A stretch of 64,000 nt of DNA from Pararhodobacter zhoushanensis (GTDB taxonomy: Bacteria; Pseudomonadota; Alphaproteobacteria; Rhodobacterales; Rhodobacteraceae), in the NCBI RefSeq assembly GCF_003990445.1, contig NZ_REEZ01000008.1, positions 62,001 to 126,000 on the forward strand, in the 5' to 3' direction. Both the position numbers and the translations under genes were made by a program. This document shows positions 1-64,000 of the stretch, one piece after another (the stretch's first letter is position 1; the number at the start of each line of letters is the position of its first letter). The notes beneath the pieces were generated by a model. It was not told where the DNA came from, did not search any database, and was given only the letters and a program-made list of their open reading frames with translations.

Positions 1-1
1 G

Positions 2-496
2 CGCGGGAAAACGACACTCCTTTCCGCGCTGCGTGGCGTCTGGCCATATGGCACAGGCAGTATCACCCTGCCCGATGCCCCGCTGATGGCGTTGCCGCAG
101 GTTCCCGTCGCGTTCTCGGACGGGCTGTTGGCAACGTTGTCCTATCCGCAGGATCCGGCAAGCTATGACCGCGCAGTGCTGGACGCGATGCTGCGCAAAG
201 TCGGACTGGAAGCGCGGCTTGTGGCCTCAGACGGGCCCGGCACCCTGCAGGGGCTGTCGATGGGCGAACGTCAGCGGCTGGCGCTGGCCCGCGCGCTGCT
301 CTTGCGTCCGGGCTGGCTGTTGCTGGACGAAGCGACAAGCGCGCTCGATCCCGCGTCGGAAACCCGGCTTCTGGCCTTGCTGCGCCGCGAGCTGCCACAG
401 ACGACGATTCTTTGCGTCGCGCACCGCCCTCCTGTCGGGCTGGATCCCGATGGCGAACTGGCTATCGGTCCCTTTGATGAAAGGATAAGCGCATGA
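2..496 (+). CDS. ABC transporter ATP-binding domain, SbmA/YddA-like exporter type (5'-truncated)
   Basis: Only the C-terminal ATPase portion lies in the window; the gene enters from the left edge in frame 2. Seen: the end of a Walker A (GKTTL) in the first residues, an LPQ Q-loop, the signature LSMGERQRLALARAL, Walker B with LLLDEATSALD, and an H-loop (CVAHRP). The Q-loop wording (LPQVP followed by a YP motif) resembles the YddA/SbmA-BacA exporter group, in which a membrane domain precedes the ATPase in one chain; that domain would lie outside the window. It overlaps the next gene by ATGA, so the two are probably cotranscribed. Exporter assignment is moderately sure, substrate unknown. Confidence 0.75.
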   Translation, partial: RGKTTLLSALRGVWPYGTGSITLPDAPLMALPQVPVAFSDGLLATLSYPQDPASYDRAVLDAMLRKVGLEARLVASDGPGTLQGLSMGERQRLALARALLLRPGWLLLDEATSALDPASETRLLALLRRELPQTTILCVAHRPPVGLDPDGELAIGPFDERISA

Positions 497-1311
497 TACC
501 TGCGCCCGGAAAATGGCTCTATCCCGCTGAGGGCACAACGCCCGACCACACGCAGGTGATGGCCGAGATGGCCCGCGCCCCAGCGGTTCTGCTCGGCGAG
601 CGGCATGACCGCGCCGACCACCACCGCTGGCAGATGCAGATCGCGGCCGGATTGCTGGCGCACCGTTCCAAGATGGTGATGGGGTTCGAGATGTTCCCGC
701 AGCGGCTGGATCCCGTGCTGGCCGACTGGGTCGCAGGCAATCTCGACGAGGCACAGTTTCTCGAACGCGCGGAATGGGGCAAGGTCTGGGGGTTCCCGGC
801 CGAGCTTTACCTGCCGCTCTTCCACTTCTGCCGCCTGCATCGCGTCCCGATGGTCGGCCTGAACTGCCGCCGCGCGCTGGTAAGCGACGTGGGTGCCGGG
901 GGCTGGGACAGCATTCCCGTCGATGCCCGCGAGGGGATCACCCCCTCAGCGCCGGCAAGCCCTGCCTATCGGCGCTACCTGTTCGAGATCACGGGCGGCG
1001 CGCGACCTGACCGGGCGGCGCAAGGGCCCGACGACCCGGCATTTGACCGCTTCGTGAGGGCGCAGCAGACTTGGGACCGGGCCTTTGCCTGTCGCATTGT
1101 CGCGGCTGCGCAGCGCTGGCCGGATGCGCTGGTCGTCGGGATCATCGGGCGCGGTCATCTTGAATACCGCGGCGGCACGCCCGCGCAGCTTGATGACCTT
1201 GGTTTCACCGGCGCGCGCGTTCTGCTTCCGCAAGAAACGGGTCCGACAGCAATGCCCCCTGCCCCCGATCTGGCCTGTGCTGTCTACGGCTTGCCGATGC
1301 TGCCGGGCTGA
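493..1311 (+). CDS. ChaN-like (DUF399) haem-binding/uptake family protein
   Basis: A 272-residue protein of the ChaN/DUF399 family (Tiki/TraB-like fold). Family hallmarks are visible: the N-terminal LLGERHDRADHH segment, where a conserved Glu and His cluster lies, then GFEMFPQR, and a C-terminal VVGIIGRGHLEYRGG segment with a second conserved Gly-His. In characterised relatives ChaN is an iron-regulated protein that binds haem; here only the fold family can be claimed. No clear lipoprotein signal is seen at this start. The start codon overlaps the stop of the upstream ABC gene (ATGA), suggesting translational coupling. Function in this organism is inferred, not shown. Confidence 0.75.
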   Translation: MIPAPGKWLYPAEGTTPDHTQVMAEMARAPAVLLGERHDRADHHRWQMQIAAGLLAHRSKMVMGFEMFPQRLDPVLADWVAGNLDEAQFLERAEWGKVWGFPAELYLPLFHFCRLHRVPMVGLNCRRALVSDVGAGGWDSIPVDAREGITPSAPASPAYRRYLFEITGGARPDRAAQGPDDPAFDRFVRAQQTWDRAFACRIVAAAQRWPDALVVGIIGRGHLEYRGGTPAQLDDLGFTGARVLLPQETGPTAMPPAPDLACAVYGLPMLPG

Positions 1312-1313
1312 CG

Positions 1314-1339
1314 CACCCGGAAAACCCCTCATTCGGGTG
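1314..1339. terminator. weak inverted repeat between convergent genes
   Basis: CACCCG and CGGGTG form a 6-bp stem with a 14-nt loop between the convergent ends of the ChaN-like and LysR genes. There is no T-tract, so a terminator role is only suggested by position. Confidence 0.25.
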
Positions 1340-1355
1340 AAATTGACCGTCGCGC

Positions 1356-2285
1356 TCAAGCACCGATCAGCGTCGCATTCCAGCGGCCCGAGGTCACGCC
1401 GTTGCTGACCAGCTCGGTCAGCAACGCGCGAACCACCTCCTGCACATAGGTCTGCGGTCGATCCGCGAGCTCGCAAAGATAGAGCGTGCGCGACAGCGAC
1501 GGCTCGATGATGGGCCTGTAGGTCAGGGTTCCGTTTGCGATCGCTTCACTGACCGAAAGCTTGGTGCCGATGGTACAGCCCAGCCGCTCACGCAACGCGC
1601 CGGATATGGCCTGAACCGAGTTCATCTTCAGCACTGCGCTGCTCTCAATGCGCTTGAGCAACGCGACTTCGTCCAGGATCGGCCCTGACGAGACGCCCTG
1701 CTGCATCATGATGATCGGAAGGGACATCATTTCCTCGACAGAGATCGGCACCTCGGCTTTGCCCAGCAGCTCCGGCGCGCCGACGCAGCCCATCCGCTCA
1801 CTAAGCAAGGGGCTGGACTTGAGCCTTGCGTCGGTGGGCGGGTTATAGACCAGCGCCATGTCCACCTCAGAGCGCATGAGGAAGGCCAGCGTCGCACCAG
1901 ACAGGCTCTCATTCAGGCTGAGCTGGACACGGGGGTGGTCGGCCATCATCCGTTTTGCCAATTGCACCCCGATCGCCTTGACCGCCGAATAGGCCATGCC
2001 GACGCGCACCGTGCCTGAGATTTCCTTGCCCCCTTCGCGGATATCGGCCACCGCAACGTCGATGGATCGCAAGATGGACGTGGCGTGCTGGTAAAGCCGC
2101 TCTCCGGCGGCGGTGGGGCTCATGCCCCGGGGTTTGCGGATGAAAAGCGGTGTGGCCAGCTCGGTCTCAAGACGCGTCAGGTGATAGCTCAGCGCGGTCG
2201 TGGCGATATTCACCCGCGCCGAGGCCGCCAGCAGCGAGCCGTTGTCATAGATTGCCTGAAAGTAGCGCAACTGTCTGATGTCCAT
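1356..2285 (-). CDS. LysR-family transcriptional regulator
   Basis: A 309-residue LysR-type regulator. The N-terminal winged helix-turn-helix is plain (MDIRQLRYFQAIYDNGSL, then ATTALSYHLTRLE, then TPLFIRKPRGMSPTAAGE), followed by a LysR substrate-binding domain. I chose the ATG at 2285 because the codon further upstream at 2294 is TTG and MDIRQLRYF is the normal family N-terminus. The sequence is closest in feel to the Nac/CynR-like group. It is transcribed divergently from the UGSC/thioredoxin-reductase/ABC operon across a 108-bp gap, so it most likely controls that operon and itself. The effector is unknown. Confidence 0.9.
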   Translation of the reverse strand: MDIRQLRYFQAIYDNGSLLAASARVNIATTALSYHLTRLETELATPLFIRKPRGMSPTAAGERLYQHATSILRSIDVAVADIREGGKEISGTVRVGMAYSAVKAIGVQLAKRMMADHPRVQLSLNESLSGATLAFLMRSEVDMALVYNPPTDARLKSSPLLSERMGCVGAPELLGKAEVPISVEEMMSLPIIMMQQGVSSGPILDEVALLKRIESSAVLKMNSVQAISGALRERLGCTIGTKLSVSEAIANGTLTYRPIIEPSLSRTLYLCELADRPQTYVQEVVRALLTELVSNGVTSGRWNATLIGA

Positions 2286-2310
2286 CGGGCGCAAGCTTTC
2301 TAAATTTTAG

Positions 2311-2332
2311 ACATATCCTGTCGAAACTATGT
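2311..2332. promoter_or_regulatory. candidate LysR operator in the 1356/2394 divergent promoter region
   Basis: ACATA and TATGT form an inverted repeat separated by 12 bp, inside an AT-rich island between the divergent LysR gene and the UGSC gene. Size and position fit a LysR-type box. The right half (CGAAACTATGT, 2322-2332) is also an arm of the palindrome at 20969-21000. Confidence 0.4.
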
Positions 2333-2393
2333 AATTTTTATCCCTCTCAGGCAAGGCTAGGGTCTGCTGACTGTTAGGGGGAGACCGTCAGCC

Positions 2394-4061
2394 ATGACCC
2401 GCGATCTGCAGAGTGCCCAGACAAAAACCCGCGTTGCGGCGCTGGACCCAACAGGCTTTCCCCCGGTTGTCGTCGGCAAGACAGCCGCGCCGCGGCTTTC
2501 CACGCTAGAGGGCAAGACCGTCTATCTGGTGGACAGCCGGTTCGACGATTCCCTCGAATTGCTCAAGCAAATCAAGGTCTGGTTCTCCGAGGTCATGCCC
2601 GGCGTCACCGTCGAGATCCGCCAGCTGGCCAGCACCTATGCCAAGGACGACCCCGCTCTGTGGGAAGAGATCCGCGACAAAGGGGATGCCGCGATCATCG
2701 GCGTCGGTCATTGCAGCACCTGCGCGCCCGCCGTCTCGACCCATGCGATCACGCTTGAGACGCAATACGGCGTGCCGACTGTGGCGGTGCATACCGAGAA
2801 GTTCGACCGCGTCGTGCGCTCGGTCACCAAGATGGCCGGTTTGCCGCAGGCCCCGCTGGTCTTTGTGCCGCAACCCGTGATGGGCAAGACCGAGGCCGAG
2901 CTGCGCGCCTATGTCCATGGCACCGACCCGGTACGCGGCGGCCCGGTGATGCAGGAGATCGTCGAGGCGCTGACCACCAGCCTGCCCCCGGTCACCCGCG
3001 ACAGCGACCCCGCGACCCTGCGCGAGCGGCTGGTCTGGGCGGACAGCGAGGACGATCTGCACGCGCTCTTTCAGCAAAACCTGTGGACCGATTTCCTGCC
3101 CATCGTGCTGCCGACCGAGGCGCGCGTCGAGCAGATGCTGGCGGGCACCAGCCGCAAGCGTGACGAGGTAATCGGACGCATGCAGCCAACCCCGAATCGG
3201 GGCGCTTGGAGCTACACCGTCGAGAAGGTCGCGATCAACGCCGTGATGGCGGGCGCACGGCCCGAGTATTTCCCGGTGATCCTGGCGCTGGCTGCGTCCG
3301 AGTTTTCCTCGCGGCGCTCGTCCTCGTCCTCGGTCGCGACGATGGTTGTGGTCAACGGCCCGATCCGCCACGAGATCGGCATGAATTTCGGCATCGGCGC
3401 GATGGGGCCATATAACCACGCGAACGCCACCATCGGCCGCGCCTACAGCTTGCTGTCGCAAAACCTGCAGGGCGGTTCGGTCCCCGATCAGACCTATATG
3501 GGCACGATGGGCAGCGCCTATTCCTATTCCGGTATGACCTTCGCCGAAAACGAAGAGCGGAGCCCGTGGGAGCCGCTGCATGTGCAGCACGGCTTCAAGC
3601 TGGACGACAGCACCGTGAGCATTTTCTCGGGCCTGCGCGCCGTGACGCATAGCCTCGGCCTGCGTGAAAAGCACTGGCGCGAGCACGTTGCCGACATGCT
3701 GCGCGGCACCGAAGCGATCACCGCGCCTTGTCTGGTGCTGGACCCGATCTGCGCGCAGCAATTCGTTGACCGGGGCGGGTTTACCGAGAAGGCGGCGCTC
3801 ATCGACTTTATCCATGATCTCGCCAAGGTGCCTGCCGGGGAATACTGGGATCTGCAACTGGTGCAGAATTATGTCTACCCGCGCGCGACATTCGGTGAAG
3901 AACCACTGGCGACACGGCTCAAGGCCGCGCCCGATGAGCTGATCCACAAGTTCCTGAAAGAGCGGATCAATGTCGTGGTCACCGGGGGCGAATCGAACGG
4001 CTATTGGCAGATCATGAGCGTCACGCGGCACGACACGCTCAGCATCGACGACTGGCGCTGA
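2394..4061 (+). CDS. UGSC-family redox protein, cysteine form (CSTC), two-domain
   Basis: A 555-residue protein I assign to the UGSC family, named for selenoproteins with a Sec-Gly-Ser-Cys redox motif. Seen: after a lead of about 45 residues, a first domain with GVGHCSTCAP at C107-S-T-C110, followed by the family-like PTVAVHTEKFD segment. From about residue 220 a second domain carries VEKVAINAVMAGARPEYFPVI, VVNGPIRHEIG, NATIGRA, NEERSPWEPLHV and a serine run near 305. Both redox cysteines are TGC, so this is not a selenoprotein. Known: UxxC/CxxC motifs of this type do thiol redox chemistry. The next gene is thioredoxin-reductase-like, which points to an electron donor. Substrate unknown. An RBS-like GGGGGAGA precedes the ATG. 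Confidence 0.65.
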   Translation: MTRDLQSAQTKTRVAALDPTGFPPVVVGKTAAPRLSTLEGKTVYLVDSRFDDSLELLKQIKVWFSEVMPGVTVEIRQLASTYAKDDPALWEEIRDKGDAAIIGVGHCSTCAPAVSTHAITLETQYGVPTVAVHTEKFDRVVRSVTKMAGLPQAPLVFVPQPVMGKTEAELRAYVHGTDPVRGGPVMQEIVEALTTSLPPVTRDSDPATLRERLVWADSEDDLHALFQQNLWTDFLPIVLPTEARVEQMLAGTSRKRDEVIGRMQPTPNRGAWSYTVEKVAINAVMAGARPEYFPVILALAASEFSSRRSSSSSVATMVVVNGPIRHEIGMNFGIGAMGPYNHANATIGRAYSLLSQNLQGGSVPDQTYMGTMGSAYSYSGMTFAENEERSPWEPLHVQHGFKLDDSTVSIFSGLRAVTHSLGLREKHWREHVADMLRGTEAITAPCLVLDPICAQQFVDRGGFTEKAALIDFIHDLAKVPAGEYWDLQLVQNYVYPRATFGEEPLATRLKAAPDELIHKFLKERINVVVTGGESNGYWQIMSVTRHDTLSIDDWR

Positions 4062-4065
4062 TCCC

Positions 4066-5001
4066 ATGACGCAGGCGGATCACGACATCATCGTCATCGG
4101 GGCCGGAACCGCCGGCTTGAGCGCGGCGCGGGCCGCCGCCGAGGCCGGTGCGCGGGTGCTGGTGATCGAGCGGTTGAGCGCAGGCGGACAGGTGTCCACC
4201 ATCGACCGCATCGTGAATTTCCCCGGTCAGGATGAGATCGGCGGGTTCGAGCTGGGCCCTATGTTGCAGGATGAGGCCGAGGACGCTGGTGCAGCCCTTG
4301 CGCTGGCCGAAGTGACCGGCCTGACGCGCGAGGGCGCGTTCTGGCGCGTGGCCACCGGCGAGGGAGATCACACCGCGCAGGCCGTAATCGTCGCGTGCGG
4401 CTCGACGCGCCGCGCCTTGGGCGTGCCGGGTGAAGAGTCTTACACCGGGCGCGGCGTGTCGCATTGTGCCTCATGCGATGGCGGGTTCTTTCGCGGTCAA
4501 ACAGTGATCGTCGCGGGGGGCGGCGACTCAGCGCTGGATGAGGCGCTGGTGCTGGCCGGCGTCGTGGGCCGGGTGCTGCTGGTCCATCGCGGCACCCGTT
4601 TTGACGCAACGCAGGGTCAGGCCGAACAGATCATGGCCAGCGACACGATCGAGGTGCTCTGGAACACCACCGTCACGGCGGTGTCGGGCGACGAGACCGG
4701 GATGACCGGCGTCGCCCTGCACAACGCCGCCCAAGGCACCGAACAGACGCAAAGCGCCAGCGGGCTCTTTGTCTACACCGGCCTGCAACCGAACGCGGCG
4801 TTTCTGGAGGGGATCGCCGACCGGGATGCAGACGGGCGGCTGTTGGTCACGCCGACACTGCAGACGACAGCACCCGCGCTCTATGCCGCGGGCGATCTGC
4901 GGGTTGGCAGCATCGGCATGCTAAGCGAGGCCGTCACCGACGGCCAGCGCGCGGCCCGTTCGGCAGTGGACGGGCTGCAACAGAGGAAAACGGCGGGGTA
5001 G
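4066..5001 (+). CDS. Thioredoxin-reductase-like FAD/NAD(P) oxidoreductase
   Basis: A 311-residue pyridine nucleotide-disulfide oxidoreductase of low-Mr thioredoxin reductase size. Seen: N-terminal FAD-binding GAGTAGLSAARAAAEAG, the redox-active C134-A-S-C137 in HCASCDGGFF (typical reductases have CATCDG), a second Rossmann motif GGGDSALDEAL for NAD(P)H, and a C-terminal YAAGDLR FAD contact. It starts 4 bp after the UGSC gene and was probably made as its dedicated reductase; that link is an inference from gene order and from the matching CxxC motifs. A general housekeeping thioredoxin reductase would more often sit elsewhere, so a substrate-specific partner role is preferred. Confidence 0.85.
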   Translation: MTQADHDIIVIGAGTAGLSAARAAAEAGARVLVIERLSAGGQVSTIDRIVNFPGQDEIGGFELGPMLQDEAEDAGAALALAEVTGLTREGAFWRVATGEGDHTAQAVIVACGSTRRALGVPGEESYTGRGVSHCASCDGGFFRGQTVIVAGGGDSALDEALVLAGVVGRVLLVHRGTRFDATQGQAEQIMASDTIEVLWNTTVTAVSGDETGMTGVALHNAAQGTEQTQSASGLFVYTGLQPNAAFLEGIADRDADGRLLVTPTLQTTAPALYAAGDLRVGSIGMLSEAVTDGQRAARSAVDGLQQRKTAG

Positions 5002-5093
5002 GAGAAACACGTACGGGCCCCAGCCGTGCTGCCCGGTTTCGTGCCGGCAGCAGATCGCGGACACGCGCCGCACCCAAGAGGAGGAGAACACCC

Positions 5094-6131
5094 ATGAAGA
5101 CTCTCAAGGCTCTGGTGATCACCACCATGATCCTGCCCGCGTCGCTGGCGCAGGCAACGGAAATGACGGGAACAGAACGCACGCTCTATACCGCGGCGCA
5201 GTCCGAGAATGGCGTGACCTGGTACACATCGCAGCTGACGACCGAGCAGGCCGAAGAGGTCTGCGCGCTGTTCTCGACCCGGTTCGAGGGCATCGCCTGC
5301 TATCCGGTCCGCGCCAATGGCAGCAGCACGCTTCAGCGCGTGGTGCAGGAAATTCAGGCGGGCGCGGTGCAGGGCGACATCGTCAGCACCAACAGCGTGT
5401 CCGACTTTGAAGAGTTCAAGGCATTGAGCGGGCTGGCGCAATACATGCCCGACAACCTGTCAGGCATGCAGCCGTCGCTGGCCGCGCTCAACGACTCGGA
5501 CGGCTACTATTTCGTCTCCGGCGTGTCGCCTTTCGGCTTCGTCTATAACACCGATCTGGTTAGCCCCGACGAGGTGCCGCGCAGCTGGAACGACCTGACC
5601 GACCCGCGCTGGATGAACCAGATTGCCATCGCTCACCCCGGTTTCTCGGGCAGCGCCGGGCAATGGGCGATTGCGATGGACCGCCTTTATGGCCGCGCGT
5701 TCTTTGAGGGGCTGGCGGCGAACGAGCCGCAGATCGGCCGCTCGATTGCCGATGGCTACACGATGGTGACGACGGGCGAGCGTTCGCTGACTGTGACCTC
5801 GCTGGCGCTGGGGCGTGATGCGATGCGCGATGGCAAGCCCGTCGATCTGGTCGTGCCGGACGAAGGCATGTTCCTGCCGCCAAGCGCTGCCGGAGTGCTG
5901 GCCGGATCGCCCAACCCCAACAGCGCGCGGCTGTTCGCCGAGTTCCTCGCCTCGACCGAGTTCTCGGAGTGGCTGGCCTCCAAGGGCCGCAACCCGCTGC
6001 GCACCGATGTCGCCACCCCTGAGGGCACACCAGACCTGAATCAGGTCAGCGTGCTGACCGTGTCGGTAGCTGAATCGTTGGCCAACCAGCAAGACGTCGT
6101 CGAGATGTTCCGCGACATTTTCGGCATCTGA
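5094..6131 (+). CDS. ABC transporter substrate-binding protein, ferric/spermidine-type
   Basis: A 345-residue periplasmic binding protein with an N-terminal signal peptide (MKTLKALVITTMILPASLAQA, cleavage after AQA). The mature part has the layout of the AfuA/FbpA class: LYTAAQSENGVTWYTSQ near the start, the VQEIQAGAVQGDIV segment, and a PRSWNDLTDPRWMNQIAIAHP hinge region. Known members bind ferric ions, sulfate-like anions or small organic ligands, so iron should not be assumed. It follows the reductase gene after 92 bp with a good GAGGAG site and is followed by a strong hairpin before the permease. Context suggests it imports the substrate or product of the UGSC redox pair. Confidence 0.88.
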   Translation: MKTLKALVITTMILPASLAQATEMTGTERTLYTAAQSENGVTWYTSQLTTEQAEEVCALFSTRFEGIACYPVRANGSSTLQRVVQEIQAGAVQGDIVSTNSVSDFEEFKALSGLAQYMPDNLSGMQPSLAALNDSDGYYFVSGVSPFGFVYNTDLVSPDEVPRSWNDLTDPRWMNQIAIAHPGFSGSAGQWAIAMDRLYGRAFFEGLAANEPQIGRSIADGYTMVTTGERSLTVTSLALGRDAMRDGKPVDLVVPDEGMFLPPSAAGVLAGSPNPNSARLFAEFLASTEFSEWLASKGRNPLRTDVATPEGTPDLNQVSVLTVSVAESLANQQDVVEMFRDIFGI

Positions 6132-6139
6132 ACCCGCTC

Positions 6140-6166
6140 TCGGCCGGCCCTGCCGGGGTCGGCCGA
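6140..6166 (+). other. intercistronic hairpin between binding protein and permease
   Basis: TCGGCCG pairs with CGGCCGA and the stem continues inward with four or five more pairs including G-U. There is no T-tract. The position, directly after the binding-protein stop, suits partial termination or mRNA 3'-end protection that keeps binding-protein levels high. Confidence 0.5.
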
Positions 6167-6190
6167 CACCATCAGCACAGCGGAGTCCCC

Positions 6191-7918
6191 ATGACGACCG
6201 ACCCCCAAATCGCGACGCACGCGCGGTCCTTCAGGACCCGGCTTTCGGTGCTGCAACCCGTCCGGCTGGTCTGGCTGGGCCTTGCGCTGGCGCTGGCCCT
6301 GCTGGTTGTCGCCCCCATCGCCATGCTGGTGATCAAAAGCTTCACCGCTGCGGGCGGCGGCGGCTTTACCTTCGACAATTACATCGCCGCTTACGGGCGC
6401 GCGCGCCACGTTCAGGCGCTGTGGAACACGCTGATCATGGGGCTTGGCACCACGGTGCTGGCCGTTCTGCTGGCTGTGCCGACCGCCTGGGCCTGCACGC
6501 GCACAAACATGCCCGGCCGCACCCTCGTGCGTATTGCGCTGTTCGGTGCGTTCCTGATGCCGCCCTATTTGACCGGGGTGGGCTGGATCCTGCTGGCAGG
6601 CCCGAACGCCGGGTTCATCAATCAGGCCTGGACCGCGCTGACCGGGCTGGATGACCCGCTGGTCAACATCTTCTCGTTCAGCGGGCTGGTGCTGGTGATG
6701 GGGGTCAGCACATTCTTCACCATCTTCATTCTGGTCAGCGCCGCGTTCGAGCTGCTGTCCTCGGAGATGGAGGACGCCGCCAATATCCTTGGTGCCGGAC
6801 CGTTCACCACCGCCTTCAAGATCACCCTGCCGATGGCGATGCCGACGATTCTGGGCAGCGCGCTGCTGACCTTTCTGGTGTCGATTGCGCTTTACGGTGT
6901 GCCTGCGCTGATCTCGATCCCGGCGCGCTACCCGGTGGTGGTGATCCAGCTGGCCGAGTTCTTTTCCTTTCCCATCCGGATCGAGGTCGCCGCGGCCTAT
7001 TCCATTCCGCTGCTGGGCATCACCATCGGGCTTTTGCTGCTGCAGCGCCGGGTACTGGGCCGCAAGGGATACACCGCCGTTGGCGGCAAAGGGGGTGAGC
7101 GCCGGATCATTGATCTGGGCCGCTGGAAATGGGCGGTCTTTGCCTATGCGATGCTGGTGGTACTGCTCTCTGTGGCGATGCCGTTGCTGGTGCTGCTGAT
7201 GGCCGCGTTCAGCCATACTTGGGTTGACGGATTCAGCATCGACAACTTCACGCTCGAGCATTTTCACTATGTCCTGTTCGAGCATTCCAGCTCGCAAAAG
7301 GCACTGCTGACCAGCGTGGGCACGGGTGCCGCTGCGGCGACGCTGGCGATCTCGCTGGCACTGTCGATCTCGTATATCGTGCAGCGCAGATTGCTGCCTT
7401 ACGGCGGCGTGCTGGCCTTTTTGTGCATGTCGCCCTTCGTCATTCCGGGCATCGTGCTGGCAATCGGTTTCTATGCCGTCTACGCGCTGCCGCCGGTGGG
7501 GCTGTATGGCACTTACATCATTCTGGTGCTGGCCTTTACCACCCGGTTTCTGCCCATCGCCTATACCACCAGCACCAATGGCGTGCGCGCCATCAACCCT
7601 GAAATGGAAGAGGCCGTGCGCATCCTTGGCGGCGGGCAGTTCACGGCGATCCGCAAGGTCGTCGCGCCGCTGCTCAAGCGCACGCTGGCTTCGGGCTGGA
7701 TCCTGATGTTCGTCCCCGCCGCGCAAGAGCTGTCCACCGCCGTGTTCCTTGTCGGTCCGCATACCCGCGTCGTTTCCGTGGTGCTGCTGGATATGAGCGA
7801 GGAGGGCACTTTCGAACGTCTTGCGGCGCTTGGCAGCGTGTTGCTGCTGATCATTGCCGCCATCGTGCTGATCGGCGTCAAGCTGCTCGGACGTGATTTC
7901 ATGCTGAGGAGAACCTGA
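6191..7918 (+). CDS. ABC transporter permease, FbpB-like fused double permease
   Basis: A 575-residue inner-membrane protein with two BinD-type permease halves in one chain, typical of ferric-type importers. Hydrophobic segments run through the chain; each half carries an EAA-like loop (SSEMEDAANILGAGPFTTAFKIT, about residues 193-215, and NPEMEEAVRILGGGQF, about 470-485) that couples to the ATPase. The start ATG follows a GGAG site after the hairpin. It overlaps the ATPase gene by one base (TGATG). It would form the channel with the ATPase at 7918 and receive ligand from the binding protein at 5094. Confidence 0.92.
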   Translation: MTTDPQIATHARSFRTRLSVLQPVRLVWLGLALALALLVVAPIAMLVIKSFTAAGGGGFTFDNYIAAYGRARHVQALWNTLIMGLGTTVLAVLLAVPTAWACTRTNMPGRTLVRIALFGAFLMPPYLTGVGWILLAGPNAGFINQAWTALTGLDDPLVNIFSFSGLVLVMGVSTFFTIFILVSAAFELLSSEMEDAANILGAGPFTTAFKITLPMAMPTILGSALLTFLVSIALYGVPALISIPARYPVVVIQLAEFFSFPIRIEVAAAYSIPLLGITIGLLLLQRRVLGRKGYTAVGGKGGERRIIDLGRWKWAVFAYAMLVVLLSVAMPLLVLLMAAFSHTWVDGFSIDNFTLEHFHYVLFEHSSSQKALLTSVGTGAAAATLAISLALSISYIVQRRLLPYGGVLAFLCMSPFVIPGIVLAIGFYAVYALPPVGLYGTYIILVLAFTTRFLPIAYTTSTNGVRAINPEMEEAVRILGGGQFTAIRKVVAPLLKRTLASGWILMFVPAAQELSTAVFLVGPHTRVVSVVLLDMSEEGTFERLAALGSVLLLIIAAIVLIGVKLLGRDFMLRRT

Positions 7919-8973
7919 TGCAAGGTCTGGTCCTGAAGGATCTCGGTCGCCGTTTTGGTACCGTCGACGCGGTCAAGGATGTCAACATCACCCTGCAACC
8001 GGGCGAGTTTCTGTCGCTGCTGGGGCCGTCCGGCTGTGGCAAGACCACGACATTGCGGATGATCGCCGGGTTCCTCGCGCCGACCTCGGGCTCGATCCTG
8101 CTGGATGGGGTCGAGGTATCCTCGCCGCGCGGCTCGATCCCGCCGGAAAAGCGCGGCATGTCGATGATCTTTCAAAGCTATGCGATCTGGCCGAACATGA
8201 CGGTGCTGGAGAACGTCGCCTTTGGTCTGAAACTGCGCAAGATGGACAAGGCCGATGTGCGCCGCCGCGCCGGTGAAATGCTCGAAGCCGTGCGCCTGAG
8301 CCATCTCGCTGACCGCTATCCGTCCGAACTGTCAGGCGGCCAGCAGCAGCGCGTGGCGCTGGCGCGGGCGTTGGTGATCCGGCCGAAACTGTTGCTGCTG
8401 GACGAGCCGCTGTCCAACCTCGATGCCTCACTGCGTGAGGATATGCGCTTTGAAATCAAGCGCATCCACGACGAATTCCGCATCACCTCGGTCTATGTCA
8501 CGCATGATCAGAGTGAAGCGATGGTCACCTCGGACCGGATCGCGGTGATCAATCACGGCAAGGTCGAGCAGATCGACACGCCCTATGAGATCTACACCCG
8601 TCCCACGACGCGCTTTGTCGCCGGGTTCATCGGGCGGACCAACCAGATCACCGGCACGCGGCGGGCGGGACAGGTCAACTTCACCGGCTTTGCGCTGCCT
8701 CTGTCGCTGTTTACCGGGACCGAGCCGGAAGTCTTCGTCTCGATCCGCCCGCAATCGCTGCATCTGAGCGCGGCAGAGCCTGTCACCGACGATCTGTTCA
8801 AGCTGCGCGGCAAGATCAGCGCGCGGGCGTTTCTGGGCGAGACCTGGGATTATGTGTTTCGCACCGACAGCGGGCTCGAACTGCGCATCGTCGCGCGCCC
8901 GCACCAGATCTATCAGCTGGGCGACGATGTCTGGGCGACGGCCTCGCAGGATCAGATCGTGCAGATCCACTGA
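7918..8973 (+). CDS. ABC transporter ATP-binding protein, FbpC/PotA-like
   Basis: A 351-residue ATPase of the CUT/POTT/ferric class. Seen: Walker A LLGPSGCGKTT, Q-loop IFQSYAIWPNMTV, signature LSGGQQQRVALARAL, Walker B LLLDEPLSNLDA, and H-loop YVTHDQSEA. A C-terminal TOBE-like beta-barrel extension (from about residue 245) is typical of this class and often carries regulation. It is the last gene of the operon that begins with the UGSC gene, and ends 95 bp before a convergent LysR gene. Together with 5094 and 6191 it makes a complete importer. Confidence 0.93.
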   Translation: MQGLVLKDLGRRFGTVDAVKDVNITLQPGEFLSLLGPSGCGKTTTLRMIAGFLAPTSGSILLDGVEVSSPRGSIPPEKRGMSMIFQSYAIWPNMTVLENVAFGLKLRKMDKADVRRRAGEMLEAVRLSHLADRYPSELSGGQQQRVALARALVIRPKLLLLDEPLSNLDASLREDMRFEIKRIHDEFRITSVYVTHDQSEAMVTSDRIAVINHGKVEQIDTPYEIYTRPTTRFVAGFIGRTNQITGTRRAGQVNFTGFALPLSLFTGTEPEVFVSIRPQSLHLSAAEPVTDDLFKLRGKISARAFLGETWDYVFRTDSGLELRIVARPHQIYQLGDDVWATASQDQIVQIH

Positions 8974-9068
8974 GCGAAGCGGAGACGGATGCCTTGCCGG
9001 GGTCAGCACGCGCAAGGGGGTTGCGGCGTCAGAACGGCGCGCTTCTGCTTCACTGAACCCAATTCGGT

Positions 9069-9983
9069 TCAGCGCCGGGGCTCTTGCAGCCCGGCCCTTG
9101 CCACCCCCTTGCGGCATTGGTCGATAAACGCCAGCGCCGATGGTGCCAGCGGTCGGTTGCGCCGCGTGACCACGCCGATACGGCGCACCATTTCCGGGGC
9201 GACCAGCGGCACAGCGACCATATGGTCGCGGGGAAACATTGAAAACGAATACTCAGGCAGCGCGGCAACGCCCAACCGAGCCTGCACCATCGCCGCAACC
9301 GAGGGCACCTGCTCGAGCTCGTAATGCGGCACACACAACGCGTTGGCCTGCAAAAATGCCGCATCCGTCACCTTGCGGACCGAGGACGTCGGGGTTAGCG
9401 CGATGAAACGCTCTTTGGCCAGATCCGCCCAGCAGACCTGCGATCGACCGGCCAACGGATGATCCGCCGGGCAGAGCAGAAAGAAGCGGTCGGCAGCAAG
9501 GGTCTCGAAGGTCAGATCATGGCGCAACGAGCCCTGGCTGACAAAGGCCATGTCGGCGATGCCATCGGACACCAGCGCCAACGCCCGCTCCTGATTGGAA
9601 TCGTGTACCTCGACCGCGACCTTCGCGTGGCTCTTGCCAAACGTGCTTAGTGCCGGGGCAAGGATGCTGCTGATCAGCGACGGCAGGGCGGCCAGCGAAA
9701 TCCGGCTCGTCTCGCCGCCCATCCGGGCCAGGATGGTGTCGTAGGTGAACTGCATGGTGCGGATCAGTTCGCGGGCGCTGGCGATGACATGCGTGCCGTC
9801 ATGCGATGCTGTCAGCCGCCGTGTTGTCCGGTGGAAAACGGGAAATCCCAGCTCGGTTTCAATCCGCCGGATCGTTTCGCTGACCGAGGGTTGCGACACG
9901 CCAAGCTGTTCTGCGGCAACGGTAAAACTGCCTGTATCGGCGACCGTGACCAGAACCTCGAACTGCCGCAGCGTAATATTCAT
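9069..9983 (-). CDS. LysR-family transcriptional regulator
   Basis: A 304-residue LysR regulator with a clear N-terminal HTH (MNITLRQFEVLVTVADTGSFTVAAEQLGVSQPSVSETIRR in outline) and a C-terminal effector-binding domain that includes the FLLCPADHPLAG segment common in the CbbR/CysB-like group. It is divergent from the AtuA-like gene with a 113-bp intergenic region containing an inverted repeat, so it most likely controls the 10.1-20.4 kb catabolic/uptake block. The effector is not predictable from sequence. Confidence 0.9.
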   Translation of the reverse strand: MNITLRQFEVLVTVADTGSFTVAAEQLGVSQPSVSETIRRIETELGFPVFHRTTRRLTASHDGTHVIASARELIRTMQFTYDTILARMGGETSRISLAALPSLISSILAPALSTFGKSHAKVAVEVHDSNQERALALVSDGIADMAFVSQGSLRHDLTFETLAADRFFLLCPADHPLAGRSQVCWADLAKERFIALTPTSSVRKVTDAAFLQANALCVPHYELEQVPSVAAMVQARLGVAALPEYSFSMFPRDHMVAVPLVAPEMVRRIGVVTRRNRPLAPSALAFIDQCRKGVARAGLQEPRR

Positions 9984-10000
9984 CGGGAAAGCGGACTTTC

Positions 10001-10031
10001 ATTCATAGGTTTGTACTATGTATAAATGAAT
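10001..10031. promoter_or_regulatory. candidate LysR operator and promoter, 9069/10097 intergenic
   Basis: A nested inverted repeat: inner CATAG-N7-CTATG and outer ATTCAT/ATGAAT arms, in an AT-rich stretch between the divergent LysR and AtuA-like genes. A TTGACA hexamer follows at 10041-10046 and could be the -35 box for the rightward operon, but no good -10 was found at 17-18 bp. Confidence 0.45.
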
Positions 10032-10096
10032 TTGCATTATTTGACAATATATATGCGGCCTTGGTTAAGTCGCCTCCGAAGACAAGGAGTGCGTGA

Positions 10097-11476
10097 ATGG
10101 CCGGGAAAGATGTGATGATTGGCTGCGCGGCGGGGTTTGCCCGCGACCGCAAGGATTCCGCCCCGGCCCTGATTGCTGCGCTCGCAGAGCATGATGGCCC
10201 ACGTTTTCTGGTCTATGAAATGCTCGCCGAGCGCACGCTCGCCAACGCCCAGAATGAACGCCGCCGCACGCCGGAAGCCGGCTATATCGCAACCTTCGAG
10301 CCGATGTTGCGCCCGTATCTCAAGGCTTGCGTGGCGGTGGGTGTGCGGGTGATCGGCAACTTCGGCGCGGCGAACCCGCGCGCGGCGGCCCGACTGGTGG
10401 CCCAGTGGGCGGCCGAGGACGGGCTCGACGGGTTACGCATCGCCTGCGTTGAGGGTGACGATCTGCTCGGCCGCGTTGATGCCGCCACGCTTGCCGCGAC
10501 CGAAACGGGAACACCGATCCTTGCCAGCCACCCCGAGGTGCTGTCGGTCAACGTGTATCTGGGCGCCGGGCCGATAGCTGCAGCACTCGATCAGGGCGCG
10601 GATGTGGTGATCACCGGGCGCATCGCCGATCCGGCGCTGGCGCTGGGGCCGCTGATCCATGCGTTCGGCTGGGCCGATGACGACTGGGACCGGCTGGCCG
10701 CCGGTGTGCTGGCCGGGCATCTGCTGGAATGCGGACCGCAGGTGACCGGCGGCTACTTCGCCGATCCCGGCGTCAAGGATGTGCCGGGGATGGAAAGCCT
10801 TGGGTATCCGCTGGTGCGCGTCGCACCCAATGGCAGCTTCGAGCTGACCAAACCTGCCGGGACCGGCGGTCTGGTCGATCTGCGCAGCGTCAAAGAGCAG
10901 ATCCTCTATGAGATCCACGATCCCGCTGCCTATGTGACCCCGGATGTCGTGCTCGACATGACAGATGTCGAGCTTGCGCAGATTGGTCCCAACCGGGTGC
11001 GCGTCGCCAAGGCGCGCGGCAAGCCACGTCCTGACCAGCTGAAAGCCACGGTCTGCATCGATGGCGGTCTGCTCGCCGAGGCTGGCATTTCCTATGCCGG
11101 GATCAACGCCGAGGCCCGCGCCCGGCTGGCAGTGCAGACGATCCGCGACCGCATGGCGCGACTTGCGCCGGGGCTGTTGCTCAGGGCCGATATCGTGGGG
11201 CTGGTGTCTGTCTTCGGCGATACCGCAGGTGAGGCACTGGCGGGGCGTCATGCCGTCGATCCCAGCCCCGACCTGCGCGTCATGTTCGCCGCCGAGGTGG
11301 CCACGGCCGAAGCAGGGCGCCTGTTGCTGGAAGAGGTCGAAGCGCTTTATGTCGCGGGCCCCGCGGGTGGCGGCGGCGTGCGGGGCAGCCTGACCCCACG
11401 TCTGAAAAACACCGCCTGTCTTTTGCCACGCTCGCTGGCCGAGCCGAAAGTCAGTCTGATCGGAGCCGAGGTATGA
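10097..11476 (+). CDS. AtuA-like (DUF1446) acyclic terpene utilisation family protein
   Basis: A 459-residue DUF1446/AtuA-family protein. Seen: N-terminal GCAAGFARDRKDSAPALI, then VYEMLAERTLANAQ, GNFGAANPRAAARLV, VVITGRIADPALALGPLIH, and GGGVRGSLTPRL near the end. AtuA is named from the Pseudomonas citronellol/geraniol pathway but its reaction is not settled, and most relatives sit in unrelated catabolic operons. The start has a GGAG site (acaaggagtg) and the stop overlaps the next gene (ATGA), which encodes the small AtuA-associated domain. I infer a role in degrading whatever the adjacent Dpp-type importer brings in; terpene use is not supported by the neighbours. Confidence 0.85.
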   Translation: MAGKDVMIGCAAGFARDRKDSAPALIAALAEHDGPRFLVYEMLAERTLANAQNERRRTPEAGYIATFEPMLRPYLKACVAVGVRVIGNFGAANPRAAARLVAQWAAEDGLDGLRIACVEGDDLLGRVDAATLAATETGTPILASHPEVLSVNVYLGAGPIAAALDQGADVVITGRIADPALALGPLIHAFGWADDDWDRLAAGVLAGHLLECGPQVTGGYFADPGVKDVPGMESLGYPLVRVAPNGSFELTKPAGTGGLVDLRSVKEQILYEIHDPAAYVTPDVVLDMTDVELAQIGPNRVRVAKARGKPRPDQLKATVCIDGGLLAEAGISYAGINAEARARLAVQTIRDRMARLAPGLLLRADIVGLVSVFGDTAGEALAGRHAVDPSPDLRVMFAAEVATAEAGRLLLEEVEALYVAGPAGGGGVRGSLTPRLKNTACLLPRSLAEPKVSLIGAEV

Positions 11477-11874
11477 GCCCTTTTGCCAGCGTCTCCCTGT
11501 ACGAGCTTGCGCATTCGCGCTCGGGCGACAAGGGAAACCGTTCGAACCTGTCGGTGATAGCCCGACGTCCAGAATTCTATCCGCTGCTCGCCCGCCTGCT
11601 GACCGTCGAGCGGGTGGAAAAGCACTTCGCGCACCGGCGCCCGACCGCCGTCATGCGCTATGACCTGCCCAAGCTGGCGGCGTTCAACTTTGTGCTCGAT
11701 GACCTGCTTGAAGGCGGGGTCAACGCGTCGCTTGGTCTCGACGGCCATGGCAAGACCCTGTCTTTCCATCTGCTCGGCCTCCGGCTCGAGCTTGACGCCG
11801 AGGCGCAGGCGGTGCTTGCCGCTGTCGCAGCACCATCGCCCGTCTCCCCCGTTCCCGAGGATCTTTCCGCATGA
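11473..11874 (+). CDS. AtuA-associated small protein (ferredoxin-fold-like domain)
   Basis: A 133-residue protein that matches the small domain usually found fused to or directly downstream of AtuA/DUF1446. The N-terminal ELAHSRSGDKGNRSNLSVIAR is the diagnostic stretch, and VLDDLLEGGVNASLGLDGHGKTL follows near residue 78. Here it is a separate gene overlapping AtuA by four bases, so the pair is likely one complex. It also overlaps the M20 peptidase start (ATGA). Catalytic function is unknown; the very conserved SGDKGN segment probably lies at the interface or active site, which is an inference. Confidence 0.8.
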   Translation: MSPFASVSLYELAHSRSGDKGNRSNLSVIARRPEFYPLLARLLTVERVEKHFAHRRPTAVMRYDLPKLAAFNFVLDDLLEGGVNASLGLDGHGKTLSFHLLGLRLELDAEAQAVLAAVAAPSPVSPVPEDLSA

Positions 11875-13298
11875 CCCAGCGCATCACCGCCCAGCCCGTT
11901 ATTGACGCCCTTCTCGCCCGTCAGGACAGCGTGATGGCGCGTCTGGACACGCTGCTGCGCTTCAAGAGCGTGAGCACCGACAGCGCGTTCAATCCCGAAA
12001 TGGCCCGCACCCGCGATTTCCTGTGCGACTGGTTGCGCGAGATCGGCATGAAGGACGTGCAACTGCTCGATGGCGGCGGCCACCCGGCAATCTATGCAGC
12101 GTGGGAAGAGGCCGGGCCGGACGTGCCCACGGTGGTGGTGTACGGCCATTACGACGTGCAGCCTGCCGGTCCCGATGCGCTCTGGCGCACCCCGGCGTTC
12201 GAGCCGACGGTGGTGGGCGACCGGCTCTATGCGCGCGGCGCGTCGGACGTGAAAGGCTCGACCGTCATCGCCATTGAGACGCTGGCGGGATATCTGCAAG
12301 TGCATGGCCGCCTGCCGATCAACGTCAAGCTGTTCCTCGAAGGCGAAGAGGAAAGCGGCAGCCCTAGCCTGGGCGCGATCATCGAAAAGTTCCGCCCGCT
12401 GCTCAAGGCTGACGCGATGATCTCGGCTGACGGCGGGCGTGCGTCGCCAGTGACACCCACGATCAACGTGGGTGCTCGCGGGCTGACCGCGCTCGAAATC
12501 ACGCTGCGGACCGCCGACAAGGAAACCCATTCCGGCCGCTACGGCGGTTCGATCCGCAATGCGTTGCATGAGATGGCGCGTCTGGTGACCAGCCTGCACA
12601 ACGCGGATGGCTCGGTCGCTGTCGAAGGCCTGCGCGCGCTCGCCCGGCCGATCACCAACGCCCAGCGGGCCAATGCCGCCGCACTGCCCTTCGACGAAGC
12701 TGCCTTTGTCGCCGATGTCGGTGCGATTGCCGCGGGCGAGCCGGGGCTGACGATCCGCGAGCGGCTGACCCTGTTCCCGGCGATTGACGTGAACGGCATG
12801 TGGGGCGGTTACACCGGCGAGGGCGGCAAGACCGTCATCCCCGACGTCGCCCATGCCAAGATCACTGCCCGCTTGTCGCCCGGCATCGACCCGGACGCCG
12901 CCCAACAGGTCCTGCGCGACCATCTGAGCGCCGCTTGCGCCGAGGGTGTCGAGCTGAGCTTTGCAGGGGGCCATGGCGCGCCCGCGTCCAACATCGAGGC
13001 CGATCACCCGCTGGTCAAAGCCGCGCGCACCGTACTGCTGGCGGAAACCGGTGAAGAGCCGGTGTTGGTGCGGCTGGGGGCCACGGTGCCGATCACTGCG
13101 GTGTTCTCGCAGAAGCTGGACATGGACACGCTGATGTTCGGCATGAACCTGCCCGACGAAGACGTCCACGCGCCCAACGAGTTCTTCCACCTCGACTCGA
13201 TCCCGCTGGGACTCAGGTTGTGGCCAGCGCTGCTGGAAGAACTCGCCGCCTATTCACCCGCCGATTTCCGCACCGCGACCGACGGCAGCGCGTCATGA
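11871..13298 (+). CDS. M20-family metallopeptidase/dipeptidase
   Basis: A 475-residue zinc aminoacylase/dipeptidase of family M20. Seen: the first metal motif VVYGHYDVQP (H93 and D95), a bridging Asp in YARGASDVKG, the catalytic EGEEESGSP (E159/E160), and a dimerisation domain in the middle containing THSGRYGG. The C-terminal HAPNEFF supplies the last metal His. Such enzymes cleave dipeptides or N-acyl amino acids in the cytoplasm. Its position between the AtuA pair and a gamma-glutamyltransferase-family gene, with overlapping starts and stops, suggests hydrolysis of an imported peptide or N-acyl compound. Confidence 0.92.
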   Translation: MTQRITAQPVIDALLARQDSVMARLDTLLRFKSVSTDSAFNPEMARTRDFLCDWLREIGMKDVQLLDGGGHPAIYAAWEEAGPDVPTVVVYGHYDVQPAGPDALWRTPAFEPTVVGDRLYARGASDVKGSTVIAIETLAGYLQVHGRLPINVKLFLEGEEESGSPSLGAIIEKFRPLLKADAMISADGGRASPVTPTINVGARGLTALEITLRTADKETHSGRYGGSIRNALHEMARLVTSLHNADGSVAVEGLRALARPITNAQRANAAALPFDEAAFVADVGAIAAGEPGLTIRERLTLFPAIDVNGMWGGYTGEGGKTVIPDVAHAKITARLSPGIDPDAAQQVLRDHLSAACAEGVELSFAGGHGAPASNIEADHPLVKAARTVLLAETGEEPVLVRLGATVPITAVFSQKLDMDTLMFGMNLPDEDVHAPNEFFHLDSIPLGLRLWPALLEELAAYSPADFRTATDGSAS

Positions 13299-14905
13299 GC
13301 GGGATCGTCGTTGCCGCGCAACCCGAGGCCGCCGAGGCCGGTGCAGACGCGCTGCGTCGCGGCGGAAATGCCGTCGATGCCGCGATCACGGCGGCCTTTG
13401 TGCAATGCGTGGTCGATCCGCAGATGACGGGGCTGACCGGCTACGGCTCGATGCAGGTGTTTCTGCCGGGGCGCGGGGTGCATGAAGTGGCCGACTTCTT
13501 CGCCCGCTCTCCTGCGGCGACGAGGCCCGATATGTGGCAGGACTCCCTGATCGGCGAGGCGCGCGACGGGTTTTCCTTTGCCGTGAAGGGCGCGGTCAAC
13601 GAGATGGGCTATCTGGCCGCCGGAACGCCCACCAACCTTGCCGGTTTCGCCTCGGCGCTGGAACGTCACGGCACGATGGATCTGGCGCAGGCGCTGGAAC
13701 CCGCCATCGCCTATGCCCGCGACGGGTTCACCGTGCGACCGTACATGAGCCACTTCTGGAACCTCGACGACCGGACGCTGGGGCGCTGCGCGATCCGCGA
13801 TCTGCTGGCGTTCAGCGCGACCGGCCGCGCACTTTACTTCCGCGCTGACGGGGCCCTCAAGCGTCCCGGGGATCGCATCGCAAACCCGGCACTCGCCCGC
13901 ACGCTGGAGCGCATCGCCAAAGCCGGACCTGGGATCTTCTACAGCGGCGAGATTGCCGAGGAGATGATCGGTGACTTCGCCGCGAATGGCGGGCTGATGA
14001 CAATGGCGGATCTGGCAGCGATCAGCGTGGACTGGACCGCGCCGGTCTGGGGTCGTTTTCGCGGGCTGGATGTTGCCTCGCAGCCGCCCTCGGGCGGTGG
14101 GATCAGCCTTATTCAGGCGCTGCAGGTGCTGGATCGCTTCGACCTGATGGGGACCGAGCATAACTCGCCCCGGCACGTCGCGCTGCTGGCCGAGATCCTC
14201 AAGCGTGTGACCACCGACAAGGACGCCCATATCGGTGACCCCCGGTTCAGCGATGTGCCGCAGGACTGGCTGTTGTCGCAGGACCGCGCCGAGGAACACG
14301 CCGCTGATATCCGCTCGGGCCGCATCGCCCATGTCGAGCGCCTGCAGGCCGGAAAGGAATCGCCCAACACCACGCAGGTCTGTGTCGTTGACAGCGTCGG
14401 CAATGCTGTGACGCTGACGCATACGCTGGGGACTCCCAGCGGGGCGATGACGCCGGGGCTGGGCGTGATGTATTCGTGCCTGATGAGCGCGTTTGACCCG
14501 CGCCCGGGTCGTCCGGGGTCGCTGGGGCCGGGCAAATGCCGGCCCAGCTCGCAGATGCCGACGATGGTGTTTCAGGGCGACAAACCGCGCATCGTCATCG
14601 GTGCGCCCGGCGGGACGGCGATCCTGCCTGCAATGATGCAGGGGATCAGCAACATCGTCGATTTCGGAATGCCGGTGCTCGACGCCGTCGCCGCACCCCG
14701 GATCTGCGTTACCAGCGACATCATCGACATCTCGAACCGCGTTTCACGCGCGACCGAATCCGGGCTCAAGGCGCAGGGCTATACCGTCGCCCGCTCGACC
14801 ATGAGTTACGCCTTTGCCGCGCTTCACGCAGTGCATCGTGATGCGGGCGGGCACCTATCAGCCGCCGCAGATCCGCAACGCGACGGCACGTGGATGCGCG
14901 GCTGA
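13295..14905 (+). CDS. Gamma-glutamyltransferase-family protein (Ntn hydrolase) with TTQ active-site motif
   Basis: A 536-residue Ntn-hydrolase of the gamma-glutamyltransferase family. I chose the ATG at 13295 because it overlaps the M20 stop (ATGA) and gives the family N-terminus. Seen: GGNAVDAAITAAF, the likely autoprocessing nucleophile T359 in NTTQVCVVD, and the downstream GAPGGT loop. Canonical enzymes have TTH at the nucleophile; here it is TTQ (Q361). No signal peptide is visible, so it is probably cytoplasmic, unlike classical periplasmic GGT. Known relatives include gamma-glutamyl transferases, cephalosporin acylases and oxamate amidohydrolase, so the substrate is open. Within this operon an amide-hydrolase role is inferred. 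Confidence 0.82.
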   Translation: MSGIVVAAQPEAAEAGADALRRGGNAVDAAITAAFVQCVVDPQMTGLTGYGSMQVFLPGRGVHEVADFFARSPAATRPDMWQDSLIGEARDGFSFAVKGAVNEMGYLAAGTPTNLAGFASALERHGTMDLAQALEPAIAYARDGFTVRPYMSHFWNLDDRTLGRCAIRDLLAFSATGRALYFRADGALKRPGDRIANPALARTLERIAKAGPGIFYSGEIAEEMIGDFAANGGLMTMADLAAISVDWTAPVWGRFRGLDVASQPPSGGGISLIQALQVLDRFDLMGTEHNSPRHVALLAEILKRVTTDKDAHIGDPRFSDVPQDWLLSQDRAEEHAADIRSGRIAHVERLQAGKESPNTTQVCVVDSVGNAVTLTHTLGTPSGAMTPGLGVMYSCLMSAFDPRPGRPGSLGPGKCRPSSQMPTMVFQGDKPRIVIGAPGGTAILPAMMQGISNIVDFGMPVLDAVAAPRICVTSDIIDISNRVSRATESGLKAQGYTVARSTMSYAFAALHAVHRDAGGHLSAAADPQRDGTWMRG

Positions 14906-14949
14906 TCCAGCCAGAACCTGAAATCAAAAACTTCAACAGGAGACCGACC

Positions 14950-16530
14950 ATGAAACGATTGAACCGGCTGACCCGCCTTCTGATGGCATCTGCCATCAGC
15001 GTTGCTGCCTTTGCGCCCGCGGTCAGTGCCGATCCGCTGCGCATCGCCATCGGCGGCGCGTTTACCTCGATGGATCCGCATTTCTACAACGCGACCCCGA
15101 ACCACACCGTTGCGATGCATATCTTCGACCGGCTCATCGACCGCCGCCCCGACACCTCGCTCGCCCCGGCGCTGGCCCTGAGCTGGGAGGCTGTGTCGGA
15201 CACCGAATGGCTGTTCCACCTGCGTGACGGCGTGACGTGGCATGATGGCGAACCTTTCACCGCCGATGATGTCGCCTTTACCTACACGCGGGCGCGCGAT
15301 GTGCCCAACAGCCCCGGCGGCTTTGGCGGTTTCCTGCGCGAAGTGGAATCGGTTGAGGTCATCGACGATCTGACGTTGAAAATCACCACGCCGGTTCCGG
15401 CCCCCAACCTGCCACGCAATCTGGCCTTTGTACCCATCATCTCGCGCCATGTCGGTGAAACCGCGACGACCGAAGACTACAACGCCGGCACCGCCGTAAT
15501 CGGCACCGGGCCGTACCGCTTTGTCAGCTACGCGCCCAGCGACAGGGTCGAGTATGCACGCAACGACGACTGGTGGGGCGAGGCGCAGCCGTGGGACACC
15601 GTCACGCTGCGCATGATCCCCAGCGCCGGGGCGCGCGTTGCGGCGCTGCTGTCGGGCGATGTCGATGTGATCGACACGCCGCCCTCGGGCGATCTGGAGC
15701 GCCTGCGCAGCGACGACAACCTCGCGGTCTATTCGACGCCGGGCATGCGCGTGATGTATGTCGGCCTCAACCAGACGGACAGCGCGCCGGGCGTCAGTGG
15801 TCCGAACGGCGAAGCGCTCGACACCAACCCGCTGCAGGATCCGCGCGTGCGCCGTGCCCTGTCGCTGGCGATCAACCGCGAAGGTCTGGCCACCCGTCTG
15901 ATGCAAGGCGCTGCCGTACCGACCGGGCAATGGCTGTCCGAGGGCCAGTTCTCCTATGCGCCGTCGGTCGAAGTGCCGCCCTATGACGTCGCAGCCGCGC
16001 AAGCGCTTCTGGCCGAAGCGGGCTACCCGGACGGCTTCACCTTGCCGGTTTTCGGTCCCAATGACCGCTATCCGGGCGATGCCGCAACCACACAGGCGCT
16101 GGCGCAGATGTGGGCGCGTCTGGGTCTGCGCACCTCGGTCGATTCTCAGCCGTGGTCGACCTATTCGGGCATCACCGGCACCGGTGAGCTGTCGGTCGGC
16201 CTGCTGGGTTGGGGCAGCCCCACGGGTGAAGCGGGTTACCTGCTGACCAACGTGCTCCATACCCGCGACGCGGATGCCGGGACCGGCATCTTCAACACCG
16301 GGCGTTATTCGAACCCCGAACTGGATGCGCTGGTCGATACCGCCATGGCAACGCTTGACGATGCCGAGCGTGAGGCACTGTTGATCCAGGCGGTCGAGAT
16401 GGTCGATGCCGACACCGCGATGATCCCGTTGTTCATGCTGATCAACAACTGGGCAACGCGCAGCACGGTGACGATTGACGCCCGGCGCGATGAGCGAACG
16501 CTGGCCATCGACATTCACCCGGCCCAGTGA
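14950..16530 (+). CDS. ABC transporter substrate-binding protein, SBP_bac_5 (peptide/opine/nickel class)
   Basis: A 526-residue periplasmic binding protein. The start at 14950 follows an AGGAGA site and gives a normal signal peptide (MKRLNRLTRLLMASAISVAAFAPAVSA in outline). The mature chain has the family pattern: SMDPHFYNATPNHTVAMHIFDRL, then LSWEAVSDTEWLFHLRDGVTWHDGEPFTADDV, GTGPYRFVSY, and the C-terminal AGYPDGF repeat. The class binds peptides, opines, nickel complexes or sugars. It is the first gene of a complete Dpp-type importer and follows the peptidase genes by 44 bp, so a peptide-like ligand is the best guess. Confidence 0.92.
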   Translation: MKRLNRLTRLLMASAISVAAFAPAVSADPLRIAIGGAFTSMDPHFYNATPNHTVAMHIFDRLIDRRPDTSLAPALALSWEAVSDTEWLFHLRDGVTWHDGEPFTADDVAFTYTRARDVPNSPGGFGGFLREVESVEVIDDLTLKITTPVPAPNLPRNLAFVPIISRHVGETATTEDYNAGTAVIGTGPYRFVSYAPSDRVEYARNDDWWGEAQPWDTVTLRMIPSAGARVAALLSGDVDVIDTPPSGDLERLRSDDNLAVYSTPGMRVMYVGLNQTDSAPGVSGPNGEALDTNPLQDPRVRRALSLAINREGLATRLMQGAAVPTGQWLSEGQFSYAPSVEVPPYDVAAAQALLAEAGYPDGFTLPVFGPNDRYPGDAATTQALAQMWARLGLRTSVDSQPWSTYSGITGTGELSVGLLGWGSPTGEAGYLLTNVLHTRDADAGTGIFNTGRYSNPELDALVDTAMATLDDAEREALLIQAVEMVDADTAMIPLFMLINNWATRSTVTIDARRDERTLAIDIHPAQ

Positions 16531-16538
16531 TCCTGAAA

Positions 16539-16567
16539 CGAACGGGGCCGTTTGCCGGCCCCGTTCG
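16539..16567 (+). other. intercistronic hairpin after the binding-protein gene
   Basis: A perfect 11-bp inverted repeat (CGAACGGGGCC / GGCCCCGTTCG) with a 7-nt loop, 8 bp after the SBP stop. No T-run follows, so read-through into the permease genes is expected. Confidence 0.65.
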
Positions 16568-16644
16568 AGTTCCACGGCCCTGGCTTTGTGCCGCCGAAGA
16601 CCAGCCGAATCCGGCGGAATGACCCGAAGAAAGGAAGCCTTACG

Positions 16645-17625
16645 ATGATTTCTTGGTTTGGCAGCAGACTGATTCAGGCCCTGCTGGTCATGCTGGCGAT
16701 GACGGTGATCGTATTCATCGGCGTCAATGTCGTTGGCGACCCGGTCGCGATCCTGATTCCCCCCGACGCGACGGCCGCCGAGAGGCTTCGCGTGGTTCAG
16801 GCCTTCGGGCTCGACCGGCCTTTGTGGGAACAGTATTTTAGCTTTCTCAACGGCGTACTGCACGGCGATCTGGGCCGCAGCTACGTCTACAACCAACCCG
16901 CCTTGCAGGTGATCCTGCAGCGCCTGCCCGCAACGATGGAGCTGGCCGCCTCGGCAATGCTGGTGGCCATCGTGATTGGTATTCCGCTTGGACTGTATGC
17001 CGGGCTGCGGCCTGACAGCCCGCTGGCCAAGCTGTTCATGGCGGGCTCGGTCCTTGGATTTTCGCTGCCGACCTTCTGGGTCGGGCTGATGCTCATCATG
17101 ATCTTTTCCGTCAATCTTGGCTGGCTGCCCGCATCAGGACGCGGTGAAACGGTCGAACTGTTCGGCATGCGCTGGTCGTTTCTCACGCTGGACGGACTGT
17201 CGCATCTGGCCTTGCCCGCGCTCAATCTGGCGCTGTTCAAGATCGCGCTGGTCATGCGGCTAGTGCGCGCCGGTGTGCGCGAGGTGCTGCCGCAGGACTA
17301 TATCCGATATGCCCGGGCGCGCGGCCTGAGAGAAGGACGCGTGATCTGGGTGCATGTCCTCAAGAACATCCTGATTCCGGTAGTGACGATCATCGGACTT
17401 GAGTTTGGCTCGGTCATTGCCTTCTCGATTGTCACCGAGACGATCTTCGCCTGGCCCGGCATGGGCAAGCTGATCATCGACAGTATCAATGTGCTCGATC
17501 GGCCAGTGATGGTGGCCTACCTGATGATGATCGTCGTGATCTTCGTGGTCATCAATCTGCTGGTGGATCTTGCCTACACCCTGCTGGACCCGCGCGTCCG
17601 GCTTGCTGCCAGAGGGAAAAGTTGA
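16645..17625 (+). CDS. ABC transporter permease, DppB-like
   Basis: A 326-residue inner-membrane permease of the oligopeptide class. The start at 16645 has an AAAGGAAG site; the upstream in-frame extension runs through the hairpin and is not plausible. Seen: N-terminal membrane anchor followed by the LRVVQAFGLDRPLWEQYFSFLNGVLHGDLGRS region of DppB proteins in outline, several further hydrophobic segments, and the EAA loop DYIRYARARGLREGRVIWVHVLKN near residue 220. It ends one base into the next permease start (TGATG), a normal arrangement for a DppB-DppC pair. Confidence 0.93.
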   Translation: MISWFGSRLIQALLVMLAMTVIVFIGVNVVGDPVAILIPPDATAAERLRVVQAFGLDRPLWEQYFSFLNGVLHGDLGRSYVYNQPALQVILQRLPATMELAASAMLVAIVIGIPLGLYAGLRPDSPLAKLFMAGSVLGFSLPTFWVGLMLIMIFSVNLGWLPASGRGETVELFGMRWSFLTLDGLSHLALPALNLALFKIALVMRLVRAGVREVLPQDYIRYARARGLREGRVIWVHVLKNILIPVVTIIGLEFGSVIAFSIVTETIFAWPGMGKLIIDSINVLDRPVMVAYLMMIVVIFVVINLLVDLAYTLLDPRVRLAARGKS

Positions 17626-18551
17626 TGGTCAACCTGCCCGAAACCCCCTCGATTCACAACGCTGCCACCGATCGGCCCGAGGCCGCCTGGCGTCGCGTCT
17701 GGCGCGATTATCGCGGCTCGCCCGTCGCCGTCGTCATGCTGGCGCTGCTGGGCGTGATCCTCGTGCTGGCACTGCTCGCGCCGCTGATCTCGCCACAGAA
17801 CCCCTATGACCTGATGCAGCTGGACATCATGGAAGGCCTGTTGCCGCCGGGAACCGAGGCGTCGTCCGGCGACATGATTTATCATCTGGGCACCGATGAT
17901 CAGGGCCGCGACATGCTGTCGGCGATCCTGCACGGGCTGCGGATCTCGCTGTTTGTCGGCGTGGTTTCGGCGGTCTGTGCGGTGCTGGTCGGTGCCACGC
18001 TGGGTCTGTTCGCGGCCTATCGCGGTGGTCGGACCGAAAGCGTGATCATGCGGCTTGTCGATCTGCAGCTGTCGTTTCCGACCATTCTGGTCGCGCTGAT
18101 GATCCTCGCTTTTCTGGGCAAGGGGATCAGCAATGTCATATTGGCGCTGATCATCGTCGAATGGGCCACCTATGCCCGGACGGCGCGGGGTACGGCGCTG
18201 GTCGAGTCCCGGCGTGAATACATCGAGGCGGCGCATTGCCTTGGCGTGCCGCTGTACCGGATCATCTTTCGCCACCTGCTGCCCAATTGCATGACGCCGC
18301 TGATCGTCATCGGCACCGTGCAGATTGCCCGCGCGATCACGCTTGAGGCGACGCTGTCCTTTCTGGGCATCGGCGTGCCGGTCACCGAACCCAGTCTGGG
18401 GCTGCTGATCGCCAACGGCTATCAATACATGTTCGCAGGCCAGTACTGGCTCAGTTTCTTCCCCGGTATCGCGTTGCTGGTGACCATCGTGGCGATCAAC
18501 CTTGTGGGCGACCGCCTGCGCGATGTCTTCAATCCCAAGGGGCAGGCATGA
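17625..18551 (+). CDS. ABC transporter permease, DppC-like
   Basis: A 308-residue permease, partner of the DppB-like protein. I use the ATG at 17625 rather than the TTG three bases earlier. Seen: an N-terminal cytoplasmic tail and first membrane segment (VAVVMLALLGVILVLALLA), the class motif LGTDDQGRDMLSAILHGLRISL, and the EAA loop REYIEAAHCLGVPLYRIIFRH near residue 200. Its stop overlaps the ATPase start (ATGA). It completes the heterodimeric channel of the importer at 14950-20410. Confidence 0.93.
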   Translation: MVNLPETPSIHNAATDRPEAAWRRVWRDYRGSPVAVVMLALLGVILVLALLAPLISPQNPYDLMQLDIMEGLLPPGTEASSGDMIYHLGTDDQGRDMLSAILHGLRISLFVGVVSAVCAVLVGATLGLFAAYRGGRTESVIMRLVDLQLSFPTILVALMILAFLGKGISNVILALIIVEWATYARTARGTALVESRREYIEAAHCLGVPLYRIIFRHLLPNCMTPLIVIGTVQIARAITLEATLSFLGIGVPVTEPSLGLLIANGYQYMFAGQYWLSFFPGIALLVTIVAINLVGDRLRDVFNPKGQA

Positions 18552-20410
18552 TGACGATCCAAACGCTTGACCGCACCCGCCAAGGCGAAACCCCCGCGCA
18601 AACCGCCCCCGCGCCGCTGCTGGCCGTGCGCAATCTGCGCACCTCTTTCGTGCAACGCGGACGCTGGACATCGGTGCTGGATGATGTGTCCTTTGACATC
18701 GCTGCCGGCGAAACGCTGGCTGTCGTCGGAGAGTCCGGCTCGGGCAAGAGTGTCACGGCGATGTCGATCATGCGCCTGTTGCCGCCAAAGACCAGCCGGG
18801 TCGAGGGACAGGTGCTGTTGCAGGGGCAAGACCTGCTGACCCTGCCCGACGACGCGATGCGGCGCATTCGCGGCAACGAGATCGCGATGATCTTTCAGGA
18901 AACCAGTCTGAACCCGGTCTATACCATCGGGTTTCACATCATCGAAACCCTGCGCCAGCATCGCGGCCTGAACGAGACGCAGGCGCGTGCCGAGGCGCTG
19001 CGTCTCATGGACCGGGTGCGCATTCCCTCGGCAGGGCGGCGCATCGACGAATACGCGCACCAGTTCTCTGGCGGGATGCGCCAACGCATCATGATCGCCA
19101 TCGCGTTGGCCTGTCAGCCCAAACTGCTGATTGCCGACGAGCCGACGACGGCGCTGGATGTGACCATTCAGGCGCAAATCCTGCAGCTGATCAAAGAACT
19201 GCAGGCGGATGAGGGCATGTCGGTGATGTTCATCACCCATGACATGGGGGTTGTGGCGGAAACCTCGGACCGGACCGTGGTGCTCTATCACGGCCGCAAG
19301 GTTGAAGAGGGGCCGACCAGCCGGGTCCTTCTGTCCCCGCACGAAGCCTATACCCGCAAACTGCTGGCCGCCGTGCCACGGCTGGGCGAGATGTCTGACA
19401 GCCCCTTGCCCGCACGGTTTGCCGAAGTCGATATGGCAACCGGCAACAGCACCGCGCCGCGTCCGGTTGTCGACACTGTCGATCACGCCGCAGCGCCGGT
19501 GTTGTCGGTGCAGAACCTGACCACGCGCTTCGATGTGCGCGGCGGCACGTTGGGCGGGGTCACTGCCCGCGTTCATGCGGTCGAGGATGTAAGCTTCGAC
19601 ATCCACGCCGGTGAAACGCTGTCGCTTGTCGGTGAATCGGGCTGCGGAAAGTCCACGACTGGGCGCTCGATCATGCGGTTGGTCAATCCGGTGTCAGGCC
19701 GGATCATGGTCGGCGGCCGCGATATGGCGGGGCTCGGCCACCGCGATCTGCGTGCCATGCGACGCAAGGTGCAGATGATCTTTCAGGATCCAGTCTCCAG
19801 CCTGAACGCGCGCATGACTGTGGGCGATGCCCTGACCGAGCCGTTTGTCGTGCACCGTCTCGGCTCGCGCCGCGCTGCGCGCGACAAGGCGGCGGCACTG
19901 CTGCAAAAGGTCGGGCTGGATGCGGACATGGCCTCGCGGTTTCCGCATGAGTTTTCCGGCGGGCAGCGCCAACGGATCTCGATCGCCCGGGCCTTGATGC
20001 TGGACCCGCAGATCATCGTGGCAGACGAATCCGTCTCGGCGCTGGATGTGTCGGTCAAGGCACAGGTGATCAACCTGCTGCTGGACCTGCAGGAAAGCTT
20101 CAAGGTCTCGTATCTGTTCATCAGTCATGACATGGCCGTGGTCGAACGCGTCAGTCACCGGGTGGCTGTGATGTATCTGGGCGAAATCGTCGAAATAGGG
20201 CCGCGCCAGGCGATATTCGACAATCCGCAGCACAGCTACACGCGCCGTCTGATCGAGGCAGTGCCAGTGGTCGACCCCGCCCGCCGCCACCAGACCCGCC
20301 AGATCCCGGCCGAAGAGATCCGCAGCCCTGTCCGGCAACTGGACTACACACCCCCGACGCGGCAATGGCGAACCGTCGCGCCGGGACATTTCGTGATGGA
20401 TGAAGGCTGA
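18548..20410 (+). CDS. Dual ATPase of Dpp/Gsi-type importer (DppD-DppF fusion)
   Basis: A 620-residue protein with two complete ABC ATPase domains in one chain, as in GsiA. First domain: Walker A GESGSGKS, signature [16 protein letters not shown], Walker [13 protein letters not shown]. Second domain, from about residue 320: Walker [10 protein letters not shown], signature [15 protein letters not shown], Walker [13 protein letters not shown], where the usual Pro after the Glu is Ser. Each half ends with the oligopeptide-class C-terminal extension that often binds an iron-sulfur cluster or contacts the permease. It closes the importer operon and is followed by a hairpin at 20470. Confidence 0.93.
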
Positions 20411-20469
20411 TCAACAGCCCGCCAACCCTGCAGCACTGGCCGACACCATCGCGCAGGGGCCTCACGAAC

Positions 20470-20493
20470 GGGCCGCGGCGCAGGTCGCGGCCC
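20470..20493 (+). terminator. hairpin after the Dpp-type importer operon
   Basis: GGGCCGCG and CGCGGCCC form an 8-bp G+C stem with an 8-nt loop 59 bp after the dual ATPase gene. No T-tract; terminator role inferred from position. Confidence 0.45.
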
Positions 20494-20968
20494 CTTGATC
20501 TGACGGCGCGGAGGGTCTGATCGCGTACGGCCACAGCCGCCGACCGCCTTACTGAGGGGGTCTTGCGTGAATGGGGCTTTCGGGAAGTGACTCGAAACCG
20601 ATCAAGCGCCTGCAAAGCAACGCTCCCCCAGTGCGAGAAGTACAGCCGACCGGGTCATTGATGGCGCCCGCACCGTGCCGTGCCGCAGGCGCTTGCCACC
20701 AGCGCCCCTGATGCCTGTGGCGACAGATCTTCCCCCGCGCGATGTCGCTCCCATTTGAGCCCTGGGGCTGGAATTTCGTCACTTCTCTGCAATGCCATCC
20801 GCCGTGACTAAAGGGCAATATATTGTCGTTAGTCCATAATGTGCCGCACCGCATTTTGCACTCAGAGTGCAAGAGAAGACACGCTAGATGCACAGATTAT
20901 TCCTATATTATGCAGTAAGGTAGCTGGGTTAGGTTGGCTCAGTGAAGTGTCATTCACACAGAGCTTGC

Positions 20969-21000
20969 CGAAACTATGTTAATATGTTTACATAGTTTCG
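20969..21000. promoter_or_regulatory. perfect 11-bp palindromic operator candidate upstream of badK
   Basis: CGAAACTATGT and ACATAGTTTCG are perfect inverted arms separated by 10 bp, immediately before an AGGAGGAGA ribosome site. Size and symmetry fit a dimeric MarR/TetR/GntR-type repressor; BadR-like protein (29798-30292) is a candidate binder. Confidence 0.6.
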
Positions 21001-21018
21001 AGGTAGGAGGAGACACTC

Positions 21019-21135
21019 ATGAAGGCGACCGTTTTGGCGGCCCGCGCTGCCGATGGCTTGTCCATCGCTGACCGCATTGCGCCCGTTTCCGGCACGATAC
21101 GCGCGCAGCGCTCGCGTACCGGCATCAAGGGGTAA
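21019..21135 (+). CDS. 38-residue leader-like ORF before badK
   Basis: A short ORF starting MKATVLAARA and ending TGIKG. It has the strongest ribosome site in the neighbourhood (AGGAGGAGA, 21005-21013) and stops 6 bp before the badK start. It lies just downstream of the palindrome at 20969. The N-terminus weakly recalls medium-chain dehydrogenases, so it could be a scar of a deleted gene. Alternatively it is a leader peptide that couples translation into badK. No domain is recognisable and coding status is uncertain. Confidence 0.35.
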   Translation: MKATVLAARAADGLSIADRIAPVSGTIRAQRSRTGIKG

Positions 21136-21141
21136 GGGCTG

Positions 21142-21918
21142 ATGAGCTGGACCTCCATCGTGACCGAGACGGACGGTCCGGTCGGCATTGTCCGGCTCAA
21201 CCGCCCTCAGTCGCTAAACGCTCTCAATCTGGTGATGACGACCGAGATGTCCGCCGCGCTGACCGCGTTTGAGGAAGACGACGCGATCGGGGCGATTGTG
21301 CTGACCGGCAATGAGCGTGCCTTTGCCGCCGGGGCGGACATCAAGGAGCTGAAGGACAAGTCGTTTTCCGACGTCTACGCCGAACAGCTCATCACCCGCA
21401 GCTGGGAGCGACCGGCCTCCTGTCGCAAGCCGATCATCGCCGCAGTGTCGGGTCATGCGGCGGGCGGTGGCTGCGAGATCGCGCTGATGTGCGACATTGT
21501 TATTGCCTCGGAAACCGCGCGCTTAAGCCTGCCGGAATCTGCCGTCGGGGTGATCCCCGGCGCAGGGGGCACGCAACGGCTGACGCGGATCGTCGGCAAG
21601 GCCGTGGCGATGGATATGATCCTGTCGGGCCGCGTGATGCACGCGCCCGAAGCACTGGCGCGGGGAGTCGTCAGCCGCGTGGCGCCAGCCGACAGCTATT
21701 TCGACGAGGCGCTGGCGCTTGCACGCCAGCTTGCCGCCCGGTCGCGCCCAATCATGATGCTGGCCAAAGAGGCCGTGAACCACGCGCATGAGACGCATCT
21801 GTCCGAAGGCATCTATCTGGAGCGCCGCCTGCTTTACGCGACCTTCGCCACCGACGACCGGCGCGAAGGCATGACCGCCTTTACCGAAAAGCGCCCGCCC
21901 GTTTTCACCCACCGCTGA
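21142..21918 (+). CDS. badK: Cyclohex-1-ene-1-carboxyl-CoA hydratase (BadK-like enoyl-CoA hydratase)
   Basis: A 258-residue crotonase-fold hydratase. Seen: GNERAFAAGADIKELKD oxyanion-hole region, AAVSGHAAGGGCEIALMCDIVIA with the first catalytic Glu region, the second in LPESAVGVIPGAGGTQRLTR, and a C-terminus EKRPPVFTHR that closely resembles my memory of Rhodopseudomonas BadK. Known reaction: cyclohex-1-enecarboxyl-CoA plus water to 2-hydroxycyclohexanecarboxyl-CoA. The rest of the pathway (badH, badI, aliA, aliB) lies 9-14 kb downstream on the same strand, which supports the call. A general short-chain hydratase is the alternative. Confidence 0.78.
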   Translation: MSWTSIVTETDGPVGIVRLNRPQSLNALNLVMTTEMSAALTAFEEDDAIGAIVLTGNERAFAAGADIKELKDKSFSDVYAEQLITRSWERPASCRKPIIAAVSGHAAGGGCEIALMCDIVIASETARLSLPESAVGVIPGAGGTQRLTRIVGKAVAMDMILSGRVMHAPEALARGVVSRVAPADSYFDEALALARQLAARSRPIMMLAKEAVNHAHETHLSEGIYLERRLLYATFATDDRREGMTAFTEKRPPVFTHR

Positions 21919-21972
21919 GGCGAACGGGCCCTGCGAACCGCACGAAAACAACAACGTCCTGGGAGGAGAAAC

Positions 21973-23031
21973 ATGACGATGCGTTTAATGACCACACCGC
22001 TTGCGCTGGGATCGCTGATCCTGAGCAGCCTGCCGCTTGCTGTCGCGGCACCCGCCATGGCCGCCGAAGTCGACGGCCCGGCGATCACCTGGGAGGTCTC
22101 GCTCTGGGGCAACCGCCGCGGATTTACCGAAGGTGTCGAGGCTCTGGCGGCCTATCTGGCCGAAAAGACTGACGGTAACTTCCAGCTGTCGCTGCAATAT
22201 GGCGGCGTGCTGTCGGACCCCACCGAGAACATCGACGGCATCCAGATCGGAGCCTTCGAGATGGCGACGGTCTGCTCGTTCTATCATCCCGGCAAGCTTC
22301 CGGTCTCGACCGGGCTGAACCTTGCCCTGCTGCCGCTGCCGACGCTGGAAAGTCAGTACCGCACCTATGCCGAATACCTGCGTCACCCGGCAGTGGCGGC
22401 GGAATGGGCGACGTGGAACGCAGTGCCAGTGATGTCGGTTCTGATGCCCAACTACGAAGTCATGGGCCGCGGCGAGCCGCCGATGGATCTGGCGGCGTGG
22501 CAGGGTCTGCGCATCAACGCCTCGGGCGGGCATGCGGCGCTGATGCAGGCGCTTGGCGCGGTGTCGACGACGATTCCGGCCCCGGATCTTTACAGCTCGA
22601 TGGAGCGTGGCGCGCTGGATGCGATCGTCTATCCCTACACCTACGCCTTCACCGCCTATTCGCTGCAGGAACTGTCCACGTGGGTCACCGACAGCTGGAA
22701 CCTGGGTACGGTGCATTGCGCGCTGGCGGCGAATGCTGACGCCTATGCCTCGCTGCCACAGCAGTACCGCGACCTGATCGACGAGGCGATTCCTGCCGCC
22801 TATGCCCACCAGATCGAGGCTTATTCCGAGGTGGACGCCACCAACGAGGCCGACTTCGAAGCGCGCGGCCTTGTGCGGGTGCCGATGCCGGATGACGTGC
22901 GCAGCGCGCTCGAAGCGGCGGTCACCCCCAGCTGGCAGGCATGGGTCGCCGACATGGATAGCCGCGGCTATCCGGGGCAAGAGCTGCTGGACCTCATCCT
23001 GACCTCTGCCGCGGCGGCCACGGCGCAATAA
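21973..23031 (+). CDS. TRAP transporter substrate-binding protein, DctP family
   Basis: A 352-residue periplasmic binding protein. The signal peptide (hydrophobic from about residue 8, cleavage after AMA near 31) is clear and the ATG has a GGGAGGAG site. Family features: NRRGFTEGVEALAAYLAEKTDGNFQLSLQYGGVLSD in outline, GAFEMATVCSFYHPGKLP, and LRINASGGHAALMQALGA near residue 180. TRAP binding proteins carry carboxylates such as C4-dicarboxylates, sialic acid or aromatic and alicyclic acids to a Na+-driven permease. Lying directly after badK, the likely ligand is cyclohexanecarboxylate or a related cyclic acid (inference). Confidence 0.92.
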   Translation: MTMRLMTTPLALGSLILSSLPLAVAAPAMAAEVDGPAITWEVSLWGNRRGFTEGVEALAAYLAEKTDGNFQLSLQYGGVLSDPTENIDGIQIGAFEMATVCSFYHPGKLPVSTGLNLALLPLPTLESQYRTYAEYLRHPAVAAEWATWNAVPVMSVLMPNYEVMGRGEPPMDLAAWQGLRINASGGHAALMQALGAVSTTIPAPDLYSSMERGALDAIVYPYTYAFTAYSLQELSTWVTDSWNLGTVHCALAANADAYASLPQQYRDLIDEAIPAAYAHQIEAYSEVDATNEADFEARGLVRVPMPDDVRSALEAAVTPSWQAWVADMDSRGYPGQELLDLILTSAAAATAQ

Positions 23032-23043
23032 GCGGCACTCTTG

Positions 23044-23068
23044 CCGGCGGGCGGACGCCGCCCGCCGG
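23044..23068 (+). other. intercistronic hairpin between TRAP binding protein and small permease
   Basis: A perfect 11-bp stem (CCGGCGGGCGG / CCGCCCGCCGG) with a 3-nt loop, 12 bp after the dctP-type stop and 20 bp before the next start. Very stable and without a T-tract. Confidence 0.7.
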
Positions 23069-23088
23069 GCTCATCCAAGGGGGAAAGC

Positions 23089-23649
23089 ATGCAAGGACTG
23101 ATCGAGGTAATTCACAAAGCCCTTGGGCAGGTCGAGCGCGTCTTCGCGCTGGCAGCCGGGCTGGTGGTGATGGGCCTGATGGTCGTCGTCTGCGCCGAGG
23201 TTGTGGGGCGCTCGGCGCTGCATCATCCGATCCGGGGCAGCATCGACATCGTGTCACAGATGATGGCCATCGCTGCGGCAGGGGGCATCCCCTACACGCA
23301 ATCCAAGCTGGGCAATGTGCGCATGACGATCCTGACGGGGCGTCTGTCCGACCGGCCGCGCTGGCTGCTCGAAGCGCTGACCTACACCATCGCCTCGTGG
23401 TCTGTCTGGGTATTGATGCAAGGCTCGAACGGCTTCCTGCAACGCGCCTGGCGCAGCGGTGCCGACACCGCCGAGATCCACATCCCCACCTGGATCGGCA
23501 TCAGCTTTGTCACCGTTTCGCTGGCGCTGTTGCTGGCCCGGCTGCTTTTGCAATTAATCGAGGCCCTGCGGCTGCTGGCGCTGCCGCGCTCAGCCTCGCG
23601 GGTGTTCGGCATCGAGCGGCCCGCAGCCGCCGCAACTGGAAAGGGCTGA
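23089..23649 (+). CDS. dctQ: TRAP transporter small permease, DctQ family
   Basis: A 186-residue inner-membrane protein with four hydrophobic segments, the normal size for DctQ. The start at 23089 (GGGGGAAAGC before ATG) is chosen because the TTG frame upstream would run through the hairpin. Seen: EVVGRSALHHPIRGSIDIVSQ between the first two membrane segments and IPYTQSKLGNVRM, both usual in this family. It sits between the binding protein and the large permease gene and would form the QM membrane complex. Confidence 0.9.
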   Translation: MQGLIEVIHKALGQVERVFALAAGLVVMGLMVVVCAEVVGRSALHHPIRGSIDIVSQMMAIAAAGGIPYTQSKLGNVRMTILTGRLSDRPRWLLEALTYTIASWSVWVLMQGSNGFLQRAWRSGADTAEIHIPTWIGISFVTVSLALLLARLLLQLIEALRLLALPRSASRVFGIERPAAAATGKG

Positions 23650-23653
23650 CGCC

Positions 23654-24952
23654 ATGGACCCTGTTACGATCGGCTACCTGGGCATCGGCGCGCTGGTGCT
23701 GTTGGTGCTGCTGGGCGTTCCTGTCGCCTTTGCGTCGGCCTTTGTCGGGATCATAGGTATCAGCTATATCCGCAACCCCGCCGTTGGCGAAGGGCTGGCC
23801 GGGATGATCCCCTTTGCCAATTCGGCCAGTTATTCGCTCAGCGTTCTGCCGCTGTTCGTGGCCATCGGTTTTCTGGCCATGCATGCGGGCATCACCACGT
23901 CGGCCTATGACGCCGCCCGCAAATGGGTCGGTCGCGCACCGGGCGGGCTGGCCACGGCGACAATTTTCGCCAGCGCCGGATTCGCGGCGGTCTCTGGCGC
24001 CTCGACCGCCTCGACCGCGGTCTTCACCCGCCTTGCCCTGCCCGAGATGGAAAAGCGCGGCTACGATCTGGCCTTTTCAGCCGGGGTGGTGGCTGTCGGC
24101 GGCACGCTGGCCGCCCTGATCCCACCCTCGGCCTTGCTGGTGATCTACGGCATCATCGTCGAAACCTCGGTCGCGCAACTGCTGCTGGCGGGCTTCCTGC
24201 CGGGTGTTCTGTCGATCGTGGTTTACCTTGCGGTGATCACCATCGTCGTCAAATTGCGCCCCGGTCTGGCCCCGATCGAACCGGCCGTGCCGATGATGGA
24301 AAAGATCCGCGCGCTGCCGCAGGTGGTTGGTGTGTTCTCGGTCGTTGGCGTGATCCTTGTGGGCATCTACATGGGCTGGATGACCCCCACGGAATCGGCA
24401 GGCGTGGCGACGGCGATCATCCTGCTGATGGCGATGCGCAAACGGATGAAGCTGCGCGAGTTCGGGCACGGCCTGCTGGACACGGTACAGACCACCGCCA
24501 TGATCTTCATGGTGATCTGGGGCGTCATGGTCTTCGTGCGGTTCCTCGCCTTCACCGGCCTGCCCGCGTCGGTTTCCGAAGGGATCACCGATCTGGACGT
24601 GCCGCGCTGGGTGATTTTGGGTGGGATCATCGTGATGTACCTGCTGCTGGGGATGATTCTGGACGGGCTGGGCATGATGCTGCTCACCCTTCCCGTGGTG
24701 TTCCCGTCCATCGTCGCACTGGGGTATGATCCGGTCTGGTTCGGCATCCTGCTGGTCAAACTGATCGAGGTCGGTGTGGTGACGCCGCCGGTGGGGCTTA
24801 ACTGCTACGTGGTGAACGGCATCCGGCCCGATATCCCGCTGGAAAGCGTGTTCAAGGGCGTTGCACCCTTCCTGCTGGGCGAGATCGTCATCATCGGCGT
24901 GATCGTCGCCTTCCCTGACCTGATCCTGCTGCTTCCCAATCTGATGAACTGA
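23654..24952 (+). CDS. dctM: TRAP transporter large permease, DctM family
   Basis: A 432-residue polytopic membrane protein, the usual DctM length, with about twelve hydrophobic segments. Family motifs: GVPVAFASAFVGIIG near the start, GFAAVSGASTASTAVFTRLALPEM with the conserved SGSS-like site for Na+ and substrate, and GMILDGLGMMLLTLPVVFP plus VTPPVGLNCYVVNG in the second half. It starts 4 bp after dctQ and stops one base before the SDR gene at 24954, so the four are cotranscribed with badK. Confidence 0.93.
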   Translation: MDPVTIGYLGIGALVLLVLLGVPVAFASAFVGIIGISYIRNPAVGEGLAGMIPFANSASYSLSVLPLFVAIGFLAMHAGITTSAYDAARKWVGRAPGGLATATIFASAGFAAVSGASTASTAVFTRLALPEMEKRGYDLAFSAGVVAVGGTLAALIPPSALLVIYGIIVETSVAQLLLAGFLPGVLSIVVYLAVITIVVKLRPGLAPIEPAVPMMEKIRALPQVVGVFSVVGVILVGIYMGWMTPTESAGVATAIILLMAMRKRMKLREFGHGLLDTVQTTAMIFMVIWGVMVFVRFLAFTGLPASVSEGITDLDVPRWVILGGIIVMYLLLGMILDGLGMMLLTLPVVFPSIVALGYDPVWFGILLVKLIEVGVVTPPVGLNCYVVNGIRPDIPLESVFKGVAPFLLGEIVIIGVIVAFPDLILLLPNLMN

Positions 24953-24953
24953 C

Positions 24954-25715
24954 ATGACCCATTGTGCGATTATCACCGGCGGAGCGGACGGGATCGGCTG
25001 GGCCTGCGCGCAGGCCCTCGCCACCGCCGGACACCGCGTTGCGCTGCTGGATCTCAACGGCGGCAAGGCGATTGAACGAGCCGTGACGCTGGGGCCAGAG
25101 CACCTCGGACTGGCCTGCGATGTCACCAATGAAGAGGCGGTTGCGGCGGCGGTGCTGCAGGTTAGCGCAGCGCTGGGACCGATCCGCGTGCTGGTGAACA
25201 ACGCCGGGATCGGCGACGTGAACCTGCCGACGCTGGACCAGACCGGCGCGCATTTCCGCAAGATGCTGGACGTCAACCTGACCAGCGCCTTTCTGGTCGC
25301 GCGCGAGGTCGCGCGGGCGATGGCGGATCACGGTCAGGGCGGCGCAATGGTCAACATGGCGTCAATCGCCGCGCTCACCGGGCTGGCACGGCGAAATGGC
25401 TATGGCGCGGCCAAGGCCGGGATCGTGGCGCTGACCCGGTCGCTGGCATGCGAATGGGCGGCGCAGGGCATCCGCGTCAACGCGGTGGCACCGGGCTATG
25501 TACGCACCGAACTGGTTGCAAAGCTGATTGACGACGGGTTGCTGGACGTCTCGGCGATTGAGCGGCGTTGCCCGATGGGCAGACTGATCGAGCCGTCCGA
25601 GATCGCCTCGGCGGTGGCGTTTCTGTGCTCGCCTGCGGCCTCGGCTATCACCGGGGCCACGCTGTCGGTCGATGCCGGGTGGATGGCGTTTGGCGCACCG
25701 GGGGACGCTAGCTGA
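24954..25715 (+). CDS. SDR-family NAD(P)-dependent oxidoreductase
   Basis: A 253-residue classical short-chain dehydrogenase. Seen: cofactor motif TGGADGIG, an Asp after the second strand (LLDLNGG) that favours NAD+, NNAGIGD, catalytic Ser in MASIAALTG, and YGAAK as the YxxxK pair. It starts one base after the TRAP large permease stop. Its product cannot be fixed from sequence: hydroxy-cyclohexanecarboxylate or hydroxyacyl-CoA dehydrogenase are both reasonable given the cluster. It ends overlapping the convergent NIPSNAP gene by eight bases. Confidence 0.88.
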   Translation: MTHCAIITGGADGIGWACAQALATAGHRVALLDLNGGKAIERAVTLGPEHLGLACDVTNEEAVAAAVLQVSAALGPIRVLVNNAGIGDVNLPTLDQTGAHFRKMLDVNLTSAFLVAREVARAMADHGQGGAMVNMASIAALTGLARRNGYGAAKAGIVALTRSLACEWAAQGIRVNAVAPGYVRTELVAKLIDDGLLDVSAIERRCPMGRLIEPSEIASAVAFLCSPAASAITGATLSVDAGWMAFGAPGDAS

Positions 25716-26265
25716 GAGGTGAAACACTCAGCGAGCGGAGCAGGTGATGCGCGGTTGCGCCCGACGGTGCGGCGGGCGTCCCGCGGCTGAGGGCGACAAG
25801 CGCGCCGGGCGTGTCGCCATGCTCGACGCTCCAGACCGCCAGCGCTTCATCGGGCGCAGCACCAAAGGTCAGGGTCATGAACCCCGGCGCAAAAAGCGCT
25901 GCACCCGGCTCCAGCGCCGCATGCGGTGCGCGGCGGGCACCGACGACGGACTCCAGAGCCGCCGACCCCCGCTGCAAGCGCATCAGCCGGTTTTCCTGCC
26001 GTTCGATAAGGGGAAAGCCGCGCGGCATGAAGCCCTGCGTCCAACCCGCTTCACCGGCAAGGCCTGCCCGGCAGGTGTCCCGTTCGGCCAAAGACCCATA
26101 GATCCACAGATGATGGATGCGGTTCAGCGGTCCGCTTTCCGCCAGCCAATAGCCGCCCAAGGGCAGATGGCGGGTGGCGTGTTGCACGCCCTCGCGGCTG
26201 AACAGGGCGAGGTAGTCCAACGCCTTGCCCACACTCAGATCATAGCTGCGCCATTCGAAAATCAT
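25708..26265 (-). CDS. NIPSNAP-family protein
   Basis: A 185-residue protein whose N-terminus (MIFEWRSYDLSVGKALDYLALF) is the typical ExRxY opening of NIPSNAP domains, with a second half-domain carrying LESVVGARR and VWSVEHGDT. The ATG at 26265 has an AGGAGG site; the longer frame upstream has no support. NIPSNAP proteins are ferredoxin-like barrel proteins of poorly known role that often sit in catabolic operons. It is transcribed towards the SDR gene and away from the AraC gene on the same strand, 52 bp downstream of the AraC gene's stop. Confidence 0.8.
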   Translation of the reverse strand: MIFEWRSYDLSVGKALDYLALFSREGVQHATRHLPLGGYWLAESGPLNRIHHLWIYGSLAERDTCRAGLAGEAGWTQGFMPRGFPLIERQENRLMRLQRGSAALESVVGARRAPHAALEPGAALFAPGFMTLTFGAAPDEALAVWSVEHGDTPGALVALSRGTPAAPSGATAHHLLRSLSVSPLS

Positions 26266-26317
26266 CGGCCCCTCCTGTCGCGCCATACTGCGCAGCGCAG
26301 TCGGCAGGGACATGGAT

Positions 26318-27232
26318 TCAAGCGGTAAACTCTTGTGCTTTTTCCGCGTGCCGGCTGCGCCGGTACTCGCCTGGCGCCATGCCAACCCGGCGCGAGAAGA
26401 AGCGGCTGAAATAGGCCGGGTCTTCAAACCCCAGCTCATATCCCACTTCGGCCACGGTACGCGCCATATAGACAAGGTGGCGCTTGGCCTCGACAACCAG
26501 CCGCTCGTATAGCAGTTCTGACGCCGTCCGCCCGGTCCGCGCGCGGCACGCTTGCGTCAGCCGCTGGACGGTGACGCCCAGATCGGCGGCGTAAAACTCC
26601 ATGGATTTCTGGTGCCGGAAGTTCTGCTCAAGCGCATTGCGGTAGCGACAGAGCAAGACATACTCGCGGTCCTGCGCGAGGGGGCGCATATCTGGCTGCG
26701 CGGCGCGGTAACGGCGCATGGCGGTGATCAGGATCAGGTGCAGATACCCCTCGATCGCGCGGACACGGCCCGGCACGGACTGGACGTATTCCTCTTGCAA
26801 GCCATGGAACAGCGACGCGGCGTGATCCATGGCACCGGGCGGCGTATCCAGCGCGTAGACGGCGGGCTGAGTCAGCGCGGCGGCCAAATCGGCCACGTCT
26901 TGGGTGAGCCGGGCGATGAAGGGCACGGCGGCATTGATCACCGCCCCATCGGTGCGCGGTACGAACAGAAATTCATGCACCAGCCCGGCCGGAACCACGA
27001 CCAGCGAACCGGGGGGAACGGCGTATTCCTCGCCCTCGACCCGCAGGGTGCCGCCGCCGTTGTCGACCAGCAGAATCTGGATGTGGTCAGGATGCACATG
27101 CGGCGGAATCGTCCAATCGTGGCGGCCACTGCGCTCGGGGATCCGCTCGATATGCAGGAAATCCATTTCGACGTCAGGCCCGGATTCTCCGTAGAGAAAA
27201 CAACTCGGTATGCCAGTGCCAGTCCAGTCCAT
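26318..27232 (-). CDS. AraC-family regulator, PobR/HpaA-like
   Basis: A 304-residue regulator with an N-terminal cupin-type effector domain (IPPHVHPDHIQILLVDNGGGTLRVEGEEY in outline, about residues 40-70) and a C-terminal AraC HTH pair ending VAEVGYELGFEDPAYFSRFFSRRVGMAPGEYRR. I use the ATG at 27232, which follows GAGGGAGG. The layout and the HPDHIQILLV wording recall PobR/HpaA regulators of 4-hydroxybenzoate or 4-hydroxyphenylacetate genes. It is divergent from the ketosteroid-dehydrogenase-like gene at 27353, which it probably controls. An effector related to 4-hydroxybenzoate is a hypothesis. Confidence 0.88.
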   Translation of the reverse strand: MDWTGTGIPSCFLYGESGPDVEMDFLHIERIPERSGRHDWTIPPHVHPDHIQILLVDNGGGTLRVEGEEYAVPPGSLVVVPAGLVHEFLFVPRTDGAVINAAVPFIARLTQDVADLAAALTQPAVYALDTPPGAMDHAASLFHGLQEEYVQSVPGRVRAIEGYLHLILITAMRRYRAAQPDMRPLAQDREYVLLCRYRNALEQNFRHQKSMEFYAADLGVTVQRLTQACRARTGRTASELLYERLVVEAKRHLVYMARTVAEVGYELGFEDPAYFSRFFSRRVGMAPGEYRRSRHAEKAQEFTA

Positions 27233-27293
27233 CGTTTTGTCGCCTCCCTCACGTCGCCTGCGTATCGTGCAATAAATGCAGATCAGCGTCCAT

Positions 27294-27309
27294 TCTGTCG
27301 TTGGACAGA
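27294..27309. promoter_or_regulatory. small inverted repeat in the AraC/FAD divergent promoter region
   Basis: TCTGTC and GACAGA flank GTTG, 44 bp before the ATG of the FAD gene and 62 bp before the AraC start. It could be part of the AraC operator. Short, so weak evidence. Confidence 0.3.
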
Positions 27310-27352
27310 TCGTGGTGTTCCTTGACCGAAGATGGCTTCGGAGGGAGAGGAT

Positions 27353-29026
27353 ATGCAGCGCGATTGCGATGTTCTGGTGGTGGGCGCGGGCGCCGGGGGA
27401 ATGGCGACAGCCATCACGGCGGCCAAGCTGGGGCTGAAGGTCATGGTGATCGAAAAGGCCCCGGTCTTTGGCGGGACCACGGCATTTTCGGGCGGCGTGC
27501 TGTGGATCCCGGGAAACCCGGCGGATGCTAGCGGACGCGAGGCCGCGCGGACCTATATGAAGTCCGAAACCGGCAATTTCTATGACGAGGAAGCGGTCGA
27601 GCTTTTCCTCGACGAAGGCCCCCGGATGATGGCGTTTTTCGAGCGCGAAACGGCAATGAAATTCGTCCCCACCCTGTACCCCGATTACCACCCCGACGCG
27701 CCCGGCGGGGTTGATGTCGGGCGGTCGGTGCTGGCCGCGGCCTTCAATGCTTCAGAGCTGGGTGACAATCTCAAGCGGCTGAGACCACCGCTGAAAACGA
27801 TTACCTTCATGGGGATGATGTTCAATTCCTCTAACGCGGATATCAAACATTTCTTCAACGCGACGAAATCCGCCAAGTCCTTCTTTTACGTCGCAAAACG
27901 CCTTGCCGCGCATATGATCGAGCTGGCGCGCTATGGGCGCGGGGTCAACGTGACGTCGGGCAATGCGCTGGCCGCGCGGCTGGCGAAAAGCTGCTTCGAT
28001 CTGGGGATCGAGATCCACACCGACACCCCGGCGCTGCGCCTGCTGCATGGCCCCGAGGGCGTGACCGGAGCCGAGATCGGCACGCCGCAAGGTCCGGTGA
28101 GTGTGACCGCGCGGCGCGGCGTGGTGCTGGCGGCGGGCGGTTTCGCGCAGGATGTGGCGCGCATCCGGCAGGCCTATCCGCATCTGCGGCAGGGCGGCGA
28201 GCATCTGTCCCCCGTGCCCGAGGCGAACACCGGCGATGGCATCACGCTGGCACAGCAGATCGGCGCTCGGTTCGACACGCGCCTGCCCGCGACCTCAGCC
28301 TGGATACCGGTGTCGGCGGTGCCTGTTGGCTGTGGCAAGGTCGTACCCTTCCCGCATCTCATCGACCGCTACAAACCCGGCGTGATTGCCGTGTTGTCGA
28401 ACGGCAAGCGGTTTACCAATGAAAGCAACAGCTACCACGACGTCGGCGCGGCGATGATCGCTGCCTGCAACGGCGAGCCCGAGACCGCCTGCTGGCTGAT
28501 TGCCGACCGCGACGCGCTGCGTAAATACGGGCTGGGCTTTGTAAAACCCGCGCCGATGCCGATCGGGCGCTTCCTGCGCAATGGCTATCTGAAATCGGGA
28601 CGTACGCTGGCTGAGCTGGCGCGCGCCTGCGGCATCAAGGGCGAGGAGTTCGAAGCAACCATCCGCCGCTTCAACGCCGGGGCCGAACGGGGCGAAGACC
28701 CTGAGTTCCAGCGCGGCTCGACGGCATTCAACCGCTATCTTGCCGACCCTGAGCATGGCCCGAACCCCTGTGTCGCTCCGATCCGGCAGGGGCCGTTCTA
28801 CGCGGTGAAGCTGTTGATGGGGGATCTTGGAACCTTCGACGGGTTGGAATGCACGCCAAAAGGTCAGGTGCTCGACACCGCGGGCCAGCCTATCCCCGGT
28901 CTTTTCGCGGTGGGTAATGACCGTGCGTCGGTGATGGGCGGCAATTATCCCGGCGCGGGGATCACGCTGGGACCAGCGATGACCTTTGGCTATGTCACCG
29001 GGCGGCATCTGGCGGGGGTGGTCTGA
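27353..29026 (+). CDS. FAD-dependent oxidoreductase, ketosteroid-dehydrogenase/fumarate-reductase-like
   Basis: A 557-residue flavoprotein of the KstD/FrdA group. I choose the ATG at 27353 because GGAGGGAGAGG precedes it; an ATG 21 bp upstream has no site. Seen: FAD motif VVGAGAGGMATAITAAKLG, GGTTAFSGGVLWIPGN, a mid-chain NGKRFTNESNSYHDVG, and the C-terminal VMGGNYPGAGITLGPAMTFGYVTG typical of 3-ketosteroid delta-1-dehydrogenases. Known relatives desaturate rings next to a ketone, including 4-oxocyclohexanecarboxylate on the route to 4-hydroxybenzoate. In this cluster that activity is an attractive inference. It is followed one base later by an SDR gene. Confidence 0.85.
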   Translation: MQRDCDVLVVGAGAGGMATAITAAKLGLKVMVIEKAPVFGGTTAFSGGVLWIPGNPADASGREAARTYMKSETGNFYDEEAVELFLDEGPRMMAFFERETAMKFVPTLYPDYHPDAPGGVDVGRSVLAAAFNASELGDNLKRLRPPLKTITFMGMMFNSSNADIKHFFNATKSAKSFFYVAKRLAAHMIELARYGRGVNVTSGNALAARLAKSCFDLGIEIHTDTPALRLLHGPEGVTGAEIGTPQGPVSVTARRGVVLAAGGFAQDVARIRQAYPHLRQGGEHLSPVPEANTGDGITLAQQIGARFDTRLPATSAWIPVSAVPVGCGKVVPFPHLIDRYKPGVIAVLSNGKRFTNESNSYHDVGAAMIAACNGEPETACWLIADRDALRKYGLGFVKPAPMPIGRFLRNGYLKSGRTLAELARACGIKGEEFEATIRRFNAGAERGEDPEFQRGSTAFNRYLADPEHGPNPCVAPIRQGPFYAVKLLMGDLGTFDGLECTPKGQVLDTAGQPIPGLFAVGNDRASVMGGNYPGAGITLGPAMTFGYVTGRHLAGVV

Positions 29027-29027
29027 G

Positions 29028-29801
29028 ATGGACTGGTTGGGACTTGCGGGCAAGGTCGCGGTAATCACCGGCGGCTCTGGCGGGATCGGGCGGGCTTGTG
29101 TGCAGGCATTCCGGGCAGCGGGCGCTGTCGCCATCCCGGTGGATCGCAGCGCGGACGGCCCTGAGAGCATCGCCTGCGATCTGGGCGATCCCGCCGCCGT
29201 TCTGGCCGCCGCCGAGATCATCGCGCAGCGGGGCGGGGCCGACATCCTTGTCAACAACGCGGGCATCCTGAAGCCCGGCGGGTTGGAGGACGTCAGTATC
29301 GCAGACTGGTCGGCGATGCTGGACATCAACCTGACCGGCGCACTGCGGATGGTGCAGGCATTGGTCCCGCAGATGCGGGCGCGGGGCGGTGGTGCACTGG
29401 TGCATGTCGCCTCGATCTCGGCCAGCAATCCGCAGCCTTTCTCCGGCGCTTACAGTCCCGGCAAGGCGGCGATGGCGATGCTGTCGCGGCAACTGGCCGT
29501 CGAATTGGGCCCCGAGGCGATCCGCTCGAATGTGGTCAGCCCGGGATTGGTGCTGACCCCACTGTCGCAGCGGTTTTACGACGATCCCGAGGTGAAAACG
29601 CGCCGCGAATCCGTGGTGCCGCTGCGCCGCATCGGCACGCCCGCGGATATGGCTGAGGCGGTGCTCTTCCTCGCCTCTCCGCGCGCGGGGTATGTCACTG
29701 GACAGGAAATCGTGGTGGATGGCGGGTTGTCACAGGCCCTGATGGGGCTGGTGCCGCGCCCCGGTTACGCGCGCCAGGGCGCGACCGCGGGCGGCGGTTA
29801 A
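29028..29801 (+). CDS. SDR-family oxidoreductase
   Basis: A 257-residue short-chain dehydrogenase. Seen: TGGSGGIG cofactor loop, DRSADGP after the second strand, NNAGILKPGG, Ser in VASISASNPQP, and YSPGK catalytic pair, with a C-terminal GQEIVVDGG. It starts one base after the FAD dehydrogenase stop, so they form a pair: an SDR that makes a cyclic ketone and a flavoprotein that desaturates it would be chemically sensible. That pairing is inferred. Its stop overlaps the convergent MarR gene by three bases. Confidence 0.87.
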   Translation: MDWLGLAGKVAVITGGSGGIGRACVQAFRAAGAVAIPVDRSADGPESIACDLGDPAAVLAAAEIIAQRGGADILVNNAGILKPGGLEDVSIADWSAMLDINLTGALRMVQALVPQMRARGGGALVHVASISASNPQPFSGAYSPGKAAMAMLSRQLAVELGPEAIRSNVVSPGLVLTPLSQRFYDDPEVKTRRESVVPLRRIGTPADMAEAVLFLASPRAGYVTGQEIVVDGGLSQALMGLVPRPGYARQGATAGGG

Positions 29802-30292
29802 TCCTCGCCGCCCTGCGCGTCATCTATGGCGCGGAAATTTTCGCGCAGGATGTCCAGATAGTGCAGCATGTGGATCATGTCGTTGTTCGACAGATTGCCC
29901 ATCGATTCCGCATAAAAGGCGGCAATGTCGTCTTGCATATCGGCCCACCGCTGCCAGCCGACCGGCGTCAGCTTGATCAGGCGTGAGCGGTTGTCGTTCA
30001 CATCCACCACCCGCTCGATCCACCCCCGCGCGTCGAGCCGGGACAGCACGCCAGTCAGGTTTTGACGGCTGACCATCAGCAGCTTGGCCAGATCGCGCAC
30101 CGCAATTCCGTTGACCCATCGCTCACGCACCAGCGCGCCCAGCACGGCCCACTGCTGGGTGGTGACATCGTGGCGATCCAGCCACCGGGTGCCGGTCTTG
30201 TTGAGCTGGTTGGCGCATTGATACAGGCGAAACGCCAGCCGGTTCGACAGATCCGCCGTCAATGTTCCGGATTGGTCAATGTCTTGCTTCAT
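29798..30292 (-). CDS. badR: MarR-family regulator, BadR-like
   Basis: A 164-residue MarR protein. Seen: winged HTH in the middle (VTTQQWAVLGALVRE, then IAVRDLAKLLMVSRQNLTGVLSRLDARGWIERV) and a DNRSRLIKLTP wing. In Rhodopseudomonas palustris a MarR protein, BadR, controls the cyclohexanecarboxylate genes badH, badI, aliA, aliB and badK. Here the gene is divergent from exactly those homologues, across a 216-bp region with a palindromic site, so a BadR role is likely. Symbol is given by context; sequence alone only shows MarR. Confidence 0.72.
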   Translation of the reverse strand: MKQDIDQSGTLTADLSNRLAFRLYQCANQLNKTGTRWLDRHDVTTQQWAVLGALVRERWVNGIAVRDLAKLLMVSRQNLTGVLSRLDARGWIERVVDVNDNRSRLIKLTPVGWQRWADMQDDIAAFYAESMGNLSNNDMIHMLHYLDILRENFRAIDDAQGGED

Positions 30293-30361
30293 TTGCTTAC
30301 TATCGCCCCGTTACATAGCCCCGTCAAGCAGTGGCCCCGCGAGATCATAGGGTGGAATATA

Positions 30362-30377
30362 TGTAAAGTAGTTGACA
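30362..30377 (+). promoter_or_regulatory. candidate -35 box and MarR operator before badH
   Basis: TGTAAAGTAGTTGACA is an imperfect palindrome (12 of 16 positions symmetric) that contains a TTGACA -35 hexamer at 30372. The -10 is poor. A second element, TTACATAG at 30311-30318, matches an arm of the palindrome at 20969-21000. Both fit a BadR-controlled promoter, unproven. Confidence 0.4.
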
Positions 30378-30508
30378 CAAAATTAGAGCGCCCCTAACCA
30401 TTGCACTTGAAGACTGGGAGGGATTCGCGTTGGTGCGGCCGGCTTTCCGCGCAAGAGGCGTGGATACGGTCCTGCGCGTTCATTCCCACAGCAGAAGGAG
30501 AGATCGCC

Positions 30509-31276
30509 GTGAAGGGTCTGAAAGGTAAAGTGGTTGTCGTAACCGGTGGTGGTGGGGGCATCGGTTCGGCCACCTGCCTGCGCTTCGCCGAAGAGGGCGC
30601 GAAGGTTGTGGTCGCCGATATCAACGCCGCCGGTGCCGAGGGTGTTGCCGACCAGATCCGGGCCGCAGGCGGCGAAGCTCTGGCACTGGGCTTTGATCTC
30701 ACCGATCCGGCCGCGTGCCAGACTGCCGTCGACCAGATCGAAGCCGATTTCGGCCCGATTGAGGTGCTGGTCAACAACGCGGGTTGGGATATCTTCGTCC
30801 CGTTCCTGAAATCCGGCCCGGATTTCTGGTCCAAGATCATCGACATCAACCTGCGGGGCGTGCTGAACATCACCCATCCCGTGCTGTCCAGAATGGTCGA
30901 GCGCAAAGCCGGCCGGGTCGTGTCCATCGCATCGGATGCTGCGCGCGTGGGGTCGTCGGGTGAAAGCGTTTACGCCGCCTGCAAGGCCGGCGTTGTCGCC
31001 TTTTCCAAGACGTTAGCGCGCGAGCATTCGCGCCATGGCATCACCTTCAACTGCGTCTGTCCCGGCGTGACCGAAACCGGCATGCTGGAAAACTTCATGG
31101 ACAGCGCCGGCAACAAGGAAAAGCTGCGCGAGGCCTTTACCCGCGCCGTGCCTCTGGGGCGTCTGGGCAAGCCCGAGGATCTGCCCGGTATCATCGCCTT
31201 CTTCGCCTCGGACGAGGCTTCCTTCATTACGGGTCAGGTGATTTCGGTCTCCGGCGGCCTGACCATGCACGGGTAA
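30509..31276 (+). CDS. badH: 2-hydroxycyclohexanecarboxyl-CoA dehydrogenase (BadH-like SDR)
   Basis: A 255-residue short-chain dehydrogenase. The GTG at 30509 with AAGGAGAG upstream gives the proper N-terminus (VKGLKGKVVVVTGGGGGIG); an upstream ATG frame is not needed. Seen: VVADINAAG for NAD+ preference, NNAGWDIFVPFL, Ser in VSIASDAARVG, and YAACK catalytic pair. Known BadH oxidises 2-hydroxycyclohexanecarboxyl-CoA to the 2-keto form with NAD+. Being directly upstream of badI (4-bp gap), as in R. palustris, makes this assignment strong. Confidence 0.85.
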   Translation: MKGLKGKVVVVTGGGGGIGSATCLRFAEEGAKVVVADINAAGAEGVADQIRAAGGEALALGFDLTDPAACQTAVDQIEADFGPIEVLVNNAGWDIFVPFLKSGPDFWSKIIDINLRGVLNITHPVLSRMVERKAGRVVSIASDAARVGSSGESVYAACKAGVVAFSKTLAREHSRHGITFNCVCPGVTETGMLENFMDSAGNKEKLREAFTRAVPLGRLGKPEDLPGIIAFFASDEASFITGQVISVSGGLTMHG

Positions 31277-31280
31277 CTTC

Positions 31281-32063
31281 ATGGACTATCAGGACATTCT
31301 GTATTCGGTGAAGGATGGCACGGCCACGATCACCATCAACCGCGCCGACAAATACAACGCCTTTCGCGGCCAGACCTGCGAAGAGCTGATCCACGCGTTC
31401 AACAAGGCGGGCTGGGACAAGTCGATTGGTGTGATCGTGCTCACCGGCGCAGGCGAGAAGGCCTTTTGCACCGGCGGCGATCAATCGGCGCACGAAGGCC
31501 AGTATGACGGGCGCGGCACCATCGGCCTGCCGATGGAAGACCTGCACACGATTATCCGCGACGTGCCCAAACCGGTGATCGCCAAGGTCCGCGGCTTTGC
31601 CATTGGCGGCGGCAATGTGCTGTGCACGATCTGCGATTTCACCATCGCCGGGGAAAGCGCGCAGTTCGGGCAAGTCGGTCCCAAGGTGGGGTCGGTCGAT
31701 CCGGGCTATGGCACGGCGTTTCTGGCCCGCGTCGTCGGTGAGAAGAAAGCGCGCGAGATCTGGTATCTGTGCCGCCGCTACAAGGCACACGAAGCACTGG
31801 CCATGGGGCTGGTGAACACGGTTGTACCCGATGACCAGCTCGACGCCGAAGTCGAGAGATGGTGCGCCGAAATCATGGAGAAGTCGCCGACCGCGATTGC
31901 TCTGGCCAAGCGCAGTTTCAACATGGACACCGAGCATCAGCGCGGTATCGCGGGACTGGGGATGCTCGGGTTGTCGCTGTATTACGACACCGACGAGTCC
32001 AAAGAGGGCGGCATCGCCTTCAAGGAAAAGCGCAAGCCGGATTTCCGCAAGTTCAACCGCTGA
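31281..32063 (+). CDS. badI: 2-ketocyclohexanecarboxyl-CoA hydrolase (BadI)
   Basis: A 260-residue crotonase-fold ring-cleaving hydrolase. It matches remembered R. palustris BadI over its whole length: NRADKYNAFRGQTCEELI, GAGEKAFCTGGDQSAHEG, GQVGPKVGSVDPGYGTAFLARV, and SFNMDTEHQRGIAGLG. The length of 260 is the family length. BadI opens the ring of 2-ketocyclohexanecarboxyl-CoA to pimelyl-CoA; it is related to MenB but works in the retro-Dieckmann direction. It lies between badH and aliB. This is the most specific marker of the pathway in the window. Confidence 0.95.
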   Translation: MDYQDILYSVKDGTATITINRADKYNAFRGQTCEELIHAFNKAGWDKSIGVIVLTGAGEKAFCTGGDQSAHEGQYDGRGTIGLPMEDLHTIIRDVPKPVIAKVRGFAIGGGNVLCTICDFTIAGESAQFGQVGPKVGSVDPGYGTAFLARVVGEKKAREIWYLCRRYKAHEALAMGLVNTVVPDDQLDAEVERWCAEIMEKSPTAIALAKRSFNMDTEHQRGIAGLGMLGLSLYYDTDESKEGGIAFKEKRKPDFRKFNR

Positions 32064-32071
32064 TGCGACGG

Positions 32072-32101
32072 CGGCGGGCGCGCTCGGGTGCCCGCCGTTT
32101 T
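32072..32101 (+). terminator. hairpin with short T-run after badI
   Basis: CGGCGGGC and GCCCGCCG form an 8-bp stem with a 10-nt loop, followed by TTTT. It could cause partial termination between badI and aliB, which starts 26 bp later. Confidence 0.5.
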
Positions 32102-32126
32102 CTGGTTGTGGGTTTGGGAGGACTTC

Positions 32127-33341
32127 ATGAAAACCATTTTCGACACCGAGGAACTGGACCAGATCCGCGACCTCGCCCGCAAGTTTGCGCAGGATCGGGT
32201 CGCTCCCGGCTATCTTCAGCGTGAACGCGAGGGACGGTTTGACACCGCTTTGATGCGCGAAATGGGCGCGCTGGGTCTGATCGCACCCGAACTGTCCGAA
32301 TCCTATGGCGGGATGGGCGCTCCGTACCTCTATTCGGGGGCGATCATTGAAGAACTGGGCAAGGCCGACTTCACCTTCGGCTATGTATCGCTGCTGGCGT
32401 CGCTGAACGGGCATATCCTGTCCAGCTTTGCCCAGCCCCATATCGCCGCCGACTGGCTGCCGGGGCTGGTAGCGGGCGAGCACCTGCTGGCCATTGCGCT
32501 GACCGAGCCCAAGGGTGGCTCGGACGCGGCCAATCTTGGGCTGAAAATGGAGCGGGTCGGCGATCACTACGTGATCAACGGCGAGAAGACATCGATCTCG
32601 GCCAACCAGATCGCTAAAGGGGTGATCACCTTCGCCCGGACCGGCCGCCCCGAGGACCGCGCCCATGGCGTTTCGGCGGTCCTGATCCCGCTGGATTTGC
32701 CCGGCATCACCACGTCCAAATTTTCCAACATGGGGCAGAACTCGATCGGTCACGGCTCGATCTGGTTCGACAACGTGAAAGTGCCCGCCGATCACCTGCT
32801 GGGCACTGAGGGCAAGGGCTTTGCGCAGGTAATGCAGGGTTTCGACTTTTCGCGCAGCCTGATCGGGTTGCAATGCGTCGGCACCGCACGCGCCAGTCTG
32901 GACGAGACCTGGGCTTACATTGGTGAACGGCAAACCTTCGGCAAACCTTTGGCCGCCTATCAGGGCATTACCCATCAGCTGGCCGATTTCGACACGCGGG
33001 TCGAGGCGGCACGGCTCATGTCCTACAACGCGCTCTGGCTCAAGGATCAGGGACTGCCCCACACGGCCGAGGCCGCGATGACCAAATGGTGGCCGCCGCT
33101 TCTGGCTTATGAGGCGATCCATGCCTGCCTGCTGATCCACGGCCACGCGGGCTATTCAGACACGCTGCCCTTTCAGCAACGCCTGCGCGATGTGCTGGGG
33201 CTGCAGATCGGTGACGGCACCGCGCACATCATGAAGAACATCATCGCCCGCGAGCGGGCGGGCCGTCAGGCCGTGGCGGGCTTACAGCCCGCCTTTCCGG
33301 GCGTCGGGGAGGGCGCGCGGATCAAAACGGGGAAACCCTAA
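32127..33341 (+). CDS. aliB: Cyclohexanecarboxyl-CoA dehydrogenase (AliB-like acyl-CoA dehydrogenase)
   Basis: A 404-residue acyl-CoA dehydrogenase; the ATG at 32127 follows GGGAGGAC. Seen: FAD and substrate motifs LLAIALTEPKGGSDAANL and ISANQIAKGVITF, the arginine motif AYIGERQTFGKPL, and near the C-terminus IGDGTAHIMKNIIARERAG. In most family members the catalytic base is the Glu of a YEGT motif; here the aligned residue is Asp (GDGT). This fits a specialised cyclic substrate. AliB oxidises cyclohexanecarboxyl-CoA to cyclohex-1-enecarboxyl-CoA, feeding BadK. Order badH-badI-aliB-aliA supports the call. Confidence 0.85.
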   Translation: MKTIFDTEELDQIRDLARKFAQDRVAPGYLQREREGRFDTALMREMGALGLIAPELSESYGGMGAPYLYSGAIIEELGKADFTFGYVSLLASLNGHILSSFAQPHIAADWLPGLVAGEHLLAIALTEPKGGSDAANLGLKMERVGDHYVINGEKTSISANQIAKGVITFARTGRPEDRAHGVSAVLIPLDLPGITTSKFSNMGQNSIGHGSIWFDNVKVPADHLLGTEGKGFAQVMQGFDFSRSLIGLQCVGTARASLDETWAYIGERQTFGKPLAAYQGITHQLADFDTRVEAARLMSYNALWLKDQGLPHTAEAAMTKWWPPLLAYEAIHACLLIHGHAGYSDTLPFQQRLRDVLGLQIGDGTAHIMKNIIARERAGRQAVAGLQPAFPGVGEGARIKTGKP

Positions 33342-33358
33342 CGCCTTGGGAGGATACC

Positions 33359-35002
33359 ATGGATTTCGACGCCATTCTCATTGAGCCTCGCCGCGCCGCA
33401 ATGGTCGCTGCGGGCTTGTGGCTGGACAAGACTGCCGACGACTATTTCGACGCCTGCCTTGCTGCGCACCCGGACGCCACGGCGCTGTCGTCGATCACGG
33501 TTGCCAACGGCGCGCGGCGTGACCTGACCTGGGCGCAGCTGGATCTGTTGGCGAACCGGGCCGCGCTGGGTCTGCGCAAGCTTGGCGTCGGGCGCAACGA
33601 TGTGGTGACCTGCCAGCTGCCCAACGGTTGGGAATTTGTCGCCACCTATCTGGGCTGCTCGCGCATTGGCGCTGTGTTCAACCCGGTCATGCCGATATTC
33701 CGCGAGCATGAGCTGCGCTTCATGCTGCGCCATGGCGAGAGCAAGGTCTTTCTTGTGCCCAAGCTCTTTCGCGCCTTCGACCACGAGGCGATGGCCGAGG
33801 CGATGCAGCCAGACCTGCCCGATCTGCAGCACATCGTTGTGGCGGGGGGTGCCGGGGCGAACAGCTTTGACGCGCTGATGAACAATCCCGCCTTTGACGC
33901 GGATCTTGCCACGATCACGCCTGAGACACGGCTTGGCCCCGATGATGTGTGCCAGCTGATCTACACCTCGGGCACCACGGGTGAGCCCAAGGGCGTGATG
34001 CACACCGCAAACACGATGTACGCCAACCTTGCCCCTTTCGCCGAGCGGCTGGGCATGGGTACAGATGATGTGATCCTCATGTTCTCACCGATGGCCCATC
34101 AGACCGGCTTTATGTACGGGCTGTTGCTGCCCTTGATGCTCAAGGCTCGCTTCGTGCTGATGGATACGTGGGACAATGCCTTGGCCGCGCGCACCATCGA
34201 AGGGGACGGTGTGACGTGGACGATGGCCTCGACCCCGTTCCTGCTGGACCTGACCGGCGCGGTGGAAGAGCTGGGGACCGATCCGCAGTCGCTGCGCATT
34301 TTCCTGTGCGCTGGCACGGTCATTCCCGGCCCGGTCGTCGAACGCGCGCAGCACGTGCTGGGCGCGCGGGTGATTTCAGCCTGGGGTATGACCGAGAACG
34401 GGGCTGTGACAACGGTTCTGCCCTCGGATCCATCGCAGCGTGCGGCCCAGACCGACGGCGTGCCGCTGCCCGGTATCGAGCTGCAGATCCGCGACCGTGA
34501 CGGACAAGCTGTCGACGAGCCCGGCTTTGAGGGCGAGCTCTACGTGCGCGGATGCTCGAATTTCGGCGGTTACCTGAAGCGCCCGCACTGGAACAACGTC
34601 GATGCTGACGGCTGGTTCGACACCGGCGACATCGCGCGCAGGGACGCCGAGGGCTATATCCGCATCTGCGGACGCTCCAAGGACATCATCATCCGCGGTG
34701 CCGAGAATATCCCGGTGGTCGAGGTCGAAGCCGCGCTGTTCAAGCACCCGGCCGTGCAGACCGTTGCCATCGTCGGCTATCCCGATGACCGGCTGGGCGA
34801 ACGCGCCTGTGCTTTCGTGGTGCCGAAACCGGGCCAGAGCCTGAGTTTCGACGCTATGACCGCACACCTGAAGTCGCATGATTTCGCCATCCAGTACTGG
34901 CCTGAACGGCTGGAACTACGCGAGGCCTTGCCTGCAACGGCCTCGGGCAAGATCCAGAAATTCGAGCTTCGCCGCCAGCTGCGCGAGGCAATGGGGCTGT
35001 GA
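33359..35002 (+). CDS. aliA: Cyclohexanecarboxylate-CoA ligase (AliA-like acyl-CoA synthetase)
   Basis: A 547-residue AMP-forming acyl-CoA synthetase. Seen: P-loop-like YTSGTTGEPKG near residue 200, AWGMTENGA, the Asp of GWFDTGDIA, RSKDIIIRGAENI, and the C-terminal catalytic Lys in ASGKIQKFELR. The ATG has a GGGAGGAT site. Next to badH, badI and aliB the natural substrate is cyclohexanecarboxylate, activated to its CoA ester with ATP. Other cyclic or aromatic acids cannot be excluded. Its stop overlaps the following SDR start (GTGA). Confidence 0.85.
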   Translation: MDFDAILIEPRRAAMVAAGLWLDKTADDYFDACLAAHPDATALSSITVANGARRDLTWAQLDLLANRAALGLRKLGVGRNDVVTCQLPNGWEFVATYLGCSRIGAVFNPVMPIFREHELRFMLRHGESKVFLVPKLFRAFDHEAMAEAMQPDLPDLQHIVVAGGAGANSFDALMNNPAFDADLATITPETRLGPDDVCQLIYTSGTTGEPKGVMHTANTMYANLAPFAERLGMGTDDVILMFSPMAHQTGFMYGLLLPLMLKARFVLMDTWDNALAARTIEGDGVTWTMASTPFLLDLTGAVEELGTDPQSLRIFLCAGTVIPGPVVERAQHVLGARVISAWGMTENGAVTTVLPSDPSQRAAQTDGVPLPGIELQIRDRDGQAVDEPGFEGELYVRGCSNFGGYLKRPHWNNVDADGWFDTGDIARRDAEGYIRICGRSKDIIIRGAENIPVVEVEAALFKHPAVQTVAIVGYPDDRLGERACAFVVPKPGQSLSFDAMTAHLKSHDFAIQYWPERLELREALPATASGKIQKFELRRQLREAMGL

Positions 35003-35757
35003 GCAAGGGACGGATCGCACTGGTCACCGGCGCGGGCGGCCCCATGGGCCGCGCGGTCGCGGCGCGGCTTGTGGCCGAGGGGGTCGCGGGACTGGTCCTG
35101 ACCGATATTTCCGCCCGTCGGCTCGAGGAAGCCGCAGCGTCCCTGCGCGACCTCCCCAGCGCGCCGCGCCTTGTGGTGCAGCGCGCAGATGTGACCCTCG
35201 CCGCCGAGGCGCGGGCCGTGGCCGAGGCGGCGCTGGCCGCGTTCGATCGGGTGGATGTGCTGGTTAATCTGGTGGGCGGGCTGCGGTCGAGCGCGCTCTA
35301 TTCCCCGTTCCTGTCGATGGACGAAACCCGCTGGCGGCAGACGTTTGATCTGAACCTGATGGGTGGTTTCCATCTGATGCAGGCGCTGGTGCCGGGGATG
35401 ATCGACCGCGAATTCGGGCGCATCGTCAACGTGGCGTCTATCGTCTTTGCCGGTGAAAAGGGACAAGCCGACTACGCCGCCGCCAAGGCCGCCGTCGCCT
35501 CGCTCACCCGGTCGCTGGCAGCGGAATTTGCCCCGCATGTGACGGTGAACTGCGTAGCCCCCGGCCTGACCAACACGTCGGTCACGCGCAACATGACCGC
35601 CGCCGAGACCGCGCGGCTGGTGGCCGGCAACTTCATACCCCGCCTCGCCGAACCTGAAGAAACCGCCGCTGCCATCGCCTTTTTCCTGCGCGACGAGGCG
35701 GCCTTTGTCACCGGCGAGATCCTTGCAGTGGCGGGGGGGATTCATCCCCATCTGTAG
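34999..35757 (+). CDS. SDR-family oxidoreductase at the end of the aliphatic-ring cluster
   Basis: A 252-residue short-chain dehydrogenase starting at GTG within the aliA stop. Seen: TGAGGPMGRAVAARL as a slightly unusual cofactor loop (GPMG), LVNLVGGLRS in place of the usual NNAG, Ser in VASIVFAG, and YAAAK catalytic pair. The atypical NLVGG segment suggests a subfamily distinct from BadH. No specific product can be assigned; its cotranscription with aliA points to a side or alternative oxidation step on a ring acid or its CoA ester. Confidence 0.85.
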   Translation: MSKGRIALVTGAGGPMGRAVAARLVAEGVAGLVLTDISARRLEEAAASLRDLPSAPRLVVQRADVTLAAEARAVAEAALAAFDRVDVLVNLVGGLRSSALYSPFLSMDETRWRQTFDLNLMGGFHLMQALVPGMIDREFGRIVNVASIVFAGEKGQADYAAAKAAVASLTRSLAAEFAPHVTVNCVAPGLTNTSVTRNMTAAETARLVAGNFIPRLAEPEETAAAIAFFLRDEAAFVTGEILAVAGGIHPHL

Positions 35758-35883
35758 CCGCTCGGGGCGCGACCGGGTTCAAGTCATCCCCTTCATTGCA
35801 CTATGGTCGGACACTCTTTGGTTGCAGAGACGGGGTCGATCGGCCATTGATCAGTCTGCATATTCAAGGCGAGATCCGGACCG

Positions 35884-38800
35884 ATGAGAAGTGACTTAAA
35901 GCCATTGGCGGCAGAGGCTTCGCGCAAACCGCTGGTGCTGGGCGCAGACCCGGAACTGGATAAGGAAAGTATTCAGAGCCCTGAGAATGCGCCACTTTTC
36001 ATCAAGCGCGGTGTGATGTTGCGCCAGTCCAGACAACTGGCAGAGAGCAAATCCCTGCTCACGTCGGTGGTCGCGGCTCATCCTGAAAATCTGGCCGCGC
36101 AGCATGAACTCGCCGTAACGCTGCGGCTGCTTGGTGACTACGTAAACAGCTTGGAGTTGAGTGAAAAGATCCTCTCCGACCGCCCCAATCATCGACCATC
36201 CTTGCTGGCTTGTATCGATACCAACGCGCATGCGCGGAATTTTGACGGGGCACTGGCAGCAGCGGAACGCGCTGTTGAGCGCCTGCCGGACGACGCGCAG
36301 CTCCTGACGAGACGCGGTGTGATGCTGCGGCATCTGAACCGGCTTGACGAAAGCCGCGCGATCCTTTCGACGGTCGTGGATACCTTCCCCGAGGACGTGG
36401 CCGCAAGGCATGAACTGGCCATCACCCTTCGGCTTTTGGGCGAACATGACCGCAGTCTGGAGATGACGCAAAGCATCCTGACACGTCATCCGGATCATCG
36501 GCCGTCGCTGCTGGCCTCTGTCGACGCCAACGTCCAGTCTGGGAATGTCGAAGCCGCCCTCGTAGCGGTAGACAAGGCACTTGAGAGTATCCCCAACGAT
36601 CGCCAATTGCTGACGAAGCGTGGCATAGTCCTTCGCCAGTTGAAGCGCCTGAGCGAAAGCAAATCCGTGCTTTCAGCCGTGGTCGACGCCTATCCCGATG
36701 CGTCAGGGGAAGCCCACGAGCTGGCAGTCACGCTGCGGCAAATGGGAGACTATGCCAACAGCCTGAAACGGAGCGAAAGGATCCTGAAGAACCACCCGGC
36801 GCATTGGCCGTCTCTGGTGGCTTGCATAGACACGAATACGCTTGCGCAGGATTTCGAAGCCGCTCTAGCGGCAGCAGACCGGGCCCTCCGTCGCCTTCCG
36901 GACAATGTGATGGTCTTGAGCAGACGCAGTGCCACGCTGCAGCAGCTTGGGCGGACCGATGAGAGCATCGCTGACCTGCGCAAGGCGCTCGCGCTCAACC
37001 CACGGGACTCAGACCTACGCCACAGCCTCGCCTTGTCGCTGCGGGCAACTGGCGAGAAACTGGAAAGCGACGCGATCTTTCGCTCCATTCTTGCCGAGGC
37101 ACCGGGTCATCAGGGTGCCTTGATGGGGCATATAGACGCTTTGCAGCAAGACCTTCAGCTGGATACGGCCCTGACATTGATCGATCAGGCCCTCGCAGCC
37201 GATCCCAAGAACATCGCACTTAGTGTCAAGCGCGCTGAAGTCCTCACCCATATGGGCAAGGACAGCGCAAGGGTCGAGCAGTTGCAGAGGGTTCATTCCA
37301 TCACGCCCGGGTTGCCTCATGTTGCCCGGGCGCTGCACGCTGCTTTGATCGAGGATTTCAGGTTCGACGAAGCCGATACCGTCTTGCGTACCTATGTCGA
37401 AGCGCCCGGTGACGCGCGTGAAATGCGCAAGCAGAAAATCAGGTTTTGTCTTGAAACGGGGCAGATTGCGAAAGCCCGCGATCTGGTGCAGGCGTGGCTT
37501 TCCGAGCTTCCGGACAGCCCTGACGCTCTGCTCTGCTTTTATCAGGTCCGGATTGCAGCGCTGCAACTTGATGATCTGGGTGCGCTTGAAGAGACGTTGC
37601 TGAAGGCCATTCCGGCTTCGGAGGAACTTGTCGCATCCATGACTTCCCTGCGTACCGCGGTCTGGGATTTCGAGGGGGCGTTACGCGTTTGCGAAAACTT
37701 CCTTGCCACTTACCCGAAATCCAAGCGGGTTCGCGAACGGCTGCTGGATCTTTTGTGGACCATGGGCGACCTTGAGCGCTTCAAGGCCGCATTGAATGAC
37801 CAGCCCGACGATCAGCATGAAGCGGCGTTCCGACTGATTAACCTTCTTATCGAGATACGATCCTGGAATCAGGCGCGAACCCATCTGGTCCGTCTGGAAA
37901 ATGCGGTACAGGGCCTCGCAAATCCAAGCGTGAGATCAAGTTTCCTGATGCGCATTCACAGAGCCTACGACAGGATGGGCGACGACGCTGCTCTCAAGAT
38001 CGCTGATCGCCTCGGGTCCGTTCCGTATCTGCGGCAGAACGTCAGACACTATGTCACCCTGGCAGACGGGCATCACGCCGGAAATGAACAGCCGAGACCA
38101 ACCAAGGGCGCTCCCCCTCTTCCCGAAATTCTATTCGGCGAAACATACGCGCCCCTGACGCTGCCCTCCGAGCAGCTCGCCGTTGTGAAGCGGATCGCCA
38201 AGCCGAGCATCGGCAACTATGAGACGTGGCTGAAGCAGGTCATGAAGGCCGCCTTCATCTCCAAGACATTGAACCACTGCTTCAAGGAGCATCCCGAGAG
38301 CTTCACGGGATTGGACCAAAGCGTGGAATTTCCGGATGCTCATATTCTCCTGAACCACGCGGCGCGCGGCGAAGCTTTTCTTATTGCCAGCACGCATCAG
38401 GGACCGCACCTGGCCGCGTGGTGGCTTGCCAAATCCATTCCAAATCTACGTATCTTGTCCAGCCAGCCTGCCATACGATCGGACTCTCCGATCAGCGGCG
38501 CGTCGCTGCTGATCGACGGATCCCCGGCGGGCGGGCGTGAACTTCTTTCGCTGCTCAAGAAGGGCACGGCAATCGCAGGATCGATCGATCAACCCATCAT
38601 CGTTGACAAGATATACGAAAATGATCGTTTCACCCTGGAGCTGTCACTTTTCGATTTGCCGCCGATCAAAGTGTCCAACCTGATCCCCCGACTGGCCTGG
38701 AAACACCGTTTGCCGAGTTACTGGATGGTAACGCGTCTGGACGCAGGGAAGATCCGCTTCGACCTTGAGCGCATGCCGGATGCGACCGAAGAAACCGGTT

Positions 38801-38970
38801 GGGCTGAATGGGCCCGGCTCTGGATGTCACATTACACAGGGCATCTTGAGCGGTATTTGCAAGAGGGTCCAGAGAACTTGAACCTGCCCAACGCGCTGTT
38901 CGAAGCGATTGCCAAGAGCATTCACAGGCACGGTGGTAGCGCCGCAATGGCAGACGGGAAGACTCTGTGA
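35884..38970 (+). CDS. TPR-repeat protein fused to a diverged LpxL-like acyltransferase domain
   Basis: A 1028-residue protein of two parts. Residues 38-445 are four tandem 102-residue units, each about three TPR-like helical hairpins (for example RGVMLR, HELAVTLR, SLLACIDTN recur in each). More TPR-like sequence continues to about 730. From about 760 the chain resembles LpxL/HtrB-type acyltransferases: FLIASTHQGPHLAAWWLA at H838, a KKGTAIAGSIDQP segment near 893, then FDLPPIKVSNLIPRLAWKHRLP and a final WMSHYTGHLERYLQEGPENL. The usual acidic residue of the HxxxxD/E motif is Leu here. No signal peptide is seen. It overlaps a radical SAM gene (GTGA). Function unknown; acyl or related transfer in a biosynthetic pathway is inferred. 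Confidence 0.7.
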   Translation: MRSDLKPLAAEASRKPLVLGADPELDKESIQSPENAPLFIKRGVMLRQSRQLAESKSLLTSVVAAHPENLAAQHELAVTLRLLGDYVNSLELSEKILSDRPNHRPSLLACIDTNAHARNFDGALAAAERAVERLPDDAQLLTRRGVMLRHLNRLDESRAILSTVVDTFPEDVAARHELAITLRLLGEHDRSLEMTQSILTRHPDHRPSLLASVDANVQSGNVEAALVAVDKALESIPNDRQLLTKRGIVLRQLKRLSESKSVLSAVVDAYPDASGEAHELAVTLRQMGDYANSLKRSERILKNHPAHWPSLVACIDTNTLAQDFEAALAAADRALRRLPDNVMVLSRRSATLQQLGRTDESIADLRKALALNPRDSDLRHSLALSLRATGEKLESDAIFRSILAEAPGHQGALMGHIDALQQDLQLDTALTLIDQALAADPKNIALSVKRAEVLTHMGKDSARVEQLQRVHSITPGLPHVARALHAALIEDFRFDEADTVLRTYVEAPGDAREMRKQKIRFCLETGQIAKARDLVQAWLSELPDSPDALLCFYQVRIAALQLDDLGALEETLLKAIPASEELVASMTSLRTAVWDFEGALRVCENFLATYPKSKRVRERLLDLLWTMGDLERFKAALNDQPDDQHEAAFRLINLLIEIRSWNQARTHLVRLENAVQGLANPSVRSSFLMRIHRAYDRMGDDAALKIADRLGSVPYLRQNVRHYVTLADGHHAGNEQPRPTKGAPPLPEILFGETYAPLTLPSEQLAVVKRIAKPSIGNYETWLKQVMKAAFISKTLNHCFKEHPESFTGLDQSVEFPDAHILLNHAARGEAFLIASTHQGPHLAAWWLAKSIPNLRILSSQPAIRSDSPISGASLLIDGSPAGGRELLSLLKKGTAIAGSIDQPIIVDKIYENDRFTLELSLFDLPPIKVSNLIPRLAWKHRLPSYWMVTRLDAGKIRFDLERMPDATEETGWAEWARLWMSHYTGHLERYLQEGPENLNLPNALFEAIAKSIHRHGGSAAMADGKTL
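35995..37218 (+). repeat. four tandem 306-bp units inside the TPR gene
   Basis: Units 35995-36300, 36301-36606, 36607-36912 and 36913-37218 encode 102 residues each. The first three are clearly alike (shared RGVMLR or RGIVLR, HELAVTLR, SLLACIDTN-type strings); the fourth is more diverged. They arose by internal duplication of a three-TPR block. Confidence 0.85.
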
Positions 38971-40109
38971 CAATATCCGCATCCATGCCCGGGACAGGCC
39001 AAAATCTGCTGGCCGACACGACAGTCAAACTGGCGCGCCAAACCAACGCGCGCATTCAGGGATTGATCGCACAGGCGCCGGATCTTCAAGCCCGCTACGA
39101 AACGGCGCGAAAGATCATTCGCGCCTTCCGGCGGCCCAGTTTTTACGAGGTCAGCCAAAAGTGCAATCTTTGGTGCGAGGGCTGCTATTACTTCGAAAAC
39201 GACAAACGGCAGGTTGTCGGAAACGAAATGTCCGATGACGGATGGGATGCCTTTTTTGCTGCCGAGGACGACAGAGGTGTCTCGATGGCCTATCTCGTGG
39301 GGGCCGAACCGTCGCTTTATCCCCACAGGCTGCGTGCGGCGACAAAGAATATCCGGTACGGCAAGATCGGGACCAACGGAACTGTCGTCATCCCCCGCGA
39401 CATCAGCTTTCGCATCGGCATATCGGTCTGGGGCAACGAAACGGACGACGCCGTGCTTCGGGGAGGGTCGGTGCTGCGCAAGGCCATGCGGAATTATACC
39501 GGCGACCCCCGTGCCGTGATGCTGTTCACGCTGTCTCCGTGGAACCTCGACAGTGTCGGGGACGTCTTGAAGGCAGCTGAAGATCACGACGTGAAACTCA
39601 CGTTCTCGATGTACTCGGCGACCACATCCTATCTTGCCAAACTCACTGCCGGTACGGCGGCGGACAGCAAGTATTTCCGCCTTGGCCCCTCGTTGGCCCG
39701 AGCCGTCTTTACGGATGCCGATCTCGCCAAGGCGCATGAGGCGATGCTCGATGCCATGCAACGCTATCCCGACACGGTCATCTTTTCAGCAGAATATGCG
39801 GATCTGATCACCCGGCCCGGTCCTTTGTACGACATGGATCCAGAGACCGGTTTGCCGCTTGATTGCGGCTCACGCATCCGCGATCCGCTGCGCTATTTCG
39901 ACACGGCGGGCACGCAGAAACAGGTGAAGTGCTGCACCCCCGATGTGGATTGCAATCATTGCCGTCTGTATAGCGGAAGCTGGTCGAAGCTTTTCAAGCC
40001 GACGCAAAAGCACCTCGCTGATCAGGGGTCATTCGAGGGTTGGTTGAGCATGATCGAAACCATCGGCCAGATTTTTCTGTATCCCTTTCCGTTTGAGAGC
40101 ACCGCATGA
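38967..40109 (+). CDS. Radical SAM protein with C-terminal cysteine cluster
   Basis: A 380-residue radical SAM enzyme. Seen: the CX3CX2C motif C66-N-L-W-C70-E-G-C73 for the SAM-binding iron-sulfur cluster, preceded by RRPSFYEVSQ, and a C-terminal set of cysteines (LDCGSR, then KCCTPDVDCNHC) that could hold an auxiliary cluster as in SPASM/twitch proteins. The start is GTG within the stop of the TPR gene; an ATG at 38985 is an alternative. It overlaps the P450 gene by ATGA. The product class (peptide modification, sugar or polyketide-like chemistry) cannot be read from the sequence. Confidence 0.85.
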   Translation: MTISASMPGTGQNLLADTTVKLARQTNARIQGLIAQAPDLQARYETARKIIRAFRRPSFYEVSQKCNLWCEGCYYFENDKRQVVGNEMSDDGWDAFFAAEDDRGVSMAYLVGAEPSLYPHRLRAATKNIRYGKIGTNGTVVIPRDISFRIGISVWGNETDDAVLRGGSVLRKAMRNYTGDPRAVMLFTLSPWNLDSVGDVLKAAEDHDVKLTFSMYSATTSYLAKLTAGTAADSKYFRLGPSLARAVFTDADLAKAHEAMLDAMQRYPDTVIFSAEYADLITRPGPLYDMDPETGLPLDCGSRIRDPLRYFDTAGTQKQVKCCTPDVDCNHCRLYSGSWSKLFKPTQKHLADQGSFEGWLSMIETIGQIFLYPFPFESTA

Positions 40110-41401
40110 TCCATGTCCCCCAACTGAAGCTGCGCGGTTCCGAGGTGACGCTGCGCTCGGCGGTCAAGGCATGTCGTCTCCCAGAGGAGACATGGCCCGA
40201 AGAAATCCTGCATCGTCGGCTCTGTGTTTCGCAGCGCGGTAGCAGAACGGTTGTCCTTCTGGCCGATCCCGCCGAGGTATCGCGTGTCCTCGTCGAAAGC
40301 GAAAAGCGATTTCCGAAATGGTTGCCCATCTATCGCCATTCGGCAGCGCGGGAGACGGGAAGCGGCACGATCTTCGCTTCCACAGAAGCGGACTGGGTGC
40401 CGCTGCGTCGCGCCATCAAACCACTGTTCCACAGCAGCCGGTGGTCGTTGCTTGTCGATGTCGCCAGACATGCGACGCTTGACGCCATCACCACGGGCAA
40501 CCCCACGAAGGTCGAGGCATTTTTCACCGCCATCTCAGTTGATGTGATCGTGCGCACGCTCGTCGGCGATGACGCGGACGCAACAGCGGATTACCAGCTT
40601 GCGGCCATCGCCCAAGGTCTGGTCGACAGGCAGCACGCCGGTGATCTGGGCGGGGCGATGCAGCAAATTCGAGCGCTTGCAAACATATGCAGCGCACGCG
40701 GTCCCGGCGATGCTGCGATCAGCGGCGTTGACATGGCAGGCGAACTTCCACCCCGCCCGCGTCCGATGGAAGAGCCCTTCCTGGCCGACAACCGTCTTGG
40801 CCTGCTTTATGCGGGTCAGGAGACCACGGCGTTGACCATGAGTTGGTGCTTCTGGATCCTGGGGCAGGACAAGGAGCTGCAAAGCAGATTGCGCACCGAA
40901 TGCCGCGAAGCGATGGCCGCCACAGGGTGCCTGTCTCCTGAGGCTGTCGGAAAGATGCCCCGGCTGATGGCAGTCTTTCGGGAAACCCTGCGCCTCCTGA
41001 CTCCGTCGTCGACCACCGTGCGATGCACGACACAAGACGAGACCCTGTGTGGTGAGGAGATTCCCGCAAACAGTGTCATCGTGGTTCCCATCTATGCAAT
41101 CCACCGGCACCGGGATCTCTGGGACGATCCTGACACCTTCGACGCCGAGCGGTTCCTGCGCCCGATCAAACATCCCATGGCCTTTCTTCCCTTCGCGGCG
41201 GGCCGCCACACCTGTGCGGCAGCTCGCAGCGTCATGTACGAAATGACCGCCGTCCTTGCGACGATGCTGGACCGGTTTGAGTGGGTGACACACGCGCCCG
41301 AGGACATGGGCATGGCCAACAAGCTTGTGCTGTCCCCCACGTCCGAGATGAAAGTGACAATCCAGGAGCTGGAGCCGAGCGGCGCTGCCGTCACGGCATG
41401 A
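40106..41401 (+). CDS. Cytochrome P450
   Basis: A 431-residue P450. Seen: I-helix oxygen-binding AGQETT (236-241), ExxR in FRETLR (E293-R296), and the haem-ligand region PFAAGRHTCAAA with the proximal Cys at 370. The residue two after the Cys is Ala rather than the usual Gly. N-terminus lacks a membrane anchor, so it is soluble. No ferredoxin or reductase gene is adjacent, so electron donors must be supplied elsewhere. It is the last of three overlapping genes and likely tailors the product of the radical SAM and acyltransferase-like proteins. A role in ring hydroxylation for the upstream cluster is less likely. Confidence 0.92.
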   Translation: MIHVPQLKLRGSEVTLRSAVKACRLPEETWPEEILHRRLCVSQRGSRTVVLLADPAEVSRVLVESEKRFPKWLPIYRHSAARETGSGTIFASTEADWVPLRRAIKPLFHSSRWSLLVDVARHATLDAITTGNPTKVEAFFTAISVDVIVRTLVGDDADATADYQLAAIAQGLVDRQHAGDLGGAMQQIRALANICSARGPGDAAISGVDMAGELPPRPRPMEEPFLADNRLGLLYAGQETTALTMSWCFWILGQDKELQSRLRTECREAMAATGCLSPEAVGKMPRLMAVFRETLRLLTPSSTTVRCTTQDETLCGEEIPANSVIVVPIYAIHRHRDLWDDPDTFDAERFLRPIKHPMAFLPFAAGRHTCAAARSVMYEMTAVLATMLDRFEWVTHAPEDMGMANKLVLSPTSEMKVTIQELEPSGAAVTA

Positions 41402-41520
41402 GAGACCAGGCCTGAACACGATTTCGGGCCAGCCGCTCAGATCTGTGGTATCGGGGACGACGGGATGGCGGCGCCTGTCCATGTAGACGGCGGGAAGGGC
41501 TTGAAACCCGGCTCATTCCC

Positions 41521-42384
41521 TCAGCTCTGCTCAAGTTCGGCCAGTGCAAGACCCCATTCGCCCGCGACCGCGTAGACCATGTAAACGCGCCCGTCTTCCT
41601 CATAGATCGCCGGGTCGCGCAACTGGTTTACCGGTTCGTCCACCGGACCGATAACAGACGGGACGACCGGCAAGTCCGCACCTTCCCACGCCGTCTCTGG
41701 CTGCAACAAAAGGGAGCGCGGTCCAGCAGCCCACTGAAGCCAGTCGCCCGCCAGATCAATCTCGCATTGCCACAGGCTTTCTGGCGCGTCACCGCGATTG
41801 GACCAGATCACCGTCAGAATGTCGCCCGTAACCCTGACCGCAGAATGCCGCATATCCGGGGTAAACAGGGAGGGACCTTTCTCCCATCCGGTCCAGCCAT
41901 CGCGCGAGCGATAGAACTGCCCGGGCATCGCGATGGCATAGGTCCAGCCGCCATGCCTGAAGATCCGCGCATACGGGTTCATCAGGTTCTCTTGGCCACC
42001 GGTAAAATGCAGCCCGTCGGCGGAATCGGCCAGCCGGGTATACTGAAACTTCACGACATCGCCGCCGTGATAGAACATGCGGATGCGCCGGGCCTCGTGA
42101 TCCACCACGACCTCGGGCGAAGCGAGGTGGTGGCTGAAGCCCGACTCAGCCAGTGGCAGAACGCCGGGCCCGTGGATCCGCCACGGGCCTGACAGATCAT
42201 CGGCATAGGCCAGCCGAATATGGTCGCCGCGATGATGCGCGAAATAGAGGTAATAGCGCCCGAGCGCACCGGGCACCCAGTCGGGCGCCCGGATCAGTGA
42301 CGGGCCGTTAATGTTGGTGCCGATCCGCGCGTGCATTCCCTGCGCGATGATCGGCCCATCCAGAAGGCGTTGCGCGCGCAGCAT
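41521..42384 (-). CDS. Five-bladed beta-propeller protein, GH43/GH32-like
   Basis: A 287-residue protein with repeated strand patterns typical of five-bladed propeller hydrolases: YYLYFAHHRGDHIRLAYADDLSGPW, ASPEVVVDHEARRIRMFYHG, YAIAMPGQFYRSRDGWTGWE and LRDPAIYEEDGRVYMVY. The last segment resembles the DPx(I/V) blades of GH43/62/68 enzymes. No signal peptide is seen, so it may be cytoplasmic. Catalytic residues cannot be assigned by eye. It starts one base after the stop of a TctC-type binding-protein gene, an odd pairing that suggests a sugar acid or glycoside-derived ligand (inference). Confidence 0.65.
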   Translation of the reverse strand: MLRAQRLLDGPIIAQGMHARIGTNINGPSLIRAPDWVPGALGRYYLYFAHHRGDHIRLAYADDLSGPWRIHGPGVLPLAESGFSHHLASPEVVVDHEARRIRMFYHGGDVVKFQYTRLADSADGLHFTGGQENLMNPYARIFRHGGWTYAIAMPGQFYRSRDGWTGWEKGPSLFTPDMRHSAVRVTGDILTVIWSNRGDAPESLWQCEIDLAGDWLQWAAGPRSLLLQPETAWEGADLPVVPSVIGPVDEPVNQLRDPAIYEEDGRVYMVYAVAGEWGLALAELEQS

Positions 42385-42385
42385 A

Positions 42386-43465
42386 TCAGCGGGTCAACTG
42401 GTCGATGTAGGATTGCATCAGCGCCAGCACCTCGGGCGAGACGGTTTCAACCACACCCATGATCTGCGCCGCATCGTCGGCAAGAACCACATCGGGTTGC
42501 GAGCCAAGCACATTCTGCGCCGCAGCCAGCATCTCGGGATCCTGCATCACCGCCTCATAGGCACGGGCAACGGCGTCGGTGATCTCGTCAGAGGTTTCGG
42601 GCGGCGTCACAAGGATCCAGGTCATGCCATCCGCAGCCGTCGAAAGGTAGCGCACCAGATCGTAGCTTGGGCCAGAAGGCGCCTCGCCCCGCACGTTGAC
42701 AAAGTAATCGTAGAAGGTCGGCAAGCTGGGCAGTTCGGCGTTGGTGGCTTCGGTGCCATCGGCGTTCGGGCGGCCCCAATAGAACAATCCAAGGCTTTGC
42801 CCGGTTTCGATCATTTCGGGAACCACACTGGTCAGCCAGTTGGAAACCGTCCCGTTGCGCAGGTCGATCTCGCCGCGTTGCATGGCAGCCATGGTTTCAG
42901 CCCCGCCCTGAAATCCACCGACGAATTGCATGTCGATGTCCAGCAGGTCCAGCGAGGCCGCGACGCGGATCTCGCTGGCACCTGGCGTGAAGCCGCCATA
43001 GCGCACGCTCTCAAGCCCGGCGAAATCCGCTGCGTTCTCGATCCCCAGTTCGGTCGCGGCGTGAACGACCCACGTATTCCCCAGACCACCGGCAAGTCCG
43101 AACTCGCCGAACGGCACGCGCAGGGCCTCGGGGTCCAGCACGCGCGTGGCACCGCCCCAGGCCAGCCAGCCCAGAGTCAAACCATCGGGCTCGGAATGAT
43201 AGACATGCTGGATGCCGCGCAGCAACGCACCGCCTGGCATCGGTTCGGCGATCACCTCGGGTTGGCCGGGGAGATGGCGTCCGATATGCTGCGCAAGGAT
43301 CTGGGCAAACAGCCCCGTCGCGCCACCGGGACCGGCGTTATAGACGATACGCACAGTCTCACCGGCGAAATCTGCTTCGGCCATTGCTGTACCCGGCAAA
43401 ACCGGGGTTAGCGCCAGCGCACAAGCCCCGGCCAGTAGAATGCGGCGACGATCAGCATTCAGCAT
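42386..43465 (-). CDS. TTT-family substrate-binding protein (TctC/Bug-like), orphan copy
   Basis: A 359-residue periplasmic binding protein with a Tat-like or Sec signal (DRRRILLAGACALALTPVLPGTAMA in outline; twin-Arg-like start). Mature part has the Bug/TctC pattern: VRIVYNAGPGGATGLFAQILAQ, then EPMPGGALLRGIQHVYHSEPDG and WLAWGGATRVLD. It is strikingly similar to the protein at 46253 on the other strand, so the two are paralogues. No membrane subunit gene adjoins it; it may share the TctA-TctB permease at 47395. Downstream on the same strand is the propeller protein. Confidence 0.87.
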   Translation of the reverse strand: MLNADRRRILLAGACALALTPVLPGTAMAEADFAGETVRIVYNAGPGGATGLFAQILAQHIGRHLPGQPEVIAEPMPGGALLRGIQHVYHSEPDGLTLGWLAWGGATRVLDPEALRVPFGEFGLAGGLGNTWVVHAATELGIENAADFAGLESVRYGGFTPGASEIRVAASLDLLDIDMQFVGGFQGGAETMAAMQRGEIDLRNGTVSNWLTSVVPEMIETGQSLGLFYWGRPNADGTEATNAELPSLPTFYDYFVNVRGEAPSGPSYDLVRYLSTAADGMTWILVTPPETSDEITDAVARAYEAVMQDPEMLAAAQNVLGSQPDVVLADDAAQIMGVVETVSPEVLALMQSYIDQLTR

Positions 43466-43713
43466 GGTTTTCTCCCTTTGTTTCGGCCCATCGGCCGCTC
43501 CCTGCCGTCACGTTCCGATGTTCGCCCAAGGAAAGGAAGACGCAGGTTCGGAAAAGCCTCTTTCGCCTTTTGCGAAAGCGTCGCTGCGATTTACCTGCCG
43601 CGAATTGGAAAAGCTGCCTTGCCGCTTGCACGGCTTCCGGGCCCGGGGTCGGTCATCTTAGGGTCAGGCGAGACGACCCGCCGACGCGGGTCCGCACAGG
43701 AGGGGACTGCCCA

Positions 43714-45180
43714 ATGACCGACGACACGCCGAAAGTTCGCGAAATCCGCCAGAGCAAAGACAGGTTCCTGTCGTCGGATATCTTCGAAACCGGGCGCATG
43801 GTCTTCCCGCCGCGGAATGGCTCGGGTCATGTCAGCGAACTTGCCCGCGACGTGCCGGTCTATCATCGCTGCGATGTCTTGGTGGTCGGGGGCGGCCCGG
43901 CGGGAACAGCGGCGGCGCTGGCCGCGGCGCGGACTGGCGCGGACGTGGTGGTGATGGAGCGCTACAATCACCTTGGGGGGCTGTCGACCGGGGGCGTGGT
44001 TATCTGGATCGACCGGATGACCGACTGGTCGGGCAATCTGGTGATCCGCGGCTTTGCCGAGGAAGTGCTGGACCGCCTGCCAGCCGAGGGCAAGGCCGGA
44101 CCCGGACGCAACCTCTGGGGCGCACAAGACCCGGATCTGGCGAAATACTGGCGGCTGAGAACGTCGGCCTTCCACGGCATTGTCACCTGGGCGCCAACCA
44201 TCGATCCTGAGCGCCTGAAGCTGACCTCGCAGGAATTGCTGATCGAGGCGGGTGTGCGGATCGTCTATCACTCATGGGCAGCGGTCCCGGTTGTCGAGGA
44301 TGGCGCGGTGCAGGGCGTGATCTTCGAATCCAAAGAGGGACGCCAGGCCCTGATGGCACGCGTGGTCGTGGATTGCACCGGCGACGGTGATATCTTTTCG
44401 CGCGCAGGTGCCGAGTTCGACTCGGATATCGAAGAAGGCGACGTCCACCACTCGATGAACACAGGCTTTATGCTGGGTGGCGTCGATATGGATACATGGC
44501 TCGATTTCCGCCTGAAAGACGAGGCCGGATTCTCGGAGTTCAACCAACTGGGCCGTGAGACGCTTGGCTTCTTTCAAGCGCCCTATGTTTCGTGGCGGCA
44601 GGACATCGCCCTTTTCCTGGGCCCGCGCCAATCGGGGCTCAGCGCGTTGAACGTCGACGAGATGACCGAGGTGGAAATTCGCTCGCACCGCTTCATGCAG
44701 AAGCATTGCGAGTTCTTCCGCCAGCATGCGCCCGGTTTCAAAGATGCCTACATGCTGCTCAGCGCCCCGCAACTGGGGGTGCGCCACACCCGCAGGCTCG
44801 GCGGCGTCGGACGGATCGAGCGGTCGCAATGGGGCACGGGCATGATTCATGCCGACGAAGTTGGCGTTTCCCCGTCGGTGTCACCAAAGTTTCCGGTAAT
44901 CTCCGTTCCGTATCGGGCTCTGGTCCCTGCCCGGCTGGACGGGTTGCTGGCAGCGGGGCGGCACGTGTCGTGCGATGCCAACAGCCACGGTTTCATGCGC
45001 GAAATCCCGCAATGCTGGCTGACAGGACAGGCGGCAGGAGCCGCAGCCGGGGTGGCCGCGAACAGGGGCGTGCAGCCGCGCGACGTTGATATCGCTGAGC
45101 TTCAGGCGACACTTCGCGCGCAGGGCGCGCTGGTACGCGACCCGAGCGAAGCGTCCCCACTTGCACCGGCAGCCAGTTGA
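43714..45180 (+). CDS. FAD-dependent oxidoreductase (FAD_oxidored family)
   Basis: A 488-residue flavoprotein. The ATG at 43714 follows AGGAGGGG and gives a tidy N-terminus; a longer upstream frame is spurious. Seen: VLVVGGGPAGTAAALAAARTGADVVVMERYNHLGG as the FAD-binding fold (about residues 51-86), STGGVVIWIDRM, VVDCTGDGDIFSRAGAE, and the C-terminal AGRHVSCDANSHGFMREIPQCWLTGQAAG. This family includes many oxidoreductases of unknown substrate found beside TTT and TRAP importers. It lies between the two binding-protein genes and is followed by a LysR gene. Confidence 0.85.
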   Translation: MTDDTPKVREIRQSKDRFLSSDIFETGRMVFPPRNGSGHVSELARDVPVYHRCDVLVVGGGPAGTAAALAAARTGADVVVMERYNHLGGLSTGGVVIWIDRMTDWSGNLVIRGFAEEVLDRLPAEGKAGPGRNLWGAQDPDLAKYWRLRTSAFHGIVTWAPTIDPERLKLTSQELLIEAGVRIVYHSWAAVPVVEDGAVQGVIFESKEGRQALMARVVVDCTGDGDIFSRAGAEFDSDIEEGDVHHSMNTGFMLGGVDMDTWLDFRLKDEAGFSEFNQLGRETLGFFQAPYVSWRQDIALFLGPRQSGLSALNVDEMTEVEIRSHRFMQKHCEFFRQHAPGFKDAYMLLSAPQLGVRHTRRLGGVGRIERSQWGTGMIHADEVGVSPSVSPKFPVISVPYRALVPARLDGLLAAGRHVSCDANSHGFMREIPQCWLTGQAAGAAAGVAANRGVQPRDVDIAELQATLRAQGALVRDPSEASPLAPAAS

Positions 45181-45213
45181 CAGGACCAGCCGTCGGCGTC
45201 ACGTCTTGACGCT

Positions 45214-46110
45214 ATGGATTTCATCGTAAACGTGCGCACCTTTCTGGCGGTCGGTCGGCTGGGCAGCTTCTCGGCCGCCGCTCGCGAGATCGGCACTGTA
45301 CCCTCCGTGGTGTCGAAACGGGTTTCCCAGCTAGAACACATGTGCCGCGCGCCGTTGTTCGTGCGCTCGACCCGGGGTCTGGAGCTGACCCCGGTCGGGC
45401 GAAGCTGCCAGCAGAAATTTGCCGAGTTGCTGTCTGAAATCGAAGCGATGGTTCATGCCGGACCGCAAAAGGGCCTGCTGTTCGAGCATATTCGGGTCAA
45501 ATGCCCGACGGCCCCGATCCTGCCGCTGTTTACCGAGATTCTGTGCGATTTCCAAACCGCGCACCCCGGTGTCCGCATTGATCTGGACATCATCGATCGT
45601 TCGGTGAACCCGGTTGAAGAGGGCTATGACATCGCTCTGGGCGCGCTTCCGGCAACCTACCCGCATGTGCATGATGTCATGCTTTGCCCGCTTCGGCGCT
45701 GTGCGGTGGCGGCGCCGGGCTATCTCGAAACCCACCCCAAGCCCGAACATCCGCGCGATCTCTCCCGGCTGGACGCGCTGGTCTACCGCGCTGCGGGCAA
45801 TATCTGGACCTTCGCAGGCCCGTCAGGCGAGTTGACGGTCGAGGTGAACGCGGTTTTCACATCGTCTGACAGCCGGATCCTGCAACGCGCTGCAATCAAG
45901 GGTCTTGGCGTTGCGGTGATGAGCGAAACACTGGCGCGCGAAGGCATCGAACAGGGCAGTCTGGTCGAGATCCTTCCGGGATGGCGCGTGCCCGATCTGC
46001 AACTGAAAGCGATGGTACCAGAACGACGGCTGCGCAACGCAGCGGTTCGCCTGCTGCTTGACGCATTCGTTGCGGCCACAGCGCCAGATACCTCTGGCGC
46101 TCAGCTCTGA
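45214..46110 (+). CDS. LysR-family transcriptional regulator
   Basis: A 298-residue LysR regulator with N-terminal HTH (FLAVGRLGSFSAAAREIGTVPSVVSKRVSQLE in outline) and a LysR substrate-binding domain (VRIDLDIIDRSVNPVEEGYDIALGA). It starts 33 bp after the FAD oxidoreductase and ends 142 bp before the TctC-type gene, all on the plus strand, so unusually it is read with rather than against its probable targets. It most likely controls the surrounding uptake and oxidation genes. Confidence 0.9.
   Translation: MDFIVNVRTFLAVGRLGSFSAAAREIGTVPSVVSKRVSQLEHMCRAPLFVRSTRGLELTPVGRSCQQKFAELLSEIEAMVHAGPQKGLLFEHIRVKCPTAPILPLFTEILCDFQTAHPGVRIDLDIIDRSVNPVEEGYDIALGALPATYPHVHDVMLCPLRRCAVAAPGYLETHPKPEHPRDLSRLDALVYRAAGNIWTFAGPSGELTVEVNAVFTSSDSRILQRAAIKGLGVAVMSETLAREGIEQGSLVEILPGWRVPDLQLKAMVPERRLRNAAVRLLLDAFVAATAPDTSGAQL
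46080..46101 (+). terminator. hairpin at the 3' end of the LysR gene
   Basis: AGCGCCAGA and TCTGGCGCT form a perfect 9-bp stem with a 4-nt loop inside the last codons; a T-rich stretch (46116-46125) follows 14 bp later. A second perfect 7-bp stem lies at 46133-46151 (GGCAAGT/ACTTGCC). Together they may end the LysR transcript. Confidence 0.4.
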
Positions 46111-46252
46111 CCGCCTTTCGTTTTTCACGACAGGCAAGTTCGTGACTTGCCAGCTTCCTTCACATCGGATTTCGCGCTTGGATCTGACGATCACGAGCAA
46201 CGGTTTCCCCTGGGGAGAGGGGCCGCCGTAGTGTCGTCACAAGGGAGGAACG

Positions 46253-47338
46253 ATGATGAACGCACGAGAATTCATTCGCGTCGCGGCCTTTATGCCCACC
46301 TTGACGCTGGGCCTTGGCACGCTGCCGGCGTCGGCTCAGGTGGATTTCAGCGGCGAAACCATTGAGATCGTCTACAACACCGGACCAGGCGGGGCTGTGG
46401 CCCTGACCGCGCAACTGGTGGCGCAAAATCTGGGTCGTTATCTGCCCGGCACGCCAGAAGTCATCGCCGTTCCGATGCCGGGCGGCGCGCTGCTCAGGGG
46501 AATTCAGCACGTCTACAACAGCGAGCCGGACGGGCTGACGCTGGGGTGGCTGGCCTGGGGCGGATCGACACGGGTACTCGACGACCCGGCGCTGCAGGTT
46601 CCCTATCACGAGATGGGCATTCTTGGCGGGCTGGCAACGCAATGGGTGACGCATGTGCGCACCGAAATTGACGGCACCGAAGTCACGACGCCCGAGGCCT
46701 TCATGGCCCTGTCCGCTGTCCGGGCCGGGGGCATCGCACCCAATACCTCTACCGATATCCGCACTGCAGCGGCTCTCGATATTCTCGGGATCGGGAACAC
46801 GTATGTCGGTGGTCACACCGGCGGCGCCGACGTCCTTGCTGCATTGCGGCGGGGCGAGGTGGATCTGCGATCGGGGACGATTTCGAACTACCTCACCACT
46901 GTGGTTCCCGAACTGGTCGAAACGGGCGAAAGCATTCCGCTGTTCTACTGGGGCCTCCCGACTGAAGGCGGCGAGGAAGCGACGCCTGCGCTGGACGGCA
47001 TCCCCACGTTCCATGCCTTTGTCACCGAGCAGACCGGTGCCTCGCCCGACGGGCCGTCCTATGACGTGATCCGCTATCTGACCCGCACCGCAGACGGACT
47101 GGCCTGGCTCTTTGCGCTGCCACCGGGCGCTGCTCAAGACATGCAGGACGTCTTTGCCGACGCTTATGCGCAGATGGTCACGGACCCGGCCTTTACAGAA
47201 GGCGCGGCCCGCGTGCTGGGGACGTCGCCTGAGGTCGTATCCCGTGAAACCGCTATCGAGATCATCGCAGACGTGCAGAATGTGACTCCTGACATCCTCG
47301 ACACGATGCGGTCCTATATCGAGCGGCATTCCCGCTGA
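46253..47338 (+). CDS. TTT-family substrate-binding protein (TctC/Bug-like)
   Basis: A 361-residue periplasmic binding protein with signal peptide (cleavage likely after ASA near residue 25). Family pattern: IEIVYNTGPGGAVALTAQLVAQ, VPMPGGALLRGIQHVYNSEPDG and WLAWGGSTRVLDD. It shares long identical stretches with the orphan at 42386. The ATG at 46253 has a GGGAGGAA site; a second ATG lies three bases later. The TctA-TctB fusion follows after a hairpin, so this is the importer's cognate binding protein. Ligands of the family are usually carboxylates. Confidence 0.92.
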   Translation: MMNAREFIRVAAFMPTLTLGLGTLPASAQVDFSGETIEIVYNTGPGGAVALTAQLVAQNLGRYLPGTPEVIAVPMPGGALLRGIQHVYNSEPDGLTLGWLAWGGSTRVLDDPALQVPYHEMGILGGLATQWVTHVRTEIDGTEVTTPEAFMALSAVRAGGIAPNTSTDIRTAAALDILGIGNTYVGGHTGGADVLAALRRGEVDLRSGTISNYLTTVVPELVETGESIPLFYWGLPTEGGEEATPALDGIPTFHAFVTEQTGASPDGPSYDVIRYLTRTADGLAWLFALPPGAAQDMQDVFADAYAQMVTDPAFTEGAARVLGTSPEVVSRETAIEIIADVQNVTPDILDTMRSYIERHSR

Positions 47339-47347
47339 AGGGACGAC

Positions 47348-47374
47348 GGTTCGGCGGGCATTGGCCCCCGAACC
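47348..47374 (+). other. intercistronic hairpin between TctC-type and TctAB genes
   Basis: GGTTCG pairs with CGAACC and, past one unpaired base, GGGC pairs with GCCC. It starts 10 bp after the binding-protein stop. No T-tract. Confidence 0.5.
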
Positions 47375-47394
47375 ATCATAAGAGGAAGTTCATC

Positions 47395-49341
47395 TTGATC
47401 GACAGCATCCTTGCAGGGTTCGCTCTGATTGCTCAGTGGCCGACGCCGCTCTATCTTGTTGCCGGCGTTCTGATTGGCATCTGGCTGGGTGCCGTGCCCG
47501 GCCTTGGCGGCGTCACAGGCCTTGTGCTGGTCTTGCCCTTCACTTTCAGCATGGAACCGGCACCCGCTTTTGCGCTCATGCTGGGCATGTTTGCACCGAT
47601 TACCACCGCCGATACACTGTCATCGGTGTTGCTGGGCACACCGGGCACCGCAGGATCGCAAGCGACGGTCCTGGACGGCTATCCTTTGGCGAAGAAGGGG
47701 CAGGCCGAGCGCGCCCTTGGCGCGGCTTACACGGTTTCCGCTTTTGGCGGTGTGTTCGGTGCGCTCATGCTTTTGCTGTTCCTGCCTATCGCCATGCCGC
47801 TGATCATGCTTCTGGGGACGCCCGATTTCTTTCTTCTGGCCTTGCTGGGTCTGTTGATGGTCGGCTCGGTCTCGGGGCCGTCGCTGGCCAAGGGGATGGG
47901 CGCTGCGGCGATCGGGCTGCTCATGTCACAGGTCGGATTCCCGGTCTCCAGCCCTGCCCCGCGCTACTGGTTCGGTGAGATCTCGCTGATGGACGGGCTG
48001 CCGCTGGTGCCGGTCGTTCTGGGCCTGTTCGGCGTCGCCGAAATGCTGCGGCTGTCACTGCGCGATTCCTCGATCTCGGCGGTGCCGCGTGAGCAGGCAG
48101 AGGGCGGACGGCTGATAGACGGGATCCGCGACGCCTTTCATCACCGCTGGCTGGCATTTCGCTGCGCGATGCTGGGAACCTATCTGGGCATGCTGCCTGG
48201 GATCGGCAACGCAGTGGCCGACTGGATCGCCTATGGCCATGCCGTTCAGTCGGCCAAGGACAAGTCTCAGTTTGGCAAAGGTGACATTCGCGGGGTGATT
48301 GCACCGGAATCCACCAATAATGCCGTGATCGGCGCCGCGCTGATCCCGACCCTCACGTTGGGCATCCCCGGAACGGGTGCAATGGCGATCCTGCTGGGCG
48401 CTATGCTGATCCACGGGCTGACCCCGGGTCGGATGATGCTGACCGAGCATTTGGATCTGACAATCAGCATGATATGGACGATCGTCATCGCCAATGTCTT
48501 GGCAGCCGGTCTGCTGATGATCTGGGGACGGCAGTTCGCGCGGGCGGCCTTCATTTCCGGTCACTACATCGTACCGGCGGTGCTGATGTTCCTGTTCATG
48601 GGCGCATGGCTTTTCGCCGCCGATCTGTCCAGCTGGTATCTTCTGCTCGCCTTCGGGGTTTTGGGCTGGCTGATGGGTGAGGCGGGATGGCCCCGTCCGC
48701 CGCTGGTGCTTGGCTTCGTTCTGGGCAAGATCATGGAGCAATCGGCGATCCTCGCGTTGCAATCCTACGCGCTGGCCGACTTCATGACGCGACCGCAAAC
48801 TCTGATCCTGATCGCCTGCGTGGTGCTTTTCCTCGGTTATTCAGCATGGAGCGCCTTGCGTACCGCCAAGGCTCTTGGCGACAACCCGGCGCAAGAAGGC
48901 GCGGTCAGGAATGCGTGGCTGTCGGTCGGCTTTGGCTTGGCGATGCTGGCGATCTTTGGCTGGGCCTTGTCCGAAGCACTGGACTGGACGTTGTTCGCCA
49001 GAACCATGCCGATGATCATCACCATCTCGGGGATTGCCATTTTCCTGTTCACCATCACGACGGATTTCCGCCGCGGCCTCAGGGCCGCACAAGGTCCGCT
49101 GATCGAAGCGCCGATGAAAACGGTGGTGTTCTTCGGGCTCTTGCTGGCGATGGTATTGGGCGCGTGGTGGGTCGGTCAGATGGTTGCGATGACCGCGTTC
49201 GTGCTGATCTATCTGCTGGTCGTCGGCCGGGTCCGTCCGCTGTGGGGCGTGGCGCTGTATTCGCTGGGTGTTTTCTGCGTGCTGTATGGCCTTTACGCCG
49301 AAGTTCTCAACGTCCGCTTCCTGCGCGCTCACCTGTGGTGA
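47395..49341 (+). CDS. TTT-family permease, TctA-TctB fusion
   Basis: A 648-residue membrane protein. Residues 1-490 are TctA: VPGLGGVTGLVLVLPFTFSMEPAPAFALMLGMF, LSSVLLGTPGTAGSQATVLDGYPLAKKGQAERALGAA, and the second-half LPGIGNAVADWIAYGHA with STNNAVIGAALIPTLTLGIPGTGAMAILLGA. Residues from about 505 form a four-helix TctB-like domain (TVVFFGLLLAMVLGAWWVGQM). TctB is usually a separate small protein, so this is a fusion. The start is TTG at 47395 with an AGAGGAAG site. It makes the complete membrane part for the binding protein upstream. It overlaps the convergent M28-like gene by 13 bp. Confidence 0.9.
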   Translation: MIDSILAGFALIAQWPTPLYLVAGVLIGIWLGAVPGLGGVTGLVLVLPFTFSMEPAPAFALMLGMFAPITTADTLSSVLLGTPGTAGSQATVLDGYPLAKKGQAERALGAAYTVSAFGGVFGALMLLLFLPIAMPLIMLLGTPDFFLLALLGLLMVGSVSGPSLAKGMGAAAIGLLMSQVGFPVSSPAPRYWFGEISLMDGLPLVPVVLGLFGVAEMLRLSLRDSSISAVPREQAEGGRLIDGIRDAFHHRWLAFRCAMLGTYLGMLPGIGNAVADWIAYGHAVQSAKDKSQFGKGDIRGVIAPESTNNAVIGAALIPTLTLGIPGTGAMAILLGAMLIHGLTPGRMMLTEHLDLTISMIWTIVIANVLAAGLLMIWGRQFARAAFISGHYIVPAVLMFLFMGAWLFAADLSSWYLLLAFGVLGWLMGEAGWPRPPLVLGFVLGKIMEQSAILALQSYALADFMTRPQTLILIACVVLFLGYSAWSALRTAKALGDNPAQEGAVRNAWLSVGFGLAMLAIFGWALSEALDWTLFARTMPMIITISGIAIFLFTITTDFRRGLRAAQGPLIEAPMKTVVFFGLLLAMVLGAWWVGQMVAMTAFVLIYLLVVGRVRPLWGVALYSLGVFCVLYGLYAEVLNVRFLRAHLW

Positions 49342-50513
49342 GCGCGTACGCCTGCATCAAGGGCTGCCAGATGCGCATCGACGACCGGGGCCAGTAGCGC
49401 CGGATCAAGTTTGTCCAGCGTGTCCTGCGGGGTGTGAAACCACCGCGACTGGCCCAACACGGCAAATGCATGCGTGTATCCCAGATCGGCGATCGCCGAG
49501 AGTTCACCAGCGCCCCTGACGATGTCGCGGGTATCGTCAAGGCCTGACAACCCGCGGAACGCAATCGCACATGACGGCATCATCGCCGGTGTCGCCATCA
49601 CGACCCGATTGGGGTCTGCGCTGCCGGTCATCCGGCCGTTCCGGACTTCCTGCTTGTCGTTCGCGGCAAGCGTGGCGCCGATATGAACCCAGACATCGGT
49701 CTGCCTTGGGGGCGGCGCAAGCTTCAGGGCTTCATGTGTCCCTGAGAAAGCCAGTTCATGACCCGTGGTGTTGATCAGAAATAGGGAATGGTCGGGGTAC
49801 AAGGCAGGCAACCGCCGCGCCATCGCAATGAAGGCCGCCGTACCCGAACCGCGTTCGGTAAGGCAGCTGAAAAACCCCGTGCGCGGCGTAGACACCGCAA
49901 TCCAGCGCGGGCCCGCATGGCGCTGCGCAATAAGGTTGGGCGACGTCATCTGATCAACACCGCCCTGCAGGGTCAGCGTCACCGTGCGCCCGGCCATCGC
50001 AAGGTACTGCGGCAACTCGTCGGGTTTGCCCATGACCAAGGGCACCGGCACATAGGCCCGGTCAGCATATGTGTTGAGACCCAGAATATCCCCCGACGGG
50101 CCGGTCGCCAGCACGATCAACGCCTTTGCGCCGGCTGTCATCACCGACTCGATCAGCGGTGCCACAGGCGGCAGCCAGAGTGTCGAATGACGCGCATAAG
50201 GAAGAACCAGAACGGCGATTGCCCCGCTTGCCTGCGACGCCTGCACCGCGGCATGGATCACAACAAGCGGCGCCGTTACCATTCCCGGGATCATGTTGGG
50301 TTGCGCATAGAGCGTAAAATTGCCGCCAGTCAGCGACAAATGCTCGACCCGGTTCACGGGGATGGTCACGGGCTGTTGGGTAACCTGAAACCCGGCTGCC
50401 GCCAGTTCCGAGCTGATCCAACCCGCTGTTGCCATGTCCCCTGCGCTACCGGCGTGCTTGTTTCCGAACCCGGCATGTCTGCTCAGCAGCGTCGTCAATT
50501 CCTCATCCATCAT
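49329..50513 (-). CDS. M28-like peptidase-fold protein lacking metal ligands
   Basis: A 394-residue protein with the outline of M28 aminopeptidases, including an N-terminal NKHAGSAGDMATAGWISSELAAAGF and a PA-like insert (residues 70-190). At the catalytic half the usual HxD is replaced: WIAVSTPRTGFFSCLTERGSGTAAFIAMARRLP, with no His-x-Asp and no Asp before the GSG. The EE pair is TGHEL. Only the last His (WFHTPQDTLD) is kept. It is therefore probably not a zinc peptidase. Two Met codons open the gene (50513 and 50510). It is convergent with the TctAB gene and may act on or sense the same ligand. Confidence 0.7.
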   Translation of the reverse strand: MMDEELTTLLSRHAGFGNKHAGSAGDMATAGWISSELAAAGFQVTQQPVTIPVNRVEHLSLTGGNFTLYAQPNMIPGMVTAPLVVIHAAVQASQASGAIAVLVLPYARHSTLWLPPVAPLIESVMTAGAKALIVLATGPSGDILGLNTYADRAYVPVPLVMGKPDELPQYLAMAGRTVTLTLQGGVDQMTSPNLIAQRHAGPRWIAVSTPRTGFFSCLTERGSGTAAFIAMARRLPALYPDHSLFLINTTGHELAFSGTHEALKLAPPPRQTDVWVHIGATLAANDKQEVRNGRMTGSADPNRVVMATPAMMPSCAIAFRGLSGLDDTRDIVRGAGELSAIADLGYTHAFAVLGQSRWFHTPQDTLDKLDPALLAPVVDAHLAALDAGVRAHHR

Positions 50514-50951
50514 AAGCCCCCCTGGTTTGCACAGAGTCTATGGTGCGGCGGCGCATCGAGCAGCCGTCAAAGCGCGCGATCAGCCTTTGCAGGAAGCGAA
50601 AACTCCGCCCCTCTGCGAAGAGGTTTCACTGTGTTTTCGCGTTGTGGCGCAACGCAGCCTGAGAAGGTTTCGCACCCTGAATCCCTGCGGCCAGAGGAGA
50701 GGGATGAGCAAACCATCCCCCGCCCGCTAGCGCACTGGTCCAGCTACTTAGCGATGCTGTGCAAGCGGGGGTCGCTGTTGTGCTGAGTGGGCAAGGTCGT
50801 ATCCTCCCTTGCTCACAACTAGAGCGCGTGATCCCTGCCGCGATCTGGCGCTGCTGTGAATGTGATCGCCGTTGACCGCGCGGTGCCTTGGAATGCGCAT
50901 CGTGAGAGAGCATCACTATCGGTATCTACGTACGATCAGAAGGGCTTACCC
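50514..50951. other. intergenic region between M28-like and SIMPL genes
   Basis: About 440 bp with no convincing gene on either strand. It must hold the promoters of both divergent genes; I see no clear palindrome or consensus boxes. Confidence 0.5.
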
Positions 50952-51716
50952 ATGCGACTGAACTTTCAACGACTTGGCGGACGTCACCTTGCCTTCTCCA
51001 CGGCTCTGGCAACTCTGATGGCGGCCTCGGCTACGGCGCAGCCAATGCCCGACCTGCAATCATGTGGCACTGCCGGTCCTTCGCGGCTCAGTGTCGTGGG
51101 CGAAGGACAGTCGCGCACTGCCCCGGATCTGGCGACGGTGCAGGTCGGCGTGACCACCCAAGCCGACAGCGCAGCGGAAGCAATGCGCCTGAACGCGCAA
51201 CAGCAGACGGCGGTGATTGAGGCCCTTAATGCTGCCGGGATTGCCAGCGAGAACCTGCAGACCTCGGGTGTGACCCTGTCCCCGCAAATGGCCTATAACG
51301 AGGGCCAGCCGCCCACCGTCACCGGGTATCAGGCCAGAAATATGGTCAGCGTCCGCATGTCGGACCTGACCCGCGTGGGCGAGGTTCTCGACACCATCGT
51401 GGCCGCCGGTGCCAACGAGATCAACGGCATCTCCTTTACTCTTGAGAACGCCGCGGACGCTATGGACGACGCCCTTCGCGCAGCCGTAGCCGATGCGCGG
51501 CGCAAGGCCGAGGTGCTGGCCGAGTCGTCTGGTCTCTCGTTGGGTGCTGTCATCACGGTTCGCGACCTGCCTTCTGGTGTCAGTGATCCCAGCCCGATGA
51601 TGCGCATGCAGGCCGATTCGGCAGGGTCAGTCCCCATCCAGGCGGGTGAAGCGAGTTTGGCCGCGCGCGTCGAAGTCGTGTACTCGCTGATCGGTGACGG
51701 CGCCTGCGCCCAATAA
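50952..51716 (+). CDS. SIMPL-domain (DUF541) periplasmic protein
   Basis: A 254-residue secreted protein. The ATG at 50952 gives a signal peptide (basic start, hydrophobic FSTALATLMAASATAQ, cleavage after AQ). The mature part is a SIMPL/DUF541 domain: LSVVGEGQSRTAPDLATVQVGVTTQADSAAEAMRLNAQQ in outline, then VTGYQARNMVSVRMSDL and ALRAAVADARRKAEVLAESSG. These proteins (YggE, BP26-like) form ring-shaped oligomers and are linked to oxidative stress, without a known reaction. Stands alone between divergent and convergent neighbours. Confidence 0.88.
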   Translation: MRLNFQRLGGRHLAFSTALATLMAASATAQPMPDLQSCGTAGPSRLSVVGEGQSRTAPDLATVQVGVTTQADSAAEAMRLNAQQQTAVIEALNAAGIASENLQTSGVTLSPQMAYNEGQPPTVTGYQARNMVSVRMSDLTRVGEVLDTIVAAGANEINGISFTLENAADAMDDALRAAVADARRKAEVLAESSGLSLGAVITVRDLPSGVSDPSPMMRMQADSAGSVPIQAGEASLAARVEVVYSLIGDGACAQ

Positions 51717-51757
51717 CGATCAACCGCCCAGGCGTGTGGCGGCACTGGCAATCCGGC

Positions 51758-51817
51758 GGAAAGGGCCCCTCGCCCTTTCCTATCCGCCCGGTCGGCGGTA
51801 CGAAAGCCGACCGGGCG
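51758..51817. terminator. two hairpins between convergent SIMPL and livF genes
   Basis: GGAAAGGG/CCCTTTCC (51758-51780, 7-nt loop) and CGCCCGGTCGGC/GCCGACCGGGCG (51785-51817, 9-nt loop) are perfect stems of 8 and 12 bp. Their position between two convergent genes fits bidirectional termination. Confidence 0.6.
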
Positions 51818-51903
51818 CGAGAGAGGGCAAGGACTGCCAGAGCGAGCAGTCCTTCACCGCTTGTGTCGGATCGGTTCCCGAAAGCCTTGGCCACCGCGCA
51901 CCG

Positions 51904-52566
51904 TCAGACCACGACGTCGTGCAACGCGCCGCGCTCGATATGCAGCGTCTGCTCAGCGATGGCCTTGAGCAGGTTCGGGCTGGATTCGGTCACAAGGATC
52001 GCGATATCGCGCTTTTTGTCGTGCAGCGTCGCCAGTGTGCGGGCGTATTCCAGCGCCAGCGCCGGGGCGAGGCCCTGAAACGGTTCGTCGAGCAAGAGCA
52101 CTTTCTCGGCCACCATCAGCGCGCGCCCCAGAGCCACGATCTTGCCCTGCCCGCCCGAAACACCGCCGCCGGGGCGACTGCGCAGGGTGGTCAACTGGGG
52201 CAGGAGCGTGAAGATCTCGTCCAGCTTGCGGCGGCGTTCGGCCATGGGCATTTTCAGCGCCAGAGCGGGGACGAGGATGTTCTCCTCGACCGAGAAATCG
52301 CTGATCAAACGACGATCCTCGGGCGCGTAGCCGATGCCCAGACCGGCGCGGGCATAGGCGGGCTGCGTCATCAGTTCGGACCCGTCGATCTGCACCGAGC
52401 CGCCCTTGCTGGGCAACAGCCCCATGATCGCGCGCAGGGTTGTGGTCTTGCCCGCGCCGTTGCGCCCGATCAGGACCGTCGCCTTGCCTGCCTCCAGTGT
52501 GAACGAAACGTTGCGCAACACCTCGATGCCGGCGATCTCGACTTTCAGGTTTTTGACACTCAGCAT
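51904..52566 (-). CDS. livF: Branched-chain-type ABC transporter ATPase, LivF-like
   Basis: A 220-residue ATPase. The ATG at 52566 overlaps the livG stop by one base; a GTG three bases earlier is less likely. Seen: Walker A LIGRNGAGKTT, Q-loop segment YAPEDRR, signature VSGGQGKIVALGRAL (GG QGK rather than GGQQQ), Walker B VLLLDEPFQGLAP, and IAILVTESS in place of the usual H-loop His (a Glu-Ser-Ser run). LivF ends such clusters in most bacteria. The missing H-loop His is odd and may weaken hydrolysis at one site. Confidence 0.9.
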   Translation of the reverse strand: MLSVKNLKVEIAGIEVLRNVSFTLEAGKATVLIGRNGAGKTTTLRAIMGLLPSKGGSVQIDGSELMTQPAYARAGLGIGYAPEDRRLISDFSVEENILVPALALKMPMAERRRKLDEIFTLLPQLTTLRSRPGGGVSGGQGKIVALGRALMVAEKVLLLDEPFQGLAPALALEYARTLATLHDKKRDIAILVTESSPNLLKAIAEQTLHIERGALHDVVV

Positions 52567-53327
52567 CACGCCACCCCCACCACGCTTTCCAGAACCCGCG
52601 GGTCTTTGAGAACCTCGGCCGGGCTTCCCTCGGCCATGATGGTGCCGGAACTCCAGACCACCACGCGGTCGGCGTATTTCTCAACGATATCCATATCATG
52701 CTCAACAAAAAGCGCCGACAACCCACGTTGGCGCGCAGCGTGCATCAGGGTTTCCATGATCTCGAACCGCTCGATGGACGACACGCCCGAGGTCGGCTCG
52801 TCCAGCACCAGAAGCTTGGGATTGAGCGCAAAGGCCAGCGTGATGTCGGCCAGTTTGCGTTGCCCTTCGGGAAGCGTGCCAGTCAGCGTATGGGCGTGCT
52901 TTTCCAGCCCAAGCAGCTGCAGCAGGTCCATCGCTTCGTCGCGGTAGGCCGGGCGGTCAAGCGGCGTCAGCGCCTGCCAGATCCCACGCCGCGCAGCAAT
53001 GGACAGCATCAGGTTGTCGATCAACGTATGGTCGGTGAACAGCTGCGGGATCTGGAACGCCCGGGCAATGCCCTGCCGGGCAATGGCGCGCGGTTGCAGG
53101 CGGGCAATGTCGCGCCCCGCCAGCCGCACTGTGCCACGGGTCGGCTTCAGATAGCCGGTGCAGATGTTCAGGAACGTTGTCTTGCCCGAGCCATTGGGGC
53201 CGATGATTGCGACGAATTCGCCCTCGTTCACGGTCAGGCTGACCCCGTCGGCGGCTTTGACGCCGCCAAAGGCAATCTCGAGATCCCGTGCTTCCAGCAG
53301 GGCGGAGGGGGTGTTGGACTGGGTCAC
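52566..53327 (-). CDS. livG: Branched-chain-type ABC transporter ATPase, LivG-like
   Basis: A 253-residue ATPase starting at GTG 53327, within the livM stop (GTGA). Seen: FGGVKAADGVSLTVNEGE, Walker A IIGPNGSGKTT, the LivG-typical IARAFQIPQLF Q-loop, signature LPEGQRKLADITLAFA (an LPEGQ variant of LSGGQ), Walker B LLVLDEPTSGV, and H-loop FVEHDMDIV. It forms the heterodimeric motor with LivF. The upstream in-frame extension lies inside livM and was rejected. Confidence 0.92.
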   Translation of the reverse strand: MTQSNTPSALLEARDLEIAFGGVKAADGVSLTVNEGEFVAIIGPNGSGKTTFLNICTGYLKPTRGTVRLAGRDIARLQPRAIARQGIARAFQIPQLFTDHTLIDNLMLSIAARRGIWQALTPLDRPAYRDEAMDLLQLLGLEKHAHTLTGTLPEGQRKLADITLAFALNPKLLVLDEPTSGVSSIERFEIMETLMHAARQRGLSALFVEHDMDIVEKYADRVVVWSSGTIMAEGSPAEVLKDPRVLESVVGVA

Positions 53328-54271
53328 AGGACCTCCTCCGCTTTGGCCGCGCGGCGACCGCGCAGCAGACCGACAATGCCGTTGGGCAGGAAAAAGATGA
53401 CCCCCAGCAAGGCAGCGCCAACGATCAGGTTCCATGCCTCGGCCGCATAGCCAACGGCGAGTGTATGGATGCCTTCCAGCGTGATTGACCCGATGAACGG
53501 CCCGGCAACCGCGCTGAACCCGCCCAGAACCGCCGTCAGCACCAGATGGCCCGATTGCGTCCAGTAGAGGTATTCGGGCAGCACATGCCCTACTGCCATC
53601 GCAGTAAGCGCACCGCCGATTCCCGCCAGCATTGCCGAGACACTATAAGCCGAAAGCAGCGTCGCCCAGGCCGAGACGCCCAGATATTCCAGCCGCAACT
53701 CGTTGGTGTGGATCGCGCTCAGCGCCTGTCCCATCGGGCTTTGCAGATAGCGGTGACCCAGCCAGCCCGCGCCCAGCATCAGGATCAGGCAGGCGAAGAA
53801 CAACACGCCCTCGAACGTTTGCCGTGCCGGCTCCCAGCCCAGAAAACTGGGCACGCCGACCCGCAAACCGTCAGTGCCGCCGGTCAGGCCATAGAGCTTG
53901 GAGAACAGGGAATAGAGCACCATCGACACTGCCAGATTGAGCATGGCGAAAAAGATCGCCCGGTAGCGCACGAGAAACGCGCCAAAGATCAGCCCGGCAA
54001 CGCCTGAGACGACGGCAGCGGCAATCAGCCCGACAAAGAAATCACTGATCCCCGCTTTGGCGCTGAGAAACGCCACCGCATAAGCCCCAAGGCCAAAATA
54101 CATCGCGTGCCCCAGCGAGATCAGCCCCGCGCGCAGCAAGAGCGCAACGCCGAGCGCCGCGAAGCCCTTGGCAATGGCCAGCGTCAGCATGAAGCGGGTG
54201 AAGGGAAAGACGACCGGCAGGGCCGCCAGCACAAGCACGGCGGCAATCAGCGCCAGCATTCGCTTTGACAT
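53324..54271 (-). CDS. livM: Branched-chain-type ABC transporter permease, LivM-like
   Basis: A 315-residue membrane protein, normal for LivM. The start at 54271 (MSKRMLALI) is one base after the livH stop. Seen: hydrophobic segments throughout, the N-terminal AIAKGFAALGVALLLRAGLISLGHAMYFGLGAYAVA stretch in outline, GGTDGL in the middle, RYLQSPMGQALSAIHTNELRLEYLGV as the EAA-like coupling loop, and a late LTAVLGGFSAVAGPFIG. It pairs with LivH to form the channel. Confidence 0.92.
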   Translation of the reverse strand: MSKRMLALIAAVLVLAALPVVFPFTRFMLTLAIAKGFAALGVALLLRAGLISLGHAMYFGLGAYAVAFLSAKAGISDFFVGLIAAAVVSGVAGLIFGAFLVRYRAIFFAMLNLAVSMVLYSLFSKLYGLTGGTDGLRVGVPSFLGWEPARQTFEGVLFFACLILMLGAGWLGHRYLQSPMGQALSAIHTNELRLEYLGVSAWATLLSAYSVSAMLAGIGGALTAMAVGHVLPEYLYWTQSGHLVLTAVLGGFSAVAGPFIGSITLEGIHTLAVGYAAEAWNLIVGAALLGVIFFLPNGIVGLLRGRRAAKAEEVL

Positions 54272-54272
54272 C

Positions 54273-55172
54273 TCAAATTCTCCGAACCGGCGGCTTGCCG
54301 AACAGCCCATACGGGCGCACCAGCAAAACCAGCAGCATCACAATATACGGGGCGACCGCGTCCAGCTCGGGCACGTAATAGATCGCCAGCACCCGCACGA
54401 GAGCAACGATGATCGCGGCGAGAGCCGCGCCTTCGATCTGACCCAGCCCGCCGATGGCGGCGACGGCAAAGGCCAGCACCATGGTGTCCGCGCCCAGACC
54501 GGGGGCCACACCCATCGTCGGCGTGGCCATCGCCCCACCCAGAGCCGCCAGAAACACGCCCAGCGTGAAGGCAAGCGTGAAAATGCGGCGCGTGTTGATG
54601 CCCATGGCTTCGGACACTTCGCGGTCGGCGACGACCACGGCCAGCAGCCTGCCAGTGCGCGTGTGGCGGATGAACAGTCGGGTGCCAAACAGGGCCACGG
54701 CAGCGATAGCGATCAGCAGCAGCTGATAATTCAGATAGATGATGCCGCCGATCTCACTGATACCCAGCAGCGCCATGGGTGTGTCGGCGTACAGCGACGA
54801 GACACCAAAGACGAGCCGCTGCAGGTCTTCAAGGATCAGGAACAGCGCGAAAGTCACCAGAATCTGCACGGCCTCGCCGCGCCCATAGGTCCAGCGCACC
54901 AGCGTCATTTCGATCAGCGGGCCAAACAGGGCAGCGACAAAGGCCGCCGAGAGCAACAGCGCAGGAAAGGTCAGCCATGGGTTCAGCCCGGCGCTGATGA
55001 TCCACAGGCCAAAACTGGCCGCGACATAGGCACCGATGGAATAAAGGCTGCCATGCGCCACGTTGAGCACTCGCAGCACGCTGAAGGCCAGCGTCAGGCC
55101 GAAGGCGACGAAAAAGATGATCGCGGCATTGGCCAGCGCATCGACAAACAGGGGTATCAGGGTCGAGACCAT
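54273..55172 (-). CDS. livH: Branched-chain-type ABC transporter permease, LivH-like
   Basis: A 299-residue membrane protein. The ATG at 55172 gives the usual LivH N-terminus (FVDALANAAIIFFVAFGLTLAFSVLRVLNVAHGSLYSIGAYVA in outline). Seen: RRIFTLAFTLGVFLAALGGAMA and VAAIGGLGQIEGAALAAIIVALVRVL, all standard. It is the second gene of the liv operon, downstream of the binding protein and a hairpin. Confidence 0.92.
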   Translation of the reverse strand: MVSTLIPLFVDALANAAIIFFVAFGLTLAFSVLRVLNVAHGSLYSIGAYVAASFGLWIISAGLNPWLTFPALLLSAAFVAALFGPLIEMTLVRWTYGRGEAVQILVTFALFLILEDLQRLVFGVSSLYADTPMALLGISEIGGIIYLNYQLLLIAIAAVALFGTRLFIRHTRTGRLLAVVVADREVSEAMGINTRRIFTLAFTLGVFLAALGGAMATPTMGVAPGLGADTMVLAFAVAAIGGLGQIEGAALAAIIVALVRVLAIYYVPELDAVAPYIVMLLVLLVRPYGLFGKPPVRRI

Positions 55173-55194
55173 GGGTTTCCTCGTGCAGATCGGG

Positions 55195-55227
55195 GGCGGC
55201 CCGGATCCCGTGCAGGACCGGGCCGCC
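55195..55227 (-). other. intercistronic hairpin between livK-type and livH genes
   Basis: A 10-bp perfect stem (GGCGGCCCGG-type arms, 55195-55204 and 55218-55227) with a 13-nt loop, just 3' of the binding-protein stop in the minus-strand transcript. No T-tract. Confidence 0.6.
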
Positions 55228-55233
55228 GGGTCA

Positions 55234-56526
55234 TCATTCGGCGGTAGCCGGAACGAGGAAGGGTGCAAAGAACTCTGGGCTGAGCGAGGCAATCCACGCG
55301 ATCGGATCTGTGCCCATCGGCGGCATCAGTGCCGATCCGTCAAAGCGCGTCAGCTGGGTCATCGCCGGATGGTCGACACCCTCGACAGCACCCACGGTGC
55401 CGACAATCTGATCGACGGGTGCATCGTTATCACCCCGGAAGGTGATCGTGCCGGTCATCGTCTCAACCGTCAGCCCCTCAAGTGCTGCAATCAGCGCAGC
55501 CGAATCCGGCCAGGCACCGTCATTGTCAGCAAGCGCCTTTTCATAAGCCGCTTGCAGCACCAGGAACGCGTTCACCATCTTCATCGTCGGAAACACCGGA
55601 TCCTCGCCGAACCGCGCGCGGTAGGCTTCAGCGAACGCACCGGCGCGGCCGATCTCGGTGGCCTCGGGCGAGCGCCAGTAACCGTCGCCCAGCACGCCAA
55701 CGATGGTGCCTTCGGGCACATCGACGGTTTGCAGGATCGTCTCACCCAGCGCCAGCACGACGGTGCTTTGCCGGAACAGACCGCGCGGCATCGCCTGACG
55801 CACGAAGTTTTCCAGATCAGCGCCCCAGAGGTTCGAGAAGATCACGTCGGGGCGCGCTGCCGACAGGCGCGAAATCTCGGTCTGATAGGTCGAGGCCCCC
55901 AGACGCGGGAACAGCTCGGCCACGATCTCGATCTCGGGGTTGATGGCTTGCAGCGTCGCCTGAACGATGGCGGCGGCATCATGGCCGAACGAATAGTCGG
56001 GGTTGATGAAAGCCACGCGGCGCACATCAGGATTCTGCGCCAGGAAGTACAGCGCATAGGCCATGAACTCGGGGATCGTGTTGCCGTTCGGGCGATAGTA
56101 GTACGACGATGCGCCGTCCAGCAGCAGCTGGTGGGTGTCGCAGTTCCACGCCAGCGTCGGCATTTGCAGCTGTTCGGTCACCGGGGCAAGCGCCAGACAA
56201 TTGCCCGAGGACAGCGCGGCGATCATCGCCTCGACCGTGCCACTTTCGGCCAGACGGCGGTATTCGGAAATCACGCCCTGCGCGCCCTGCCCCTCATCGA
56301 CATAGGTCGGCACGATCGGCACGCCACCGATGCCACCCTCGGCGTTGATCTGCTCGATGATCAGCTCGGCCCCCTGACGACCGGGCATCCCGTAAGCCGC
56401 TGCCGGCCCCGAGGTGAAGGTGAAGACGCCGACGCCCAGTTCAGCCGGGCGGTCCTGCGCTTGTGCCGCTCCGGTGACGGACAAGGCAGCCGCCAGCGCG
56501 ATGGAAAGGATTTTCGGATGTCTCAT
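55234..56526 (-). CDS. Branched-chain-type ABC transporter substrate-binding protein (LivK class)
   Basis: A 430-residue periplasmic binding protein; the ATG at 56526 begins MRHPKILSIALAAALSVTGAAQA, a clear signal peptide. Mature part: VGVFTFTSGPAAAYGMPGRQGAELIIEQINAEGGIGG in outline, VIAALSSGNCLALAPVTEQ-like region, NPDYSFGHDAAAIVQATLQ, and LFPRLGASTYQTEISRL. This Peripla_BP_6 class binds amino acids, amides, urea or aromatic compounds. With an amidase and an aromatic-type monooxygenase in the same probable regulon, an amide or aromatic ligand is more likely than leucine (inference). Confidence 0.9.
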   Translation of the reverse strand: MRHPKILSIALAAALSVTGAAQAQDRPAELGVGVFTFTSGPAAAYGMPGRQGAELIIEQINAEGGIGGVPIVPTYVDEGQGAQGVISEYRRLAESGTVEAMIAALSSGNCLALAPVTEQLQMPTLAWNCDTHQLLLDGASSYYYRPNGNTIPEFMAYALYFLAQNPDVRRVAFINPDYSFGHDAAAIVQATLQAINPEIEIVAELFPRLGASTYQTEISRLSAARPDVIFSNLWGADLENFVRQAMPRGLFRQSTVVLALGETILQTVDVPEGTIVGVLGDGYWRSPEATEIGRAGAFAEAYRARFGEDPVFPTMKMVNAFLVLQAAYEKALADNDGAWPDSAALIAALEGLTVETMTGTITFRGDNDAPVDQIVGTVGAVEGVDHPAMTQLTRFDGSALMPPMGTDPIAWIASLSPEFFAPFLVPATAE

Positions 56527-56597
56527 GTCGGGCACTCCCTGAGTGGTGCTTGGCTGCATGGTGTTTTGGTCTTTTGCCGTGACTCGACGATAATCGT

Positions 56598-56615
56598 CTT
56601 GTGAAATATCACAAG
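56598..56615. promoter_or_regulatory. palindromic operator CTTGTGA-N4-TCACAAG between livK and DUF2848 genes
   Basis: A perfect 7-bp inverted repeat with a 4-bp AATA spacer, 72 bp before the livK-type start and 113 bp before the DUF2848 start. Its core, read on the minus strand, is identical over 13 bp to the site at 62427-62439. Confidence 0.65.
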
Positions 56616-56728
56616 CACATTATTGTCTCAGCTGTCAAGAACGCCTCCCTGCCCAACCGCCTCCCCCCGTCTTCCGGCGTCAGGTTGGCCGTTCGACACG
56701 CAGTTTTTTTGCTTAAGGATCAAAGAAG

Positions 56729-57412
56729 ATGCAGCTTGAGATGACCCTGATCGACACCGCCAAAGCAGCTCCGCTTGCGGTTGAGATCGATACCATGGTG
56801 ATCGCCGGGTGGGCTGGCCGCGACGCGGCCGCCATGGAACACCACATCCGCGAACTCGAAGCTTTGGGCGTCAAACGCCCCACCGCGACGCCCACGTTTT
56901 ACCGTGTGGCAACGAATCGCCTGACCACGTCTGCACAGATCGAATGCAGTGGGCCGCATTCAAGCGGAGAGGCCGAAACGCTGATCGTTGCGCAACAGGA
57001 CCGGCTTTATGTCGGTCTGGGATCAGACCACACCGACCGCCATGTCGAGACTTTCGGCGTGGCTGTGTCCAAGCAGATCTGTGACAAGCCGATCGCCGAA
57101 ACGCTGTGGCCGCTGGACGAGGTTGCGGACCACTGGGACCAGCTGATTCTGCGCAGCTGGCTGACCACGGCGGAAGGCCGCGTGCTTTACCAGGAAGGCA
57201 CGGTCGGCAGCTTGCTGAGCCCGCAGGATCTGATCGCGCGCTATACGGATGGCGGCACCTTGCCCAATGGGACGGCGATGATGGGCGGCACGATGCCTGC
57301 AATCGGTGGCGTACGCGCGGGCCAGCGGTTCGACTGTGCGTTGATCGACCCTGTTCTTTCGCGGGAAATCAAATTGGCGTATGACATTCTGGAATTGCCG
57401 ATTGCAGGGTGA
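56729..57412 (+). CDS. DUF2848 family protein
   Basis: A 227-residue protein of the DUF2848 family. Seen: MVIAGWAGRDAAAMEHHIRELEALGV near the start, RLTTSAQIECSGPHSSGEAETLIV (the most conserved stretch, around residue 75), VGLGSDHTDRHVE, and the C-terminal GGTLPNGTAMMGGTMPAIGGV. The pattern vaguely recalls fumarylacetoacetate-hydrolase-like folds, but I do not know an established reaction. It is divergent from the liv operon and overlaps the GntR gene (GTGA), so it belongs to the same catabolic unit as the amidase and HpaB-like proteins. Confidence 0.8.
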   Translation: MQLEMTLIDTAKAAPLAVEIDTMVIAGWAGRDAAAMEHHIRELEALGVKRPTATPTFYRVATNRLTTSAQIECSGPHSSGEAETLIVAQQDRLYVGLGSDHTDRHVETFGVAVSKQICDKPIAETLWPLDEVADHWDQLILRSWLTTAEGRVLYQEGTVGSLLSPQDLIARYTDGGTLPNGTAMMGGTMPAIGGVRAGQRFDCALIDPVLSREIKLAYDILELPIAG

Positions 57413-58116
57413 CACGAGTGGCGGAAGAAAAAGCAGTTTTGGGCGGCGCGGCAGACACCGCGTCCCCTCCCGCCCGCCGCATATCGTTGCGTGATCAGGC
57501 GTATGAAACGATTAAACAGCAGATCGTGCGGTGCGAGCTGCGCCCGGGCGAAGCGATCACCGTGACCGACGTCGCCAACGCACTTAACCTTGGACGCACA
57601 CCGGTGATACAGGCCATCGACCGGCTTGCCGTCGATGGTCTGGTTGAGGTGATGCCCCGCAAAGGCGTCGTCGTTTCGCCTGTCAGCATGAATGATTTCG
57701 TCGAGATCGTCGAGATGCGCGCGCTCAATGAGGGGCAGGCTGCCCGCTGGGCAGCCGAACGCGCTTCGCCCGTCGCGGTTGAGCGGATGGCCGCGAATGT
57801 CGAGGCAACATGGACCGCCGCGAAACGGGGCGCGCTGGAGGACATGATCGATTGCGACCGCGAGTTTCACCGCATGCTCAGCGGCGCGGCGCGCAACGCG
57901 ATCCTGACCGAGTTTCTCAGCAACCTGCACGACCGCTCGCTGCGTTTCTGGTTCCTGTCGCTGCGCGCACCGGACCACAACATGCGGGTCTGCGAGCAGC
58001 ACTCAGCGATTGTCGAGAGCATCCGCGCCCGCAACGCCGATGCCGCCGAACAGGCAATGCGCGATCATATCACCGCTTTCAGCCGCAACCTGACGGATCA
58101 GATCGGGCTGAGCTGA
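57409..58116 (+). CDS. GntR-family regulator, FCD (FadR) type
   Basis: A 235-residue regulator starting at GTG 57409 inside the DUF2848 stop. Seen: GntR HTH (LRDQAYETIKQQIVRCELRPGEAITVTDVANALNLGRTPVIQAIDRLAVDGLVEV in outline) and an all-helical FCD effector domain with DREFHRMLSGAARN and a late EQHSAIVESI. FCD domains bind small carboxylates, often with a metal. It is a candidate binder for the palindrome at 56598-56615 and for the matching site before the MarR operon. A GTG nine bases later is an alternative start. Confidence 0.9.
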   Translation: MTRVAEEKAVLGGAADTASPPARRISLRDQAYETIKQQIVRCELRPGEAITVTDVANALNLGRTPVIQAIDRLAVDGLVEVMPRKGVVVSPVSMNDFVEIVEMRALNEGQAARWAAERASPVAVERMAANVEATWTAAKRGALEDMIDCDREFHRMLSGAARNAILTEFLSNLHDRSLRFWFLSLRAPDHNMRVCEQHSAIVESIRARNADAAEQAMRDHITAFSRNLTDQIGLS

Positions 58117-58117
58117 G

Positions 58118-59452
58118 TTAGCGCGCCAGAACCGCCTCAACCGCGCGTGCCAAGGCCAGCAGGCGACGGTCCTGCATCGTTTCACCCATCAGGCTGAGCC
58201 CGATGGGCAAGCCATCGACCGGCAGTGGCAACGAGATCGCGCAGCGGTCGAGCAGATTGGCGACAGTCGGATTGCGCAGGCACAGCAGGTTGGTCTGGCC
58301 ATAAAGCGCCTCGTCTGCGTCCAGATCGGCGATGCGCGGCGCGGTGATCGGCACGGTGGGCATTAGGACGGCGGCAAAGGGTTGGGTCGCCGCGTCGGCC
58401 CGCGCGATCATGGCGCTGCGCTCGGTCAACAAGGCCTGCAGTTCGCCCGGCTCCTGCGTTTCGCCGCGCAGGATGCGCACCGACACGCGTGGATCATAGG
58501 CGTCGCGCTGTGTGGCAAGCAGCGCCTTGTGCACCGCCAGCGCCTCGGCCGCGACGATGCCGCCGCGCGCGTTGAGCGTGGGCAGACGGTCGAGGTCCGG
58601 CAGCGTCAGCGACACCAGCGTCACCCCTGCGGCCTCCAGCCGTTTGAGGGCGGCGGCATAGGCGCCGGCTACCTCGGGGGTCATGTCGTCGGTGACGTAA
58701 TTTTCCAGCACACCAAAGCGCAGGCCCGACAGGTCAGGCTGCTCGGTGCTGTACGTGTCATCGCCGGTCAGCGCTGCGTCGATCAAGGCGCAGCAATCGG
58801 CGGTTTTCGCAATCGGCCCAATGGAATCAAGCGTTTGCGACAGCGGATAGGTGCCTCCCGCTTCCACGCGCCGGGCGGTCGGCTTGAACCCGGTCAGCCC
58901 GCAGAACGCCGCCGGGATGCGGCACGAGCCGCCGGTATCCGTGCCCAAACCCGCCGCCGCCATGCCGTCCGCCACCGACACCGCCGCGCCCGAGGACGAG
59001 CCGCCGGGAATGCGGCTGCGGTCCGCCGGGTTGCCTGGCGTGCCGTAATGCGGGTTCATGCCGAGGCCGGAATAGGCGAATTCGGTCATGTTGGTGTGGC
59101 CCATGACCACCATCCCCGCCGCGCGCAACCGCGCCACCGGGGCGGCATCAGAGCGGGCCGGGGTGGCCTGCGCCAGAACACGGGAACCCGCGTGGGTCAC
59201 TTTGCCGTCGATATCAAACAGCGCCTTGATCGACACCGGGATGCCCGCCAGCATCGGCAGCGCCTCGCCGCGCGCGCGGGCCTCGTCGGTCAGACGGGCC
59301 TGCGCGAAACTGCGGTCGGGGTCGATCATGGTGAAGGCGCGTGCGCCCTCGCCCGCCGGGTCAAGGATGCGCTCAAGGCATCCTTGCGCCAGCGCCAGCG
59401 CGGTGGTTTCGCCCGCCGCCAGACGGCGGGCCAGATCGCGGATCGGTTCCAT
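58118..59452 (-). CDS. Amidase, amidase-signature family
   Basis: A 444-residue amidase. Start ATG at 59452, overlapping the cupin stop by one base. The Ser-cisSer-Lys triad is visible: Lys in GIPVSIKALFDIDG, the glycine/serine-rich PGGSSSGAAVSVADGMAAAGLGTDTGGSCRIPAAFCGLTGFKPT in outline, containing both serines. Such enzymes hydrolyse amides, including aryl and short-chain ones, in the cytoplasm. It is the last gene of the MarR-led minus-strand operon and ends two bases from the convergent GntR gene. Confidence 0.92.
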   Translation of the reverse strand: MEPIRDLARRLAAGETTALALAQGCLERILDPAGEGARAFTMIDPDRSFAQARLTDEARARGEALPMLAGIPVSIKALFDIDGKVTHAGSRVLAQATPARSDAAPVARLRAAGMVVMGHTNMTEFAYSGLGMNPHYGTPGNPADRSRIPGGSSSGAAVSVADGMAAAGLGTDTGGSCRIPAAFCGLTGFKPTARRVEAGGTYPLSQTLDSIGPIAKTADCCALIDAALTGDDTYSTEQPDLSGLRFGVLENYVTDDMTPEVAGAYAAALKRLEAAGVTLVSLTLPDLDRLPTLNARGGIVAAEALAVHKALLATQRDAYDPRVSVRILRGETQEPGELQALLTERSAMIARADAATQPFAAVLMPTVPITAPRIADLDADEALYGQTNLLCLRNPTVANLLDRCAISLPLPVDGLPIGLSLMGETMQDRRLLALARAVEAVLAR

Positions 59453-59838
59453 CACTGGTCCTGATCGTAATAGTGGATCTCCAGCAGCACGCAGCCGCCC
59501 TCGGACTTGAACGGTCCATGATAGGCACCGGGCGGACGGCAGGCATAGGTGTTGGGCGCAAAGGCTTCGCCCCCTTCCCCGTTCGCATCATTGCCAACCG
59601 TCAGATCGCCTGAGACGAGGTAAACCTCTTCCCAATACTCATGCACGAAGGGCGCAGTGGTGAAGACACCGGCATCGAAGCGCAACAGCCGCGTGCGGTT
59701 GCCGAACTTGCGCTCTTCGTCGAGGTATCCGGCCAGATATTTCTGCTTGATGCCCTCAGGGTAGCCCGGCGGGGTGTGCCAGCCGTCCGTCCCCATGTCG
59801 ATGGCGTGGAATTCCTTGTGTTCCTTGTCGATGGTCAT
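59452..59838 (-). CDS. Cupin-domain protein
   Basis: A 128-residue single-cupin protein. Seen: PFVHEYWEEVYLVSGDLTVGNDANGE as the first cupin motif (metal His and Glu) and YACRPPGAYHGPFKSEGGCVLLEIHYY as the second. It could be a small dioxygenase, isomerase or sensor; the metal-ligand pattern HxxxxEE...H is present. It lies between the HpaB-like monooxygenase (4-bp gap) and the amidase in one operon, suggesting a step on the hydroxylated intermediate. Confidence 0.82.
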   Translation of the reverse strand: MTIDKEHKEFHAIDMGTDGWHTPPGYPEGIKQKYLAGYLDEERKFGNRTRLLRFDAGVFTTAPFVHEYWEEVYLVSGDLTVGNDANGEGGEAFAPNTYACRPPGAYHGPFKSEGGCVLLEIHYYDQDQ

Positions 59839-59842
59839 GGGG

Positions 59843-61324
59843 TCACTCCGCTGCGGTTTTCAGGTGCGCCAGCTCGTCGTCGAGCGCGTAGGTGTCGAGC
59901 ATCCGGTTGACCAGCCCGGTCGAGCTGTCCCAATCGAAGGTCCGAAAGGCGTGGTTCTTGGTCACAAAGGTCGCCCCTGCGTAGAACATCTCATACTGCG
60001 TATGGCGAGAGGCGAATTCCGAACCAATGGCATCCCAGGCAAGTTTGAAGAACTTCACCCGGCCTTCGGAATCGGTGGTCGGCGATTGCTGGGTCTTGCC
60101 GATCAGCGCGCGGGTTTGAGGATCGGCAAAGTCAGCCAGCGACGAGGGCAGCATGATCAGCCCGCCCCCGGCCAGCTCGCGCAGCGAGCCGATGAAGGCG
60201 TTATAGCTTTGCTGGGTCAGAACTTGCGCCGCGTAAAGCGTGGCGGCGTCGGGTACGAAATAGCCGTTGTGATGGGTGCCCTTGACCTCCATCGAATGCA
60301 CCAGCGCATCGACCAACGTGCATTGCGCCGACACCTGCCCCAAGGCCTCGCGCACCGCCGGGAAAGCGATGATGCCGTTGGTCTCGGCGATCTTGCGCGC
60401 GATCCCGGCCAGAAAGCGCATTTTCACCATCAGACGGATCTGCGCCTGATAGTTCTGATACACATGCGCCGGGGTCGCGTGGAACTGCGCGGCGGTCATC
60501 TTGATGTCCTGGTTGATGAAGACCCGGTCCCACGGCACCTTGACGTCATCGAAATAGAGAACCGCGTCATTCTCGTCGAACCGCGAGGCCAGCGGATAGT
60601 CGAACACGCTGGACGCCGCCGCCTCATAGCTTTTGCGCGACAGGACTTTCAGACCCTTGGTGTTCATCGGGATCGCAAAGGACACCGCATAGCGTTCCTC
60701 GCCTTCGCGCAGCGGCTGGATGCAGGTGACGAAGACCTCGTTGGCGACAATGCCACCCGTCGCCAGCATCTTGGCGCCGCGAATGGTCAGGCCTTCGGCG
60801 TCCTGATCGACCACACCGGCCGACAGGAACGGATCGGCCTGCTCATGCGCAGCCTTTGAGCGGTCGGCCTGCGGGTTGATGATCACATAGGTCAGATACA
60901 GTTCGTTATCACGGGCGTAGCGGTAATAGCTTTCCAGCGCCCCTGCCCGTTCCTTGTCGTAAGCCTCGAAGGCGGGCAGTCCCATCACCATGCCCGAAAT
61001 GCACGAGGCGACGTGATCCGGTGCGCGGCCCAGAAAACCGCCATGCAGTTCGGTCCAGGCGACCAGCGCCTTGCGACGCTCGACCAGCTCGTCAAAGCTG
61101 CGCGGCAGTTGCCAGATGCGGTTGGCGCGCGAGCCGTCACCGGTGTCAAACGTCATCAGCTCGACGTTCTCGGGCGCAGACTGGAAGTCATACAGCTTGG
61201 CGACCGACTGCACGGTCTGGCGAAAGGCGGGGTGGGTCGTGACGTCGCCAGCGGGTGTGCCGTCAATCGTTACCTGACGGCCATCCTGCAACGAGGCTAC
61301 GTGGTCTTTTCCGGTCTTCAGCAT
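59843..61324 (-). CDS. HpaB-family flavin-dependent monooxygenase, oxygenase component
   Basis: A 493-residue two-component flavin monooxygenase of the 4-hydroxyphenylacetate 3-hydroxylase (HpaB) family. The start at 61324 gives MLKTGKDHVASLQDGRQVTIDG, the usual N-terminus. Seen: FLGRAPDHVASCISGMVMGLPAFE, YVIINPQADRSKAAHEQADPFLSAGVV, DDVKVPWDRVFINQD and the late GRVKFFKLAWDAIGSEFASRHTQYEMFYAGA. Known members hydroxylate phenols, chlorophenols or precursors of siderophores using FADH2 from a partner reductase, which here is the next gene upstream (61347). Exact substrate is open. Confidence 0.9.
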   Translation of the reverse strand: MLKTGKDHVASLQDGRQVTIDGTPAGDVTTHPAFRQTVQSVAKLYDFQSAPENVELMTFDTGDGSRANRIWQLPRSFDELVERRKALVAWTELHGGFLGRAPDHVASCISGMVMGLPAFEAYDKERAGALESYYRYARDNELYLTYVIINPQADRSKAAHEQADPFLSAGVVDQDAEGLTIRGAKMLATGGIVANEVFVTCIQPLREGEERYAVSFAIPMNTKGLKVLSRKSYEAAASSVFDYPLASRFDENDAVLYFDDVKVPWDRVFINQDIKMTAAQFHATPAHVYQNYQAQIRLMVKMRFLAGIARKIAETNGIIAFPAVREALGQVSAQCTLVDALVHSMEVKGTHHNGYFVPDAATLYAAQVLTQQSYNAFIGSLRELAGGGLIMLPSSLADFADPQTRALIGKTQQSPTTDSEGRVKFFKLAWDAIGSEFASRHTQYEMFYAGATFVTKNHAFRTFDWDSSTGLVNRMLDTYALDDELAHLKTAAE

Positions 61325-61346
61325 GGGGTGTCTCCTGTTGGGGCAG

Positions 61347-61868
61347 TCAGTAATGAATGTCGAGCGGCCAGAGCGGCGGCGCGGCCTGGCCCCGGTCGAG
61401 GCTGGCGTAGCGGCCTTGGGCAAAGACCAGCGGGTGTCGGTCGGCATGGGCGGTGAAACGGACGATCCGGGCGATGAACAACACATGGTCGCCGCCGTCG
61501 TGGCGGGTATGGGCGGCGCATTCAAACCGGGCCGCCGCGCCCGGCAACAGCGGCGCGTCACCGTGGCCGGGGGTATGCGCGATCCCCTCCCACTTGGCAC
61601 CGGGGCGGGCGAAGCGGTTGGACAGATCTTGCTGGTTTTCCGCCAAAGCGTGGATCGCATAGGCCTGCGCCCGCTCCCATTGCGGCAACCCTCGTGCGCG
61701 CTTGTCGATCGAAAACAGGACCAGCGCCGGGTCCAGCGAGAGGGCGTTGAATGAGCTCATCGTCATACCGAGCAGTTCACCGTCCACCCGCGTCGTCATC
61801 ACACAGACGCCAGTCGGGAACTGCCCCAGCGCGCGGCGCAAAGCCATTGGGTCCGGCGCGTCGGTCAT
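61347..61868 (-). CDS. Flavin reductase (HpaC-like)
   Basis: A 173-residue NAD(P)H:flavin oxidoreductase. Seen: LGQFPTGVCVMTTRVDGELLGMTMSSFNALSLDPALVLFSIDKRARGLPQW in outline and AVHALAENQQDLSNRFA, the flavin-binding core, with DHVLFIARIVRF at the end. It supplies reduced flavin to the HpaB-like oxygenase directly downstream on the minus strand. Its start overlaps the MarR stop by four bases, so the regulator and the two monooxygenase components are cotranscribed. Confidence 0.9.
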   Translation of the reverse strand: MTDAPDPMALRRALGQFPTGVCVMTTRVDGELLGMTMSSFNALSLDPALVLFSIDKRARGLPQWERAQAYAIHALAENQQDLSNRFARPGAKWEGIAHTPGHGDAPLLPGAAARFECAAHTRHDGGDHVLFIARIVRFTAHADRHPLVFAQGRYASLDRGQAAPPLWPLDIHY

Positions 61869-62407
61869 AGGGTCTCTCCACTATCATCGAGCAGGTAGTC
61901 CGCCAGCGTCACCGCCCGCTCGGCACTGCGACGCAAGGCGTGGATGGTGCGGCACTGGCGCTCGAAATCGTCGCGCGACAGTGGCTCGAAGATCGCGTCG
62001 TTGATCTCGCATTGCAGCGGTGCGAGCTGGCGCAGCAACGCGTGGCCGCTGTCGCTGACGCTAAGCCGCACACGTCGCAGGTCGTCGGGGTTGGGTGCCT
62101 TGTCGAGCACGCCGATCTTGACCAGCTTCTTGGTTTCAACCGTCACGAACGGCGCGGACAGGCCCAGTTGATCGGCAAGTTCCTTGACGCCGACACCATA
62201 GTCTCCCTGCAGCTGCCGGATGGTCACCAGCAGCGTGTATTGCACACCCGTCAAGCCGATGAACCCGCCGAACCGTGCCCGCACATGCTCAAGGCTGGCG
62301 AGCAGCGACAGCATGTCATGCAGCATGTTGCGGAAGTTCGAATCCGAGTTGCCGACGAGCAGTTCTTCGCGGCTGACAGTCAGGTCGGTGCGGGGAGAGG
62401 CATCCAT
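61865..62407 (-). CDS. MarR-family transcriptional regulator, first gene of the hpaB-like operon
   Basis: A 180-residue MarR protein. Seen: HTH region VGVKELADQLGLSAPFVTVETKKLVKIGVLDKAPN and the wing DDLRRVRLSVSDSG. As the first gene of the operon it is likely autoregulated and responds to a phenolic or amide substrate. The palindromic site at 62428-62439 lies only 21 bp before its start codon, where a repressor would block transcription. It heads MarR, flavin reductase, HpaB-type, cupin, amidase. Confidence 0.9.
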   Translation of the reverse strand: MDASPRTDLTVSREELLVGNSDSNFRNMLHDMLSLLASLEHVRARFGGFIGLTGVQYTLLVTIRQLQGDYGVGVKELADQLGLSAPFVTVETKKLVKIGVLDKAPNPDDLRRVRLSVSDSGHALLRQLAPLQCEINDAIFEPLSRDDFERQCRTIHALRRSAERAVTLADYLLDDSGETL

Positions 62408-62426
62408 CGAATCGCTCTGCTGTTGC

Positions 62427-62439
62427 TGTGATATTTCAC
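62427..62439. promoter_or_regulatory. operator-like TGTGATATTTCAC before the MarR operon
   Basis: A 13-bp sequence identical (in opposite orientation) to the core of the palindrome at 56598-56615 (GTGAAATATCACA, 56601-56613). It ends 20 bp upstream of the MarR start. Near-symmetric as GTGA-N4-TCAC. Confidence 0.6.
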
Positions 62440-62901
62440 TAATGATTAGGCAACCTAACTATCTTGTCAAACTAAATTTGCACCGCATGGCTGCGGCAGG
62501 CCCCGACAGCGCAGGAAACCGGTGTGCGTTGTCGCGCCAAATCGGTTCGCCGCCACCCAGCCGAAAAGGCGAAAAGACTGCGCTAGAGGATGCTGCCCTT
62601 CAGAGTCTTGTGCCCCCGTAACAGCCTGCTGACGTCAGGCATTCCTGGATCGCCCGGTCTGGTCGCGTCTGCGTGGCGAACGCTCTGGCCGGTGCATGGC
62701 AGCCGTTGCGTTCACATCCGCGCTCGCTACAGTTGCATGCGGACGACCGGGTCCGGCTCAGCTTGCCCCGAACGCGCGCCTCGGCTGGTTCGATCGGGCC
62801 ACCAGTGGCGGATCATCCGGCAAAAGGAAGCCTTGCGCGAACCGAGGCAATGACGCGACCTTGTTCAGAATACTGCTCGGCACCTCCGACGGAGACCTAC
62901 G
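62440..62901. other. intergenic region before the desaturase gene
   Basis: About 460 bp without a convincing gene. It starts with an AT-rich promoter stretch for the MarR operon (to about 62480) and ends with the ribosome site (GGAGACC) of the next gene. Short frames inside it have no recognisable domains. Confidence 0.5.
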
Positions 62902-63699
62902 ATGTTAATAACCACGCTGTCCGGATTCGCCTTTGCCGCCGGGGTCGTCCTGACCATCGCGCTGATCCGCAGCATTCTGGTGATCGGCTTCGCCTTCTGG
63001 GTGTCTTTGGGTACCCGTTTCGGAAAAGAGCGGCGCATCTATCATGTCGCCTATCGGGACAAGCAACTGATGCAGGAAGCAAAGGCCGGGCTGCTCGTGT
63101 TGCTGTTTGATGCGACGGTAATTGGCGCCAGTTCACAGCTTGGTTGGCTTAACCCAGCGCCCTTCCACTGGCTGAATGCCTTGGTCACCTTTGTTGCGGT
63201 GTTCTGCTGGATCGAGATCTGGTTCTACGTGACGCATCGCTTGATGCATACCAAGCCGCTCTATTGGTTGCATCGGCAGCACCATACCGCCGTCATTACC
63301 AATCCACTGACGTCGCTTTCTTTTTCGCTGGGCGAGCGCGCCGTGCTCTTGTTCGGGGTCCTCGGCGTGTTCCTTCCGCTGTCGAATGTGGTGCCGGTCA
63401 GTCAGGTCGGACTGATCGGCTACTTCAGCATCAACTATATTCTCAATGTCGCCGGCCACTCCAACGTCGAATTCTTCCCGCCCAACTGGGACCGCCGTTG
63501 GCTTGGCCGAGCGTTGATCACGCCGACATATCATTCGATGCACCATGCCCGGTATCGCGGTCACTATGGCCTTTTCACCCAGTTTCTGGATCGCTGGTTC
63601 GGCACCCGTTTTGAAGACTACGAACATGCGCAAACGCGGGCCGCAACCGGCAAGCCGCTAACCCGGCCGGGAGAGCGGGCAACTGGCCACGAAGCGTAA
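62902..63699 (+). CDS. Sterol desaturase/fatty acid hydroxylase family di-iron membrane protein
   Basis: A 265-residue integral membrane protein of the fatty acid hydroxylase superfamily. The three histidine motifs are present: HRLMH (112-116), HRQHH (124-128) and HSMHH (211-215), with an extra GHSNVEFFP. They bind two irons and use O2 to hydroxylate or desaturate lipid substrates such as ornithine lipids, carotenoids or sterol-like molecules. Membrane segments occur near the N-terminus and around the middle. It stands alone, separated from the MarR operon, and its substrate is not predictable here. Confidence 0.88.
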   Translation: MLITTLSGFAFAAGVVLTIALIRSILVIGFAFWVSLGTRFGKERRIYHVAYRDKQLMQEAKAGLLVLLFDATVIGASSQLGWLNPAPFHWLNALVTFVAVFCWIEIWFYVTHRLMHTKPLYWLHRQHHTAVITNPLTSLSFSLGERAVLLFGVLGVFLPLSNVVPVSQVGLIGYFSINYILNVAGHSNVEFFPPNWDRRWLGRALITPTYHSMHHARYRGHYGLFTQFLDRWFGTRFEDYEHAQTRAATGKPLTRPGERATGHEA

Positions 63700-64000
63700 C
63701 ACACCCGGCGAATACCCTGGGTGGGAACCAGCAGGTACCGGGCGGTTCCAGCGTTGGACAAAGCGTTGACTCTGGCTGTGCTGTTCACCTTGGGGGCCGT
63801 GGCGCCGGATTTTAAGCCGTCGACAGACGCCATCCCGATTTCCTGCGGCGATGAGCTTCCCGGATGAGGGTCGTTCAGACCGCATGGCTTGAATGCCGCC
63901 GATGGGACTTGCGCGGCCACGGTATGGTCAGCGGTAGCATAGGTAAGGAAGCAAATAGCCCTGCCACTATACTACGCATTATTTGCCATTTCTGCGCATT
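63700..64000. other. right-end region without a recognised gene
   Basis: About 300 bp after the desaturase gene. Frames on both strands are short and show no domain I recognise; the last 50 bases are AT-rich and may be the promoter of a gene beyond the window. Confidence 0.4.

Follow-up and report, generated by a model that had tools for sequence, protein, structure and literature searches.

A recurrent gene cluster joining a TPR-acyltransferase, a radical SAM enzyme and a P450, with an apparently reduced copy in Pararhodobacter zhoushanensis

Three adjacent genes of Pararhodobacter zhoushanensis, encoding a TPR protein with an acyltransferase domain (A), a radical SAM protein (B) and a cytochrome P450 (C), belong to a biosynthetic gene cluster that is real, recurrent and, as far as our searches show, undescribed. 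Because the linkage recurs in distant genomes, the combination is not due to chance. On balance, we favor reading these genes as a reduced version of a modular cluster that has spread horizontally and that makes a small amphiphile, both decorated and acylated. The literature searched, judged from titles and the beginnings of abstracts, held nothing describing a TPR-LPLAT protein, a radical SAM enzyme and a P450 together (PMC8305402, in the part consulted, is unrelated). A sequence-only reading of this DNA had matched the combination to no known pathway.

In the window, by which we mean the whole stretch of 64,000 nucleotides that was analysed, all three genes lie on the plus strand: A at 35884-38970 (1028 residues), B at 38967-40109 (380 residues, with a GTG start) and C at 40106-41401 (431 residues). 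The open reading frames and their junctions, overlaps of 4 bp with the letters GTGA and ATGA, are as had been claimed. It had also been remarked that no precursor, transporter or regulator is obvious nearby. This stands: no adjoining precursor peptide was recognised by eye among the small ORFs near the cluster and, among the scanned window genes, the nearest regulator (LysR type, 45214) and the nearest transporter (TctA, 47395) both fall within a segment that G018, a genome of the same genus, does not have.

Protein A joins two parts in a single chain: an N-terminal TPR superhelix (residues 1-723; 35884..38052), with Pfam repeats (TPR_19, TPR_14, TPR_16 and others) that span most of the protein, and a C-terminal LPLAT domain (residues 724-1028; 38053..38970) that Pfam does not report. 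The sole credible NCBIfam match for this domain is VexE (NF011721; E 2.2e-11). The same model matches all seven domains of our TPR-LPLAT set A2 (best E 1.2e-17), as well as eight of eight further TPR-LPLAT domains, three of them (loci L075, L076 and L077) strongly, at 1.5e-47 to 3e-127; the annotation of L077 places it amid glycosyltransferases. Aligned by hhalign to the VexE-like domains of these three loci, set A2 gives a probability of 99.8% (E 2.3e-28); among PDB profiles, the best entry for A is a lipid A acyltransferase, 5knk, which it matches weakly (E 0.059). The predicted catalytic residues, His838 (38395-38397) and Asp902 (38587-38589), are 64 residues apart and invariant in 15/15 aligned proteins, and A has no acid at H+5.

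In the part of PMC9597891 on which we draw, VexE, the Vi capsule acyltransferase, is described as having 11 TPRs and an LPLAT domain, as using acyl-ACP and UDP-GlcNAc as substrates and acting as a UDP-GlcNAc C-6 hydroxyacyltransferase, as depending on H466 and D532 for its activity, and as carrying a Tyr at the position where other LPLATs have Asp/Glu. Protein A is like VexE in its order of TPR and then LPLAT domain, in a His/Asp dyad about 65 residues apart (His838 and Asp902 match the VexE pair, whose spacing is about 66) and in lacking an acidic residue at the H(X)4D/E position. It is unlike VexE in its longer TPR part, in having no capsule genes recognised around it and in being coupled with a radical SAM enzyme and a P450; moreover, its score lies far under the VexE equivalog cut-off (42.7 versus 1200 bits), and for this reason we do not file it as VexE proper. 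Nevertheless, the VexE model matches, the profile alignment, the conserved His/Asp pair and the missing acid at H+5 all point to a VexE-type acyltransferase of the LpxL superfamily, for which acyl transfer is predicted by homology. The domain had been called LpxL-like; the superfamily was correctly seen, but the specific relative is VexE, itself a TPR-LPLAT protein, and not LpxL.

Protein B had been read as a CX3CX2C radical SAM protein with a C-terminal cysteine cluster, and all seven cysteines, Cys66, Cys70 and Cys73 of the CX3CX2C motif (39162-39185) along with Cys300, Cys322, Cys329 and Cys332 (between 39864 and 39962), are indeed invariant in the 16 aligned proteins. This set is consistent with a SAM cluster plus one auxiliary cluster, the latter in an arrangement that we take to be twitch-like. 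The Pfam Radical_SAM match is weak (E 0.021, below the Pfam cut-off) and the closest solved relative is SkfB (E 3.4e-6). B resembles the Twitch/SPASM enzymes (SkfB, the PapB family) in its CX3CX2C motif, four further C-terminal cysteines and weak profile matches, whereas it departs from them in lying below every curated cut-off, in having no precursor peptide found with it and in forming a conserved family of its own. None of the curated family models fits it: the PapB model gives 20.4 bits against a cut-off of 340, and ScmE 20.1 against 400. Viperin, and with it a defence system, was rejected as an identity for B: the NCBIfam viperin model scores 16.0 bits against 180, and the PADLOC match (E 0.00084) covers only residues 61-138, the generic radical SAM core.

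The P450 identity proposed for C is confirmed by a full-length Pfam match (4.5e-50). Both the ExxR (residue 293) and the FxxGxxxC heme-binding motif are present, the latter with the heme-ligand Cys370 at 41213-41215, and the ExxR and heme cysteine are invariant in 12/12 proteins. Its best solved relatives include CYP4B1, CYP46A1, CYP120, CYP3A4 and BM3, most of which presumably act on hydrophobic substrates, a weak hint for C as well. Four places in the genome match this P450, the trio's own included.

We define as core those loci whose B protein is at least 43% identical to that of the window. There are 14 such loci in 13 genomes: the window; L022 in G018, whose B was counted from its two pieces; L008 and L009 (Stappia); L010 (Shimia); L011 (Marinobacterium); L012 and L013 (Nioella); L023 (G099); L042 (G170); L056 and L057 (G886); L058 (G1083); and L087 (G1221), with a B 45.6% identical to the window protein. 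A P450 gene is present in the cluster at all 14, mostly directly adjoining B; what separates the two is one methyltransferase gene in L011 and two genes, an MBOAT and its neighbor, in L058 and L087. The TPR-LPLAT gene is found at ten, although the copy of L011 is cut by a contig end, that of L022 lies in two frames and that of L042 is divergent. In its place, L023, L058 and L087 have an MBOAT (called by Pfam in the first, by similarity in the other two) and a second gene; in L058 this second gene matches ALGX/SGNH below threshold (E 0.00049), whereas that of L023 has no such match. On the 12.8-kb contig of L056 neither TPR-LPLAT nor MBOAT was seen. Further genes vary: carbamoyltransferases of one group (L022, L008, L009, L023 and L056), a class-I methyltransferase (L010 and L011 by Pfam, L012 and L013 by similarity), an MTS-type methyltransferase (L057 by Pfam, with a copy in L056 that is 78% identical to it) and a sulfotransferase-like gene (L012 by Pfam, L013 by similarity). 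The conserved set of the core loci includes no export, carrier-protein or precursor gene, a point against our reading. The 4-bp overlap between B and C recurs in L022, L008, L009, L012, L013 and L042, but the overlapping operon of the window is not kept throughout, since in Stappia A and B do not overlap, about 236-359 bp lying between the called ORFs. Conservation of the trio across distant genomes, which the sequence-only reading had set as its own test, is thus borne out, with a gene order that varies.

More distant B homologues, outside the core count, speak against our reading in that no P450 adjoins B as far as the loci were read; they keep different company: TauD and NRPS neighbors (L014); PaaA_PaaC-type neighbors by annotation (L015 and L017), or PaaA_PaaC and thiolase by Pfam (L060); a TPR-LPLAT, an Asp/Arg-hydroxylase-like protein and a sulfotransferase (L024); or a TPR protein whose remainder is by eye alpha/beta hydrolase-like (L043, L044 and L088). 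The gene caller was crude and mis-called L015 and L025; for L016, L025, L026 and L059 genes were called but neighbors left out of the counts, as were L079, most Alteromonas plasmids, an Enterobacter plasmid, Methanosphaera and G695. Two loci that have no B, L073 and L074, resemble the trio cluster in bringing together a TPR-LPLAT, P450 and carbamoyltransferase, L073 with a radical SAM protein too. They differ from it in their tandem P450 fusion and in the genes that replace B, namely an adenylation enzyme in both, joined in L073 by a radical SAM protein of the B12 type and in L074 by an ACP.

For the cluster as a whole we infer a route in which every reaction is putative. B, with its one extra Fe-S cluster, would make the invariant core by radical modification of a primary metabolite, and the P450 C may oxidise either this core or its acyl chain. 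By homology, the LPLAT domain of A would use His838/Asp902 to acylate a hydroxyl or an amino group of this molecule, with acyl-ACP as the donor, and the TPR superhelix might guide the molecule once it is lipidated, a role that has been proposed for VexE. In the relatives a carbamoyltransferase, methyltransferase or sulfotransferase would then cap the product, the first of these having been lost in the window. Acylation by A is the best-founded of the proposed steps. More tentatively, such clusters could represent a new class of natural products or membrane amphiphiles, with a constant radical SAM enzyme turning a primary metabolite into a single unprecedented core, which would be diversified by exchangeable acyltransferases (a VexE-type TPR-LPLAT or a membrane MBOAT and its partner), by P450s that diverge fast and by carbamoyl, methyl or sulfo caps, and with the VexE architecture, familiar from a capsule anchor, employed in small-molecule biosynthesis. 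If this were right, Proteobacteria, among them several carrier genera that we take to be marine, would have a pathway class without the NRPS/PKS hallmarks sought by genome-mining tools, and the role of VexE-type TPR-LPLATs would widen from capsule anchoring to small-molecule tailoring. With only three or four genes at minimum, the pathway is open to direct test by expression and metabolomics.

Among the alternatives, the one that survives best, although we judge it unlikely, is a glycolipid or capsule-anchor pathway. Here A would acylate the hydroxyl of a nucleotide sugar, as the UDP-GlcNAc C-6 hydroxyacyltransferase VexE does, B and C would modify the sugar or the acyl chain, and the caps (carbamoyl, methyl, sulfate) would be Nod-factor-like. 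In its favor, the TPR-LPLAT of L076 is annotated amid polysaccharide export and sugar ABC genes, and that of L075 has a glycosyltransferase nearby together with genes that by eye resemble those of ABC exporters; a Capsule_synth protein adjoins the L011 cluster, and sulfotransferases occur in L012, L013 and L024. However, no capsule-export or glycosyltransferase gene is recognisable among the 14 Pfam-scanned flanking genes of the window or in the shared set, the LPLATs on the window's side fall outside the capsule branch of the tree, and a carbamoyltransferase could use acceptors other than sugars.

We consider it improbable that B, C and the acyltransferase tailor a ribosomal peptide encoded elsewhere. 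The weak matches of B do include SPASM peptide maturases as well as SkfB, and the best NCBIfam P450 model for C is ApyO, a RiPP enzyme, but all such RiPP-model matches lie far below their cut-offs. What keeps the RiPP reading alive is that in G1083 and G1221 the B cluster comes after a lasso-like operon (Asn_synthase, ABC and NTP_transf_5, with Transglut_core3 and a precursor-like ORF also seen in G1083); nevertheless, these are only two of the 14 core loci and belong to one genus. The version with a local precursor was rejected, as no conserved small ORF beside the cluster was recognised by eye at the 11 loci inspected.

Our preferred reading, that of a reduced copy of an amphiphile cluster, derives its "reduced" from the comparison with G018. 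Its locus L022 matches the window from 29940 to 41436 at 92% identity and resumes at 50830 at 96%, and in it a carbamoyltransferase gene adjoins the P450 gene, convergent with it. The window retains 3' remnants of this gene at 41397..41498 on the minus strand, corresponding to residues 626-640 and 543-567 of the G018 protein: 48 bp at 41451-41498 match L022:11701-11748, within the gene, by blastn (89.6%, E 2.7e-11), the final bases of the gene are kept too, and two tblastn pieces, each weak alone (E 0.04 and 0.08), lie in the correct order and strand. The segment 41499..50829 (9.3 kb), which is not in G018 at this site, begins at the very point of the loss; it contains genes of the TctA, LysR, FAD_oxidored and other types and is placed outside the pathway. 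The carbamoyltransferase has no match elsewhere in the window's own genome at E 0.001, and a search of 244 genomes of its order at E 1e-60, a sample without a known carrier as control, gave one partial match and none full-length. The fourth gene of the relatives has the Carbam_trans_C and N domains of the O-carbamoyltransferases that we take to be TobZ/NodU-type; unlike these it forms a separate group, tied to the B cluster in the loci read, and the window has a remnant only. The cluster carbamoyltransferases align with each other over their full length (39-85%), but their alignment with two others, encoded at TPR-LPLAT loci that have no B, is confined to about 265 residues at the C-terminal end.

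Since in close relatives the P450 is accompanied by a carbamoyltransferase, of which the window has only remnants, the trio is not the full unit. The suggestion of a compact biosynthetic system is sound as regards a recurrent cluster of biosynthetic type, but the three genes are an incomplete version of it. At least four genes were probably present in the common ancestor, and what the window retains is apparently a reduced version under purifying selection, the dN/dS against G018 being 0.26 for A, 0.044 for B and 0.235 for C. Five flanking genes give 0.04-0.14, so that A and C evolve faster than their flanks. In G018, A and B each have one-base shifts within runs of G or C; these reflect either decay or errors of sequencing. 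A decaying remnant with no present function in this genome, to which the destroyed and unreplaced carbamoyltransferase, the raised dN/dS of A and C and the shifts in G018 might point, is quite improbable in view of three open reading frames with intact catalytic residues and dN/dS values well below 1.

B is thinly scattered. Matches were found in 5/101 close relatives, 7/391 genomes of the order (five core), 7/385 of the class (two core), 4/398 of the phylum (three core), 1/48 in the order of G886, 4/25 in the genus of G205 (two core) and 2/60 in the family of G1083; these samples overlap, and the window's own genome is counted where drawn. Phage carriage was rejected, one scan of viral_contigs with two peptide patterns giving no relative. 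Upstream of the trio, the beta-oxidation-type genes at 30401-35757 are kept in G018; we set them aside as a part of the system, on incomplete evidence, because only one generic AMP-binding match (L013, 23%) occurs beside another core locus among those compared with all window genes, L042, L056-L058 and L087 having been compared with a smaller reference set.

Identity to the window proteins is 43-67% for B; for C it is 65% in Stappia and 21-38% elsewhere, and for the A domain 14-36%. Over 9 to 12 loci, the pairwise identities of any one of the three proteins track those of the others (Mantel r 0.90-0.92, p 0.0002), a result that leans on close pairs. The deep branches of the three trees, which are midpoint-rooted and have several open forks, disagree: Shimia and Nioella fall with the window group for B (100/99), on the capsule-type LPLAT side for A (99/99) and with G099 for C (92/94). 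Consequently, the partners appear to have been exchanged, and we read the cluster as a constant radical SAM core whose P450 and acyltransferase partners seem to have changed. Base composition, from which horizontal transfer had been suspected, is clearly low in A and B (G+C 0.583 and 0.577) and only slightly below the mean in C (0.620), against a mean of 0.641 (SD 0.024) for the 47 further genes called in the window with 200 codons or more, although one of these 47 is as low as A and B (0.578). Both this and the scattered distribution are as expected of transfer, but the event was not recent, because in G018 the trio occupies the corresponding site, between flanks about 91-96% identical.

Distant homologues of the trio's radical SAM protein (B), lying outside the core set of 14 B loci, adjoin PaaA_PaaC-type proteins at L015:11267-13664, L017:11165-13520 and L060:5866-9096 of other genomes, with thioesterase, MaoC or thiolase genes alongside; this setting is a further radical SAM context, as yet unassigned. 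At L043:9532-12032, L044:7944-10612 and L088:7976-10470, a TPR protein is encoded ahead of such a homologue; over its C-terminal half this TPR protein, judged by eye, resembles an alpha/beta hydrolase and not LPLAT.

A second type of cluster (L073:9201-19339 and L074:3960-12015) has no linkage to B and combines an adenylation enzyme, a carbamoyltransferase, a tandem-fused P450 and a TPR-LPLAT protein, to which L073 adds a B12-binding radical SAM and L074 an ACP.

In L058, L078 and L087, all from one genus, a lasso-like RiPP operon (with a precursor-like ORF of 51 aa at L078:7800-7955) is directly followed by the P450-MBOAT-second gene-radical SAM cluster.

Finally, the same-genus relative G018 lacks, at the same site, a 9.3-kb segment of the window (41499-50829) carrying TctA, LysR, FAD oxidoreductase and other genes, the start of which is the point of carbamoyltransferase gene loss.
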